This document shows positions 1 through 64,000 of a stretch of DNA of 64,000 nucleotides, piece after piece. The stretch is from contig OX485806.1 in NCBI GenBank assembly GCA_950295325.1, forward strand, positions 47,425,169-47,489,168, in the 5' to 3' direction. The position numbers and the translations under genes are program-made. Position 1 is the first letter of the stretch; each line of letters starts with the position of its first letter. The notes under the pieces were generated by a model. The model made no database searches. It had not been told where the DNA came from and was given only the letters and a program-made list of their open reading frames with translations. The stretch comes from Polytrichum commune (Eukaryota > Streptophyta > Polytrichopsida > Polytrichales > Polytrichaceae).

Positions 1-660
1 ACGTCCATGTGAGATAGCCGACATTAGGACTGGGTAAGATCAGGGAGGTGCCGGACTTATGCCATCCGACCTTCTGAAGAGGTCTCACAGCCCTTGGACG
101 GGGCAATCCGGAAAGTGGCACGGATTGCCTTGTTATCCCGGATTAACGGATCTCTGGATGAATCTTCACCTTTTTGTTGTTGTAGTTCCGGAGAACCATC
201 CGGATTCTCTGTGTGACCTGCCAGGAAAGATTAGGCCGATCCAGACTGGTGGTGAGAGAAATCCAGATTCTGACCATACAGGGACGTCTTCACTGAATGA
301 ACCAAATCATCATTGGAGGTAGGATATAGATAGGTAGGTATTGAAGAAAGATGCACGTAGGAGTAAGACTTAATTATAGAGTTTCAATCCGGAAGGCAAG
401 TCCCGGAACAAGGGTTTCCAAAGGACCATCCGGATCCAGAAAGCGGATCCGGCCAGTGGTCAATTTTCAAGCAGGAAAAGAAGGTCCTTGACATCCTACA
501 CTTCACAGAATCCCTGGACGATACTCGGATCATCCGGACAGACCGGATTAAGCATTGAAAAACGCCTATCCGGAAACTTTTGGTGTTTGTGTGCTCCCAC
601 ACATGAACTCAAGCATTTTGAATTAGAATTGCAATCCAACATCACCATTTTCCAAACTCA
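1..660. repeat. TCCGGA-rich repetitive stretch, no gene recognised
   Basis: The hexamer TCCGGA and close variants (ATCCGG, TCCGGAT, CCCGGA) recur many times between about 100 and 670, with short unrelated spacers. Small ORFs here overlap on both strands and show no domain I recognise. It could be the internal part of an old retroelement that runs off the left edge. The adjoining minus-strand gag start at 661-855 fits that, because gag would continue leftward. Confidence 0.4.
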
Positions 661-855
661 TCAGTGCATCCGGTAATCTTGCCTCCAAATATGTTTTTGA
701 GGATTCCTTATCAAATTCACCTTATCCCAACGATTGTCACTAAAATCAAAGGCATGTTCAAAATCCTCTTTGACATGATTCTTGTTCCGTTTTGAGCATT
801 GCAACATTTTAGAAGCCTCGGGTTGACCATCATAACCCGCACGTTTGGTAGCCAT
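661..855 (-). pseudogene. Ty3/gypsy gag N-terminus (fragment, minus strand)
   Basis: A 64-codon reading frame begins MATKRAGYDGQPEASKML. The intact-looking gypsy element at 26931-38347 has the same start (MGIKRVGYDGEH) in the same place, about 50 bases after its primer-binding site. Reading on the minus strand, the order here is LTR end, primer site, gag start, as expected for a 5' end. The frame closes after about 60 codons, so this is a remnant. Identification rests on the matched position and a short similar peptide, not on a long domain. Confidence 0.5.
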
Positions 856-887
856 CTCTACTTCAAAGTGCTAGCCCAAAGACAAAA

Positions 888-904
888 CCTTATTTTGATA
901 CCAC
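888..904 (-). other. Gypsy primer-binding site (minus strand)
   Basis: On the minus strand TGGTATCAAAATAAGG directly follows the LTR end, separated by 2 bases. TGGTATCA is the usual plant primer site complementary to the 3' end of initiator methionine tRNA. The same arrangement occurs at 27832. Confidence 0.6.
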
Positions 905-1175
905 ATGTCGCAACCCTTGCAAACACCCCTTAACTATCTTGACCATTTCCCAATTATAACAAGAGTCACGAGAGCTAGCCCTTGACATTCCACCATGCAA
1001 ATGATAAACTCCCCATACCGTGGACGTGTTTAGCTCATAGGTGGGGGACCAACCATCCTACACTTGCATTTGGGACTCTCCCTTTAATCGGTAACCAATG
1101 ATTAAATGTGGGCTTCCAATCTTAAGTTGGCCATCGTGTTGCTGGAGCAACAACACAAAAACCCGAATCATATTA
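905..1175 (-). mobile_element. Truncated 5' LTR of the window's gypsy family
   Basis: The plus strand begins TGTCGCAACCCTTGC and runs for about 270 bases in parallel with the reverse complement of the solo LTR at 30627-31599 (matches include the GGTAACC-AATGATTA and GTTGCTGGAGCAAC blocks). Homology is lost near 1175, so most of the LTR is missing. It belongs with the primer site and gag start immediately to its left. Confidence 0.7.
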
Positions 1176-3990
1176 CATAATTACTAATCCTATATTCTTC
1201 ATTCTCTATTACCATGGCCTAAATTATCCTCATAATATGTTCTTAAAATCATGGCATTGATATTCATAATTATTAATGCCATTATTTACCCTATCACCGT
1301 ATATTATCTACCTTATTATCGCACATTTTTTATTACAAATTTTGTGGCTGATTCTCAATGGGTTTCCAATCCCATTTCCATGACCCATGTTTGGATTTTT
1401 TGCCTTCGTTGTGGATTGTTTGGCATTCGCAAGTTAGCTCTTTTGGTTTTTGTAACAACCATTATGTTGTGAAATCTAAAATACACAAGTTAGGTGGACC
1501 AAAGGATTTTGATTGTAGGGTTTTTCTTTGGCGAGGTCATTTTGAGGGTAGAAATCAACTCCTCCATTATCCCACATATTAACGTGGACTTGAGAACAAC
1601 ACACTACATAGTGGTTATAGCAAGTGTCATGCTAGGCAAAAATGGTGGTTGTCCAATCCCATGGGCATGCCAACCTCCAATGCTTCTTCTAGGGGTCCAA
1701 TGTTTATATTTTTTCCTTAAGGTGTAGGTCATGAACTTCCAAGGACTCCACCTTTCCAACCCTGTAAATTGAGATGATGCAAACATGGTATCGAGAGTAC
1801 CTTTTGAACCACCCACCACATGGATAATGTTTGGTTTATCCACCATTTTTTCTAGTTGATGTGGAGATGAGATTGAAGGTCCCAACACCACCGTTAATTG
1901 TTGTAGACAATGACTAGGTGGAGATGTTGAGGGCTAAATTGGAAAAATGCAAGTCAAGCCACGAACATGAGTTTGAATTGGTCCGCATGAAACAAAAATT
2001 GACTAACCTTTTAAGGATCAATTGTGGACACCATATTTTTTAAGCAATGGTCAAAATTGAGGGTTGGGGTGGAAAATTAAGGCTAATGAAAGAAGGCAAA
2101 AAATAATTGCCACAAAAAAATCCTTCAACAAGCTATATGTTTTCATATAGCTGAAAGAGTTGAAATATGTCAATGGCCTTATGGATGTTTGAGACAATTC
2201 TAACAAACCTAGCATGCAAAACGTACCTCCATTCCAAATTGTTTGTATTGGCCGTTGGAAATTGCATGTGCACTTGTTCATAAGTGGCTAGGGAGGCCAA
2301 AACACATGATTTGTGGACCCCAACATGAATGGGCACTAGACATAGCACCAAACCTTCAAGCACCGAATGCAAACAATGCAAACTCTCATATATCCTTGGA
2401 TAGTTATTCCTTATTTGAACGGCATTTTGGACACATGGTACCGCAATAAACCTTAGACTATGATGCATTTTGTGTGATTCAATGGTTCATAATGCAAGAA
2501 TTTCACGTTTTGTGGAATTTATAAATGAAATTATATTTGCTATCATTTTTAAGATTAAAGTCCCCTTGTTGCTATTCACTACAATTGGCTCTAAAGTTGG
2601 GTCCTACAAGCAATTAATAAATTCATGGAATTTCCCTTTAGATGTAATTGAATCCATTATGTTTTATAATCAAGAGGATAGGGCAAATTAGTATAAGGAT
2701 CTTTGAAAACGTTTTACATATTCATATGACAAAACAATTTATGATGGAAATGTCATGTTATCATATATTTCATACTATTTACATAAAAATATATTATTGG
2801 TACATATCATTGATCTCAATCATACTGCATCCATAATGCCATCGTCAGTGAATGGACAGCTACGGTGGGCCATGTTGTCTTCCATGCTCACACCTCTCCG
2901 TGCCAACTTTTATTACCCTCTCATGGTATGACCAATGTTTGTTGATAAATTATTAAAAGGTAGCCACGTTGGTGTGGGAGAGGGGGCACACATGCCAATT
3001 GTGGCACCGATCAACATATTGGCCATGCTTTGCTCATTGCAAATTGCTCTTAATTGCGCCCAACTTGGACAACAAATTGACTCCAAACCAACTTCTCACC
3101 AACCGCATTTACATCCAATAGGAGGTCTTTCCATTTCATTCATGTGAGAAGAACCTTCTCAAGAGCATTTTCCTTTGCTAAAGTTTTCCTATGCCTTCTC
3201 ATCTCTAGTCCTATTCACTTTCATTAAATGATTTGTGTGGGATGATTTTTATAATTAGTGTATGATAAATCATAGGTCTATGGTTTTGAATTTAGGATAA
3301 ACCTTATTACGGTAGTATGATACTAGTGGGTGTATTTTCAAATATTTAATGTCTCAAACCGTTTACAAATCACCGCTCTATGATTACCATTCATATGATA
3401 ACATTCGGTTCTTTTGAAAAACACATTGTAAGAGAGGTAAAAAATGTGACCTTTGTTATGCTTGATTTTAGATGATATGTTTCTAAACATAATAACATAA
3501 ATATAAAATATTTGATTAATAATTAATAATAATTAGATTAAGATTATCATATTAGATTTTAATAATATTTTATTTACACAAAAATATATTCTAGTAATCG
3601 ATTTAATTAAGTAGTATAAACAAAGTTCCAAAATTTTGCATATGTGTAGAATTGATTTTGATATGGCTAATATTAGGTTTTCATCAAGGTGGAAATTTAG
3701 TATTGGGTTTGAAAAAAATCTCAAATTGATGACTAAAATATATATCAATAAAAATCCTAATACAAATAAATGAACCATTTTCTAGCCTACCGTTAGTACA
3801 TATACATTTTTATTTCATAATTAAATTCTTGTACAAGTGGGGGGGGGGGGGTTGTTTCAAATTCATCAACATATGTCATTTTGGTATCCAATAAAAAAAT
3901 CCACCTTTTGGGAGCCTATGAGTCCATGACCGCATAGGCAGTCAAAACATCATATCGGTTGGGCCGAGGCGGTTGCAGACTAGTTAGATC
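1176..3990. repeat. Decayed dispersed repeats, AT-rich
   Basis: No gene is supported. Two blocks are paralogous to other parts of this window. About 1750-2010 resembles 26330-26650 (for example TGATGTGGAGATGAGATTGA against TGATGTGGGAATGACATTGA). About 2150-2690 resembles 55720-56150 in the same order (GTCAATGGCCTTATGGATG against GTCAATGACTTGATGCACA, then TTGGCCGTTGGAAATTGCAT against TTGGCCATTGGAAACCACAT). A run of 13 G lies at 3839-3851. The rest is AT-rich sequence in which I see nothing. Confidence 0.5.
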
Positions 3991-3993
3991 GAG

Positions 3994-6900
3994 GTGTGAG
4001 CCCAAATCCCCCTCACCCTTCAATTGCGTCCTAGTCCGGGTGAGGGTTCTTGAGCCACATTCTAGTTAGCAAGTCACAAGTGCACACAAGGGAGAGATTG
4101 AGAGAAGTGGTGTGTATAACACCCTTGTCTTTATTTACTCGTACAAGCGTTTAAGAACACTTGCATTCACAATACAATTTCAATGCCTTGTGTGGCTTAG
4201 CTCCTATGATGATACTACCTAATTCTCTACCCTCTAACCCTCAATTATCACCAATCATCCCTTGTGAAGGTGACCCATGGGCACCCCTCACAAAGGCCGA
4301 ATTGTCATGGACTCCCCCTGCCTGATCAAAGTTGAAGTCAGTCCTGGTTGCAGCTTTAATCCATTGCAGCTTCCCGCTCAGTCCCCGAGCTTATATGTTA
4401 CCTGATTGCAGTTCGCTCTCCTTCTTGGTAAGTACCCTCCGGTTGTACCCTTCCTAGTGCCGTGGTTGAGGTCGACTCCACTCAGTCGAGCATTGTGCGG
4501 CCGAGGCCACTGCGACTCAGGTGTCTAACCCCATTCCCGGTTTCTACTGAGCCCTTGCCATTGTTCTCGCAATTCTCCTGACTTACCTCTCACCTGGGAC
4601 CCTGGGGAAGTGACATTTCTCAATTCTAACTTGTGCTGGTAGATGTGCACTGCAGCACTCTTCCGACCACGGACTTAGCTGGCACTTAGTATCAAGCAAC
4701 CACCCATCCCCTAAGAACGTCAATGCTCAAGACATCACAATTTGCGTGATGAGGGATCAGCTGGTGATCGACAAGCATTCCCCGCGCCCAACTACCCAGT
4801 ACCTATCTCCTCTCCTTCCGAAGACATGCAGGTTGATTTTTGTCGATACCATGAGTGAATGAGTGGTGCAGCGAATCCTTCGTCACCCACACCGGTACAA
4901 CTCGCCCGTTCGAACTACTCCCAGGTGCACCTTCGGCCAGTCCCCATCAATCCCTTGACCCTTCTCTGAATCCGAAAGGGAGGAGCTCACCGCCACGCTG
5001 GTTTGTGTTGGACCGAGGATAGGACCCAGCTTGTAAATGTTGCTCACGCCTTCCTCCACTCCTTACCTGGGAATTCAATGCACCTAGGAACAAGCACTGA
5101 ACTCAAGGCATTTCAGATTTTTACTACAGGTTTCATGTTCACCTCCTACAAGCACGAGCATTGCCCAGGGCCCCGATCCTTTTCCTGCAGTAATGATCCT
5201 TGGGTGGGTCGCCAAGGCAGTAAACATGGACGTGGGAGCAGCTGCATTCATTCCTCTTGGGTTCTCTACGAATTCTTGTCCGGCTTACTGCCACTGCCTC
5301 ATTCCCACAGCAGGGCGGAATTTCGGTGGGCCACTAATCAGCGTACCCTCCTCATCGCTCCTTGTCTAACCCAATATATAATTCACCGATCACTCACCTA
5401 CGCACCCCACCTGCCCTTCCTTCATTCCCTCAAACCTACGGCTCACTGCCACCGCCGATGTCCTCTGTGGATCCGCCGCCGCATTGATGCCTCCGTGAGG
5501 CGTCCTAAAGACTAAATGACACTCACATCATGGTGATGAATCTAGCGGGATGTCTCGTGAATGTCGAGTTGAGTCCCCCTTACAGATTAACGGATTCTGG
5601 TTCGAAGCCTCCTTATGTGCACCTTCGACCTTGACTCCTAACCACTGGGCATGTAGCGGTCGATGTCCCCCTGCCTTGTGATTGAACAGTCTTGCAACCC
5701 TCCATTTGGGAGCCCTTGACTTGGTTGCGCCCACCAGACTTGCGCCCATCCTTCAACTCCTCATCCATTACTCTCCCACCTTTCTCAAAACAGATCCTTA
5801 CCAAAGCCAGCGCCTCCTTCGACATCAGATCTCCGTTGTAGTCTTGGCTTAAGGGCAGGGCCCTTCCGCCCAACTTGATCTAATTCAACCTGCCCTGATT
5901 CTCCCCCTCACACATCATTTCGTTCTTTTCTCGCTCCCCTACATCTCCTTTTCCGCCCTTCCGTCAGTGGCGTGTACTTACTCGGAACTCTTCACAGCGG
6001 TAGGGCCTCAGCATGGTATCCCTCGCTCTCCTTTCCTCCACCGTGCATTATTCCCAACGGAGCAGGGCTTCGCCCTCTCTCTCCTCCTTCCTCTCTACCA
6101 CATGCCTAATGAGCTCTCTACTTCCTACCTCCCGAGACCCCTCCAACCTCTACCTTTTTTCCCGGGTTGCCCGGCATCTTTCGGGCCGCCCGAGAGAAAA
6201 AACGGGTTGAGACCTTTTCCCTTGGCCTTTCCCCCTTTCAAACCCACTTTCTCTTTTCTTCAATTGACTTCTTCTCCCCCTAGCCCCATAATTTATTAAG
6301 ACTCATAGATAGATAGATAGATAAGAATCAAGTTAATTACGAATAGCCCACCGTAATCGTTAGCAAAGCCTCACACTCGGTTAATGGTATAAATTGCGAT
6401 TTGTTGCTTTGGAGGTCGCCAAGTCATGTCTCCTTGGTTGGTTGAGGGAGGGAATTTGTACGACACTTAAACGGTCCGGGTTCGACTCCCGTCGAGTTCG
6501 TGTGATCGTTTCATGTGTTACACATGACTTGGTGATGCTAGTGATTTCTAGGCAGGAAATTAGTTTCCAACCAACCGGCTCTTACCCATCCTCCTGAGCT
6601 ATCCGTGTAAATATCATTCAATAAATAACGGTCATCGTCATGACCCCCCCCCTTTTATTCTATGGGTTATTCTTGGTCCTTTTAAGCATATTTTTACTAG
6701 ACTCCCCCTGAAACGCTTATGCCTTATTCCCCTTTAATCCCCCTAAGGTTAAATTCTCTTTAAGCTCATACTCACCTTTTATCCTAATTTCACCGAGGTA
6801 TTTAACACCTTACCTCTCCCATCCTCGCATACCGAACCCAAGTATTTGAGTAGGGCTTCGCCCTCTCCTCCTTACCTTTTCTTTTCTCGCTTGCCCGCAA

Positions 6901-7145
6901 CCGACCTTTCCAATAATGTACTTTGACCTAGCCTTCTTGTCTTCTAGTTTAGGGGTCCACCTTGCCTACTCACCAATATTCCTTCTCCTCATTAATCCAT
7001 GTGGTCACCTAGGCTAAGGTCCTAGTAGGAATGCACCAATAGTTCCTTGTTTCTTCCGTAATTGCTTAAACCTTACTTAGCCTTATTAACCACTTTTTGA
7101 TTAATTTTTCGGTATTTACATGTGAGTGAGATTTTGCGCTCACAC
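3994..7145. mobile_element. Probable DNA transposon with short inverted ends, unclassified
   Basis: The left end (GTGTGAGCCCAAATCCCCCT) and the reverse complement of the right end (GTGTGAGCGCAAAATCTCAC) match at about 20 of 25 positions. GAG lies immediately outside both ends, a possible 3-bp target duplication. The right boundary coincides with the point where gypsy 3' sequence (paralogous to 37027 onward) begins, which supports it. The interior is strongly pyrimidine-rich on the plus strand. It contains ORFs of up to 170 codons (5003-5515) with no recognisable domain, a GATA tract near 6307, and a tail fragment related to the LINE at 6380-6600. No transposase is visible. Confidence 0.4.
6380..6600 (-). 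repeat. LINE 3'-tail/tRNA-like fragment
   Basis: The reverse complement aligns with the LINE 3' untranslated region at about 22530-22740. Shared blocks include AGCTCAG, AGCCGGCTGGTTGG, TTTCCTGCCTA, CACCAAGTCA, AACCCGGACCGT and CATGACTTGGC. On the plus strand 6478-6500 reads like a tRNA T-arm (GGGTTCGACTCCC) with TTGGTTGGTTGAGG upstream as a possible A box. It could be a SINE that shares the LINE tail, or a severely truncated LINE copy. It does not fold as a complete tRNA by eye. Confidence 0.5.
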
Positions 7146-7536
7146 GAGGCGTGGCTTAACAATGGAAAGCCATCTCGGAGTTGCAACCGAGACAACTTAG
7201 TGGAAGCGTTGAGGTCCAACCTAGTTGTGTCAAAATGGTAGAGTTAGGCTAGTGGAGCCTAACTTGGGAGGCCCAAAAGCAAGGGCAACCCAAGTGAGTT
7301 TCAAAGTAGGTGGGTCTAGTGTAGTTTAGGTCCTTGGACAAAGATGTCCGGGGTCACCTAAACGGACCACCTAGAAACGACACCTTTGGGACTTTGCCAA
7401 ATTTGAAGATGCATTGTGGGGGTAGCGCCCCGAGGGAAACACAATGCCACACCAAGAGAGGATGGCAACTTGAGAATTGGTGTGCCGACTATGAGTATAG
7501 TCGATGAGGGCATCGACTCCATTTGGTGGGGGTGAG
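7146..7536 (+). mobile_element. Gypsy internal 3' region with polypurine tract (fragment)
   Basis: From GAGGCGTGGCTTAACAATGG onward the sequence parallels 37022-37390 of the complete gypsy element, immediately before its 3' LTR. It ends with GGTGGGGGTGAG, a purine tract that would prime plus-strand synthesis, directly abutting an LTR. Upstream internal sequence is absent. Confidence 0.7.
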
Positions 7537-8486
7537 TGTCGCGCACCTCTCCATGAGGAGTGCCCGCAACACCATGGGCACAAGGGGGACCCCGGAGTGA
7601 CACCCGGGACTTGTGGCGCCATTGGTGAGAGGGCCCAAGTACTCTTAGTGTGGGTGAGGGCCCCGGGCGTTAAGAACGCCTCTCACCCACAGGGACTAAG
7701 AGTCATGAGGGTAAGGCCATAAGTTATGAGTAGCTTATGGCGGTGGAATTCTAGAATGCTAAGGAACACCTCAATCGGAGGTGCTATCTAGGAGATATGG
7801 CCATTTGAGTGGGGCGCTGTCCCGGGACAGCACCCTGGGACAGCCGTGACCTGGGAGTGGTGCCCGGGACTGCCAAGGTTTGAAGAGCCATAACTTCCTC
7901 AATACTTGCCCGAATGAGGCAAGTGAGGGGTCCATCGGCATCTACGCAAAGAGTAGGTGACGATAGAGTGGTCGCTTGAGAGCATCAGACATCATATGTA
8001 GAAGTTATTGTGGTCTGAAGCTGCTGGGGGGGTTCTAGCCCCAGCGGCTAAGGGAAAATGTCCACTTGGCCCCAACCCTTGTAGAGAGACACAAGGATAC
8101 TTGATGGTGGGGTAGGGGCCCCGCCCAAAGTCCTAGAGGCTTATATGGGTGAGGCGGCTTAGCCGACCGACCCCCCCCCCCCCCCCCCCCGAGCATACTT
8201 GGCAATGTGCTCCGGGTAGTTGTAGTGTTGTTTTGGCAACACAATGATCAACTCAAGAGTGGACTTCCATGGATGGAAGTCCACCTTAGCCATTGGCTAC
8301 CTACAAAGGGGAGAGTCCCGAATGCATGTGTAGGAGGGTTTGGTGACCTAGCCATGAGCTTGAAGGTCCGCGGTTTTGGGAGCTAACCATGCATGTGCGT
8401 GGGATGTGCAGGTTAGTGCTCGTGGCACTTGCTAGGTTGGAAAGGCGGTCAAGCTAGGTGAAGGAAAACTAGCAAGGGTTGCGACA
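7537..8486 (+). mobile_element. 3' LTR of a truncated gypsy element
   Basis: Starts TGTCGCGCACC and ends GGGTTGCGACA, the same inverted TGTCGC...GCGACA ends as the other LTRs here. A TATA-like CTTATATGGG occurs near 8140, as in the other copies. A run of 20 C at 8171-8190 lies within it, followed by a small deletion compared with relatives. The upstream polypurine tract marks it as a 3' LTR rather than a solo one. Confidence 0.8.
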
Positions 8487-11400
8487 CTATCACACCTCAA
8501 GCTCACCAACTAACACCAAACGATAGCCCACAATCAAAATGGGTTAGACACCAATTACACATTGGCCATGAAGTGTACTTGATTTGTGAATTAGTTTAAA
8601 ATGATTCGATAGTGGTTTTGCGTCGTGCCTAGAATTTTAATTATGATAACACCAATTCTTAATAGTTGAGTGGTTGTCTATCCAATTGGGACCAAAACCT
8701 AGTGAACAATTGGCATTGTTATTGCACTATCCTTGTGCGGAATTTTTAGTTTCCAAGCACAAACCTATCATTCCAACAATTATAAACAAAAAAAGAAATT
8801 CACCACAACGACCAATCACCTACAAAAGACCCATGAAAAAAGGAAAATGTTATGAGATCTCAAAATTGGGGAATTAGAATCGCAACTTAGCTACACAAAA
8901 ATCCCTAGAACACCAAGTAACATGAGAAAATGGCCACCTTTCCAATTGCCAAGAATTGAAGGGGGGAAGTAGCCAAACCCTCTTTGGTTCCTAGCCGCAA
9001 TCATCATCATTTTTGAATCTGGTTCATTAATTTAGTGCACCATACTCTTATTTCAATTGGTTTATATTCCTGGTTGGTAAGCCCTTGAATACAAGTTCAT
9101 TCTTGATCGGTTTATTCATGTTCCTAAGTGATTTATTCTTACCCTAATTGGTTAACCATCAAATTCAAATTCACTCCTAATTGGTTCACACCTACCTTTG
9201 ATCGGTTGACTCAGTTTAATTTTGATCCTGAACATAAGTTTATTCCTGGTTTGGTTCGGCCCATGTTTTTTAATTCAATTTTTTATGATTTGGTACACCC
9301 CCACTTTTAATTTGGTTTGTTCTTGCTCATGATCAATTCATTCTCACTCCAAATTGATTAGCCATTGAATTTGATTTCACTCCTTATCGTTTTATTCATT
9401 CTCCAAAATTTGAGTTTTTTTTTGGTTCGATTTGGCCCTTCCTCTTGATTTTGATTCGTACATAATTTGGTGCATTCTGTTTGATTTGGATTGTTCCTAC
9501 TCTTGGTTCATTTATATTTTTTTGTTAATTTGATTCATTCCTAACCATGGTTAGCTTCCAAATTTGAATGCATTTTTTATTTGGTTCAGCCCCTAAATTC
9601 GCATTCACTCTTGGAAAACCTTATCTAACCTACCATTTTTTCCAACCTCCTTCTCACACACACCCTACTTCTTATGTCCTACCAATATTAAACCCTGCCA
9701 ACACATCAAAACAATGGGTTTGAATCCCTTTCCCCAAAACTTCATCCACCAACAACAATTCACCTATTTTTCTATTCACACAACCTTTCCCATTAAAAAA
9801 CCACACTCACATTAAAAAATGAAAAACATTCATGTAATTCATGCAAAGAATGGGATTCACCATAAAAAATCTTATCAATTAATAAATATCTTACTAAAAT
9901 GCCTAAATGAATTACAACTTAACCAAAAAATAATTACAAATATAGAAAAATCAGCAATTATCACAATAATTGCTTTATAATGACATTGAACCAATCAAAA
10001 GGTTTGTAGAGCCCAGAATCAATTTAGCAATCCAACCTAGCCCAACTTGTTAAGTAGGCATCTCACTTCAATACAAATTGTCTACTAGCAAGTCAGTTTT
10101 GCATCTAACATCCTGGCAAGGAATTTGGGTTGGGAGGGTCAACCAATAGAGGCAAGTTAATTTCTTAATCCAAACTACCTTGACATGTTGCCATAGGGAG
10201 AATGTCAACTGGAGGGGGGTTGACACTTGGGGCTATTTATGCACCTCTCAATATTTTTTTCATGTCTTTATTTGTAAATAAAAGGCTATTATGACATATT
10301 TTTTAGCACCCTATATTTATTTGTAATTGATGAGAGAGGCTAATTTTGGCATACGTAGAGCTCAACAACCTCTATTTGTTCCTAGGGTTGACCACATTGT
10401 AATGACTTAAAGCGTCATCCAGATTAAGATGACCAATCTTCCGAATTTTTTTTGTTTGTTATTATCTATTTCTGATTGTCTTCCGTTATTATGTTGGAAA
10501 ATGTCTTTGTTCTTTTTTTAAAAGCTTTTCTACCTTGTATTCATCATGATAGATTTTTTTGTTATAATGAATTTCTTTTCTTGATGATATCTCTTCAAGT
10601 AATGTCATTTGACCAAGTGTTGCCTTTAATCTATCAACTTGTTTGTTTGTAACTTTCTTCTCGTGTTGAACATTTTCATGTGCTGCAGTTATATCTTTAA
10701 GCTCAAGTGTTATTTCTTGTGTTTGATCTAGATCTTATTCTCTTATCTTTGGGCGTTGTAGTGTTGTATTTTTTTATGTGTCATAGTTGTTTCATCTTCT
10801 TATCAAATAATTAATTAACTCTTTCTACAATAGCTAAGTATCTTAAATAACCTAGTGATACCAGTATCCAGGTAACCCTCCCTTCCAAGTTGACTAAGTA
10901 ATCATATAGCCAAATATCTCTTCTATTAGTTGCCAAATAACAAATTAACTCTTATTCTGAATTGCTAAATAGCCAGGTTACAAATTTCTCCTTCTTTTCT
11001 AAGTATCCTAAGTAACCATGTTGCCAAGTAACAAGTTTCCTCACAGTGACAACTATATAAGTAACCAAATAACAAGTTCTCTCTTCTTTCACTTCAGTAA
11101 GTGGCCAAATAACAAATCTTATTTTCTCTTCTAAGTATCTCAAGTTGCACGTCTCTTTCTTCAAGTAACCAAATAGTTTTTCTTTAAATAGCAAGCAATT
11201 TTTTTCAAAATGCCGAGTAGCCAAGTAGCTAAGTAACCTCTTTTCAAGTAACCAAATTACCTTTTGTTTAATTTTTTTTCCTCTATCAACTCTTATTTCT
11301 AGTTTCTTAATTGTTAGTTTCCATTACCGGAACTTCTTTGCGTTAAAACATGTGTGGATAGCAACTTCATAGTATTGAAGTTGGTGTTAGACACTCTTCT

Positions 11401-12854
11401 TTCATGTAGAGAAAATCTTTTTTACATGTGTGGTAATACCTCTACTAACCTTCCATTTTCTTATCAACTTTTGGAAAAACGTATACTCAATTTTATCATA
11501 ATAGAGATTATATTATTAAAAAAATTATAATCATATTACTTGTCATATTTGATTTCTCTAAGCAATCATTCATGCTCATGAAATATAAATAACACATGGT
11601 CATAAATCATTATGATCAGAATGATAGTGGGATGAAATAAATATGCAAGGGACATAATTATAAATTTGGTTCATGTCAAGAACTTCATAACTCTTAGACT
11701 TATAACAATCATTAATTTAAGAAGATATATATTTAATTATTATACATCCTTGCATGCAACCTCACACATTTTTGGTCCTATATCCTTTCTCATACGTAAG
11801 AATGCTTAGTTTCCATGAACTTTTCTTGGTATCCTACTTCACTCGCAAACTTTGCATTGCAACTATCCTCACCTCATGTGAGTTTCTATAATCTCTCAAC
11901 ACTTATAATTGCATATCATTTTTCATACAATTGCTTTTCAAACACGTATAATTTTTCTCTTCACAAATGCGACTATATAATACTCCATACACATTTGCCT
12001 TCCAACATTTATGTTTTCTCAATCATACTTAACATTCTCACTCTTATGATTGTTCCACCTCATGTGAGTTTCCATGCATAGCACTCATCAATTTCCTCTC
12101 AAGCATAATCAACTCGATGATGTAATTACTTTGCCTCTACCTTGGATAACTAAGAAGAAGGTGTGAGCTTGAAACTATTGGTTCCAGAATGGTAAAGACA
12201 CAAACGACCTAGCTCTCATGTAGCTCATCGTCATGGATAAATGGCCTTCTTCCTACATTTATGGTAACCAAGTTGAGGACCGGCCGTTATAAGGTTGAGG
12301 TCACAAATCCTTGAGTTAATAATGGTTGATACTTTGCTCGATACCTAGAGTTGGGCCCAATACTCCCGTTCTAGGCCTGCCTTTTTTTTGCTATTAAATT
12401 AACTAGTTGCCCCCCTTGGTCTCATAGTTATTGGCTCCCTAATCCTCCCATCTTTCGGCTCTCTTTGGTCTGACCCTCCTACTTAATAATCTTCCGTTGC
12501 TCGCTTCTAGCTTCATTGTTGCGCTAGTTCATCAAAGTGTTGTTCTTATCCTAGGCACATTGTACGTTGCTTCCCCACAATAATCTCTCCCATCATTACC
12601 TCACTCTGTTTTTTTTTTGGTGTTGCTCGTCCTTTTGTGATGCTCCCCATTTTTTTTCTTTTGTGTTGCTCTCTTCATTAGACTTATGATCTTCATTTTT
12701 CCTCGGTTGTGCTCGTCGTCTTCAACAATTATAATTCTTTGGCTTCTATGCCAAGTGCTCGGTGTCTTCAGCATTTACAATTTTCTGTGTATGGTTGATG
12801 TCTTCACGTAGATGTTTCTCGTGTTTGCACTGCTCCCGTGTTCTTTATTTGTTA
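8487..12854. repeat. AT-rich spacer with degenerate tandem repeats
   Basis: No gene is supported. About 9000-9620 is a loose repetition of a theme like TTGATTGGTTCATTC (TGGTTCA, TTTATTC and ATTGGTT recurring). About 10800-11270 is a degenerate array of AAGTAACCAAATAACAAG-like units; the same theme recurs at 57180-57600 and 59390-59430. The block 10340-10460 resembles 56570-56700, which suggests a shared ancestral repeat. 11300-12850 shows nothing recognisable. Confidence 0.45.
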
Positions 12855-12867
12855 TAGACACTCCTTG
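12855..12867 (+). repeat. LINE target-site duplication, left copy
   Basis: TAGACACTCCTTG is repeated at 23023-23035, immediately after the LINE (TTC)n tail. The right copy is certain to 11 bases; its last two bases are also the start of an inserted LTR. Confidence 0.75.
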
Positions 12868-15477
12868 GGCGAGGTTTGTTATGTTGAAACACTTTGTTTG
12901 ATGCATGGAGAAAGGAGCCCACCTTCCAAGAGGGAGGAAGTAGCCTTACTGTGACACTTGGTTGAGTGCCGGAGGGCGATGTCGACTGCACCGGAAGGCT
13001 TCGGAGCCGCAAGCACACACCCGCCGGAGACAGCACAGATCGGCCACCAACACGAAGGCAGTAGCCGCATCAAAGCACAGAAACATCACAAGAACGACAG
13101 CCATACCCAACCACGGGAACTAGACAAGACAGACCGCAAGGCATATCTACATTCTAGCAACCCTAACTGCCTCCGCTCCCGCTCTCACCTCCGACACAAC
13201 AACAGCAAGACCGCACCACCAACACCAGACTACACCCGAACTGCAAGAGGCGCAGCAGAAGCAACAAGCAGACCCCGAAGCACACCAAGGAAATCACGCC
13301 ACAACAAATACCAACGGAGATGCATCAAAAACGACCACAGCCCGCACACATTGATAGTGTTGTGGACACTTATCAACCTCACCAGGTTGTGCATTCTTGA
13401 CAAGCGCCCACCAGCGCATCACATCACACCCCATCTCCTCCTAAACCCTCCCCCCTCCTCCTCTCTAGATCTACACCTCTACTCTACGAACCACCTACCA
13501 AAACTACATGCGACCACGCCGCAGATCCGGAGCCGCCGATGTCGACATGGAAGAGTCACCTCCGAACACCCCCGACACCATCAGCGACAAGGCAGAAGAG
13601 CGCGCATCAACTCTACCTGCATCAAACACACCAACAGCACATCAGCAAACGGCACACCATTCCCCACACAAAGGTACATAACTTCAAACCTAACCTCCCA
13701 ATCCACCCTACACCCCCCCCCCTTCACCTCATACTCACACAAATACCACACAGACACACCCATACAAATCACACAAAGCATACACAAGCAAACTGCCCCC
13801 CCCATACGAGGAAGCACTCACCTGGCACACACAGCCATCCCAGAAGAACGACCACAGCTCCTCCGATGCCGAATCCCCCGAGCCGAAAACCTCCGAATCC
13901 GTTGAAGATCCCTACCATAACCACACACAGAGAGGCAGACAAAGCCTGGTATCGCACCCCCTCACGCAACGCCACATCCCGACACCCCCTACCACCCACC
14001 TAACAACTCAAGACAAACACCCACACGCACAGCTCCGAAGCTACTCCCACCCACTACCCACACAACCCCTCCCCTCAACAAACCCAACCTCCCCAACCAG
14101 CACCCACACATACCCTCAAAACCAACACCCCCCAAGCTACCTGACACTACCCACTCAACCCCTTCCCTCAACAAACCCTGCCTCCCCAACCAACATCCAC
14201 ACATACACTAAAAATCAACACCCCCCAAGTTCCCTGACACCGAAACAGCCACCCGCTAGCAACAAACCAAGCACAGCCACACCCTCTGACACACACATCT
14301 CCAAAAAAGCCAATCCAGCCCATCACAGCAAATGCCCACACACACACACTAAGGAGACCAATAACATCCACACCCCAATAAGCACAAAGACAACCCCACA
14401 GTCACCAAGAAAAGCATGCAGCACACTCAATAGACACAAACAAATCCACACCCCCCGAAAAAATAACCCAATCTCCACCCATGATCAGCCCACGATTGAA
14501 CGCTACCCCGAATTACACCACAACACACGAACCCCAACCTGGCTACTACCCCCAACAAATCTAACCAGCAACAACAACCCCCCCCCCCACCCACTAATAA
14601 TAACCAAGCCCACCCCCTACTTAACATACCCAGCACATCCCCCCTCATCACTCACCTCTCACTGTGCACACACATCTCTCCACACCACAATCCACACCTC
14701 TCACATCTCATCCTCACCACTTCTCTGCACCTAATTAGCACTCTCTCCCATCCACCACTTCACACAGATCCTCCCAAACCTCCTCACCGAGCACACCAAG
14801 GAATTTCGAGAACAAGCATCGCCAACACCAAAGTAGCTGCTGACGTCCCAAACCATACTAGAGCCAGAGACACCGCCGACGCCTCCAACAGGAGCAGAAT
14901 CGGAACAGCCCCAGGCGCCTCCACCAAAGTGAGTGATTACAACGACTACGCTGCCACCACTGCCGCCCCCACCGTACCCAGCGCCCCGCACAACGCAGCT
15001 GATCGCCCACAAACCTGCACACCACAACACAGAACCAATCACATCCTCAGCCTTCCAACACAGCAACACCGAAACGCGATCAACACCCAGCCACAACTAC
15101 GACGCAAAGTCACCACCCACATCGAAAATCCGAGACTGCCGAGAGCATCAACCATACACGCCAGAACCCCGCCAGCTGCAGGTAGACATCGCCAATTCTA
15201 CAGACCGCTACTACGAAGACGCCGGATCCCACGACTTGAGGACCAGGCACCACCAAGGAATCCGACAACGACTCAAACACATGAAACACAATCACGGCGG
15301 ACAGCAGAAGACCGAATCCGAGCACAAGCAGCAGACAACAAAAACGCCCAGCAACGACTCGACGACACACAACAACACCACCGCAAGGAAACACCCACTG
15401 CCCGACCCCAACAACACTCTAATACCCGAGGTAAATCACCACCTCATCCACCTGCAGGCACGTTTCAGCACACAAAC
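12868..15477 (+). other. LINE 5' leader region
   Basis: About 2.6 kb, extremely rich in C and A on the plus strand, with long stretches nearly free of G and T. Several open frames exist on both strands (for example 12958-13905), but their translations are Pro/His/Thr-rich composition artefacts without domains. It most likely serves as a 5' untranslated and promoter region. I see no clear internal promoter motif. Confidence 0.55.
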
Positions 15478-17382
15478 ATGTCACAACCTCCTACACTCAA
15501 TGAGCAGTACAATGACTTCCGGCAGCAAATACTAGCGCAGCCGCCACCGCCCCCCACAGCTCAGCTCTCAAATCACACTCTTCAACCTCATGACTTGGAT
15601 GCCGAAGAAGACCTCGACATGGATGCACAATTGGAGAATGTATCTCCGGAAAGAGGAGGGAGCTCCCTCCAATTGACATATGACCGCAATCCACAACATT
15701 CCGCCAAGGCCACGCTCTTCAAAGCAACACACAACTCCGAAAGCACGCCCCCAACCCTTCAATACCGTAATCCGAGAATTGAAGTTGCATCGGAAAGCCA
15801 AACCACCAAGCGAAGAAAAGCGGATGACTACACCGCGACATCAACACTCGGCATCCCACATGCATCCGCAACACCACCATCACACACAAAGGTACGAAAA
15901 ATGACCACTCTTGGCATTGACATGATGGGTTGCATGTGGCTAGGATTTCAAATGCACGAAATGCTAGCTACACAAAGAGGCAAGAAAGAGTTGAAGGAGA
16001 AGCGCACCGAAGAGGAATTCATCGCCGCCAACACACCCGTGAGCGAAAGACACGAATTCCGATCACTAAGGCGAGCATTCCCAAGGGTCAAGCAAATTCT
16101 CTACCCCATTGAACGACCGGATGCGGTACCCGGACAACATCTACACTTCACACAAATACCCATGTACGAGAAGACATCCCAAGTCACGGGCCTCACCGAA
16201 GGTTTCCACGTCACCATCTGGTTTGATGGAGAATACAAGCAACTTAGCCGAAGGGAGGTCAAGACCGCATGCATAGAGCGACTCCAGATCATGAACATAC
16301 CCCTTGGAACCACCTACTCCAACCCCATCGACATTGGAATCAACACGGTTACAAGGAATTGGGCCGGCTTCATCAAAATCCACCTTCAAGAACCCAAGCG
16401 TGATGGCCTAGCTCTACTCCGAGGGGACCGAGGATTTGTCATGGCAATGGGAGACGGGGAAAAAATCATCACAAAGGCGAAGAACATGATATTGCACCTC
16501 AAGGGTGAAACCATTCGAAACAACTCGGCTCTCAACATACTTCGCAACCTCATGCAACACTCATATTACTATGGTAGAGAAGTTGAGATACTTTCCCTCA
16601 CTAAGGCGGGCATAGAGAAAGACTTCGCCTTCATCACTCTCACCACCGAGGAATCCCGTGATGACATCCTCAACAATGGCCTCACATTTCAATCCGAACG
16701 CCTCAAAGTAAGTATCACCAAAGACAAAGACTTGGGCAACCCCTCGGAGTTAAGAATTAGCACTACTTTAGTGGCTAACAACCTACCACAACGGGAGTCT
16801 CAATCAACCATCACCAAATCCCTCAAGAAGTTGTTCGGAGAGGAGAACATCACCGGAGTCACCTTTGGATACAAGACCAATCAAGATGATGACCGCCAAG
16901 CCGGATGGTGTCACATACAATGTTTGAATGCGGCGGTCTACACGGATTGGCTTCACAAGTCTACATACATTCTAGGGAGGCGTGTAGACTTCGTCCCGCA
17001 CAAAGGAAGCATTGACGGCACCGAACCAAACCAAACCGCTATCCGCTTAGCACAAGCCCCCGCACGAGAAGCCATTGCTCAGAAAGTCCATGCTATGAGC
17101 AACACCGCGGCATCCTCACCACTAGTTTCCGAGAAACTCTTCACCAAAGCCATGAAAGAGCTAGCCAACACGATGGATGATAAACTTACCACACTCACCA
17201 ACAACAACCTCAACACGGACATGCGTATCGAAGCCTCTACGGACACTCTCAAGACACATGCAACAAACATCCACAACATCATGAGCGCAATGGCAATGGA
17301 ATTTCAACAATCCAATCACCGCATCCACAACATAATGCAAACGTTAGCCGCTACATCCCCGGACCCCCCCCCACCAACATAG
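15478..17382 (+). CDS. LINE ORF1 protein, RNA-binding type
   Basis: This would be the RNA-binding ORF1 protein that packages LINE RNA. I place the start at the ATG at 15478 (MSQPPTLNEQ), giving 634 residues. The frame is open upstream to 14929, but only through non-ATG, low-complexity codons. A Pro/Gln-rich and acidic N-terminus (DAEEDLDMDAQ) and a basic SQTTKRRKADDY stretch come first. Three beta-alpha-like segments follow near residues 295 (GFIKIHL), 382 (DFAFITLTTEESRDD) and 475 (GWCHIQCLNAAVYTDW). The second and third look like RRM RNP-1 strands. The C-terminus is a long helical stretch. There is no CCHC knuckle. The RRM reading is inference from short motifs. The frame is intact, unlike most elements here. 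Confidence 0.65.
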   Translation: MSQPPTLNEQYNDFRQQILAQPPPPPTAQLSNHTLQPHDLDAEEDLDMDAQLENVSPERGGSSLQLTYDRNPQHSAKATLFKATHNSESTPPTLQYRNPRIEVASESQTTKRRKADDYTATSTLGIPHASATPPSHTKVRKMTTLGIDMMGCMWLGFQMHEMLATQRGKKELKEKRTEEEFIAANTPVSERHEFRSLRRAFPRVKQILYPIERPDAVPGQHLHFTQIPMYEKTSQVTGLTEGFHVTIWFDGEYKQLSRREVKTACIERLQIMNIPLGTTYSNPIDIGINTVTRNWAGFIKIHLQEPKRDGLALLRGDRGFVMAMGDGEKIITKAKNMILHLKGETIRNNSALNILRNLMQHSYYYGREVEILSLTKAGIEKDFAFITLTTEESRDDILNNGLTFQSERLKVSITKDKDLGNPSELRISTTLVANNLPQRESQSTITKSLKKLFGEENITGVTFGYKTNQDDDRQAGWCHIQCLNAAVYTDWLHKSTYILGRRVDFVPHKGSIDGTEPNQTAIRLAQAPAREAIAQKVHAMSNTAASSPLVSEKLFTKAMKELANTMDDKLTTLTNNNLNTDMRIEASTDTLKTHATNIHNIMSAMAMEFQQSNHRIHNIMQTLAATSPDPPPPT

Positions 17383-18171
17383 CTAGGCTACCACATACAC
17401 CAAGCACATCCATGGCCAATGCACAAGTAGGGGACAACAACGCACCACAGCTAGCACCCCCGGGATTCCAGAATCCCCACTATAGGAACTTTCCATCAAG
17501 TCTCCACAAAGGCCCATACCACCTACATGAATAGTATACACATAGCATACTCATGGACGATACTCATACACCTACTATGTATTTCCTTCTTACATATAAA
17601 TAAATGATACCCAATTGTGCTCAATATGGTCACACTCGGTGTAAGATCTCCCTCATACACGATCAAATACAAAATTACACCCTATATTAACCTAACATAC
17701 ATTATAATAATTGCACTTCTCATCATGAAAACATACGCCCACACCAACCCCCCAACCCCACAAAACATAACCCACACAAAGGTCTACATACATACTAACC
17801 CCCTCACCCCACACACAACAATACATCCAACAACACATACCCACATGACCACTTACCATTATCAAAACTATAATACCATCCCAAACTCAAACAAAACAAC
17901 ACCTAAAAAAGAAGAGATATTTTACACACTAAAAGAAACACTACAAACTCACCTATCAGGCACATTCATCACATCCACACCAAACCCACATACACCTCCA
18001 CTACCTCACACCACCCCACCACCAAAACATCACCACATCGGATATAGCCACATAAACCGCCACAACATTACTTTAGTCAACTTCTACACAATAAGACATA
18101 CATACTTAAAACGCCCAACACTACACAAAACCTTTGCACAAATTGTTGACCTCCAAACACTCATTCTAAGA

Positions 18172-18201
18172 GGTGGAGACATACAACCCAACCCGGGCCC
18201 A
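18172..18201 (+). other. 2A-like ribosome-skipping motif, copy 1
   Basis: Translates as GGDIQPNPGP. The NPGP core with an upstream D-(V/I) matches the 2A consensus D(V/I)ExNPGP except for Gln in place of Glu. 2A-like sequences are known near the N-terminus of several LINE ORF2 proteins, where they separate a short leader peptide from the enzyme. Whether Gln is tolerated here is unknown. Confidence 0.6.
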
Positions 18202-18564
18202 CTTTTACACATTTATAAAAGTCCCCCTATAAAAAACACACAAGAAACAAAACAATACTCTAAAAATCCATTCGTATTCCAATACGCCCAACTAGTAAGC
18301 CTATCGCCCATACACTTGTCACAACACCCCCCTAACCCCATCAAACTAGGCCTAGGCCATTCATACCACAAACCAACCGCCCCAAAACCCTTACACCCAA
18401 ACTCACAACATAACACCATAATTATACATAGATACATAGCTAACATATGGGCATTACCATACTTATTCCAAGATCAACCACCACCCATCATACAATCACA
18501 TATCAAAAAACCACAATCAAGCATAAGCATACAGCACCACAATCAAAAACATCTCCTCCTACAA

Positions 18565-18594
18565 TGTGGAGATATACACCCTAACCAAGGACCT
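18565..18594 (+). other. 2A-like motif, copy 2, core substituted
   Basis: Translates as CGDIHPNQGP, 393 bases after copy 1 and in the same frame. The NPGP core has become NQGP (CCA to CAA would do it), which should abolish skipping. The preceding residues (LLLQCGD against LILRGGD) suggest duplication of a whole leader module. Confidence 0.55.
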
Positions 18595-20827
18595 ATGCCT
18601 AATCTACTACAAAAACACCCTCCGGCTTACAAAAGACGACAACATACATATTTCCTACCTAGTACGATCAAATTTCAACCCGAATATCAACACCTTGCCA
18701 AAACATTCAAACTTTTTTTCCAAAATACACACCCCTTACACGAACAAATAACACTCTCACTCCCATACTTATACAACCACATACAAAAATACCATACCCA
18801 CCCCCCCTCACGAATCATATATGCAATAATAATATCAATTAGCCCATCTACTGTAGCATGTAACTTGTACCTACAACAACAACCAACACATAACTGGACA
18901 TCACAAATATTAGAGCAAATGACCAAACTATCTAACCCGCCAGAACGACACATAGACACCCCACACCCATATACGCAATATTGTAACATATATAATGATA
19001 CAATCAACCCCGCCAACACAATACACAAAAAATTATACGATTACATCCACTTACATCCCGACTCACTTAGCATACAAAATCTACAAGAAGCATTCCCATA
19101 CTTACCAAAGCAACTTATTACGAAAGCCTTAAGATACAATGAACCCATAAACGAATATACACACCCTAATCCACCCATACCCACCCCACCATCACCATCC
19201 GAACCAATCCCACTAACAAGCCTAGAAACATATGCCATAACATGGAATGTTTCTTCACTTAACACCGCTATGCCATGTTTACAAGACTTAATTACAAAAG
19301 AACCCCCGTCGATCATCACCCTACAAAAAACCAAGCTATCCGCCACAAAATCCACAAAACACATACAAAGGTTATTTCCCCAATATAAACTTTTCTTTAA
19401 TAATACACATAACATCACGATAATCACACGACAAAGAATGACCTATAGAGGTTTTAGAGGAGGTTTCCTATTCCTTATACACATCAAACATGCATTCTCC
19501 GGTAACATCTCCAAAATACCCACCCCCGCAGCCATATCCCCTTTTCTCCAAATAACACGCATAGCCAACCAACCCCTACAACCTTGGCTCTTACTTAACC
19601 TATATATGCCCTCACATGAGGACGACCTACCTCTCATCCCCACCATCCAAAATACCATTACGGACCAAATCAACACACACCCGAACCACATATATATCTT
19701 ATGCGGAAACTTTAATAAGGACATCGCCCTAATAGGACGACAAAACGACCAACAAATTACACCGCCACAAACAGAGGACTACCTATGGAGATCCTTCATA
19801 CTCGACCTCGGACTGACATATATTCCAACATATACAACATTCTCTAGACAAGGGGGATACAACTACACACAAAACAGCTTAATTGACGGTTTTTTCATAA
19901 AAACCCCTGATAACAACCAATACTCCGTTACTACAAACCAACATACTCAGCTAAATTCCGATCACATGCCCATCCAACTAAAAATTCCCCCTAACACACT
20001 CATCGCTAGAACACCAATCATAACATCCGAACCACCACCAAGAATTCTCAACCCTATCCCAAAAGAGAAAATCGAAGACTTCCACACCAAATTCTTTGAA
20101 ACTAACTCAACTCAAATTGATGAGCTCATACTATTATTAAAACATAACCAACTAACAAATGAACAATGGCAATTAGCATGTGATTCACTAAACACCCTCA
20201 CCGACAACATCACCAACATCGTCTTAGAAACATGCAGTGCCCCACCCATCCCCACATTACCAAACCGAATTGCCAACCAAGGAGGCTATCTCCCAAAGAA
20301 GACACAAAAAAACTGGAAACTACACTTATCCACCTATCACCTCATCCAGAAGGCAATCTACACCATAAAAAACAACCCAAACTGGCGCACCCACCCCATT
20401 ATTACCCAAGAAATATACAATCATACTCACGTCATCATACCCCCACCACCAAACCCCTCTCTCCCACACAACACATGGGTGGATGCCCTAGCTAAAATTG
20501 CAAAAGAAGCTAAGAACAAAGCCCGCAAAATCACCACCGACTACACCACCAAACAAATTAAAAAAGCCATATCAAAATATCAACAACTCTATGATAAAAG
20601 TCCAAAGACTATCAACAGAAAAGTTTTTAAAAATACCGACACCCCCTCACTCGACTGCCTCGTAGATAGGCACAACAACATTCTTACCAACCCAAAAGAC
20701 ATCGCACAAGAAATACATGCCCAACAATCAATCAGTAATAGACCAACTGTCCCAACCTGCTATTATCAACCAGACCACCCACAACAATACATATGCGGAG
20801 TCAGACAATACCCGTGGCATGATCTGA

Positions 20828-22483
20828 ATGGATATGCCCTGGAAAAAAAAAAGGCGAAGCATCAATTCCCTTGCATACATACCTAGATCAGTCAACCGTA
20901 GTAAGAAATGGGTCCAACTCACATACCCGCCCCCCCCACCCCTAACCCATAATACCACTATTCCACCAATCATAAATCATGACATATGCCTACCCCCCAA
21001 ATACCCACCACAATATTGTTATTATACCGATGGGTCATTTATCCCACCCAAAGCAATAACCCAAGAACATTGGAGACAAGAAAAGGCAGGATATGGAATA
21101 TACAACCCTTTTAAAAACCTAAAAATTTCAGAACGACTACCAGGACTCCAAAATATACTACGAGCGGAACTGATGGCTATCCACCACACCTTATGCCTCC
21201 TCACCACCACATACCGAAATGAACCCGCACACATTTTCACAGATTGTCTTAATGTTCTATACCTCACAAACACACAAACAAAACATCCAACCTCACACAA
21301 TAGTCACCCGGACAAGAAGATACTTGAATCAATCATTAAGATGTTACAATCCCGCACACAAACCACCACACTACATAAAGTCAAAGCCCACACGAATATT
21401 AGTGGCAACGAGCAAGCGGACAAATTAGCCAAAATGGGATGTGAATTAGAACATATAGATGCCCTAGCCATATACGAACACGCACACCCCACGCCATACT
21501 ACTTCCAAAAAGGCTGGTGGCACTCAATGCAAGAAACACCAGATAAAAGCCCCATCCGGCACCTTGGCAAATACATCACTAAATACGACAAAAAACATAA
21601 CCTAGCCCTCATAGCAACTCAAACACACCAACTACACAAATGGCTCGATAATAAAGATATTGACAAAACACTATCAAATGATTTTTGGAACAACCCGATT
21701 ATCATAGACAGACAAAAAACATGCCTAGTCAAATTTAGAACCGGACAATACATGGGACATGCTAGAAAACAACTCTTTTTCGGTAGAAATGCATACCCCT
21801 CACATACGTGCCCCATATGCAACGCACAAAAAGCAGATACATGGTTACATGTACTCCTCAAATGTAAACAACAACACATTCACGCACTAATGACCAAAAG
21901 ACATAACAAAGCTGTATGGGAAATACGCAAACTTCTAATCTCAAACAAAAAGACAAGATACTACACACTCATGAATGCATGTACATATAATGAGCTCCCC
22001 CAAGAAAACATAGTACCATCATGGTTACTTCCATGCACATGCACCACCCAAAGATGTCACTGCAACGCTAGGCTCAAACCTCACATATTATGCATAATAG
22101 GACATCCATACAAATCCCCACCACCAGAAGCACCCACACCGGAAATTACAGTTCAATTCATAGAATTTACATACTGTAATGACAGATTCTCCACCGAAAC
22201 CATAAATCAAAAAATTACAAAATATCAACCACTCATAAATAATATTATTGCAAAAGGTTGGAACGTAGCCCCACTTATTGTATTAGCATCTGGTGCTAGA
22301 GCCACAACTCACATCCCCTCAATGAACGAACTTGAAACAAAGCTTAAACTCCCTACATCACAAATTAGGAACACATTCAAACAACTTAACATAATTGCCA
22401 TACAATATGCACACTCAATATTAATCCACAAAAGACGAATAGAAAATAGACAACCCATTACAGACCTACAAAATCATAATTAA
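20828..22483 (+). pseudogene. LINE ORF2, C-terminal part: RNase H and Cys/His domain
   Basis: An open frame in a different phase from the endonuclease part carries a type I RNase H: YTDGSF (Asp codon 21029-21031), RAELMAI (Glu 21167-21169), FTDCLN (Asp 21242-21244) and KAHTNISGNEQADKLAK (about 21380-21434). All catalytic acids appear intact. Next comes a C-x2-C-x7-H-x4-C segment (CPICNAQKADTWLHVLLKC, about 21809-21865), typical of LINE C-termini, then about 200 unassigned residues with another Cys cluster (PCTCTTQRCHC). It has no start of its own that makes sense. It is the remainder of ORF2 after an internal deletion removed the RT, with a frame change at the junction. Confidence 0.85.
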
Positions 22484-22983
22484 AATTAGAGAGGGGTAGT
22501 GGTCAGACCACTAGTTATTAAGTTGTCACCCATAGCTCAGAAAGGCGGGGAGTAGCCGGCTGGTTGGTATAACTTTCCTGCCTATGATTAACTCACTTGC
22601 AGCACCAAGTCAAAGTGTATTGCACTAACACGCTCAGACGGATTCAACGCGAATCAAACCCGGACCGTATTAATACAACACGCACGTCCTCATCCAACCA
22701 ACCTTGGAACCATGACTTGGCAACCAAACATACAACCAACCACCACTTATACTCCAAACAAATACGCACGCTTATTGTCTCAAGCAAGGTAGCAAAACCC
22801 ACAAAACTCTAAATTAAAACCCATGCACCCTACATACCCCCCTTCCCCCCCCCCCGGTTTAACCGGTTAAAACATCAGTTACTAACATAGTGTCTACTCC
22901 CTGCAAAGGGTGAAGTAGTATTACACCCAACGCCGCTACCCTGGGGTACGGCCACGGTTGTCCTACGAACAGACACTTTATTC
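22484..22983 (+). other. LINE 3' untranslated region with tRNA-like segment
   Basis: The segment 22530-22740 is paralogous to the inverted fragment at 6380-6600. On the minus strand it contains a degenerate T-arm-like GGGTTTGATTCGCG. A C-run and an inverted GGTTTAACCGGTTAAAAC motif lie at 22845-22875. Confidence 0.5.
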
Positions 22984-23010
22984 ACTCCGGTCCCTAATAG
23001 GGACCGGAGT
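22984..23010. other. Perfect hairpin at LINE 3' end
   Basis: ACTCCGGTCCCTA and TAGGGACCGGAGT form 13-bp perfect arms around a single A. It is followed at once by a (TTC)n tail and the target-site duplication. LINE 3' stem-loops are commonly recognised by the element's own RT, and this position fits such a role. Confidence 0.65.
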
Positions 23011-23022
23011 TCTTCTTCTTCT

Positions 23023-23035
23023 TAGACACTCCTTG
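23023..23035 (+). repeat. LINE target-site duplication, right copy
   Basis: Matches 12855-12867. A minus-strand LTR is inserted within or immediately after it, starting at 23034. Confidence 0.7.
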
Positions 23036-24009
23036 TCGCAACCCTTGCTAGTCCCCCTTGACAATCTTGCCAATTTCCAATTCTAGCAAAGGTTATGAGC
23101 GCTAACCATTCGCATTCCGCCATGCTAATGGTTAGCTCCTCCTACCCCGGACCATATAGTTCATAGGAGGGGAACCAACCCTCCTACTTTGCTTTCGGGA
23201 CTCACCCCTTAATCGGTAACCCATTTCCTCAATGTGGACTTCCACCCATGGAAGTCCAATCCTATGTTGATCATCGCATTGCCGGAGCAACACTACAACA
23301 ACCCGAACCATACTAGGCAACTATGGCCTCACATTGGGCCAATGCCCATGGAGGCCGTGCCGTTCGGCCTCGGATGGGTGAGGCCACACTACCTAACCCA
23401 TATAAGCCTCTAGGACTTTACGCGGGGCCCCTACCCCACCGTCAACCAACCTCTTGTCTCTCTACCAAGAGTTGGGGCCAAGTGGACATTTTCCCTTAGT
23501 TGCTGGGCCTAAAACCCCCCCAGCAGTTTCAGACCATCATAACTTCCTTGTTTGATGTTTGATCATAACAACCAACCACTTCATCTTCATCTACACTTCA
23601 CGTAGATTCCGATGCACTCCTCACTTGCCCCATTCGGGCAAGTATTGAGGAAGTTATGCCTGTTTGAACCTTGGCAGTCCCGGGAATCACTCCCAGGCAC
23701 TGCTGTACCAGGGCGCTGTCCCGGGACAGTGCCCCACTCAAATGGCCATAACTCCTAGCTCACACCTCCGCTTGAGGTGATCTTGAGCATTCTAGAATCA
23801 CCACGCCATGAGCTACGCATAGCTTATGGCCTTACCCTCATGCCTCCTAGTCTCCGTGGGTGGGAGGCGTTCCCAACGCCCGGGCCCCTCACCCACACTA
23901 GGATCACTTGGGCCCTCTCACCAACGGCGCCACAAGCCCCGGGTGTCACTCCGGGGTCCCCCTTGTGCCCATGGTGTTTCGGGCACTCCTCATGAAGAGG
24001 TGCGCAACA
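23034..24009 (-). mobile_element. Solo LTR (gypsy family), minus strand
   Basis: About 976 bp beginning TGTCGCAACCCTTGC and ending TGCGCAACA, the reverse complement of the plus-strand LTRs. CTCCT precedes it and CTCGT follows it, a 5-bp duplication with one mismatch. No internal retroelement sequence adjoins either end, so it is a solo LTR left by recombination. It post-dates the LINE because it sits in the LINE's right target repeat. Confidence 0.8.
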
Positions 24010-26930
24010 CTCGTCCTATCATGATATCCATCCTTGTTATTTTGCACTCAACAAGAGAATTAAATTTAAACCCTTGAAATAATATTACTATATGTCACAT
24101 GTCATATTTTTCTTCTAAAATAAACTTTAAATTAAGTGAAGAAACATTGTATGTCATAGAAAGTTATCAAAACATTGCTAAGCATCCCACATCTTATGTA
24201 TGTATTCATTTTAAATAAAACTAGTTATATCCAAACCACCTTAGCGATAATTAATATAGTTATCAAATATATCAATTATATAAAATATATATTCTTAACA
24301 ATACGTTTCTATCATTACAACAAAATAATTTTACAATATTGAAATAAAAAGAGATACATGTAATAAAATATTCATACGATGTAATAAACAATCATTGATA
24401 GTACCATTTAATTGGCCATAATTTAACAACATATATTATTGACTTATTTTCTATTTGCCCATTATTAAGGTTAGTCGGATATTCAAAGGACGATTCTACA
24501 CATATTTTAATAACATTTGAACATTTCTAATTAATATGAAAATTAAAAAAAGAAAATATTAAATTATATGAAAAACAAATTTCACCTACTTACAAAAACA
24601 AAGTTGGATCAAAATATCGATGTTTATGAAAAAATGTTTTATATGATCTATAAACTTCATGATGGTGCAAACAAAAATATGTCTAGTTTAATACTAAAAA
24701 CAATCAATGGAAATGAGTATTTTTCTTATTACACATTCATATAGATCAATATACATACCAATCATCAAAAATCTCAATGTTAAACCATAAAAATAGAACT
24801 TAAATCAAATTAATCAATAAATTTGTTTTACCTTATGTTCATTAGGCCTATCTATATGCCAATCTCACAAACTAGGAAGATTGAAAACAAAGGCATTTGT
24901 CCTAACAGGAATAATATCCATCAAAGGTTCATACTCTCCCTCATGTGTAAGAATAAACGATTTATTTTTTGAATAAAGTGATAATATGAGTTAAATATCT
25001 AACATATTAAATGTATCTAAATTTAAATTTAAATAATAAACTAAATTTTTATAAACATAAAAAATATTATATTATATTATATTTAGAAAAAATCATCAAA
25101 ATCGAATTTACCTGCAACAAAAAAATCATGCATATACTTTGTAGTCCTAGTCAATACTACAATATCTAGATAATCTATGTTTACTTAAATGGCCACATTT
25201 ATCAAAATAGGTTTTGAAATAAAACGCTAGAGTTAATTTTTTTGGATTTGGTTGACAAAACATCTATAGTCGCCGACATGTACAAGCACACTAGGTGGTA
25301 GTACTCAAGAAGTCTGAATTGCAATTGTCCTTCGTCAATGGTAATTCCTATTTCCATTAGATATGTCCGGAAAATGATCTTAGATATGTTTGTCTAGAAA
25401 CATTATTTGCTTAGTAGCATATACTAAAACTTGTCCAAATATTTGTTGTTATATTCATTAATGTATATATTAGACAACAAACCTAGACCGTGAATGAACT
25501 CCAAACATACCTCACAAATTTGATACATGTAAAACAAATTAATCATTTATTCACAATAATAAAATCTACCAGTTATGAAAATATTGTAAATTTAATATAA
25601 TCTGAAATTTCAGTCAATAATATGCATGACCACCACAATTCTAATGACACTTGGATTCAATTCTAATTTTAAATAGACAATGTCTTCCAAAACTTCAACT
25701 AAGCATCAAACAAATAATAAAATCATAAAAATAACCCATGTTTCCATACTTATTTCATAGCCAAATGCCATATGTTTCATTGAAAATATTTGTAAATACA
25801 ATGAATAATAATTTACAACTTCATTATGGGTTGCAAAGTCAAAGATATCCAAACATGAATAATAAAATCGCATAATATCTGAAAATGTACATTGAATTGC
25901 TCGAAGAGATTTTCATTATCAAGGTGCTTGCATATCCCAATAGAATTAACAACCTTTATAACCTTCAATGTCTTATAGGTAAAGTTGATGTCCACCATCC
26001 AAAACAAAATACCTCATAATTGAAATATGATCAATTTTTTTATATAACTTTGTTTTTCCAATTAAATTTATGACAAATTAGGCATTTATTGATCCTCCAA
26101 TTCAATATTAAAACTAAGTCTTCTCCAAAACTTATCATTGGATCATTAAATTATTAAATTAAAAAAAATGTAATGGATAAAAATAAGCCATAAGATTTTG
26201 GATCTCAATGCTAGTAGGTTTGGGGGGCAAATGGAGTTTAATTATGGGCATATTCTCATGTGGTTGTGCCTCCAACAAACGCTCTAGTGATCCAAATTTA
26301 TATTGATATTCATCTAGTCCCAAGTTGTCAACCTCTAGGAATTCCACCCTCCAACCACGTAGACCTCGACAATAGGAATACGGTGTTAGGGATTCTCGTT
26401 GAACCACATGTCAAGCGACAAAAAATCCACATGACACCACATAGACCCTGCATGGTTTGTCCACTATTTTCACCGATTGATGTGGGAATGACATTGAAGG
26501 TTCCGACATCACCACTCGTAATGGCTAATAATAGTTGAGGACATAGTTGACAAAAATGCAATTTGGACCATGAAATGGAATTGTAGTTGGTTTTCTTGCA
26601 ACACACAAACAAGGTCCAAGCGTTGAGGGCCCAAACGAGGAATTGATCATTCTTGTAAAATTGAACAAAAAAACTTACCATGTGGAAACTAAGGGACCAA
26701 AGACAAACACTGTCAACAAATCTAGAGTCACTAAAAGTTAGTTACACTTGGGTAACTGAGGGAAACTAGATGTTGGAAGATGCCTATACGGGCATTGTCA
26801 CAACCACCCTCATGTATGCAATGTGCAAGTGGGCATTGATGGACAAGTTTAAGCAAGCTATAAATATGTGCAAACAATGGCTTAATTATTGATTTCTATT
26901 CACTGCATTGCCGCCAACGGTTATCATGTA
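24010..26930. other. AT-rich spacer, no gene seen
   Basis: Very AT-rich with only short random ORFs. The block at 26330-26650 is paralogous to about 1750-2010, so at least that part is a dispersed repeat. Nothing else is recognised. Confidence 0.5.
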
Positions 26931-27829
26931 TGTTGCACACCTCTCCATGGAGAGTGCTTGAAACATCATGGGCACAAGGGCGACCCCGGATTGACACCCG
27001 GGATTTGTGGCGCCGTTGGTGATAGGGCCCAAGTGATCCTAGTGTGCATGAGGGCCCTAGGCGTTGGGAACGCCTCCCACCCACAAAGACTAGGAGGCAT
27101 AAGGATAAGGCCATCAACAATGAGTAGCTTATGGCGTGTGAATTCTAGAATGCCGAAGAACACCTCAATTGGAGGTGTGACCTAGGAGTGGGGTGCTATC
27201 CGGGGATTGCCAAAGTTTGAACAAGCATAACTTCCTCAACACTTGCCTTAATGAGGCAAGTGAGGAGTCCATAGACATCTTCATGAAACGTAGATGACGA
27301 TGGAATGGTTGCTTGTTAGCATTAGATCATACAAGAAAGTTATAGTGTTCTAAACATGTTGGGGGCTTCTAGCCCCAGTGGCAAAGGGAGAATGCTTTCT
27401 TGGCCCCAAATCTTGGTAGAGAAACAAAATGTTTATTGGCGGTGGATTACGGGCCCTGCCAAAAATCCTACATGCTTATATGGGTGAGGTAATGTGGCCG
27501 AACGACACGGCCTCCATGGGCTTTGGCCCAATGTGAGGTCATGGTTGCCTAATATGGTTTGGGTTGTTTTTGTGTTGCTCCGGCAACGCGATGATCAACA
27601 TAAGATTGGATTTCCATGGATGGAAATTCCCATCTAAGAATTGGTTACCAATTAAAAGGTCAGTCCCATAACCAAAGTAGGAGGGTTGGTTTCCCTCCTA
27701 TGAACTAAGGTCTGCGGTATGGGGAGCTAACCATTAGCATGGCCAAATACAAAGGGTTAGCACTCATGGTGCTTGCTGGAATTGAAAAATGACCAAATGA
27801 ATTAATGGAAAATAATAAGGGTTGCGACA
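26931..27829 (+). mobile_element. 5' LTR of the gypsy element
   Basis: Begins TGTTGCACACC and ends GGGTTGCGACA, followed after 2 bases by the primer site. It is about 900 bp, somewhat shorter than the 950-976 bp of its relatives through small deletions. A CTTATATGGG TATA-like box lies near 27477. Confidence 0.85.
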
Positions 27830-27831
27830 CG

Positions 27832-27846
27832 TGGTATCAAAGCAGG
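27832..27846 (+). other. Primer-binding site (initiator Met tRNA type)
   Basis: TGGTATCAAAGCAGG directly downstream of the 5' LTR matches the common plant TGGTATCAGAGC site with one change. Confidence 0.8.
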
Positions 27847-27883
27847 GTTCCAATTTTTGAGCTAGCACTTTGAGGGAGATATG

Positions 27884-29345
27884 GGTATCAAACGTGTGGG
27901 TTATGATGGTGAGCATGGGGTTTTCATTAGATTATGACATTCAAATTGGAACAAGCATCATGTACAAGTGGATTTTGACCACACCATTTATTATAATAAC
28001 AATGGTGGTGATCATGGTGGATTCGGTAAGGAAATGAGGGAGGCCTTTGAAAGGGCTCTCGCAAAGCTCAAAGATAATTCGGGCCAGATTACCGAATGCA
28101 CACATGAGCTTGGAAAATGGTGATGTTGGATTGAAATTCCAACACAAAATGTTTGGTAGGTGGTATTCTTGGAATGGACTTTGTGCAAACGAGGCACCCG
28201 GGGTGTCTTAAGGCTTATGTGCGCAAATTTAACACCCAAATGAATGGTACAACCAAGATAGATTAGTGGCTAAAAAACTTATCATATTAGATGGGGTTTC
28301 AAAAAAAAGGTGTTGGATGCCTTGCTCAAATTTCTAAAGCTCATTGAGGTCGTGGCGGGGATCATCAAAATTGCCAAGAGCATTAAAACTGATGAACCCG
28401 AAAGAAAGTTAGTCAGTGCTTTACAACAAACGGCTTGAGGGGGAATAAGTCCCAAGGCAAATCATGACCATACCGCGAATGGAATGTTGAAAGGTCATTT
28501 TGTGCTATGAAGGCAAATCATGCTTGTGTTACAAACATAATGTTGAAAGGTGGCTTTGTGGTACCAAATCAAATCATATTTGTGCTGCACACGGAATGTT
28601 AAAAGTTGGCTCAGCAAACCAAGCCAAATCTTGTTTGTCTTGTGAACGAAATGTTAGCAGTTGGTTTTGTGGCACCAATCCAAATCATATTTATGCCGCA
28701 GATGGAATGTTAGAACTTGGCTTTTATGGTACTAAGCCAAATCATGTTTATACCGCGGATAGAATGTTAGAAGTTGAACCAAATCATGTTTATACCGCGG
28801 ACTACATTTTAAGAATGTGGCATTGTATTACCAAGGCAATTCATGTGTGTGCCGCAGACAAAATGTTAGAAGGTGGCATTGTGGTACCAAGGCAATTCAT
28901 GTTTGTGCCACAGACGGATTGTCAGAAGGTGGCATTGTGATACCAAAACAAATCATGTTGTTGCCGAGGATCAAATGTTAGATGGTGGCTTTGTGACCAA
29001 GGCTAATAGCTTTAGGCCAATGCCAAGTCTTTTGTGCAACATGGCCCAAATCAATGGGAAAAATGTCTCATGGATAGACAAAGATGCAATACACTCCTTC
29101 ATGAGCCCGAAGCTCACAAGGGAATTGAGGCTTGCCGACAAGTAAAGTAGACAAACCCATCAACGTGCGGTTTACAAAGGCCAAAATGCATGACATAGAG
29201 GAGGTGGCTATGCATTTAACCTTCTAATTTGGGACATTGGATTTTTGTGAAGATTTCACATTATGTGAAATAGATGAAGGACATGTCATTATGAAGGTCA
29301 CCTTCTTTGACACTCACATGGTAGATGTGAGGCGCAAGCTGATGC
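27884..29345 (+). pseudogene. Gypsy gag-protease remnant
   Basis: The gag start (MGIKRVGYDGEH) is near 27885. About 28470-28990 is an array of roughly ten degenerate units of about 57 bp, with Cys pairs such as KSCLSCERNV-SSWFCGT and NHICAADGML. About 29040-29145 encodes a retropepsin-like NVSWIDKDAIHSFMSPKLTR, where the family has a D-(S/T)-G-A-T-H-S-F active site, so the catalytic motif is damaged. Frames are broken throughout. The region is interrupted by the hAT-like element at 29363. Confidence 0.65.
28470..28990 (+). repeat. About ten degenerate 57-bp tandem units in gag
   Basis: Each unit starts near ATGTTAGAAGGTGGCATTGTG and ends AATCATGTTTGTGCCGCAGA. Variants at 28505, 28543, 28597, 28650, 28708, 28763, 28806, 28861, 28918 and 28973 are clear by eye. 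In one frame most units keep Cys-x-x-Cys ... Cys, so they may descend from an expanded series of gag zinc knuckles, though the His position is lost. Confidence 0.6.
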
Positions 29346-29362
29346 GTTTGTGATGTGCCATG

Positions 29363-30078
29363 CTCGGGGGGTGCACCTTTCATTAAAACCTAGAATCACG
29401 TGCGTTCACTGCATACTCTAAAAACCCCCTATATACAAATTATTTTTTGTGAAATGAAGTAATACACATACAATTGCAACAACAAATATACAAGTGACAA
29501 TATGTATGCACAAAAGAACATCAATTCATATATAGTCATTAACATAAGTATACAAATATACTTTTGAACAATAATCAACCCCTATAATATGTATAACAAA
29601 ATATCCTAGCTTTCATCAACAAAGTTGTTGAAAACTTTTTCATCTCCCGGATGTAACTCATAAACATTTGATTCACCAATATATGTCATTATAGCCAATA
29701 CAATTATTGTCTCTAAGTCTACCATCAAATGATCAGTAAGATCATATGTCCACTTGTTGTTAGCCCCTTTTTGATACCAACATAAACCAATCTCCACGTT
29801 TGATGGACGGTCCATCAAGTCAATTAGATCCCTATACTCCACCCAACAATTACAAAACTTCCTCCGCATCCAATATGAAAACTTATGATATGTGATATAG
29901 TAACAGTACCATACAAGTACAATTATTGTATATTTTTTAAAGGCCTTCCATATATGTACGTAATTATAAATTATAACATGTATACCATATGTATACGTAA
30001 TACGGCAAGGTCCAAATCAATACCCCTCCTGTGCACTCACGTATACTCGTACATGTTTAGTACAGTGCACCCCCCGAG
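29363..30078. mobile_element. hAT-like non-autonomous DNA transposon
   Basis: Perfect 14-bp terminal inverted repeats (CTCGGGGGGTGCAC and GTGCACCCCCCGAG) are flanked by a perfect 8-bp direct repeat, GTGCCATG, at 29355-29362 and 30079-30086. An 8-bp duplication is the hallmark of hAT elements. At 716 bp it has no transposase. A minus-strand frame of 87 codons (29606-29869) is not recognisable. It sits inside gypsy protease/RT-proximal sequence. Confidence 0.85.
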
Positions 30079-30199
30079 GTGCCATGATGGCAAACAATTG
30101 AATTTGCAATTGACTAGGAATCCTATGGTAAGAGGAACTAAGTTGAATTTGATTTTAAGGGACGCAATGAATAATGAAAAAAATAATGGTCGTGGTTCA

Positions 30200-30626
30200 A
30201 TTGGAGCAACTCAAAGGAACCCATAGAGATGCTAGGAAAGATGAGCCTCCTCCAAACCACATTCATGGAATTTTGGTGAGGATTAAGGATGTATTTACTA
30301 ATGTGTTGCTTAAAATGTTACCGCCAAGCAATGAAAAAACAACTTTGCTAAGCAAGAAATTGACTTCTTGAACTATGTAGTGACAAATGAAGTTGGTGGA
30401 CGTACATAAAGAAGGTCAAGACAATCCAAGAAGAGAAGTGGCTCTTGACTCAAAAAAGGCTTAGATCATTGGTTGGCCTAGCCAACTACTACCACCACTT
30501 CATTCGAGAATTTTCTAAGGTTGCTAGGACCTTCCTCAACTTGTTAAAAAAATGGCTATCACAAAACTAAGATGAGCATTGTCACCAAGTCTTTGGGGAG
30601 CTGAAGAGCAAGTTCTTTTCGCAAGA
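30200..30626 (+). pseudogene. Gypsy RT-flanking remnants, RT core deleted
   Basis: ILVRIKDVFTNVLLKMLPPSNE (about 30270-30340) resembles the stretch just before the gypsy RT. Within tens of bases follow EIDFLNYVVTNEVGG and then LVGLANYYHHFIREFSKVA (about 30465-30525), which normally come after the RT catalytic core. The core, including the YxDD region, is absent. Frames are broken. A solo LTR follows. Confidence 0.7.
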
Positions 30627-31599
30627 TGTCGCGCACCTCTGCATGAGGAGTGCCCGAAACACCATGGGCACAAGGGGGACCCCGGAGTGACACCCGGGAC
30701 TTGTGGCGCCGTTGGTGAGAGGGCCCAAGTGATCGTAGTGTGGATGAGGGCCCCGGGCGTTGGGAACGCCTCCCACCCACGCAGACTAGGAGGCACAAGG
30801 GTAAGGCCATGAGCTATGCGTAGCTCATGGCGTGGTGATTCTAGAATGCTCAAGAACACCTCAATCGGAGGTGTGAGCTAGGAGTTATGGCCATTTGAGT
30901 GGGGCGCTGTCCCGCGACAGCGCCCTGGTACAGCAATGCCTGGGAGTGATTCCCGGGACTGCCAAGGTTCAAACAGGCATAACTTCCTCAATACTTGCCT
31001 GAATGGGGCAAGTAAGGAATCCATCAGCATCTACGTGAAGCGTAGATGTAGATGGAGGGGTCGGTTGTTAGTATCAGACTTCAGACAAGGAAGTTATGAT
31101 GGTCTGAAGCTGCTGGGGGCTTCTAGGCCCAGCGGCTAAGAGAAAGTGTCCACCTGGCCCCAACTCTTGGTAGAGAGACAAAAGGTCTCTTGACGGTGGG
31201 GTAGGGGCCCCGCGTAGAGTCCTAGAGGCTTATATGGGTGAGGTGGTGTGGCCTCACCCACCCGAGGCCGAACGGCACGGCCTCCATGGGCATTGGCCCA
31301 ATGTGAGGCCATAGTTGCCTAGTATGGTTCGGGTTGTTATAATGGTGCTCCGGCAATGCGATGATCAACATAGGATTGGACTTCCATATATGGAAGTCCA
31401 CATCTAAGGATTGGTTACCGATTAAAAGGGTGAGTCCCGAAAGCAAAGTAGGAGGGTTGTTTCCCTCCTATGAACTATAAGGTCAGGGGTAGGAGGAGCT
31501 AACCATTAGCATGGCGGAATGCAAATGGTTAGCGCTCGTAACCTTTGCTAAAATTGAAAATTGGCAAGATGGTCAAGGGGGCTAGCAAGGGTTGCGACA
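30627..31599 (+). mobile_element. Solo LTR nested in gypsy element
   Basis: 973 bp, TGTCGCGCACC to GGGTTGCGACA, flanked by a perfect 5-bp duplication CAAGA (30622-30626 and 31600-31604). Gypsy coding sequence is interrupted between RT/RNase H linker and RNase H. Confidence 0.92.
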
Positions 31600-31604
31600 C
31601 AAGA

Positions 31605-31735
31605 TGTGGTCAAGTTTCCAGGTTTTCACAAGCATTTTGAGGTGCATATGAAGGTGAGTGACTCTGGCATTGGCGGATTGTAGATGTAAGATGGATGGCC
31701 ATTGCATATGAGAACATTAAGCTCAATGGTTGTCG
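31605..31735 (+). pseudogene. Gypsy RNase H segment, first copy
   Basis: Encodes a broken HFEVHMKVSDSGIGGL, then DGWPLHM, matching the start of a gypsy RNase H (a D-A-S-D-x-x-I-G-G motif). A near duplicate occurs at 34243-34390, 2.6 kb away. Confidence 0.65.
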
Positions 31736-33996
31736 GAACTTGTCCGACTTGTAGAAGAAATGGCTATTCCAAGAGCGGGAAGAGCCTTGTCACCTCTGAT
31801 TGAGTTGTTCTTGGTATGGATGCACTGGATGTACCAAACATCATGGTATGGGTGTACCAGTTGTTTGAAAATTCCCAAGTCGTAGGGTGTGTACATACAT
31901 GTGTAGGTGGGTGGGGGCGTGGTGAGGTGAGTCATTGTTGTAAAGTGGAAGATGGAAGCAATGTCATTCTTTGGGAAGTGGGAGCGGAGGCTCATGTTTG
32001 AGTGAGTATGTCTAGAATGTGGTTGGGATTTGGATGGATGTGCCAAACAAAGAAAACACGAGGGTGGAACTTATTTAGCATGCTAAGAGGTGCCAAAATG
32101 AGTTTATTCACTTTAGCAGAATATGTTCTTCCTTCATATGTATGCACTACATTTGAGCATACTCAAGAAGTGGTACGAAATAACCTGAAGTCGATGGTCA
32201 ATTTGGCTAAAAATAATTCCAAAAATATAAGCCGGTTTTTTTGGAAAATCTAGGCATGTTTCATTGAATCCAGGCATCCTATCCTTCACAATTGCCAACA
32301 TATGAAAACATTGTTAAATTCTACAAAATTAAATAGATATTTGTTTGTGATTAATTGTAGTCTGGTGGGAAGCGGAGGAGTCCATGTAGAGAAGTCAAGT
32401 TCATCCTCACTCATCCTCAAGAATATGGGTAAGCATTAAAGTACAAGACTGTAGAACTTTGTCTGAGGGTTCATACATGCTGGTATCTTTTTGTGGTATC
32501 TCTTACCTTCGTGGTAAAGGTACATTGATTTGCACTCGGCCCATTTTTACACACCATTAAGTTAAGTTACCACATATTTTAAGATTATGTTATCTTACCA
32601 TTGGGTTATATGTTTTCTTTCTTAAAAATGTCTCAACATTTACGGTAAGTTAGGACATGGGCGTGAGGAGGGTTAACTTATGTTACACCCTGTATGTAGT
32701 GAGATACAAGTTAGAGAAATGGTGTGATTCCAACTTTGCATACAAACATTTAGACTTGCAGAGAAACAAATTGACTTTGTAGAGAGATGGATAAATTTTG
32801 TGGGCATACAATTTTGGCAAAACAAACATGTGAACTTTATGGCAGGACCTTGGGGTCCCGCACATAATTTTTTTCAAAACGTCATTAATTATTTAATTGT
32901 TGGAGTGCTTATGTTGCAACATAAACCTAAACTTGGGCTAAACCCTAGACCTGGGCCCTAAACATGTAGCCGTTGGCTATTGCATCTCGTTGCATACTGT
33001 TCGATCTCTCTTGCTCTCAGCTAAGTTATCTTTGCCCTCTTGTTCTCTTCACTCATTTGTGTTTTGTAATCGCTACTCTTTCATAGGCGTTAGTTAGCAT
33101 AATCATCAGGAACTCGATTGATAGTGTAGATGAATGTTTTGAATTTCTTGATTCACTCCTGCACGAGCTGGTCGGATATGATGCGGCTGAAGATTGAAAG
33201 AGCAAGCCCATTACTAATCTCGTGATGGCAATGGATGAGGTGGAGGCATTCTTGAACATGTTCCTTGATTATGTATTGGCACAACGGTGGCAACTTTACA
33301 TCAAGCGCTACCTCATCGAGTTAATATTAGCACCTGATTCATCGATGCAATCCTTGGCGTTGAGGGAGTCGAAGATAGGCTAGAGATTGTCATCATTAGG
33401 TGTTACGACGACAATGTCCATGCTGCAAATTGTAGACGTGCAAAGCTGATCAGGTGGAATTGGTGGCTCTCATAAGACGGTGATTTGGCGGCAACACCAT
33501 TTTCCATTAGCAAATCAAAAGGAGACTGTTTTGAATCAAAAGGTATCCTCATGAATCGGATCTAGAGCGGACTGTCCGAGCGTGAAATTCGAGCCATTTT
33601 GCCTATCGGTGGCTCGACGATTAGTCGATTACATAAGGTACTCACTGATAGAATGGACAATCTTTGCACACGTCGTCCCTCGTGCTTCTGTGCTCATGCA
33701 CTTTATGTAGCCGACCTCACAGCGATCAAGGCAAACGTGCTGACGTGGGAGGTCGAGGACAGTTTCCCCGTGCCTATCGGCGTCCTAAGTAATATCTTGA
33801 AGGCCACATTCTCTTTGCTTTATGAACGCTACAAGGCCAATGTTAAAACCACCAATGATAGTGGTCGCGTTTTATCTTAAGCATGTTGGATCCAGTACAT
33901 TCACATGTTATTCCTTGGCCTTCACTTGTCTCAAAGCGCTGAAGACGTATGTGATTGTTGCGTTCTAATCATGATTCAGCTTGCATGCGACGACTG
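31736..33996. other. Unassigned insertion inside the gypsy element
   Basis: This 2.26-kb stretch separates two copies of the RNase H start. Its longest frame is 93 codons at 33599-33880 (plus), with no recognisable domain. No inverted ends or LTR pair are evident. It may be another retroelement fragment or the remnant of an unequal exchange. Confidence 0.35.
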
Positions 33997-34233
33997 TCGC
34001 ATACTTCTTGATGAGGAGTGCCCGAAACACCATGAGTACAAAGGGGACCCCGGAGTGACACCCAAGATTTGTGGCGTCGTTGGTGAGAGGGCCCCAGGAG
34101 TTGGGAACGCCTCCCACCCATGGAGAGTAGGAGGCACAAGGATAAAGCCATGAGCTATGCGTAGCTTATGGCGTGTAGATTTTAAAATAACTCAAGAATA
34201 ACTCAATCAGAGGTGTGAGCTAGGAGTTATGGC
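33997..34233 (+). mobile_element. Truncated LTR (5' 237 bp)
   Basis: Begins TGTCGCATACTTC and follows the LTR consensus through the GTGAGAGGGCCC and GAGCTAGGAGTTATGG blocks, then stops. It ends abruptly 10 bases before gypsy RNase H sequence resumes. Confidence 0.75.
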
Positions 34234-34242
34234 TTAAGAAAA

Positions 34243-35069
34243 AGTTATCTTCGTCGCCCGTGCTCAAATTCACGGGATTGACAAACCTTTTGAGGTGCAT
34301 ACAGGGGCAAGTGACTTTGCCATTGGCGGATTGTTGATGAAAGATGGATGGCCATTGCATATGGGAACATGAAGCTCAATGGTTGTAAAAGGAGACGGCC
34401 AACTAATGAGAAAATATTTCTTTGCCATAGTGCATTGCTTGAAGACATGGCGACATTATTTGGGGTTGCACAAAGCAAAGGTCTACACTAGCAATGTGTC
34501 CTCAAAGCATTTTGAGATACAAGCGCAAGTGAGCGCTAAGTCATTGTGGTGGCATGATAGTTGGCACTTATAAAGGTGGATTTGATCCACAAACCGGACC
34601 GTGGCATTGTGTGTCGGATGCGCTACGTAGACGGGAAGAGTTCCAAGCAATGAGAAACATCCAAACTTTGTCGGTGAAGAAAACTTGTGATGCGATATAC
34701 GGGAGGAATATTTTAATTACCCCGATGTTCAAAAGCTTCTAGGTGAGCTTTGCAAGAGGAAGGTGCTCAAAGAGGTTAAGTTGGTGGACGGATTATTCAA
34801 GTATAAGCAAAGTCGGGTGGATGTGCCACAAGGCAAGTTGAGGCTATCAATTTTAAAAGAAGAATATGATAGTCACATTTCCGGCCATAGAGGAGAGATA
34901 AACAATTGCCATAGAATGGTATCAAGGAGGTACCATTGGTGGTGCATAAAGGAAGATATACCCCACTTTGTGAAGGCTTGGATGAAGTGCCAAGTAAAAT
35001 GAGCCTTTTATCAAACGCAAGGCGGCTTCTTACAACCGTTCCCTATCCCGCCAAGGCCATGGCATAGTA
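34243..35069 (+). pseudogene. Gypsy RNase H and integrase zinc-finger remnant
   Basis: PFEVHTGASDFAIGGLLMKDGWPLHMG (about 34285-34370) is the RNase H start, followed in another frame by KYFFAIVHCLKTWRHYLG. About 34763-35002 encodes an H-H-C-C integrase finger: H-x3-H at SHISGHRGE and C at VKAWMKCQVK, with the Trp-rich RRYHWWCI between. The second Cys is two residues after the first, as in the family. The reading frame shifts several times. Confidence 0.75.
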
Positions 35070-36043
35070 TGTCGCGCACCTCTCCATGAGGAGTGCCCGA
35101 AACACCATGGGCACAAAGGGGACCCTGGAGTGACACCCGGGATTTGTGGCGCCCTTGGTGAGAGGGCCCAAATGATCCTAGTGTGGGTGGAGGGCCCGGG
35201 CGTTGGAAATGCCTCCCACCCACGGAGATTAGGAAGGCACGAGGGTAAGGCCATAAGCTATGTGTAGCTTATGGCGTGGTGATTCTAGAATGCTCAAGAT
35301 CACCTGTATGGGAGGTGTGAGCTAGGAGTTATGACAATTGGAGTGGGGCGCTGTCCCGGGACAGTGCCCTGGTACGGCAGTGGCCTGGGAGTGGTTCCCG
35401 GGAGTGCCAAGGTTTGAACAGATATAACTTTCTTAATACTTGGCCAAATGAGGCAAAAGAGGAGTCCATCGGCATCTACGTGAAGCGTAGATGAAGATGG
35501 AGTGGTTGGTTGTTAGCATCAGACATCATACAAGGAAGTTATGATGGTCTGAAGCTGTTGGGGGCTTCTAGGCCCAGCAGCTAAGGGAAAATGTCTACTT
35601 GGCCCCAACTCTTGGTAGAGAGACAAAAGGTTTCTTGACAATGGGGTAGGGGCCCCGCCTAAAATGCTAGAGGCTTATATGGGTGAGGTGGTGTGGCCTC
35701 ACCCACCCGAGGCTGAACGGCACGGCCTTCATGGGCTTTGGCCCATCGTAAGGCCATAGTTGCATAGTATGGTTCGGGTTGTTGTAGTGTTGCTTCGGCA
35801 TCGCGATGATCAACATAAGATTGGACTTTCATGGATGGAAGTCCACATTGAAGAATTGGTTACCGATTAAGGAGTGAGTCCCGAAAGCAAAGTAGGAATG
35901 TTGGTTCCCTCTTATGAACTATAAGGTCCGGGGTAGGAGAAGCTAATCATTAGCATGGCGGAATGCGAAGGGTTAGCGCTCGTAACCTTTGCTAGAAACA
36001 AAAATTGGCAAGCTTGTTAAGGGGGCTAGCAAGGGTTGCGACA
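35070..36043 (+). mobile_element. Solo LTR nested in gypsy integrase
   Basis: 974 bp, TGTCGCGCACC to GGGTTGCGACA, with a perfect 5-bp duplication TAGTA (35065-35069 and 36044-36048). It splits the integrase between the RPWH and MDLI motifs. Confidence 0.92.
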
Positions 36044-36048
36044 TAGTA

Positions 36049-37000
36049 TGTACATGGACTTGATCACAAGTTTGCTAGAGTCACATGAGTATGATGTCAT
36101 CTTGTTGATGTTAGAGCGGTTTGCTAAGTTGACACACATGTCGATTGTGGGAACCGCAACCGCGTTGGAGACCGCATAGTTTTTTCTCAAATGATGGTTG
36201 AGGCACCATGGGTTGCCAAGAGTGATGGTGTCAAATCGAGATCCAAAGTTCACAAATGCAATTTTGGAAGGACTTTCTTAGGGAGGTCGGAATGAAATAA
36301 AGGTTTAGCACGACCTTCCATTCCCAAATGAATTAGAAAACAGAGCGTGTGAATGGAGTCTTGAAGCAATACTTGAAGAACTTGGTGGGGGCAAACCAAG
36401 AGGATTGAGCGGACTATGTGGGTCGAGCAGAGTTTAGTTATAATGTAGCCACGCACTGGGCGACCAAAAGGGTGGTCTTTCGTGGTGGCTTTTGGAGAGC
36501 GCTTTAACCGACTAACCTAGTTTTCGAGGGGGCACATTCAACGCTAAATATCAACCAAGATGATGAGGAATTGGCCAAGAAGCGTGAACAAATCTTAGAG
36601 ATGACCAAGTTGTTGGACAAAACCCAAAAGTGGGGAATATGAGGTGGGCAAAAAATGTGGTGTTGAATGTGAAAATTTTGCCTTGCCCGAAGGCCTCACT
36701 CCAGAGTCCATGTCCAAAATTGGAGTTTCGTTCCCCATTGTGGAACAAATGTTCAAAGACATGTGTAAGTTGGAATTACCGCCCGAAATCAAAGTGCATG
36801 CGACATTCCATGTTTCATTACTAAAATCATTTAAGAAATACACCTTGTGGCCCGATTGCAAGCAAATGATTAGGCCACCTCCCGAGCTTGTACGAGGTCA
36901 TTTGGAACATAAGGTAAAAATGCAAAGAACTAATGAGAGTAGACGCATAAGAGTTATGAACCCATGTCTCGAAAGAGCAAAGTGGACACCGAGTCGGGTG
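36049..37000 (+). pseudogene. Gypsy integrase core and C-terminal remnant
   Basis: YMDLITSLLESHEYDVIL and then RFAKLTHMSIVGT (about 36050-36150) give the first catalytic Asp region. LRHHGLPRVMVSNRDPKFTN (about 36205-36255) gives the second, with Asn-Arg-Asp in place of the usual Ser-Asp-Arg-Asp. The C-terminal part at 36644-37081 reads LPPEIKVHATFHVSLLKSF, typical of the integrase end before the polypurine tract. Stops and shifts interrupt it. Confidence 0.75.
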
Positions 37001-37378
37001 GGACTTGGCATCACATCTGTGCCATCAAGGCGTCGCTTAACAATGGAAAGCCACCTTGGAGTTACAACCAAGACAACTTAGTGGAAGCGTTGAGCTCTTG
37101 CTTAGATGTGTCATGTTAGGCTAGTGGACGCCCCAAAGGACAGGCAACCCAAGTGAGTCCCAAAGTAAGAGAATTTAGTGTAGGTTAGGTCCTTGAAAGA
37201 GAGATGCAAGGTCGCAAATGGACCACCTAGGAACGACACCTATGGGACTACGCCAAATTAAAAGATGCACTGTGGGGGTCGCGCCCTAAGGTAAAACAAT
37301 GCCGCACCATAGAGGATGGCAATTTGAGAATTGGTGTGCCGACTACAAGTATAGTCGATGAGGGCATCGGTTTCATTT

Positions 37379-37390
37379 GGTGGGGGTGAG
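37379..37390 (+). other. Polypurine tract
   Basis: GGTGGGGGTGAG directly before the 3' LTR, identical to the tract before the LTR at 7537. Confidence 0.75.
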
Positions 37391-38347
37391 TGTCGCGCAC
37401 ATCTCTATGAAGAGTTTCTAAAACACCATGAGCACAAGGGCGACCCCGAAGTGACACCCGGGACTTGTGGCGCCATTGGTGAGTAGGTCCAAAGGATCCT
37501 AATGTGCATGAGGGCCCCGGGCGTTGGGAACACCTCCCACCCACAGAGACTAGGAGGCAAGAGGGTAAGGCCATCAACTATGAGTAACTTATGGCGTGTG
37601 AATTCTAGAATGCCAAAAAACACTTCAATCAGAGGTGTGAACTAAGAGAAATGGAAATTTGAGTGGGGCGCTATCCCGGGACAATGCAATGGTACAGCAG
37701 TGGCCTGGGAGTGGCTCCTAGGACTGCCAAGGTTTGAACAGGCATAACTTCCTCAACAATTACCTTAACGAGAGAAATGAGGAGTCCATAGACATCTTCG
37801 TGAAACGTAAATGACAATGGAGTGGTCATTTGTTAGCATTGGCCATCATACAAGGAAGTTATAGTGTTCTAAAGTTGTTGGGGGTTTTTAGTCCAAATGG
37901 CTAAGGAAAAATGTTTTTTTGGCCCCAAATCTTGGTAGAGAGACAAAAGGTTTCTTGATGGTAGAGTAGGGTCCTTGCCAAAAGTCCTATATGCTTATAT
38001 AAGTGAGGTAGTGTGGCCAAACCCACCCAAGGCCCATTGTGAGGGCATAGTTGCCTAGTATGGTTTGGGTTGTTATATTGTTCCTCCGGCAACGCGATGA
38101 TCAACATAAGATTGGACTTTCATGGATGAAAGTCATGGATGAAAGTCCACATCTAAGAAATTGGTTACAAATTAAGAGGTTGGTTCCGAAAGTAAAGTAG
38201 GAGGGTTGGTTTCCCTCCTATGAACTAAGGTCCACGTATGGGGAGCTAACCATTAGCAGGGCCAAATGCGAAGGGTTAGCCCTCGTGACCCATGCTAGAA
38301 ATAAAAATGACCAAGTTAGTTTAGGGGAACAAGCGCGGCTTGCAACA
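37391..38347 (+). mobile_element. 3' LTR of the gypsy element
   Basis: Begins TGTCGCGCACA and ends GCTTGCAACA, about 957 bp, and differs from the 5' LTR at many positions. The element is therefore old. Confidence 0.85.
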
Positions 38348-38872
38348 ATATACACCGATGGGCTTTGAGTCAATGAGCAACATACCTACTATTGATTGGA
38401 ATGTAGAATCCAAAGATGAATACCAATAGGAGTCCGATGTTTCATCTCACAATGTGACACCTCTAGCACATTGAACTTAGCATGGTCATGCATACTCACA
38501 CAGATCAATGATGGAAGTTTTTGTAGTATATGTATTAAGCCTTGGGATTCAAAGGCACATGGATCATTGGCTTTTGTAGTCATATGGTTCATTTAAATTG
38601 TTTGTTGTATTACATGATGCAAACACATTGTTGTCCTTCATGCAAAGTTTTTTTTTGTTGCAAGTTGTATGAACAATTTTGGCATGCACTAGGGAATGCC
38701 TTTAGATTATGAGTACCATAGGGTCCTTTTGTACTGCCCATAGATATAGAAATCCTCTTAATTACAACAGTTAGGCATGAAAATATGTCAAGGACCTTTT
38801 GAGGTTATCCAAGGTACCTCATAGGCAAACACATCACAAGGAAAGCACATGAGTTCTACCCTAGCTCTACAC
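38348..38872. other. Spacer, nothing recognised
   Basis: Single-copy-looking sequence between the gypsy element and the Mutator-like transposon. The final ten bases (38863-38872, AGCTCTACAC) are the left flanking repeat of the latter. Confidence 0.5.
38863..38872 (+). repeat. Left target-site duplication of the large transposon
   Basis: AGCTCTACAC, repeated exactly at 55458-55467. The inverted ends themselves contain CTCTAC, so a chance contribution is possible. Confidence 0.65.
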
Positions 38873-38966
38873 GGGAAACTCAAGTATGTGAGCGTAGAGC
38901 GGAGAGCGGAAAATTTAGATTTTGTTGGGTAATTTTAGGAGAAGCAGTGCCTATTTCCGTGGAATT
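38873..38966 (+). repeat. Left terminal inverted repeat
   Basis: Contains the 20-bp exact core at 38891-38910 and the 13-bp subterminal match at 38950-38962. The outer 17 bases match the right end only partly. Confidence 0.75.
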
Positions 38967-39260
38967 AGAGATAGTTTGAATTCTATATTTGGAAAGGTAC
39001 CCCCATTCCCGTGGACATAATAACCCAGAATTGTTTGAGAAACCAATGGATCCTATAGGCGTGGAAGATTGCATTTGTTATCAAACATCTTATAGTATAT
39101 GTTTTCAAATGTATCATATTAAATTAAGGCTGACGTCACCAAATTGAAATCAAAATACCATACACAAAATATTTTATTGGTTAACACAATGTAGCCAACC
39201 TCAAGACTTACAAAAATGGGTAGTTAGTTAAAATAGCTATATACTCTAGTTTAGGGCCAT

Positions 39261-39569
39261 CTACACCCTATCTGCCGGGCATGTCCAATATGGGTAAAAT
39301 GATCCAAAGAACATGCAATAAAATTCCGTCGCACCATAACAGCCTTCCAATTCAGTCCTTAGCTTAGCCAAAGACCTCAAAGACAAATCCCCCAAGTCCA
39401 ACTTTAGAATCCTCTTGGAAATTTTTGAGGTGACGTGCCGGCTCTTTGAGAACAACATGAAGTTCAATTTAAAAAGTTTGACGAGGTTATGTTCGCGTGC
39501 CAAACAAAACTTCCAATTGCTATATAGCAATTGGAATTGGAAGACGGCCAATGTGATTAGTGTGCACAA
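39261..39569 (-). other. Unidentified ORF near the transposon's left end
   Basis: A 102-codon minus-strand frame lies downstream of the ParB/methylase-like gene. Its middle (LKLDLGDLSLRSLAKLRTEL) looks helical and its end is rich in aromatics and Cys. I recognise no family. It may be non-coding, since it overlaps a 26-bp palindrome. Confidence 0.25.
39511..39536. other. 26-bp perfect palindrome
   Basis: TTCCAATTGCTAT followed immediately by its reverse complement ATAGCAATTGGAA. It lies inside the transposon, 3' of the ParB/methylase-like gene and outside the main array. Confidence 0.9.
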
Positions 39570-41071
39570 CCATAAAATAAACCATCCACACTAATAGAAA
39601 GTATGGTCCCCCTATAACTAAGATCTCACACTAAGAGCCGAGAGCTAGATTGTTTTGTGACTAGAAGTTAAGAGATCCGAACGATGAAGAAAAAATAAAG
39701 AATGCAATGCGGATTGACATTATGAATATGAAATAATGGAGAGAAAGAATGAAACTTGAGCCGGATATCAAAAATAAAACCAACACACAACTTTTATTAA
39801 AGCCGGATAACAACAACAAACGGAGTTATAATCTCCAAAACCAAAATGATAAACTAAGGGCTTGGAGAACATTCCCTATCACTCTCCTCACCCTCATTTG
39901 CTTCTAACAAGAAAAGATTTCGTGTCCCACGCGAGAAATGACGAACGCGAGGAGGAGATGGGGACTCCGCCTTCGCAAAATAATCCGCCATTGCACTAAC
40001 ATACGGGGGAAGCTCAAACGGCTTCGGAGGACTTGAAAACATGTCTCGACGAATGACTGCGACCTCCGCTGGCTCTCTAAACACCCAAGCAAAAGGATTA
40101 GAAACATGATGACACTAGAAAATGAGAATTTGAAATCAAGGCAAACATGGCAAAATATAGAAAGCAAACTTACGCACAAAGGAATCCGAATGCCCTCTTG
40201 GTCATCTTTTGAGGAGGATCAAAGATAGATGTAGACGGTGCGGTAACTGAGCGAGATATACGCGCAGGCTGGGGATCGCGCATGGGGAGTAGGAGTGAAT
40301 TGAAAATGACGGGGTCACTCTCAAGGGCCACAATATGCCGCTCAAGGGAGCGACATGCTGTAATCGAACCACCTAAAGCAACGAGAGGTAAAATGTTAGT
40401 ATGGAAATTAGTCAAGGAAAAATAATGGAAAATTCAAAGTAAAGATGAAGTTGAAAAACAAGGCGTACCTACACCACACTGCCAGTCCATAATAACATCA
40501 TTCTTGTCGGTGAGAGTAGCGAGAAGGATGGAAAAAAAAATAGGATGTTTCTCATGGGCACCTCGCCAAGGTACCCCATTACTGCGCATCGCCTGGCTGT
40601 TCTCATCGATGAAGGTATTCAACCATCCATCTCGTTGGAGGTTGTAACCATACTCTTGTATGGCCTCCTCCCGCACTCTAAGAACGGAGTTAACACGAAC
40701 AAGAACTTTGATGCTGAACTTCCGAGTCTGCAACAATGAAAATGAAATTGAATTGAAATGAAATGGAATTGAAATGATAAGCAATACGGAAGGGGAAGAG
40801 AGGGAGACTTGCTTACCACTCCAGAGGGAACAACGGGAGATTGGAGGTCCAAATCATTCATTCCAAACCAATCTTCCGCGACGTAGAAGTCATAAGTGTG
40901 TGCCCAATCGAAAATACTCCTAGAAACACTGGCACTCGCACAATGGGCAAGAACAAGGACACCATGATCATAGAGGTTAGATTTTGCAAATGCAAAAATA
41001 CACTCATAGTATGATTCATGGAGCTTGTTCTAAGCAGGAACATCGGTGGAGATGTTCGGCACCGGCAAATT

Positions 41072-41083
41072 CTCGGGAATGTC
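41072..41083 (-). other. Methylase motif IV position (DIPE)
   Basis: Codons GAC ATT CCC GAG give Asp-Ile-Pro-Glu after LDLLFA. N6/N4 methylases have (D/N/S)-P-P-(Y/F/W) here. Loss of the aromatic suggests binding without catalysis, or divergent chemistry. Confidence 0.45.
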
Positions 41084-43156
41084 GGCGAAGAGCAAATCGA
41101 GGCCCTTGTGAGTTGTAGTTGAGGTGTTCACACGGGAACGACTTGCCCCAACCTGCAATTGAAACTTCATGAGAAAACAAGAAGGAAAGAAATAAGCAAA
41201 GCAAAGGAAAAAAAATTGAGAATTGACGAAGGCAAGTATACAAACCTTGGCAATGAATTCTTGAATGCGGGTATATGCGGGGAGGGGACCTCCGGCAACC
41301 TCGGAATCCAACATTAGTTGAACCATGTCCACATTTTCGATGAGAGAAAGCGTGTTAGGGGCATCCGAAGAGGTGGCACTGGTATCCAAAAGAGCGGCCT
41401 TCCCTTTCTCCTTGGTGCCTTAGAAGGAGGAGGGGGAAGCTCAACGATGTCAGGCTCCTCCAAGGTAACAATGTTATCATCCGGAGCACTACCCACAAGG
41501 CTAGCAAACAAAGCCTTCTCTTCCCCGGGGACAAATCCTGCAGCACAATTCAAGTACCATCCACCACCTTGCAAGTGCAATTCGGAGAACTTGTTTGTTT
41601 GCGCGGTCGTGTACACGCAGAGGCTAGAAAAAATATTCACCCAGTCCGAGAGGTAGTCCAGCAAGGAAGATGAGGCCAATGCATTCTTCACAACCAATTC
41701 TCTCATGATATACCTACATGACAAAACAAGAATGTAAGAAAACCAAGAAAACGAGCAAGAAATGAAATTAAGGAGAGGTGCAAAGTGGAGGATAGATGTA
41801 TTACCGATAGGCCACACGCTTGATAGCGAGAGCCCCCTCCTCGAACTCCAAGAGATTATCACCTTTGGCAAAGGCGATGTCAGGCTTATCGCCGAGGTAA
41901 GGCTTGAAGGCCTTGTCCCAAAGGACAATCCGCCAATGATCAACGTACTCACGAGGGCGCAAGATAGTTTCTGATGCATCCCAATCAATGTCGACGGAGA
42001 GGCTCTCCTCTAAGGTCTCAATTTCAACCGCGACTTCCTTCTCCAACTGCAGAGAGGGCGATGATTAGATATGAGATAAATGGAATAGAGGAAAATGAAA
42101 ATGAAGAAAGCCGAGGAATGGATTTACCTGAGCCCATAAGGACGCCTTGTGTAGCCAGTCGTCCAAAGTCCTCTCCCTCATAGGCTTGTCGACGGGGAAC
42201 TTGTTATCTAACCTTTCACGAAGGGGGGCGTTCCACCAGTAAAGCCACTTAGCTTTGAACGAAGCTTCGACCGGGCATGTGACAATTTTTTGCAATTTTT
42301 CAATTGTCATGTCCGTCGAAAAGAACTCATTAAAATGGCGGTCAATCTGTGCACAAAATAAAAATGATTTGAGTTCAAAAGAGTAATAGAGTTGAAGAGT
42401 GATTTGGATGAATTGCGTTCAAGAGTGATTTGAGTTCAAAAGAGTACCTCATGAAAGAAATCCTCTCCATTGTCAAGGTGTGCAACGGATATGTACTTCT
42501 CAAAAGAACGGGCCCGAATATTTTTGATTGTCCTCTCCTGGGCCTTGGTCATAACAATCCAAATCTCAGTGGCCGACCTCTCCGCAACGGGTGTGGTCTC
42601 ACGGTAATGCCTCACTGCAAGGTCTGCTTGAGCCGAAATGTCTCTCTGCAAGAAATGATCTTGTGAGTTCATATAATCGGCATAGAAATTATCTATGTTA
42701 GAAGCTCTAAATGATTGAACGCACAAACCATACCTTGTAAAGAAACTTAACGAACACATCCGCGGTCAAGGTGTACCAAGTTGGACGACTCTCCTTTATC
42801 TTCTCGCATGCTTTGTAGTCAGATGGCGATATGAGATCCTTAAAGGTGGACAACTCTAACCTTCCAAAAGTGCGGATTCAAAGGAGCTTGGCCGGAATGT
42901 TTGCCTTGACATAATCATGCTCGGTTGACCTGAGAGAAAATATGTGAGGAACGTGAGGTGAAAAGAATGGAAAAGAATTAAAACAAAAATGAAAAATGAA
43001 TGAAAAAAATGAGTGAGCTTACCAATTAATGTCGCTCATGGCATTGAGAAATACACCGGTGTATCCTCTAGGATCAACAACAATGCAATCCACCGAGATA
43101 TGCCAACTCTTGTCATCGGCGTGGTGGTTATTGATGTGTCTCCACCAAGCGGTGAG

Positions 43157-43165
43157 ACGATGATT
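43157..43165 (-). other. ParB/Srx-type G-N-H-R box
   Basis: Codons AAT CAT CGT encode Asn-His-Arg in WEGNHRLTAW, about residues 188-190. The ParB/sulfiredoxin superfamily has a G-x-(H/R)-R box in the nucleotide-binding loop. Confidence 0.5.
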
Positions 43166-43988
43166 GCCTTCCCAGACGAAGAACATCTTCCCGGCGAAAT
43201 GTGCACGATCCGGATCCTCCTTGAGCTTGGCGTCAAATTCTGCGGAGGCCTCTTGCCAGAGAGGGCTCCAAGAGGCCATAATGCCAGGGGGAATGGGGAG
43301 GTCCACGGGAACGTCGTTGAAAGCAGACACGTAAAGAGCTCGATCACCCTCTCGGTATCCCATTACAAATTCACATTCCAAGCGCTGCACCTCAACCTCA
43401 CTTATAGGACGGACGAGAGGGAGGGCTCTCAAGCGGCACAAAGGAATGGATAAGCGGGACTTATAGGTTGGCTTAATCCGAAGGCGTTGGATAACACCAA
43501 TGGAGTCCTCCTTTTGTGATTTCCGAAGCTCAAACTCACACACCACGGGATCCGTGTCGGCAACTGCTTGAACGGCATCTTCGTTCATTGCGAGAGCCTA
43601 ACAAAAACACAAATAGTAAAACCATGCTTAGAAAGCTAGAACTCAAAAAACTTGCTCAACAAATTACTCAACAACTATCCAACTCACCTCTACTTGTAAT
43701 GGGCCCTGCGAATTGAGACTCTCAACCTGCACAGCTTCAACTTCAACCGCGGGGGCCGCAAGAACAACATCCTCTCCATATTGGGATTGCGATTGCGCAA
43801 CCTGTGAAGAGTCCATATCCTAAGAACATGGAGAAAATGAGAATTTCACAAAGAAAAGTCAATAACTTCGTAACTATAAAGAAACAAATCCTCACAAAAA
43901 CAATACAAGGCCGAGAGCAAACTACAAATGGAAATGGCCGAATGCTAAGTCAAGTGGTCAACTCTAGCACTAACCTACCTACGAATGA

Positions 43989-44646
43989 GAGGCCTCGGAT
44001 CCGAGGCCTCTTTTCCTACCTCTTCCTTATGCACTACCCAAAAGAAAAAGGCCGAGAGAAATCTTATGTGAACATAGCAGTTTGACTATTAAAGCCCATA
44101 CATTGTCTCCAAAATGAGGCCTCGGATCCGAGGCCTCTTCACAAACCTCTTACTCATGTAGTACCCAAAACAAGAAGGCCGAGAGCAATCTTACACGAAC
44201 ATAACATTTTGATTTTTATAGCATAAAATTCACACAAACATGAGGCCTCGGATCCGAGGCCTCTTCCCAAAACACATACTTATTCACTACCCAAAACAAG
44301 AAGGCCGAGAGCATTCGAAAATGAACATAAGATTTTCATTTTTCAAGCACATACCTTGACACAAAAATGAGGCCTCGGATCCAAGGCCTCTTCACAAAAT
44401 ACCTACTTATGCACTACCCAAAACAATAGGGCCAAGCGCATTCAAAAATGAGCATAACATTTTAACTTTTCATGCACATACCTTGACACAAAAATAAGGC
44501 CTCGGATCTGAGACCTCTTCCGAATGCCCCTCCTTATGAAATACATACTACATAAAATGGCCGAAAGAATTCAAAAATGAACCTAACATTTTCTTTTTTC
44601 AAGCACACAACCTGACTAAAAAATGAGGCCTCAGATCCGAGGCCTC
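43989..44646. repeat. Palindrome array zone 1 (about 127-bp unit)
   Basis: Six units starting near 43989, 44117, 44242, 44369, 44497 and 44625. Spacers share GCACTACCCAAAA, AAGGCCGAGAGCA and CATAACATTTTGA. Copies 4-6 have one or more substitutions in the palindrome. This zone begins about 170 bases upstream of the ParB/methylase-like start codon. Confidence 0.9.
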
Positions 44647-44702
44647 TTCCAAATGCCCCTCCTTGATGATTTTAAAACCTAACCAATTTACTTGTTACAT
44701 GG

Positions 44703-44723
44703 CTCACGGGTGTTCACCCGTGA
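44703..44723. other. CACGGGTG-TT-CACCCGTG inverted repeat, copy 1
   Basis: An 8-10 bp inverted repeat with a 2-base centre, preceded by TTGTTACATGGC. Related copies occur near 45099-45121 and 47420-47442, with arms extended to CCCACGGG(T/C)G and CACCCGTGGG. It is a second palindromic motif class within the array. Confidence 0.8.
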
Positions 44724-45098
44724 GGTTCACATTTGATGATGTTCCAGGGGAGGTCACTCCATTGCCAAGTTGCATCACCAAAATGGGTCAAATTTTTCTC
44801 AAATTTTTCTGGAAGGTAGATATATATGATATCTATTACGGAGTAAAATATCATGACCAAATTTGATGATCATATTTTTCTAGAAAACATACCATTTCTA
44901 CCTAGAATGACGTAGAATTCAACTAAAACAATTACTAGGAAAAATGAAGATGACAAAAAATTCCAAAAAAATAACCAAAAGATATAATCAATGGTTGTGA
45001 ATATAGAGAAAAAAAATCATAATTTTTAAAAATATTTGACATGGAGACATCTCCCCGTGATGATGCTAAATCCTACCCAAGTTACCTGTTACATGGCC

Positions 45099-45121
45099 CA
45101 CGGGTGTTCACCCGTGGGGCA
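45099..45121. other. CCCACGGGTG-TT-CACCCGTGGG inverted repeat, copy 2
   Basis: Perfect 10-bp arms around TT. The flanks (TGTTACATGGC before, GCACA after) match copies 1 and 3. Confidence 0.85.
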
Positions 45122-45368
45122 CACATTTGATCATGTTAAAACCTAACTTTTCATGCACATACCTTGACACAAAAATGAGGCCTCGGATCCGAGGCCTCTT
45201 CCGAATGCCCCTCCTTATGAAATACATACTACAGAAAATGGCCGAGAGAATTCAAAAATGAACCTAACATTTTCATTTTTCAAGCACAAACCTTGACACA
45301 AAAAAAAAGGCCTCGGATCCGAGGCCTCTTCCCAAAGCTCCTACATATGCACTTAACAAAATACAATC

Positions 45369-45571
45369 CCCCCCCTGCAGCTTCAGACCTCCATATCTTC
45401 CACGTGTGGTCTCCGAATCTAACAATCAACCACTCTATCGTCATCTACGTAAAATGTAGATGCCGATGGACACCTCACTTGCTCCATTTGGGCAAAAATC
45501 AAGGAAGTTATGCCTGTTTAAACATTCGCAGTCCCGGGAGCCACTCCCAGGGGACTGCTGATCGAGGGCAC
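45369..45571 (-). mobile_element. LTR-derived fragment captured in the array, copy 1
   Basis: GCAGCTTCAGACC through CAGTCCCGGGAGCC and GGGGACTGCTG follows the middle of the gypsy LTR in reverse orientation (compare 23520-23705). It has no LTR ends. Confidence 0.75.
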
Positions 45572-45844
45572 TAAAAGGAGGCCTCATTTTGAAACTAGTG
45601 TACATACTCAAAAACAAGCAAAGTGCCTCATTCATACAAGCTATACGTTGAATCAAAAAATCTCAAGTGGCCTCGACTGAGAGGCCTCGGATCCGAGGGC
45701 TCACACACAAAGTAATTTACGTACTCCAAACCAACCATAGTGCCTCATCCGTACACTAGTTTTGGAACACATAAAAGAGGCCTCGGATCCGAGGCCTCTT
45801 CTCCTAGCTCCTACATATGCACTTAACAAAACACATTTCCCCCA

Positions 45845-46045
45845 CCCGGCAGCTTCAGACCTCCATATCTTCCACGTGTTGTCTCCGAATCTAACAATCA
45901 ACCACTCTATCGTCATCTACGTGAAATGCAGATGCCGATGGACACCTCACTTGCTCCATTTGGGCAAAATTCAAGGAAGTTATGCCTGTTTAAACATTCG
46001 CAGTCCCCGGAGCCATTCCCTGGGGACTGCTGATCGAGGGCACTA
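45845..46045 (-). mobile_element. LTR-derived fragment captured in the array, copy 2
   Basis: Nearly identical to 45369-45571 and followed by the same CGAGGGCACTAAAAGGAGG, so the fragment was duplicated together with array sequence. Confidence 0.8.
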
Positions 46046-46145
46046 AAAGGAGGCCTCGGATCCGAGGCCTCATTCACAAACTAGTTTACATACTCAAAAC
46101 AAACCAAAGTGCCTCATCCGTACACTTGTTTTGGAACACATAAAA

Positions 46146-47341
46146 GAGGCCTCGGATCCGAGGCCTCATTCACAAACTAGTTTTCATACTCAAAACAAAC
46201 CAAAGTGCCTCATTTGTACACTTGTTTTGGAACACATAAAAGAGGCCTCGGATCCGAGGCCTCATTCACAAACTAGTTTACATCCTCAAAACAAACCAAA
46301 GTGCCTCATCCGTACACATGTTTTGGAACACATAAAAGAGGCCTCGGATCCGAGGCCTCATTCACAAACTAGTTTACATACTCAAAACAAACCAAAGTGT
46401 CTCATCCGTACACTTGTTTTGGAACACATAAAAGAGGCCTCGGATCCGAGGCCTCATTCACAAACTAGTTTACATCCTCAAAACAAACCAAAGTGCCTCA
46501 TCCGTACACATGTTTTGGAACACATAAAAGAGGCCTCGGATCCGAGGCCTCATTCACAAACTAGTTTACATACTCAAAACAAACCAAAGTGTCTCATCCG
46601 TACACTTGTTTTGGAACACATAAAAGAGGCCTCGGATCCGAGGCCTCATTCACAAACTAGTTTACATACTCAAAACAAACCAAAGTGCCTATTCCGTACA
46701 CTTGTTTTGGAACACATAAAAGAGGCCTCGGATCCAAGGCCTCATTCACAAACTAGTTTACATACTCAAAACAAACCAAAGTGCCTCTTCCGTACACTTG
46801 TTTTGGAACACATAAAAGAGGCCTCGGATCCGAGGCCTCATTCACAAACTAGTTTTCATACTCAAAACAAACCAAAGTGCCTCATTTGTACACTTGTTTT
46901 GGAACACATAAAAGAGGCCTCGGATCCGAGGCCTCATTCACAAACTAGTTTACATACTCAAAACAAACCAAAGTGTCTCATCCGTACACTTGTTTGGGAA
47001 CACATAAAAGAGGCCTCGGATCCGAGGCCTCATTCACAAACTAGTTTACATACTCAAAACAAACCAAAGTGCCTATTCCGTACACTTGTTTTGGAACACA
47101 TAAAAGAGGCCTCGGATCCAAGGCCTCATTCACAAACTAGTTTACATACTCAAAACAAACCAAAGTGCCTATTCCGTACACTTGTTTTGGAACACATAAA
47201 AGAGGCCTCGGATCCGAGGCCTCATTCACAAACTAGTTCACATCCTCAAAAACAAGCAAAGTGCCTCATTCATACAAGTTATACTTTGAATCAAAAAACC
47301 TCAAGTGGCCTCGACCGAGAGGCCTCGGATCCGAGGCCTCA
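46146..47341. repeat. Palindrome array zone 2 (96-bp unit)
   Basis: Twelve units at exactly 96-bp steps from 46146, then one irregular copy at 47320. The spacer is CATTCACAAACTAG ... CAAACCAAAGTGCCTC ... TTGTTTTGGAACACATAAAA. Because 96 is divisible by 3, a spurious 456-codon ORF (46131-47501) is open through it. Alternating spacer variants suggest expansion by blocks of two or more units. Confidence 0.95.
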
Positions 47342-47419
47342 CACACAAACTAGTTTACATACTCAGAACCAACCAAAGTGTCTCATAAAGACATGCCTAA
47401 CCAAGTTACTTGTTACATG

Positions 47420-47442
47420 GCCCACGGGCGTTCACCCGTGGG
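47420..47442. other. CCCACGGGCG-TT-CACCCGTGGG inverted repeat, copy 3
   Basis: The same motif as near 45099, with one arm mismatch. It marks the border between zones 2 and 3. Confidence 0.8.
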
Positions 47443-47519
47443 GCACAAGGCAGAGAGCAAGGAATCAAAAATGGAAGAAAGTTGACATTCCATTAGTTTG
47501 AGAAATCAAGAACCTCACC

Positions 47520-49215
47520 TCTCTCAAAACCCTACCTCTCACATACTCAAACTTACACAAATATGAGGCCTCGGATCCGAGGCCTCTTTCCCTAGCTCTT
47601 TCTTATGCACTACACAAAACAAGACAAGGCCGAGAGCAATTGATGTGCACATAACATTTTGATTTTTCAAGCACAAACCTACCCACAAATAAGAGGCCTC
47701 GGATCCGAGGCCTCTTCCTATGGCTCCCACTTATGCACTACACAATAGAAGAAATGGCCGAGAGCAAGAAATCAAGAAAGCAAGAAAGTTGACATTCCAT
47801 TAGTTTGAGAAATCAAGAACCTCGCCTCTCTCAAAACCCTACCTCTCACATACTCAAACTTACACAAATAAGAGGCCTCGGATCCGAGGCCTCTTCCCCG
47901 AGCTCCTTCTTATGCACTATACAAAACGAGACAAGGCCGAGAGCAATCGATGTGGACATAACATTTTGATTTTTCAAGCACAAACCTACCCACAAATAAG
48001 AGGCCTCGGATCCGAGGCCTCTTCCTATGGCTCCCACTTATGCACTACACAATAGAAGAAATGGCCGAGAGCAAGGAATCAAGAAAGCAAGAAAGTCGAC
48101 ATTCCATTTGTTTGAGAAATCAAGAACCTCGCCTCTCTCAAAACCCTACCTTTCACATACTCAAACTTACACAAATATGAGGCCTCGGATCCGAGGCCTC
48201 TTCCCCTAGCTCGTTCTTGTGCACTACACAAAATGAGACAAGGCCGAGAGCAATTGATGTGCACATAACATTTTGATTTTTCAAGCACAAACCTACCCAC
48301 AAATAAGAGGCCTCGGATCCGAGGCCTCTTCCTATGGCTCCCACTTATGCACTACACAATAGAAGAAATGGCCGAGAGCAATGAATCAAGAAAGCAAGAA
48401 AGTTGACATTCCATTAGTTTGAGAAATCAAGAACCTCACCTCTTTCAAAACCCTACCTCTCACATATTCAAACTTACACAAATATGAGGCCTCGGATCCG
48501 AGGCCTCTTCCCCTAGCTCTTTCTTATGCACTACACAAAACAAGACAAGGCCGAGAGCAATAGATGTGCACATAACATTTTGATTTTTCAAGGACAAACC
48601 TACCCACAAATAAAAGGCCTCGGATCCGAGGCCTCTTCCTATGGCTCCCACTTATGCACTACACAATAGAAGAAACGGCCGAGAGCAAGGCATCAAGAAA
48701 GCAAGAAAGTTGACATTCCATTAGGTTGAGAAATCAAGAACCTCACCTCTTTCAAAACCCTACCTTTCACATACTCAAACTTACACAAATATGAGGCCTC
48801 GGATCCGAGGCCTCTTGCCCTAGCTCGTTCTTGTGCACTACACAAAACGAGCCAAGGCCAAGAGCAATTGATGTGCACATAACATTTTGATTTTTCAAGC
48901 ACAAACCTACCCACAAATAAGAGGCCTCGGATCCGAGGCCTCTTCCTATGGCTCCCACTTATGCACTACACAATAGAAGAAATGGCCGAGAGCAAGGAAT
49001 CAAGAAAGCAAGAAAGTCGACATTCCATTTGTTTGAGAAATCAAGAACCTCGCCTCTCTCAAAACCCTACCTTTCACATACTCAAACTTACACAAATATG
49101 AGGCCTCGGATCCGAGGCCTCTTCCCCTAGCTCGTTCTTGTGCACTACACAAAATGAGCCAAGGCCGAGAGCAATTGATGTGCACATAACATTTTGATTC
49201 TTCAAGCACAAACAT
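47520..49215. repeat. Palindrome array zone 3 (307-bp unit, two palindromes each)
   Basis: Units repeat every 307 bp from about 47562 to 49119, about 5.5 units. Each has one palindrome after CTTACACAAATAT and one after CCTACCCACAAATAA. The spacers carry AAGGCCGAGAGCA and GACATTCCATTAG as in zone 1, so zones 1 and 3 share ancestry. Units differ by only a few percent. Confidence 0.95.
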
Positions 49216-49311
49216 ACCTTTCCTGACATGTTCCTAAACCCAAATCAGGACAAGGCCGAAAGCAAGTCAAGCTGATATTCCAAATACTATGAGAAATCAA
49301 GGTGATAGAAA

Positions 49312-50310
49312 TTAAGCAAAAACGTTGGCGAACATAGCTTGGCCGAGATCCCGACACCTTACCAGAATTTGGAGTATGCCCTCCACTGAAGCCCCTATAT
49401 TGGCGCCACTATCTTCCGAGGTCCCGTCCTCTGTCGGCGTTATTGGAGTGCTTCTCGAATCTCCGAGGTTTATTTGCGCCATTCCTCTCCCGCGGCCACG
49501 CCCTCGCCTTGATGTTTGTTGTGTTCCGCCCGCCTTGCTTCGCTGAAATCTTGAAGCAGGGGTCACAACATCCACACTTAGGGTTTCTGCGCATGGGTCT
49601 CCTCCTTCAGCTCTTTCGCGGCCTCCCAACAAATTTGATTTCAGATCTTCCTTTGCCGCTTTCCTCTTGGACGCCTTCATTTTTTCTCTAGCTTGAATCG
49701 TTGGTTGTCCCGACATCGGTTCTCGCTCTTCTAACGCCTTCTCAATTTGTTGTGCTACCTCCTTGTTGTCCTTTTCGTAGATATTTCCACTATCTCCACT
49801 CCCCCCTTCTTCCTATATTTAAGATAAAACAATGTTTATAACAATGATGACAAACCATAATATCTAAAAGAAAAGTTGTTTCACAGTTGAATATGTTCTA
49901 CCATTTTTATTATGTGCTCAAACAACTGAATATATGGAGAACCCGAAGAATACGTACGACACTTGTAGAGTTTGTCTCTTCGCGTGAGTCCTCTTGGATG
50001 ATGTCGTTTCCCAACTCCTCCACTTCTGCCATTGGTTGCGCTTTACTTCCGTCCGCCTCTTCTACAATCGGTGATAAATGAAAAGGCCGAATCCCACAGT
50101 CTAGCCTCCACGAAGGTTCCGCAGGTCCTTTATGCTTTGGCTCAAATCCTCGGGCATCCCACGGCCCTCGATTGGCGCTTTCCTTGCCTGTGACTTTTGT
50201 GTCCTCACTGTCTTTCTCTTCTTATCAGTGTAATGTGTAGACGATCGCCTCCTCTTCTTTTTCTTAGATGGTTCCGTTGTCGGAGGTTGTGAATTGCCTA
50301 TTTCCTTCAT
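49312..50310 (-). CDS. Basic, RG-rich nuclear-type protein, probably three exons
   Basis: The first exon starts at 50310 (MKEIGNSQPP) and has a strong nuclear-localisation stretch, SKKKKRRRSSTHYTDKKRK. The middle exon ends at 49958 (donor GTACGTAT). The last exon, 49312-49812, starts after an AG at 49813-49814 and encodes an acidic then basic helix (IEKALEEREP ... REKMKASKRKAAKED), a TSRRGRGRGRGMAQ block like an AT-hook or RGG segment, and a short hydrophobic end. The junction between exons 1 and 2 is unclear: a TAG at the end of the first frame (50101) needs a weak donor or marks damage. It starts about 320 bases from the divergent transposase start. I recognise no family. A DNA- or RNA-binding accessory protein is a guess. 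Confidence 0.5.
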
Positions 50311-50629
50311 GTGTTCAACCCTCCCGCAATTCAGACCTATTCGCTCTATTTCCTTTCCACAACCTCACCACATCAAACTCACACATTGGAAATAAAGTGA
50401 GCAATCGCATTCTTTTCAATATATAATTGCAATACCTCCCGATGGGAGGCGCGCTTTACTATCTGACAACCATCTTTGTAATTAGGGGTATCTTTTTTTA
50501 GGATGCCTGATAGTTTTGTCTCCTTCCTAATATTCATGCGTATTTGTTTATAACTTCATCATCATCACCATTCTCCTTCTCTATGCATCTTTGCATCTTT
50601 GTTCCTTCACGTTTGCTTTCTCTGCCTTC
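50311..50629. promoter_or_regulatory. Divergent intergenic region between the two transposon genes
   Basis: About 320 bases separate the minus-strand basic-protein gene and the plus-strand transposase, so they probably share a bidirectional promoter. The stretch CAATATATAATTGC near 50417 is TATA-like. No other element is clear. Confidence 0.45.
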
Positions 50630-52754
50630 ATGGCTTCCACCTCAATTCTTCCTCCCGTCTCTGAGATGGCCGAACTTCGTTCACATGGCATCGGGGTCCC
50701 TATTATATTCCCCATTGGTGCACAAGGTATTGTTGTTGTCTCGGAGCTTCATCTTAGCATTAGGTTCTCTTTGAAAGCTAGTACAATATGGGTAGAGCGT
50801 GAGATCTACCATCCTGATACTGGATTGCTCGTTCATACCTTCCATGAGACCTCCAAGGTAACTGACAATGGCAATGTAGTGTGGGAGCTTGGCGCGGGAA
50901 AGTATAGGGTTTGTGGCTGGCCAGATTCTCAGATGGGAGTGTCAACAGAAATCCTTCCTCCTCTTCGATCATCCACTGTTGCCTTTAGCACACCCCCGAT
51001 AATAAGCGTCAAGACCGAGCCTGGCGTAGACAACGTTATAGACTTGTCTGATTCTTCGAGTGAAGATGTACCAGTGCATAAGGTTGCTGTCCATGATTCC
51101 CCTCATTTGTTTCCCTTTGCATCCTACGTAACGCCTTCTCCATCTAGCTCTGTCCCTTCAACTACTTCGGTCCCTACATCTAAACCTCCTCAAACTATTG
51201 TTCAATGTCTTCGTCGTCTTGGCTCTATGCCCGGTAGTAAGAACGTCCTCAAGAAAATAGATTACGATAAAATCAAAATCCAAGAAGTTAATCACCTTCC
51301 CCCTCGTTTCGATGGCACCCAGTTATTTGTCCTCCCTGCAGCAGAAGTCTCTTCATCTCAAAACCAGGGCCAAGTCGTTGGACGGCATGGACAAGCAATA
51401 TGATGGCCATGTTTGGACTAAGACTCAAACCACCAACATTACAAACGACGTTGGCCTTGCATTTCGTTCCTCTACATGTGTTGACCATCTCCAATGCCAA
51501 AACCCGACTTGTGATTACCTTCAACACGCCCATCGTACCTCTAAGGTCAATGACACAGAATTTGAAGGTTTCACTAAAGATCCTTTCCCTCTCTCTGGCA
51601 TTGTGCCATCCGGATCTACTCTTGTCTGCAGGATTTGTAAAGAGCCTCCCAAATGCATTGCACTATGCGAGGCCAAAATCTTCTACGTCCATGGGAAGGA
51701 GTCATCCCAAAGAGCCTGCATTCATCTCGGTTCTCATCAACATCCAGTGAAGGTTGGAGACTGCAGAGACAGTCGGAAGCGTATCAATGCACTTCTTGAG
51801 GAGCACATTGAACGTACGCCTCAAGCCACCCACAGCAAGATCGTCCTTGAAGCTAGCAAGGACATTGTTGGTGAGTTTCTCCTTTCTGGCGATAATGACA
51901 CACACCGTCTCTTCTCTTTAAAAGAGCTTGAACCTGTTTTTGAGAGCTGTAGAGAGTTGAATTCCCCAAACCTTCGCTCTAAGGTTACCTCTTTCAAATA
52001 TTTGCGGAGGTTTGGTGTTATGGATGGCATCGCGAAGCTCCGAGGCGTTAGCAATTGGGCCTACGTCCAACGGAACCAATTCCCATGACAAGGTGACGAT
52101 ACAGACAAGGTGTTCGTCTTTAAGATGTCGGAGGTTGGTCCTGGAAGTGGAGTGGATTTGGTTCGTCGGATGCAACCGGGTGGGGACCTGGAGAACGCGT
52201 GGATGATGTCCGATCACGTGAAGCGGGTCAAAGGGTGGACCACCATGGCCGCTCATGTGTACGATGGGACTTATCAACGGGTCATGACCATTTCATGTTG
52301 TGATTTCCAATCGGAGGATAAGGATGCCCAAGTTCTCTTCTGGCAGAACCTCAACCACGTCATGGCCCGACACGGTATTCCACATCCAAACTTTATAGGC
52401 TTCATGGCGGACAGTGCCCAAGCCAATTGGAACGCTGTTCGCATTGTGTATGGTTCAGGGGATCCCAAAGTTCCAATGGAGGGTCGTGAGCGCACTTGTT
52501 TTTTCCATTGGAAACAATCGCTCGAAAAACATACGAAATCGTATATAAAGCATGAATTACAAGACCAACATAGACATCTTTGCCTTCAATATCGAAATGC
52601 GTCATCTATGGAAGAGGCTGAGACTAGGTACCTAGCTATCAAGGCTTGGTGGGCGTCATCGAATTGTACAAGTGAGGACGGTCTCAAGCATCTTCAGCTC
52701 TGGCTTGCTTTTTGGCACTTCCGCTACCTTCAATGGGGTGGTTTCATGGAACTG

Positions 52755-52845
52755 GTACATCTCCTTTATAATTCATTATTGGTTTTTCTTGGATTCGATT
52801 TCCTCTCTCTGTACATTTATATTAATACTTGATTTCTCCAATCAG
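52755..52845 (+). other. Intron in the transposase gene
   Basis: GTACAT ... CCAATCAG, 91 bp, pyrimidine-rich before the acceptor. Removing it joins GGFMEL to EKVLTQDQLAE in phase 0. Confidence 0.8.
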
Positions 52846-54087
52846 GAAAAGGTTTTAACCCAAGACCAATTGGCCGAGATGCCGTCGTGCAATCTTGCGG
52901 AGTCCGTCCACAACAAGTGGCTTCAAGCCTCCGGCAACAAGGGTGGAGATCTATACGTGGCTACGGTTGACGACTACATTCGCGCCTTCTTACAAGTTGT
53001 TGCATACTACCAGTTCCTTAAAGGTGGAATTGGCGGAGATGGTCCAAGCAAAGAAGAACTAAAGCTCAGGGGTGCTCAACGTCGAGCTCAGCGTACTGGC
53101 GACCCCACAGTGTTGCAGAAGGTCTTGCTTGACATGTCCGGTGGGGAAGAATTTTGCACTCGCGATCCACACCTTGAGGGCGCCGAGGTGTTTGGATCGC
53201 AGAAGCGAAGACCAGACACTCCAATTGGTGATGATGGCGAGACCCACCGCCCCGATACCGTGAACTTCTCTCGCCCTCCCCCCGGTAAGCGTGTCACTCG
53301 ATCTCAACCAGAAACACTACCCACTATCATTGAGGAGTCTTCCCCCTCTGTACAAGAGGTTCAAGTGCCTTCACCTGCAGGACTTGGTTTCCAGCGTGTC
53401 GCTGCCGTGCAAGAAACCAAAGTAGATGTCTCTCTTTGGCATATTGCCCGCATACCCTATACGTCTGGGAAGTCTTGTTGGGCTAATCATGCGGGCACGA
53501 AGAAAAAGTGCACCGCAAGAATCGTCACTAATAATAAGAGCGTCCCTGCGCCGACCTACACCGGTATGTGGCATCATTACAAACTCCAATCTATGAAGCG
53601 CACGGACTTTGTCTTTTGCCCAGACGACATTGAGCGTTGCATGAAGGGCCCTCGTCGGAAATGGGTCATGCAGTTCTCTGCTGATGACCAAAAGCCTCCT
53701 ATTCCCCCAATCTGGCCCGTGAAGATTGGTACCAACCTCACCCGCTCGGAGATCTTCGCCCTTGAGAACACAGGTTTTCAACTCCCACCAAAGGAGTGCA
53801 TCACACCGACTCAACTCTTCACCAACTCTGCTCCCCCGCTGGATATGTCTGGAATCCGTGTTCGAGAAAACCCCGACATGATCCCTCCGACAAGATTGTC
53901 CAAGCTTGTTCGGCGATCCAGCAACGCACCTTCGGCAAAGCAGAGGCAGATGGTGGCCTCTGCTGAAGCTATGCATGGTACCGTTCTGAAGTTAACTATG
54001 ATCCCTCAACCGGGATTTGGTTGCATTATCACACTGCAATCCAAATCAGAACCCCAACCACCGATCTACCAAGTGACAGTCAGTTCT

Positions 54088-54190
54088 CTTCCAGAGTGCA
54101 ACTGCACATACTTCTTGAATATGATTTCCAAGTTCAGCCGCAAACGAAATTCTTATCTGAATTGTAAGCATTTGTATTACATTTTCATCA
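54088..54190 (+). other. SWIM zinc-finger coding segment
   Basis: C-x-C followed by about 22 residues, then C-x-H (ECNCTYF ... NCKHLYY). SWIM fingers sit C-terminal to the catalytic core in many plant Mutator-like transposases. Confidence 0.75.
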
Positions 54191-54515
54191 AGGTTTCTAA
54201 TTTGGATGCGGAAGTGGATTTGTTCATTCACGCCCCGACATTTAGCTTCAACGAAGTCAAACTCATCCTCGAAGGGGGTCTTTTGATAAAGTCTACTTCT
54301 TAGGATTTATCTCAGCCTAGCAGTACTTTGGGCTATGATATACGTATCCATTTCTGGACCTCTTGCAAAGCAATAATTGATTGATATAATAAAGGTATAA
54401 TCTCAATGATTATTTTTATTTGCTTCAAAATTTTGTATTACAATACTTCCTATGTCTATCAACTCTATTTCCGTTTTGCATACTTCTTAGATAATTGCGA
54501 GGGAGGTGGATCCGG

Positions 54516-54973
54516 TCAAAGCAAATCCATATAAGAAACTGTCTTATCTCTCTTTCGATCCTTCAGCGGAAGATGATGCGGCGTCATTCCTCTCATCCGT
54601 TCGCGAAATGAAAAAGACTTCAAAGATTCCCCTTCCACCTTCACCTCCTCCTCCGTTTCGTTCGATTTGTCTTCATCCAAATCAGCATCCTTCTCCGGCA
54701 CATCTTCCTGCCTTTTTTTTTTTTTCTCATATTTTTTTGCTCCTCCCGCACCCTCCACCTCCATGCTTGTGTAGACTGCGAAAATGGAGTCAGCTCGTAG
54801 TCATCACTACTTCGATTTCCAGCAGCAAACTCAAATTCCGGCGATGGATTAACCGGAATATGAGGATCTGCTAGACTTCTAATTTCCTTATCCCATCCTA
54901 ATCCAGCAAACATGTCTCTCTCATCTCCCATTGTGTGCAACTGTATATATAATGATGTTGGGTATGAGTCCAA
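54516..54973 (-). pseudogene. Small right-end ORF, frameshifted, charged
   Basis: The front frame (54973 leftward; likely start at 54931, MGDERDMFAGLGWDKEI) and the back frame (ending EEVKVEGESLKSFSF ... SYMDLL) overlap around an A/T homopolymer at about 54715-54735, where a frameshift probably occurred. The joined product would be about 130-140 residues, acidic at both ends with a basic KKYEKKKKRQ middle. It converges on the transposase gene. No family recognised. Confidence 0.4.
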
Positions 54974-55261
54974 TTTATAATCTATTCGGCCACAAACGAT
55001 AATTGCTAAAGTCTAAGCTATAGAATAGACTCACATATAAGACAAAGAGAAAAGTGATGAATAAAAACCAAGCAAGTTTATTATTTTGATTCCTTTGTAT
55101 TTTGATTGACTCATTTTTCAATTATACCAATCTCAAAAAATCCATTTTCATTGATTTTTTCTTGTAGTCATCCTTGGTTTTAATAATTCAACCACCTCAC
55201 GGTTTCCAAACTTAATGAGACCATTTCAAATTCAAGGTTTTATTTTATTTTATGACCTATA

Positions 55262-55457
55262 CATCCCACGGAAATAGGTCCAATTTTTTACTATTATTGT
55301 CAGATTCTGGTATATTCTTGGTATATTCTTGGTATATTCTTGGGTATTTTGAAATATCCGAATTTTAGTCTGACAAGTTTACTATTTTTATTTCCTCTAC
55401 GCTCTCCGCTCTCCAAATCTCCGCTCTCCGCTCTACGCTGACATACAAGTGTCGTCC
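55262..55457 (-). repeat. Right terminal inverted repeat and subterminal repeats
   Basis: It includes the 20-bp exact match at 55420-55439, a second partial copy of the same CTCTACGCTCTCCGCTCTCC theme at about 55396-55415, three direct repeats of TTGGTATATTC at about 55309-55343, and the subterminal match at 55266-55278. Confidence 0.75.
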
Positions 55458-55467
55458 AGCTCTACAC
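55458..55467 (+). repeat. Right target-site duplication of the large transposon
   Basis: AGCTCTACAC, identical to 38863-38872. Confidence 0.65.
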
Positions 55468-58400
55468 CTAAAGTCTATGGTGAAATTTTATTTTCATATT
55501 GAATCATGAGAGACCATGCTAGCAATACAAAGTATCAAAAACCCACACATTTAATATCATATTTATGCCTCAAATGGTAAGGTGAACATGGGAATATTGC
55601 CACCTGACCTAGTTACTTGCGAGACAATGATTTGGGATATCAAACACATGTTGGACGCAAACACACGTCACCCAAAAGTTGTCGTTCTACGAGTTATAAA
55701 TTCAAGTACGGTTGAAAATATGGAATTATGTCAATGACTTGATGCACATTTAAGATGGAGCCAATAGCCCACACATGCAAGACATGCTCCTCCATGTCCA
55801 ACTATTAACGTTGGCCATTGGAAACCACATGCGCATTTTTTCTTAAGCGGCTAAGGAAGCAAAAACAATGGAATTTTGGGCCTTCAATGAAAGTAAGCGC
55901 GAGGCGGGATGCCAAATCCTTCGAGCATAGAGTTTGAACTCACAATGAAGGTTGTGTTTTTACTAAAATCAACTTTGATGCATTATGTTTGATCCGATTT
56001 TACATAATGTGTAAATAACATTTTGTATAATTTCTAGATAATTTTGTGTTCAATATCACTTTTGATATTAATGTCACATTGTTGCTACTCATTATGATTT
56101 GCTCAAAATTCAAGTTTTGTCAACATGTAATGAAATCATGGATAGGCAATTGGACACATGTTTGCTCAACTTTGAGGGACCTTTACTTCGAGGCATTGTT
56201 TTTGGATGTTCATGCATAGGATGCTAGGCTTTTGGGTGAATGGGAGGTTTGTGAGTTCAACGAGGACAACCATTACGTGGGTTTTTTAATATTGTCTCCA
56301 TTATCTATCCATGTTGTAGTGGATTATCCAAAAGGTTATATACTCATATTACATCCGCGACATGAGACATATGCTAAACCGGTTTGGGTGGCAATTTTTT
56401 TGTTTCAACCAGATTTTGTAACTCATAGTTTTCATTTTTGAAACTCAAGCGGAGTAGAACTAACCAACATCACGGAATAGATATGTGATTTGTCATTACA
56501 CATATTCGGATACAAATCTTAAATTTTGTTGGAAGGTGGATTATGAGCATGGTTTAACTTTGATACATATAGATTCATGTAGAGCTAACTACCTCCACTT
56601 GGTTCTAAAGTTGGTTGTATTGTATAAACCTAGAAAGTCTTCCAAATTAAGATGAACCAAATTATCTAGTCTTTTTGTTGATCACTTATTATCTTGCTTT
56701 TGTTTTTTGTTCATGGTTTTTTCCATCGATTGATGGTGATTTGTTCTTTTTATCACAACCTCTTAGTCATCTTTTAAAATTTTGTCTACCTTAGGTTTTT
56801 TTTAGTTGATGCGAAGGCAATCAATTATTAGCAATGAAATTTCTTAATGATAACCGCCGATCACTTGTGAGGATCTCTGTCAAAGTGATTTTGTTCTTCC
56901 TTGATAAATCTTCAAGTAGTCCTTCTTTAGCCTTAAGTATTAGTCTATTGGCCTTTCTTCCAAGTAATGATATTTTTCATGTCCCGTTGTTGTCCCTTAT
57001 TTTCTTCTTTGGAGTTGTTTTGTAGTGATAAAAAAATTCCTTTATTCAATTGCTAGATTATTCTCAATTTGTGTTGCAATTGTTATTTTAGCTCAAATTC
57101 TATTTCCTACCTCATTTTAACATCAAATAACCTTGTTTGTCGTTATAGATCCAACAATTCTCTAACCAACGTCATTATCGTATGGCTTTAGCTCGGCTTT
57201 AGTAGACTAAGTGTATCAAATTGTTGTAAAACCAAATAGCTCTAGTAGACTGAGTATCTTCATTGTTGTAGACCAAATAACTTTAGAAGGCTAAGTATCT
57301 ATTGTTGTGGTGAACAAGTAGCTCTAATAGATTAATTTTCTCTTTGTTGTTGTAAATCCAAGTTGTTAAGTTTCTTTTGGTTGTTGTAGAACCAAATAAC
57401 TCTGGTAGACTAATTGTTCTTGTTGTTGTGGAACCAAATAGGTCTAGTAAACTAAGTCTTTTGTTGTTGAATTACCAAATATGTCTAGTAGGCTAAGTAT
57501 CCAAGTAAGCCTTTTGAGTGGTGCATTTTGTAAGTAACCAAATAATCATTTTGAGTAGTTTTTTTATATGTAACCTAATAGCCAAGTAGTGATGAAATCA
57601 CCTTCAACCCTCGACCTTAGACTATGTAATCCATTGTTGACAAGTTTACACAAACATCACTTCCACCAAAATTGAACTGCTATAAATTTCCATTTTCTTC
57701 GAAGGTGGTCATATGCATGTTATTATCGGTATTTTTATTTTTATAACATTCTTTTTGGTAAGCTCTTACGAAGTCTTAAGGGGTAGATGCCCTAGGTTTC
57801 TAAGTTCATGTTCCTTTAAATCCTAATGTCAAGGTTAAGAGTCTATGGACGGGAATTCATTCATAGTCCAATATCATGTGAAATTACTCTTATATCTTTC
57901 ATGGTTTGAATAACTTATAACCACATTCAGTCAATTTAATTTCAAAGGTGCTTAGTCAAGAGCGTCAAAATCCTTTTGTATTTCAAGCATATTCCGTTGT
58001 TAATGAAAATCTACTTAGTTTGATGAATAACATTTAGTTTCTTGAATTTTTTTATTTATTCCATCATCCACAAAGTCCATGTTAACATCAACTGCAAAGT
58101 ACTTGATCAATGTTCTAGTTTCAAGAGTACATTCCAAAATTATACATGATCAATGCTCCCACATATTCCCACTCATCAAGGGGTCAATGGGTAAATAGTT
58201 CCCTTCACACACATAAATTACTTCAAAGTTCATTTACATTCCATTGAAAACCCTTGAGGTTCAATTTTTGTTGATTTCTCTTTATAGATTCATTTGTTCT
58301 CGGTTCCATTTTGATGTCCTTCCATATCCTCCCAGATTCATTATCTATTGATGGCCTTGCATGACTCATCTCTTCCAACATAAATGTCAACTTCAGTCGA

Positions 58401-60189
58401 TGGCCCTTTGCGTCATTCTTCAAATACTTGTCATGAATGTGATCCGATGTTGGCGGCTTCGTTAGTCATTTTGTCTTCTACATCAACATTTTATTTTATT
58501 TTGTAATTTTATTATGCCTTAATTAATTAAAATCTTCATGTGTAAATCTTAAGTTGGCCAACTCAAGGCTTGGATGGATATGTATGTGGACTCCTCTCTC
58601 TTGATTCACTTATTGGTTGTAAAACAAACATCAAAATTTCATATGTCGTATGTTTCCACAACGTTGATATGTCTCATGTATCCTCTTTGATTTGTTTGCT
58701 TCATAAATGCTTGGGTGCCTCACATCTCAACCTAAATTCCTATCGCTCATTTTAGTTTGCACCTCAGGTGCCTCATGTCTCAAGCTAAATTTCTATCATT
58801 CATGTTAGTTTTTCAGGCTCGAACACTTAGGTAAAATGTTTGTGGTAAAATGAAATGTATTATGGCCCTCAACTTGGCCTTTTTAAATATTTTTTCACCT
58901 CTAAATAATTTCAAATTTTCCTAAACATTGGTTGCATCTATATTTAGCAATGTATTCAATTATAGCATAAACTTAGAGTTTTAATTATATTTTCTCAAAT
59001 CTACATTGCTTTGAATGTTCTTCCTTATTACACATCTCTTCATATCTAGTAGTTGGATTCTCATCCATCCTAGTTTCATTAATCACGTATTCCTATGAAC
59101 GGGGATGTGTCTGGGCCTCTTCATTTCCCAAAGCGATCTCGTTTCCATTGGCCTTTGGTCGTTCCCGAGTCAATTGTTCCCATTGGCTGTCAAGTTCTTT
59201 TATCGGGCTCGTTCCCACTGGTCGTCGTCCAAGTTCCCAAACCGGCCCCATTCCCACTAGTTGTCCTCAACATTTTCCATCTTCCTCCTACCACTTCCAA
59301 GGCTTTCTCGTCCTCTCTTTGCCTTTTTGTTGGTTCAGTGTAGGCTGCTTGGTGACTCTTTCAGTAGCCATGTATTCCAAGTAATTTCTCTATAAGTAAC
59401 CAAGTAACCCAGTAGCCAAGTGTAATAATGCAACATGATTTCCAAAAAATGCTAGTTTTTTCTCCTACTAGTATTTCACAGTTGGCAATATCCATTGGTT
59501 GCTTCAAAGATCCCTAGGAGGTGCCACTAGCACGCCTTTGCATCTTTTCTATGTGGCCAACCCACCATGTTCCCTCAATCCACCCCTCACATGGCTGAAA
59601 CTACCTTATTAGATTTTTTTGCCAGAGAATTTCCCTTTTTCTTTGGTAGAATCATTGTAGATGGCCTCGTAATTGTAGTACATTGTACAAAGTATACCCC
59701 GACATTGGACCCAACTCCAACAAAACATGTATTAGAGCATTGAGCAGCTCTTAAACAATCATCATTATTGTTAAAGTACAAAGAATTTCTTAGACGGGTT
59801 AACATCTCCTTTGACAACAAGGGTTGCCATTGAGGTGCCCAACCATAGTTGATTTGAATATCCTATGGCCATCAAAATCCATAGAAATCTCTACTATTGC
59901 TTGGATAGGGATTGCTTGAACATGTTTTTTGTGGTTGCTCTACATCTCAGAAATAATGTTCCGCAATTCACTCTCCTAGATTGCAATGGCTACGACTCCA
60001 TCATCAAATAAGGTTTTTTCCACATGCTCTATTACGTGAGGTTCAATATCAAGCTGTGAGCCCAATATTGTGCCCACATGTGTTCTTAACATTAAAATTT
60101 ATAAAAGACCTTGGTGTTTTGTGGTTACTTGAAGTGTTAAAGCAATAACAAACGGGAGGCATTAGAACTTAGACATGGTTTTAACTGGG
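55468..60189. repeat. Decayed repeats, AT-rich, no gene
   Basis: About 55720-56150 is paralogous to 2150-2690 and about 56570-56700 to 10340-10460. About 57170-57560 is a degenerate tandem array on the theme TTGTTGTAGAACCAAATAG with CTCTAGTAGACTAAGTATC. A small tandem duplication of about 55 bp lies near 58705-58815 (GTGCCTCA ... CTAAATT ... TTAGTTT). ORFs are short and random. The last part, 59400-60189, shows nothing. Confidence 0.45.
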
Positions 60190-63100
60190 TGTCAGCCCTA
60201 AACCCCCACCTTTGTGCATCATAGTCCGGCTGACAGCTCAGGGCTCACACAAGCTAAATTGCTTCCCGTAGAACTCCAAGTCATTACCCAATGCCCCATA
60301 ACATAAATCTCAAACAAACTCCTTTATTCAATGCCACCCAAGGTACAATATTTAAGAATACTTCCTCTTAGTGGTTGTGATCAACCATCACCACCTATTC
60401 TCAACTCCATCACTAAATCACTTCACTGATCTAGGGCATTTCCCAATAGCCTTAAACATTAATCCTTATCAATTCTAAATCCTAATCCTAAAACTACCTC
60501 ATAATGCATTACCCTAAAGCCAGATTAATTATTAGATTAATTTCCCGCAAGCCCGGAATTATCCTTCCTTCACTTTGTTGCCAACAGCTACCTTGCTGGG
60601 TTGGTGAGGTCCAGCTGCCACGTGGCGCTTGTGATTAGTCCCGTAACCTCTCACCCTGACGTGCCTTGGGCTGCTTCCCAGCTAGCTTGCTGGTTGCAGG
60701 TGAGCTCGATTGGCTCTCGCCAGGCCATTGAAGCCAGACTCACCGATCTGACTCCACCCAGCTCGACCCGCATCCCATCAGCCCCCTGGTCATCAAACCA
60801 GGACGTCGGTCCTCCCGCTTTTCGCACCTCTAGTCAGTGACTATGGTTCAAGGCAGACTCATCTAAGAGCCATTCTTGCTGTCAGAACTTGATGTTCAGC
60901 TTGTGCAAGCCGAGATCTACCTCAACCCAAACAATCTCTCCATGTGGGCACAAGGTTCAGTTGGTTCCTTCCCTTCCAACCCACTGGTTGGAATTCAGAA
61001 TCATCAAGGACGATCTCAATGCCCCTTCTCTCCCCTGTTCCGCAGCATCACTCCTTCACCTCCATCAATTTTTGATCAGCTTCCCAATGCTCTAATCCAC
61101 CTGCATTGTCCCTCTTAATTACTTCCCCCCTTGACCCTCAATCCACAGTTTGACTGAGGTATCAGTCCCTCCTTGAGACATTCGGCCTTCCCTTACCGAA
61201 TTGCAGCGATCCACCAACTCAATTGCCAACTCCCACCCTCTCTCGACTTGTGTGCGCAAATTGGCCTTGCTTTCCAGGTGCAAACAGCTGCATCCTTCGG
61301 CCATCCCTTGGACAACTCTCCCCTTCCAGCCTGATTGCCCCAGTCTTTCGAATGTAAGCCCCTTCCCACTTCAGTCTGCGCTGCCCTCCTTGCGGCGCCT
61401 TGTGCTTCCCCTTCTTCGAGAGCAGAGAGAATGAGCGAAAGCTTGCCTAGGCCTCCTGGACCCCTCCCCGACTCAACGGAAATCCAACAGCTTATCCCCG
61501 AGGTTGGGAACGCCCCACCCCTTAAACAGACATTAATTAACCCCATTCATGTTAATAAGAACCCAGCTTGCAAGCCTAAGCCTTAATGCCTAAGAACCCC
61601 ACTAACCAACTTCTAAGCACCACGACTAATCCTACTATCACCAAGCACTAACACCCTAGCTTTAAACTTAAACTCAAATCCAAACTCAAGGCTTCCACTC
61701 TGTTTATGTTTTTTGAATAATTAATGCAAAATTAAAGCCTAAGTTTTAATTAACCTTAAGGGTTAAGAACATATGTGGGCTCAATATTGGGCTCACACTA
61801 GGTTAGATTTAGTATTGTTAGACATGAGATTGGGGTTATTTAAAGAGTAAGATTAAAAATAGTGAATTAATCAATTATAGTGTGAGAGTACATTAGGCCA
61901 AATAGGTTTGGGGTTAGGTCGTGTCCATTTAAGTGCGAGTCGCTAAAACGGAACAGTGGAAGAATGCATCGATGTTCGTTTAAGGTGAGTGGGTGTTCAT
62001 TAAGAGGGGGAGCAGGGCAGGCTTGGGAGGAAGACCGTTATCGTTGCTGGATTTCCAGCCAAAGGGAAGGGGGTTTGGAAGGAAGTTGGAATCGACCTCA
62101 TTCTCTCTTTCTCTCGCCAACCGAACTCCAGGAGGGAGTTGCAGTCGCAGTGGGTCGGGGCCCTGAGAAATGTCGTAATTTTGAAGTTGCCTTAGCTGCC
62201 CTGGCCAGCAAGATGCTAGGGGGCTTGGCGACAAGAGACGACAATGTTAATCCTTGGCTGAGTGGACAAGGGATTTAGACATAGGAAGTGAGCACAAAAG
62301 GAGATTTGGATCTGAAGGGCATTGCCACAGGTTGTGGAAGCTTGGCTTGAGGAGCTTACTCGGTGTGTAAATCACTCATGAAGCAGGGGAACGAGCCGGC
62401 GTATCTATGGGGGCGCTGGGTCCTAGAATGATAATGAGAGCTCTCAATGGGGAGATGAGTCGAGCAACTGCACAAGGCAGGTGAATCTCGGAGAAGAGTA
62501 TTCGAGCTTGCGGAAAACGAGGAAGAATTTGCACTTGAACTACGACCCAGGGACCTGCAAAGGGAGATTTAGTGCCAACAATCGAGCAAGGTAAGCTGTT
62601 TGCATTACTGGGAAGGGAATGTGTGTATGAGCTCCAGCACATTCTGCAACAGAAAGAAGGTGGAGGTTTACTGTTCCAAGGGACACGAGATAGAAAAGTG
62701 GAGCTGCAACATTGATAATGTTATTCCGATTGGGAGTAGTCAGAGGAAGAAGAATCCAGAGGGCATTTATGCACTAGCCATTCAATTCTATTTGAATTTT
62801 GCTGACCCAGTTGACTTAGTAGCGATGAAATTGGAGTTGCCATTGTCATGAGGTGGCCAACTGTAGCCGCAGCTAGTTATGGAAGGCCGGAGTTTACCGA
62901 GTGGCGCAGCAGAGTAGCTGCATTAGCATGAAGGGGAAATTGTAGTTGCTTGTTGAAGGAGCGTTCTGCCATAGGCAAGAGGCTTAATGCGGGGATGATG
63001 TTGGTTTACGGTGGTCGAAGGGCCTGAGAGGCAGCCGGAACAGGGTGCAGCTACTGCCAAAGTTATGGGAGCAGCTCATCCAAGCTGGAACAGGGGACGG

Positions 63101-63536
63101 TGGTGAACTGATGGCGCCAAGGGATAGGCATTAGTGGACTTGGGAATTAGGATCAGTGAGGTTGGAGAATTAGTGAAGAGGGTTGGGTGTAACCCAATTA
63201 GTAATTAGTAAGAAGGGTAGCTTGGGCGACCGTGTAATTAGGCGTTGGCCTTAACTCAAACTCAACATTATTCAATGTAGTAGGGTTTAGGGTTTTAAGT
63301 GTGGTGTGTAGAAGACATGATAGATGATTGTGTGTATGGCAATGATCACAAGGGCATAGAGTATTTCTCAATACTTGAACATGTGTTATTTGAATAAAAG
63401 TTGTGTGTTTGATATTTACATTATTGGAGTATTGGAAGCGGAGTGGCAAAGCTAAGTAAGGTCAAGCGATCACATGTGAGCCTTAGGCTCTCACCCAGAC
63501 TATGACGCACAAGGGTGGGAGTTTAGGGCTAACACA
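60190..63536. mobile_element. Foldback-like DNA element with long diverged inverted arms
   Basis: The left end TGTCAGCCCTAAACCCCCAC ... GTGCATCATAGTC matches the reverse complement of the right end, TGTTAGCCCTAAACTCCCAC ... GTGCGTCATAGTC, over about 65 bases. Inverted similarity continues inward, for example TTTATTCAA near 60323 with TTGAATAAAAG near 63390, and the 61421-61600 segment with 62020-62110 (CATTCTCTCT and GGATTTCC blocks). The left half is pyrimidine-rich and the right half purine-rich, as long inverted arms would produce. The centre is near 61750-61860. No transposase is visible, and I could not fix a target-site duplication. Confidence 0.6.
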
Positions 63537-64000
63537 AGCACCTCACTCGAGAGGTGGATTTTCTCCTATTTCTCATGTAAATCTTCTTGAAGCACTTTTA
63601 TGACGCCATCTTCACCATGGACAGGTTTTGAAGAGGCCGCCCGAGCAAAAAATTGTTTGTCTGCCCGCTAAACTACCCATGGTTTATCAAACCACACCTT
63701 AAGTTTTCATGCAGCTTGTGGATTTGATGCCATGTTCAAAGTAGTAAGCATCTTTAGTCTTTTCTTTAAGGCTTCCACAATGTCCCCATTAGTTGACACA
63801 AAAATATAGTCTACAAGGTTAGGTTTCCTATCCTCTTCCCCCAATTTATGCAACTTTGCCCAAATGTTGTTCAATTTGTTGTGTGCCCTCGCAAACTTAA
63901 TCCCATTCTCTCCATATTCAATGTTCAGTAAGTTATTAATAATATTTGTACAACCCACCAATTTATGACAATCATATGCCTTCTCCATGCCTACCATACC
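63537..64000 (-). other. Right edge with one unidentified ORF
   Basis: A minus-strand frame of 96 codons (63707-63997) reads MVGMEKAYDCHKLVGC and continues with LVDYIFVSTNGDIVEALKKR. It could be part of a larger unit beyond the window. I recognise no family. Confidence 0.3.

Follow-up and report, generated by a model that had tools for sequence, protein, structure and literature searches.

A decayed 16.6-kb Mutator-type transposon carrying a ParB-like gene next to a palindrome array in Polytrichum commune

The 16.6-kb element in the window (the whole stretch of 64,000 nucleotides that was analysed) is best explained as a decayed member of a Mutator-type transposon family that is large and amplified and whose elements carry two divergent genes. 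One gene encodes the transposase. The product of the other belongs, by predicted fold and with no sequence match, to the ParB/sulfiredoxin superfamily. A palindrome array lies between the two divergently transcribed genes. No report that combines a ParB-like gene, a palindrome array and a Mutator transposon was found in the open-access literature searched. The features of the element are listed in Table 1.

Table 1. Coordinates of the features of the element in the window
Feature	Position	Strand	Basis or remark
Mutator-type element, 16.6 kb	38873..55457	.	Terminal repeats and flanking duplication
Target-site duplication, left (AGCTCTACAC)	38863..38872	.	Read directly
Target-site duplication, right (AGCTCTACAC)	55458..55467	.	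Read directly
Left terminal inverted repeat	38873..38915	+	Arm comparison
Right terminal inverted repeat	55415..55457	-	Arm comparison; sequence type common to L099 and L101
ParB-like gene, 11-exon model	39854..43816	-	Two in-frame stops and one frame break in the window copy
Beta-class N6/N4 DNA-methyltransferase-like part, exons 8-10	40173..41152	-	Profile matches
Exon 2, predicted ParB/sulfiredoxin-fold domain, EGNHRLTAW motif	43023..43597	-	Structure prediction
Array, 35 sites of GAGGCCTCGGATCCGAGGCCTC (27 exact)	43989..49121	.	Motif scan and tandem-repeat analysis
Candidate lysine/arginine-rich upstream exon	49363..49812	-	Splice signals and phase only
Candidate first coding exon of ParB-like unit	49958..50310	-	Inferred; no one frame open all through
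Transposase gene, intron 52755-52845, C-terminal CxC..CxH	50630..54303	+	One in-frame stop and one frame break in this copy

The terminal inverted repeats, a trait of Mutator-like elements (MULEs), are present but short and imperfect. The 32-nt inverted arms (38884-38915 and 55415-55446) are 91% complementary, and the outermost 11 bases of the two ends match more poorly than these inner arms. The inverted ends and the 10-bp direct repeat reported in the initial annotation are confirmed, and they recur at two sister copies with similar ends that are flanked by their own 10-bp duplications (CCCACCCGAG and CCGAGTTTCT). All three copies read at both ends have a 10-bp target duplication, which fits the MULE range of 8-11 bp. 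The Mutator-type assignment is supported by this duplication, by the terminal repeats and by a transposase fold like that of ISCth4. The window copy is decayed, and sister copies in a better state were found. Scanning the window for Rfam families (gathering threshold) and for tRNAs gave nothing, and scans of viral and prokaryote contigs gave zero relatives.

The transposase has 197 protein homologues. The first four Foldseek ranks for its predicted fold are all ISCth4 (E 3.4e-4 to 1.4e-3), with low TM-scores of 0.18-0.33 and a model of pLDDT 71 and pTM 0.48. ISCth4 is of the IS256 type, and IS256 and Mutator transposases are kin. The model places the transposase among the RNase H-fold enzymes related to the IS256 type, as in MULEs. 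Pfam gave zero matches over the cut-off for the transposase. The Pfam MULE profile PF10551, which is a detector and not a defining trait, matched none of 37 aligned transposase relatives, and none of its 142 matches listed in the genome lies within the element. A CxCx(n)CxH stretch, a candidate SWIM zinc motif after the catalytic core, was seen by eye and drew no profile match. The 766-aa frame is open in 29 of the 150 listed transposase copies, and 18 of those 29 show 100% core identity; such near-identical copies suggest that the transposase family is active.

The genome matches comprise 150 scored and listed for each gene, out of 1277 and 1723 candidates. The inner terminal-repeat motif has 239 genome matches at up to two mismatches (reversed control 0). 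From 100 listed end matches of these 239 and the 150 listed per gene, 23 elements bounded by ends were obtained, including that of the window; 18 of them are 16.1-19.4 kb long and five are 22.8-34.5 kb. Both genes are held by 22 of the 23, and the remaining one holds the ParB-like gene among the listed matches. Related copies lacking the gene and the array, a case raised in the initial annotation, did not appear among the matches listed. Listed transposase matches lie head-to-head with 98 of the 150 listed ParB-like matches within 40 kb (72 within 12 kb), and the 26 pairs more than 12 kb apart may include chance or nested ones. A further 12 of the 150 have a listed transposase match within 40 kb that is arranged differently. 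As the listed transposase matches reach down only to 79%, pairs whose transposase has diverged further escape the count.

The 11-exon gene is workable as a model, although the window copy carries the stops and the frame break given in Table 1. Exon 3 is open in 27 of the 28 other close copies where it was located, and exon 8 is open in two sister copies (L093 and L094). Judging from the sequence, the candidate upstream exon at 49363..49812 would be in phase with the ParB-like gene over a 5.54-kb intron that would contain the array. Exon 2 used alone has 198 protein homologues and the full-length read-through has zero, probably because the protein library holds exon-sized frames. One listed homologue of the transposase (P0108) and one of the ParB-like protein (P0171) come from contigs with the same length, 674632. 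No Pfam match over the cut-off was found for the ParB-like protein, the ParB families in Pfam were matched by none of 29 ParB-like members, and a PDB profile search gave no ParB match. The ParB call, originally made by eye, is upheld by structure prediction without support from sequence profiles; the predicted fold of the exon 2 domain agrees broadly with ParB, but at a Foldseek E of 0.028 and TM-scores of 0.37 and 0.39. A GNHR stretch is conserved in the ParB-like proteins and is only suggestive as to CTP binding or clamp sliding. For ParB exon 2, the dN/dS inside subfamily A depends on few changes and is given no weight here.

The array consists of three tandem regimes, namely units of 127 bp, 96 bp (x12.8) and 307 bp (x5.8, two sites per unit). 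Beyond the exact sites, seven of the 35 have one mismatch and one has three. The array described in the initial annotation stands, but not its count of about 37 or the perfection of all sites; two extra low-scoring positions (five and six mismatches) overlap genuine sites. The 22-mer was not found in the rest of the window with up to six mismatches allowed. It has 2678 genome-wide matches per strand at up to one mismatch, against 0 for the reversed control. The initial annotation also raised the case of array and gene occurring independently elsewhere. The listing of 22-mer matches, which covers only the start of contig C1, gives 65 distinct sites, and a hand count against the positions of family matches places 64 of these within family elements and one outside. 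The pairing of gene and array is borne out in sister copies, since the first 1.1 kb of the array holds 5-7 sites in every one of 30 close copies, among them the copy in the window. Across these copies 151 of 179 sites are exact, and 16 of the 30 have exact sites only in the stretch read.

On balance, we favour the reading in which the ParB-like protein binds in cis to the array of its own element, which it would protect or regulate, by analogy with VANC of VANDAL elements. The transposase would move the unit via the terminal repeats. The ParB-like protein would bind the CCGAG half-sites of the dense array adjoining its own gene, and the bound protein would act in cis on elements bearing the matching motif. 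The most likely effect would be that element DNA is kept open, so that silencing is blocked, or that the element's own expression is set, as VANC does for VANDAL; an anti-silencing role is suggested by this analogy. Because the protein and its array change in step from one subfamily to the next, each subfamily would act mainly on its own elements. Co-divergence alone is no proof of binding because linked DNA diverges together anyway, and the predicted docking of the ParB-like protein on the array is judged plausible. A more specific proposal, which we hold to be rather unlikely, is that this eukaryotic transposon family has evolved a ParB-type system of its own. In it, a clamp would load at the palindromes, slide nucleotide-dependently and coat the element, and so keep silencing off many kilobases; a methyltransferase domain that is catalytically dead would read DNA, and protein and array would co-evolve.

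The array could instead be bound by the transposase or by a host factor (as an internal promoter or enhancer, or a transpososome site), with the ParB-like protein acting elsewhere. We consider this rather improbable. The position of the array between two divergent genes would suit such a role, and Mutator elements make use of sites in terminal and subterminal positions. However, the motif type tracks the ParB-like subfamily, while transposase and ends are alike in many copies whose motifs differ. Among 24 diverged copies, a non-random set hand-picked from 95 listed matches below 90% identity, 21 hold motifs that are related to the 22-mer yet different and subfamily-specific (variants CCCTCTCGGAACCGAGAGGG and CCTCTCGATTCCGAGAGG). 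In 17 of 21 copies the motif type matches that of the relative closest in exon-2 DNA, an agreement inflated by near-identical copies and counted on 21 of 25 copies (three array-less and one degenerate left out). Of the four disagreements, three involve a motif type that was seen a single time, and close neighbours with differing motifs are L071/L069 and L084/L072. Where the ParB domain is at 55-70% identity, the paired transposase core has a median of 96% among matches listed (45 of 82 paired; the other 37 low-identity ParB-like matches have no listed transposase partner), and likewise 96% in the 31 pairs within 12 kb. End matches are also common to copies with different motifs: for 14 of the 100 that were listed, all at 0-1 mismatch, a ParB-like match of 62-66% identity lies on the inner side at a distance of up to 40 kb.

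It is unlikely that the element carries a modification system in which a ParB-methyltransferase protein methylates the array or the element as a self mark. The modification-like module proposed in the initial annotation holds as far as a methyltransferase-like C-terminus is present, but its expected catalytic motifs are altered. This part matches a PHROG methyltransferase (2.5e-4) and a DpnA-type PDB entry (0.0015), with Pfam N6_N4_Mtase under the cut-off at 0.019, and a 46-residue alignment covers the motif X-I region of beta-class N6/N4 DNA methyltransferases. The catalytic motif IV of that class is (D/N/S)PP(Y/F/W). DIPE stands in place of DPPY in all four copies read, namely that of the window, L093 and L094 (same subfamily) and L097 (79%). 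DWQCGVGGS stands where DPFxGSGTT is expected, so the SAM motif is altered too. L097, itself partly decayed with one in-frame stop, has N for D in the SAM motif. The methyltransferase-like exons have a dN/dS of 0.19, from one comparison between subfamilies of which one member is L097, and this value speaks both for the favoured reading and for a modification system. The latter is also favoured by the ParB-methylase fusions known in bacteria (PMC5512222). From the sequence, active methylation by the ParB-like protein is doubtful.

Still more doubtful is that the array is passive tandem DNA (a slippage product, small-RNA source or hairpin-former) whose palindrome is unrecognised. Tandem repeats expand easily and the three regimes have unequal units; moreover, the 1.8 kb read from each of the 24 diverged copies is without an array in three of them, and L070, L072 and L086 have half-sites instead of palindromes. 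Against this, the CTCGG/CCGAG half-site is enriched in 21 of the 24 (count above all 60 shuffles) and is retained while the surrounding units change between subfamilies. L033 has a double change that keeps the palindrome intact. Palindromes also changed less than spacers, with 23/3300 against 150/13575 base changes (raw counts in 25 of the 30 close copies, five with shifted register left out). A partition or nuclear-retention module like plasmid ParB/parS, the partition-like part of the initial annotation, is suggested by a ParB fold adjoining clustered palindromes and is rejected as highly improbable, with no ParA-like match in the seven element proteins or pieces scanned and an element that is integrated in many copies.

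If the favoured reading is true, Mutator elements would have a second anti-silencing system, built independently of the first. The many copies and several motif variants offer a natural series on the co-evolution of protein and target, and might yield new sequence-specific tools for chromatin research.

Several known systems can be compared with the element. Bacterial ParB, Noc and KorB share the predicted fold and the clustered parS-type palindromes beside the gene, whereas the present protein is found in a eukaryote transposon, has no sequence match, no ParA was seen and no DNA-reading helix-turn-helix part was identified. MuDR of maize is also a two-gene Mutator element (mudrA/mudrB), whose second protein has an unclear role; to our knowledge, mudrB is not ParB-like. 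According to PMC5512222, Bce_0392 of Bacillus cereus likewise joins a ParB-type domain and a DNA methyltransferase in one protein, whereas the element's protein has a long middle region, many introns and altered catalytic motifs. Retrotransposons of dinoflagellates and charophytes also bear DNA methyltransferase genes, which according to PMC5890265 are C5 (cytosine) enzymes, in contrast to the N6/N4-type match in a DNA transposon here. No group in Table 1 of PMC6446971 lists ParB or methylase.

The VANDAL/VANC system of Arabidopsis is also a Mutator-type element with a transposase, a second protein that changes faster, and motif repeats in non-coding DNA that vary between families (PMC5735166 and PMC10398659). 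The protein domains are unrelated, with the predicted ParB/sulfiredoxin fold and methyltransferase-like part here; the VANC domains DUF1985 and DUF287 were not recognised, as Pfam gave zero families in the spliced ParB-like read-through. The long palindromes with a common CCGAG also differ from the 9-base motif of VANDAL. According to PMC5735166, VANC21 binds short motifs within tandem repeats of non-coding VANDAL21 regions, and targets and VANC vary while the transposase is more conserved. The same paper reports that hypomethylation spreads out from the bound sites, and it calls mysterious how sequence specificity is set across targets the length of an entire VANDAL element. A ParB-fold protein with an adjoining array would offer a concrete and testable route by which such an effect could start at a loading site and extend from it.

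The element in the window is flanked on both sides by AGCTCTACAC, as read from the sequence. Its inverted arms are 32 nt long with a match of 91%, and the 11 outermost bases of its inverted ends are less alike than these arms. The array is located between the transposase gene and the ParB-like gene. Two additional exons, predicted upstream of the array from splice signals alone, share the phase of the ParB-like gene; a 5.54-kb intron of that gene may therefore contain the array. The coordinates are shown in the table.

Coordinates of the element and of other features in the window
Feature	Position	Strand	Remarks
Element	38873-55457		
ParB-like gene	39854-43816	minus	11-exon model; left side of element
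Transposase gene	50630-54303	plus	one intron; right side of element
Second inverted repeat of array region	44661-44743, 45055-45137, 47379-47461		family D14
LINE-like element	17608-22483		RNase H (PF00075, 1e-15); first frame has two 2A-like motifs, GGDIQPNPGP and CGDIHPNQGP
Ty3-type retroelement remnant	36605-37078		SH3_Tf2-1 match, 2.3e-7
Tandem repeats, about 56 bp and about 41 bp	28482-29003, 57196-57501		unrelated

The initial annotation had described about 37 perfect palindromes. The array itself was recovered, and the count and perfection were revised to 35 sites of which 27 are exact. The unit is a 22-base palindrome arranged in three tandem regimes. This 22-mer occupies the same position in all 30 close copies read (the 30 best matches, with the window's own among them), and 25 of the 30 share one register. 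In copy L033, the site at index 712 is GAGGCCTCAGATCTGAGGCCTC, in which two changes leave the palindrome perfect. Within a repeat present in three copies, the array region also contains a second inverted repeat, approximately CCCACGGGTG-tt-CACCCGTGGG.

The window copy has decayed. Two in-frame stops and one frame break interrupt its ParB-like gene, and one stop and one frame break interrupt its transposase. Other copies are better preserved: exon 3 of the ParB-like gene was found in 28 other close copies and is open in 27 of them, and exon 8 is open in copies L093 and L094. Among the matches listed, a 766-aa open frame is present in 29 of 150 transposase copies, and 18 of the 150 combine this frame with a 100% identical core, from which we infer that the family moved recently.

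The genome searched was the window's own (407.8 Mb in 64 contigs, seven of them large). The best 150 of 1277 candidates scored as matches for ParB-like exon 2, and the best 150 of 1723 for the transposase core. Among the matches listed, 98 of the 150 ParB-like matches have a head-to-head transposase match within 40 kb (72 of these pairs within 12 kb), and 12 have a transposase match in another arrangement. The end motif has 239 genome matches at up to two mismatches versus 0 for the reversed control. Among the 100 end places listed, 23 end pairs bound elements of 16.1-34.5 kb, including the window's. The gene pair of the initial annotation recurs in sister copies: among the matches listed, 22 of these 23 elements contain both genes, and the remaining one contains the ParB-like gene without the transposase.

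Some 90 kb away from the element in the window is a second, inverted copy (G000:C4:47564350-47574986). The two copies show 100% identity in both ParB exon 2 and the transposase core, and they share a short 247-aa transposase frame; the inverted copy is perhaps a segmental duplication or inversion. The part of this contig from 42 Mb to its end makes up 4.2% of the genome and contains 41 of the 150 ParB-like and 38 of the 150 transposase matches listed. Many family matches in this region contain stops.

Twenty-four diverged copies were read out of the 95 listed exon-2 matches below 90% identity. At the array place, the motif is AGGCCTCGGATCCGAGGCCT in copies at 86% ParB identity, AGGCCTCGGGTCCGAGGCCT at 81% and CCTCGGATCCGAGG at 77-79%. 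The group at 64-69% has CCCTCTCGGAACCGAGAGGG, CTCTCGGCTCCGAGAG, CCTCTCGATTCCGAGAGG or repeated half-sites GCCTCTCGGAATC. The core common to these variants is CTCGG/CCGAG, which exceeds all 60 shuffles in 21 of the 24 diverged copies (in degenerate form in L078) and does not exceed all of them in L074, L081 and L082. The motif type is that of the nearest exon-2 DNA relative in 17 of 21 copies, a figure inflated by near-identical copies, and three of the four disagreements involve motif types that occur a single time. At 55-70% identity in the ParB domain, the median identity of the paired transposase core is still 96% (45 of 82 matches paired; listed transposase matches at least 79% identical), as it is in the 31 pairs within 12 kb. 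At 14 of the 100 end matches listed, a ParB-like match of 62-66% identity lies inward within 40 kb. In the copies compared, the motif tracks the ParB-like protein, not the transposase.

The profile search matched the transposase to no Pfam family. We retrieved 197 protein relatives, and the structure of one, P0065, was predicted with 37 others (mean pLDDT 71, pTM 0.48). Foldseek ranks 1-4 for this model are the ISCth4 transposase (E 3.4e-4 to 1.4e-3, low TM-scores), an IS256-type enzyme. Mutator has its bacterial relative in IS256. Because of this fold match and the 10-bp target-site duplications at three of three copies, Mutator-type is the sound reading of the element, which belongs to a branch missed by the Pfam model.

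The predicted fold, architecture, co-occurrence and co-divergence are established for this family. The array would be bound by the ParB-like protein of the element, acting in cis. Among the seven proteins or pieces of the element scanned, none matched ParA. According to PMC7053999 and PMC8367383, ParB loads at parS and spreads by sliding with CTP. In a bolder version, the ParB-like protein would by analogy load at the array and spread by CTP-type sliding. Such loading and spreading would explain how an array in one place could protect 16 kb.

In the open-access literature searched, nothing on point was found for ParB with Mutator, transposon or eukaryote, and Table 1 of PMC6446971 contains no MULE group with ParB or methylase. 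The nearest worked-out system is VANC/VANDAL. According to PMC5735166 and PMC10398659, the short motifs bound by the transposon protein VANC sit in tandemly repeated non-coding regions of VANDAL elements; VANC removes silencing, and VANC and its targets vary while the transposase is conserved. By this logic, the purpose of the ParB-like protein would be desilencing. The same logic fits the family described here, although the domains are unrelated, and we class the family as one that would work like VANC/VANDAL, yet is no member of it.
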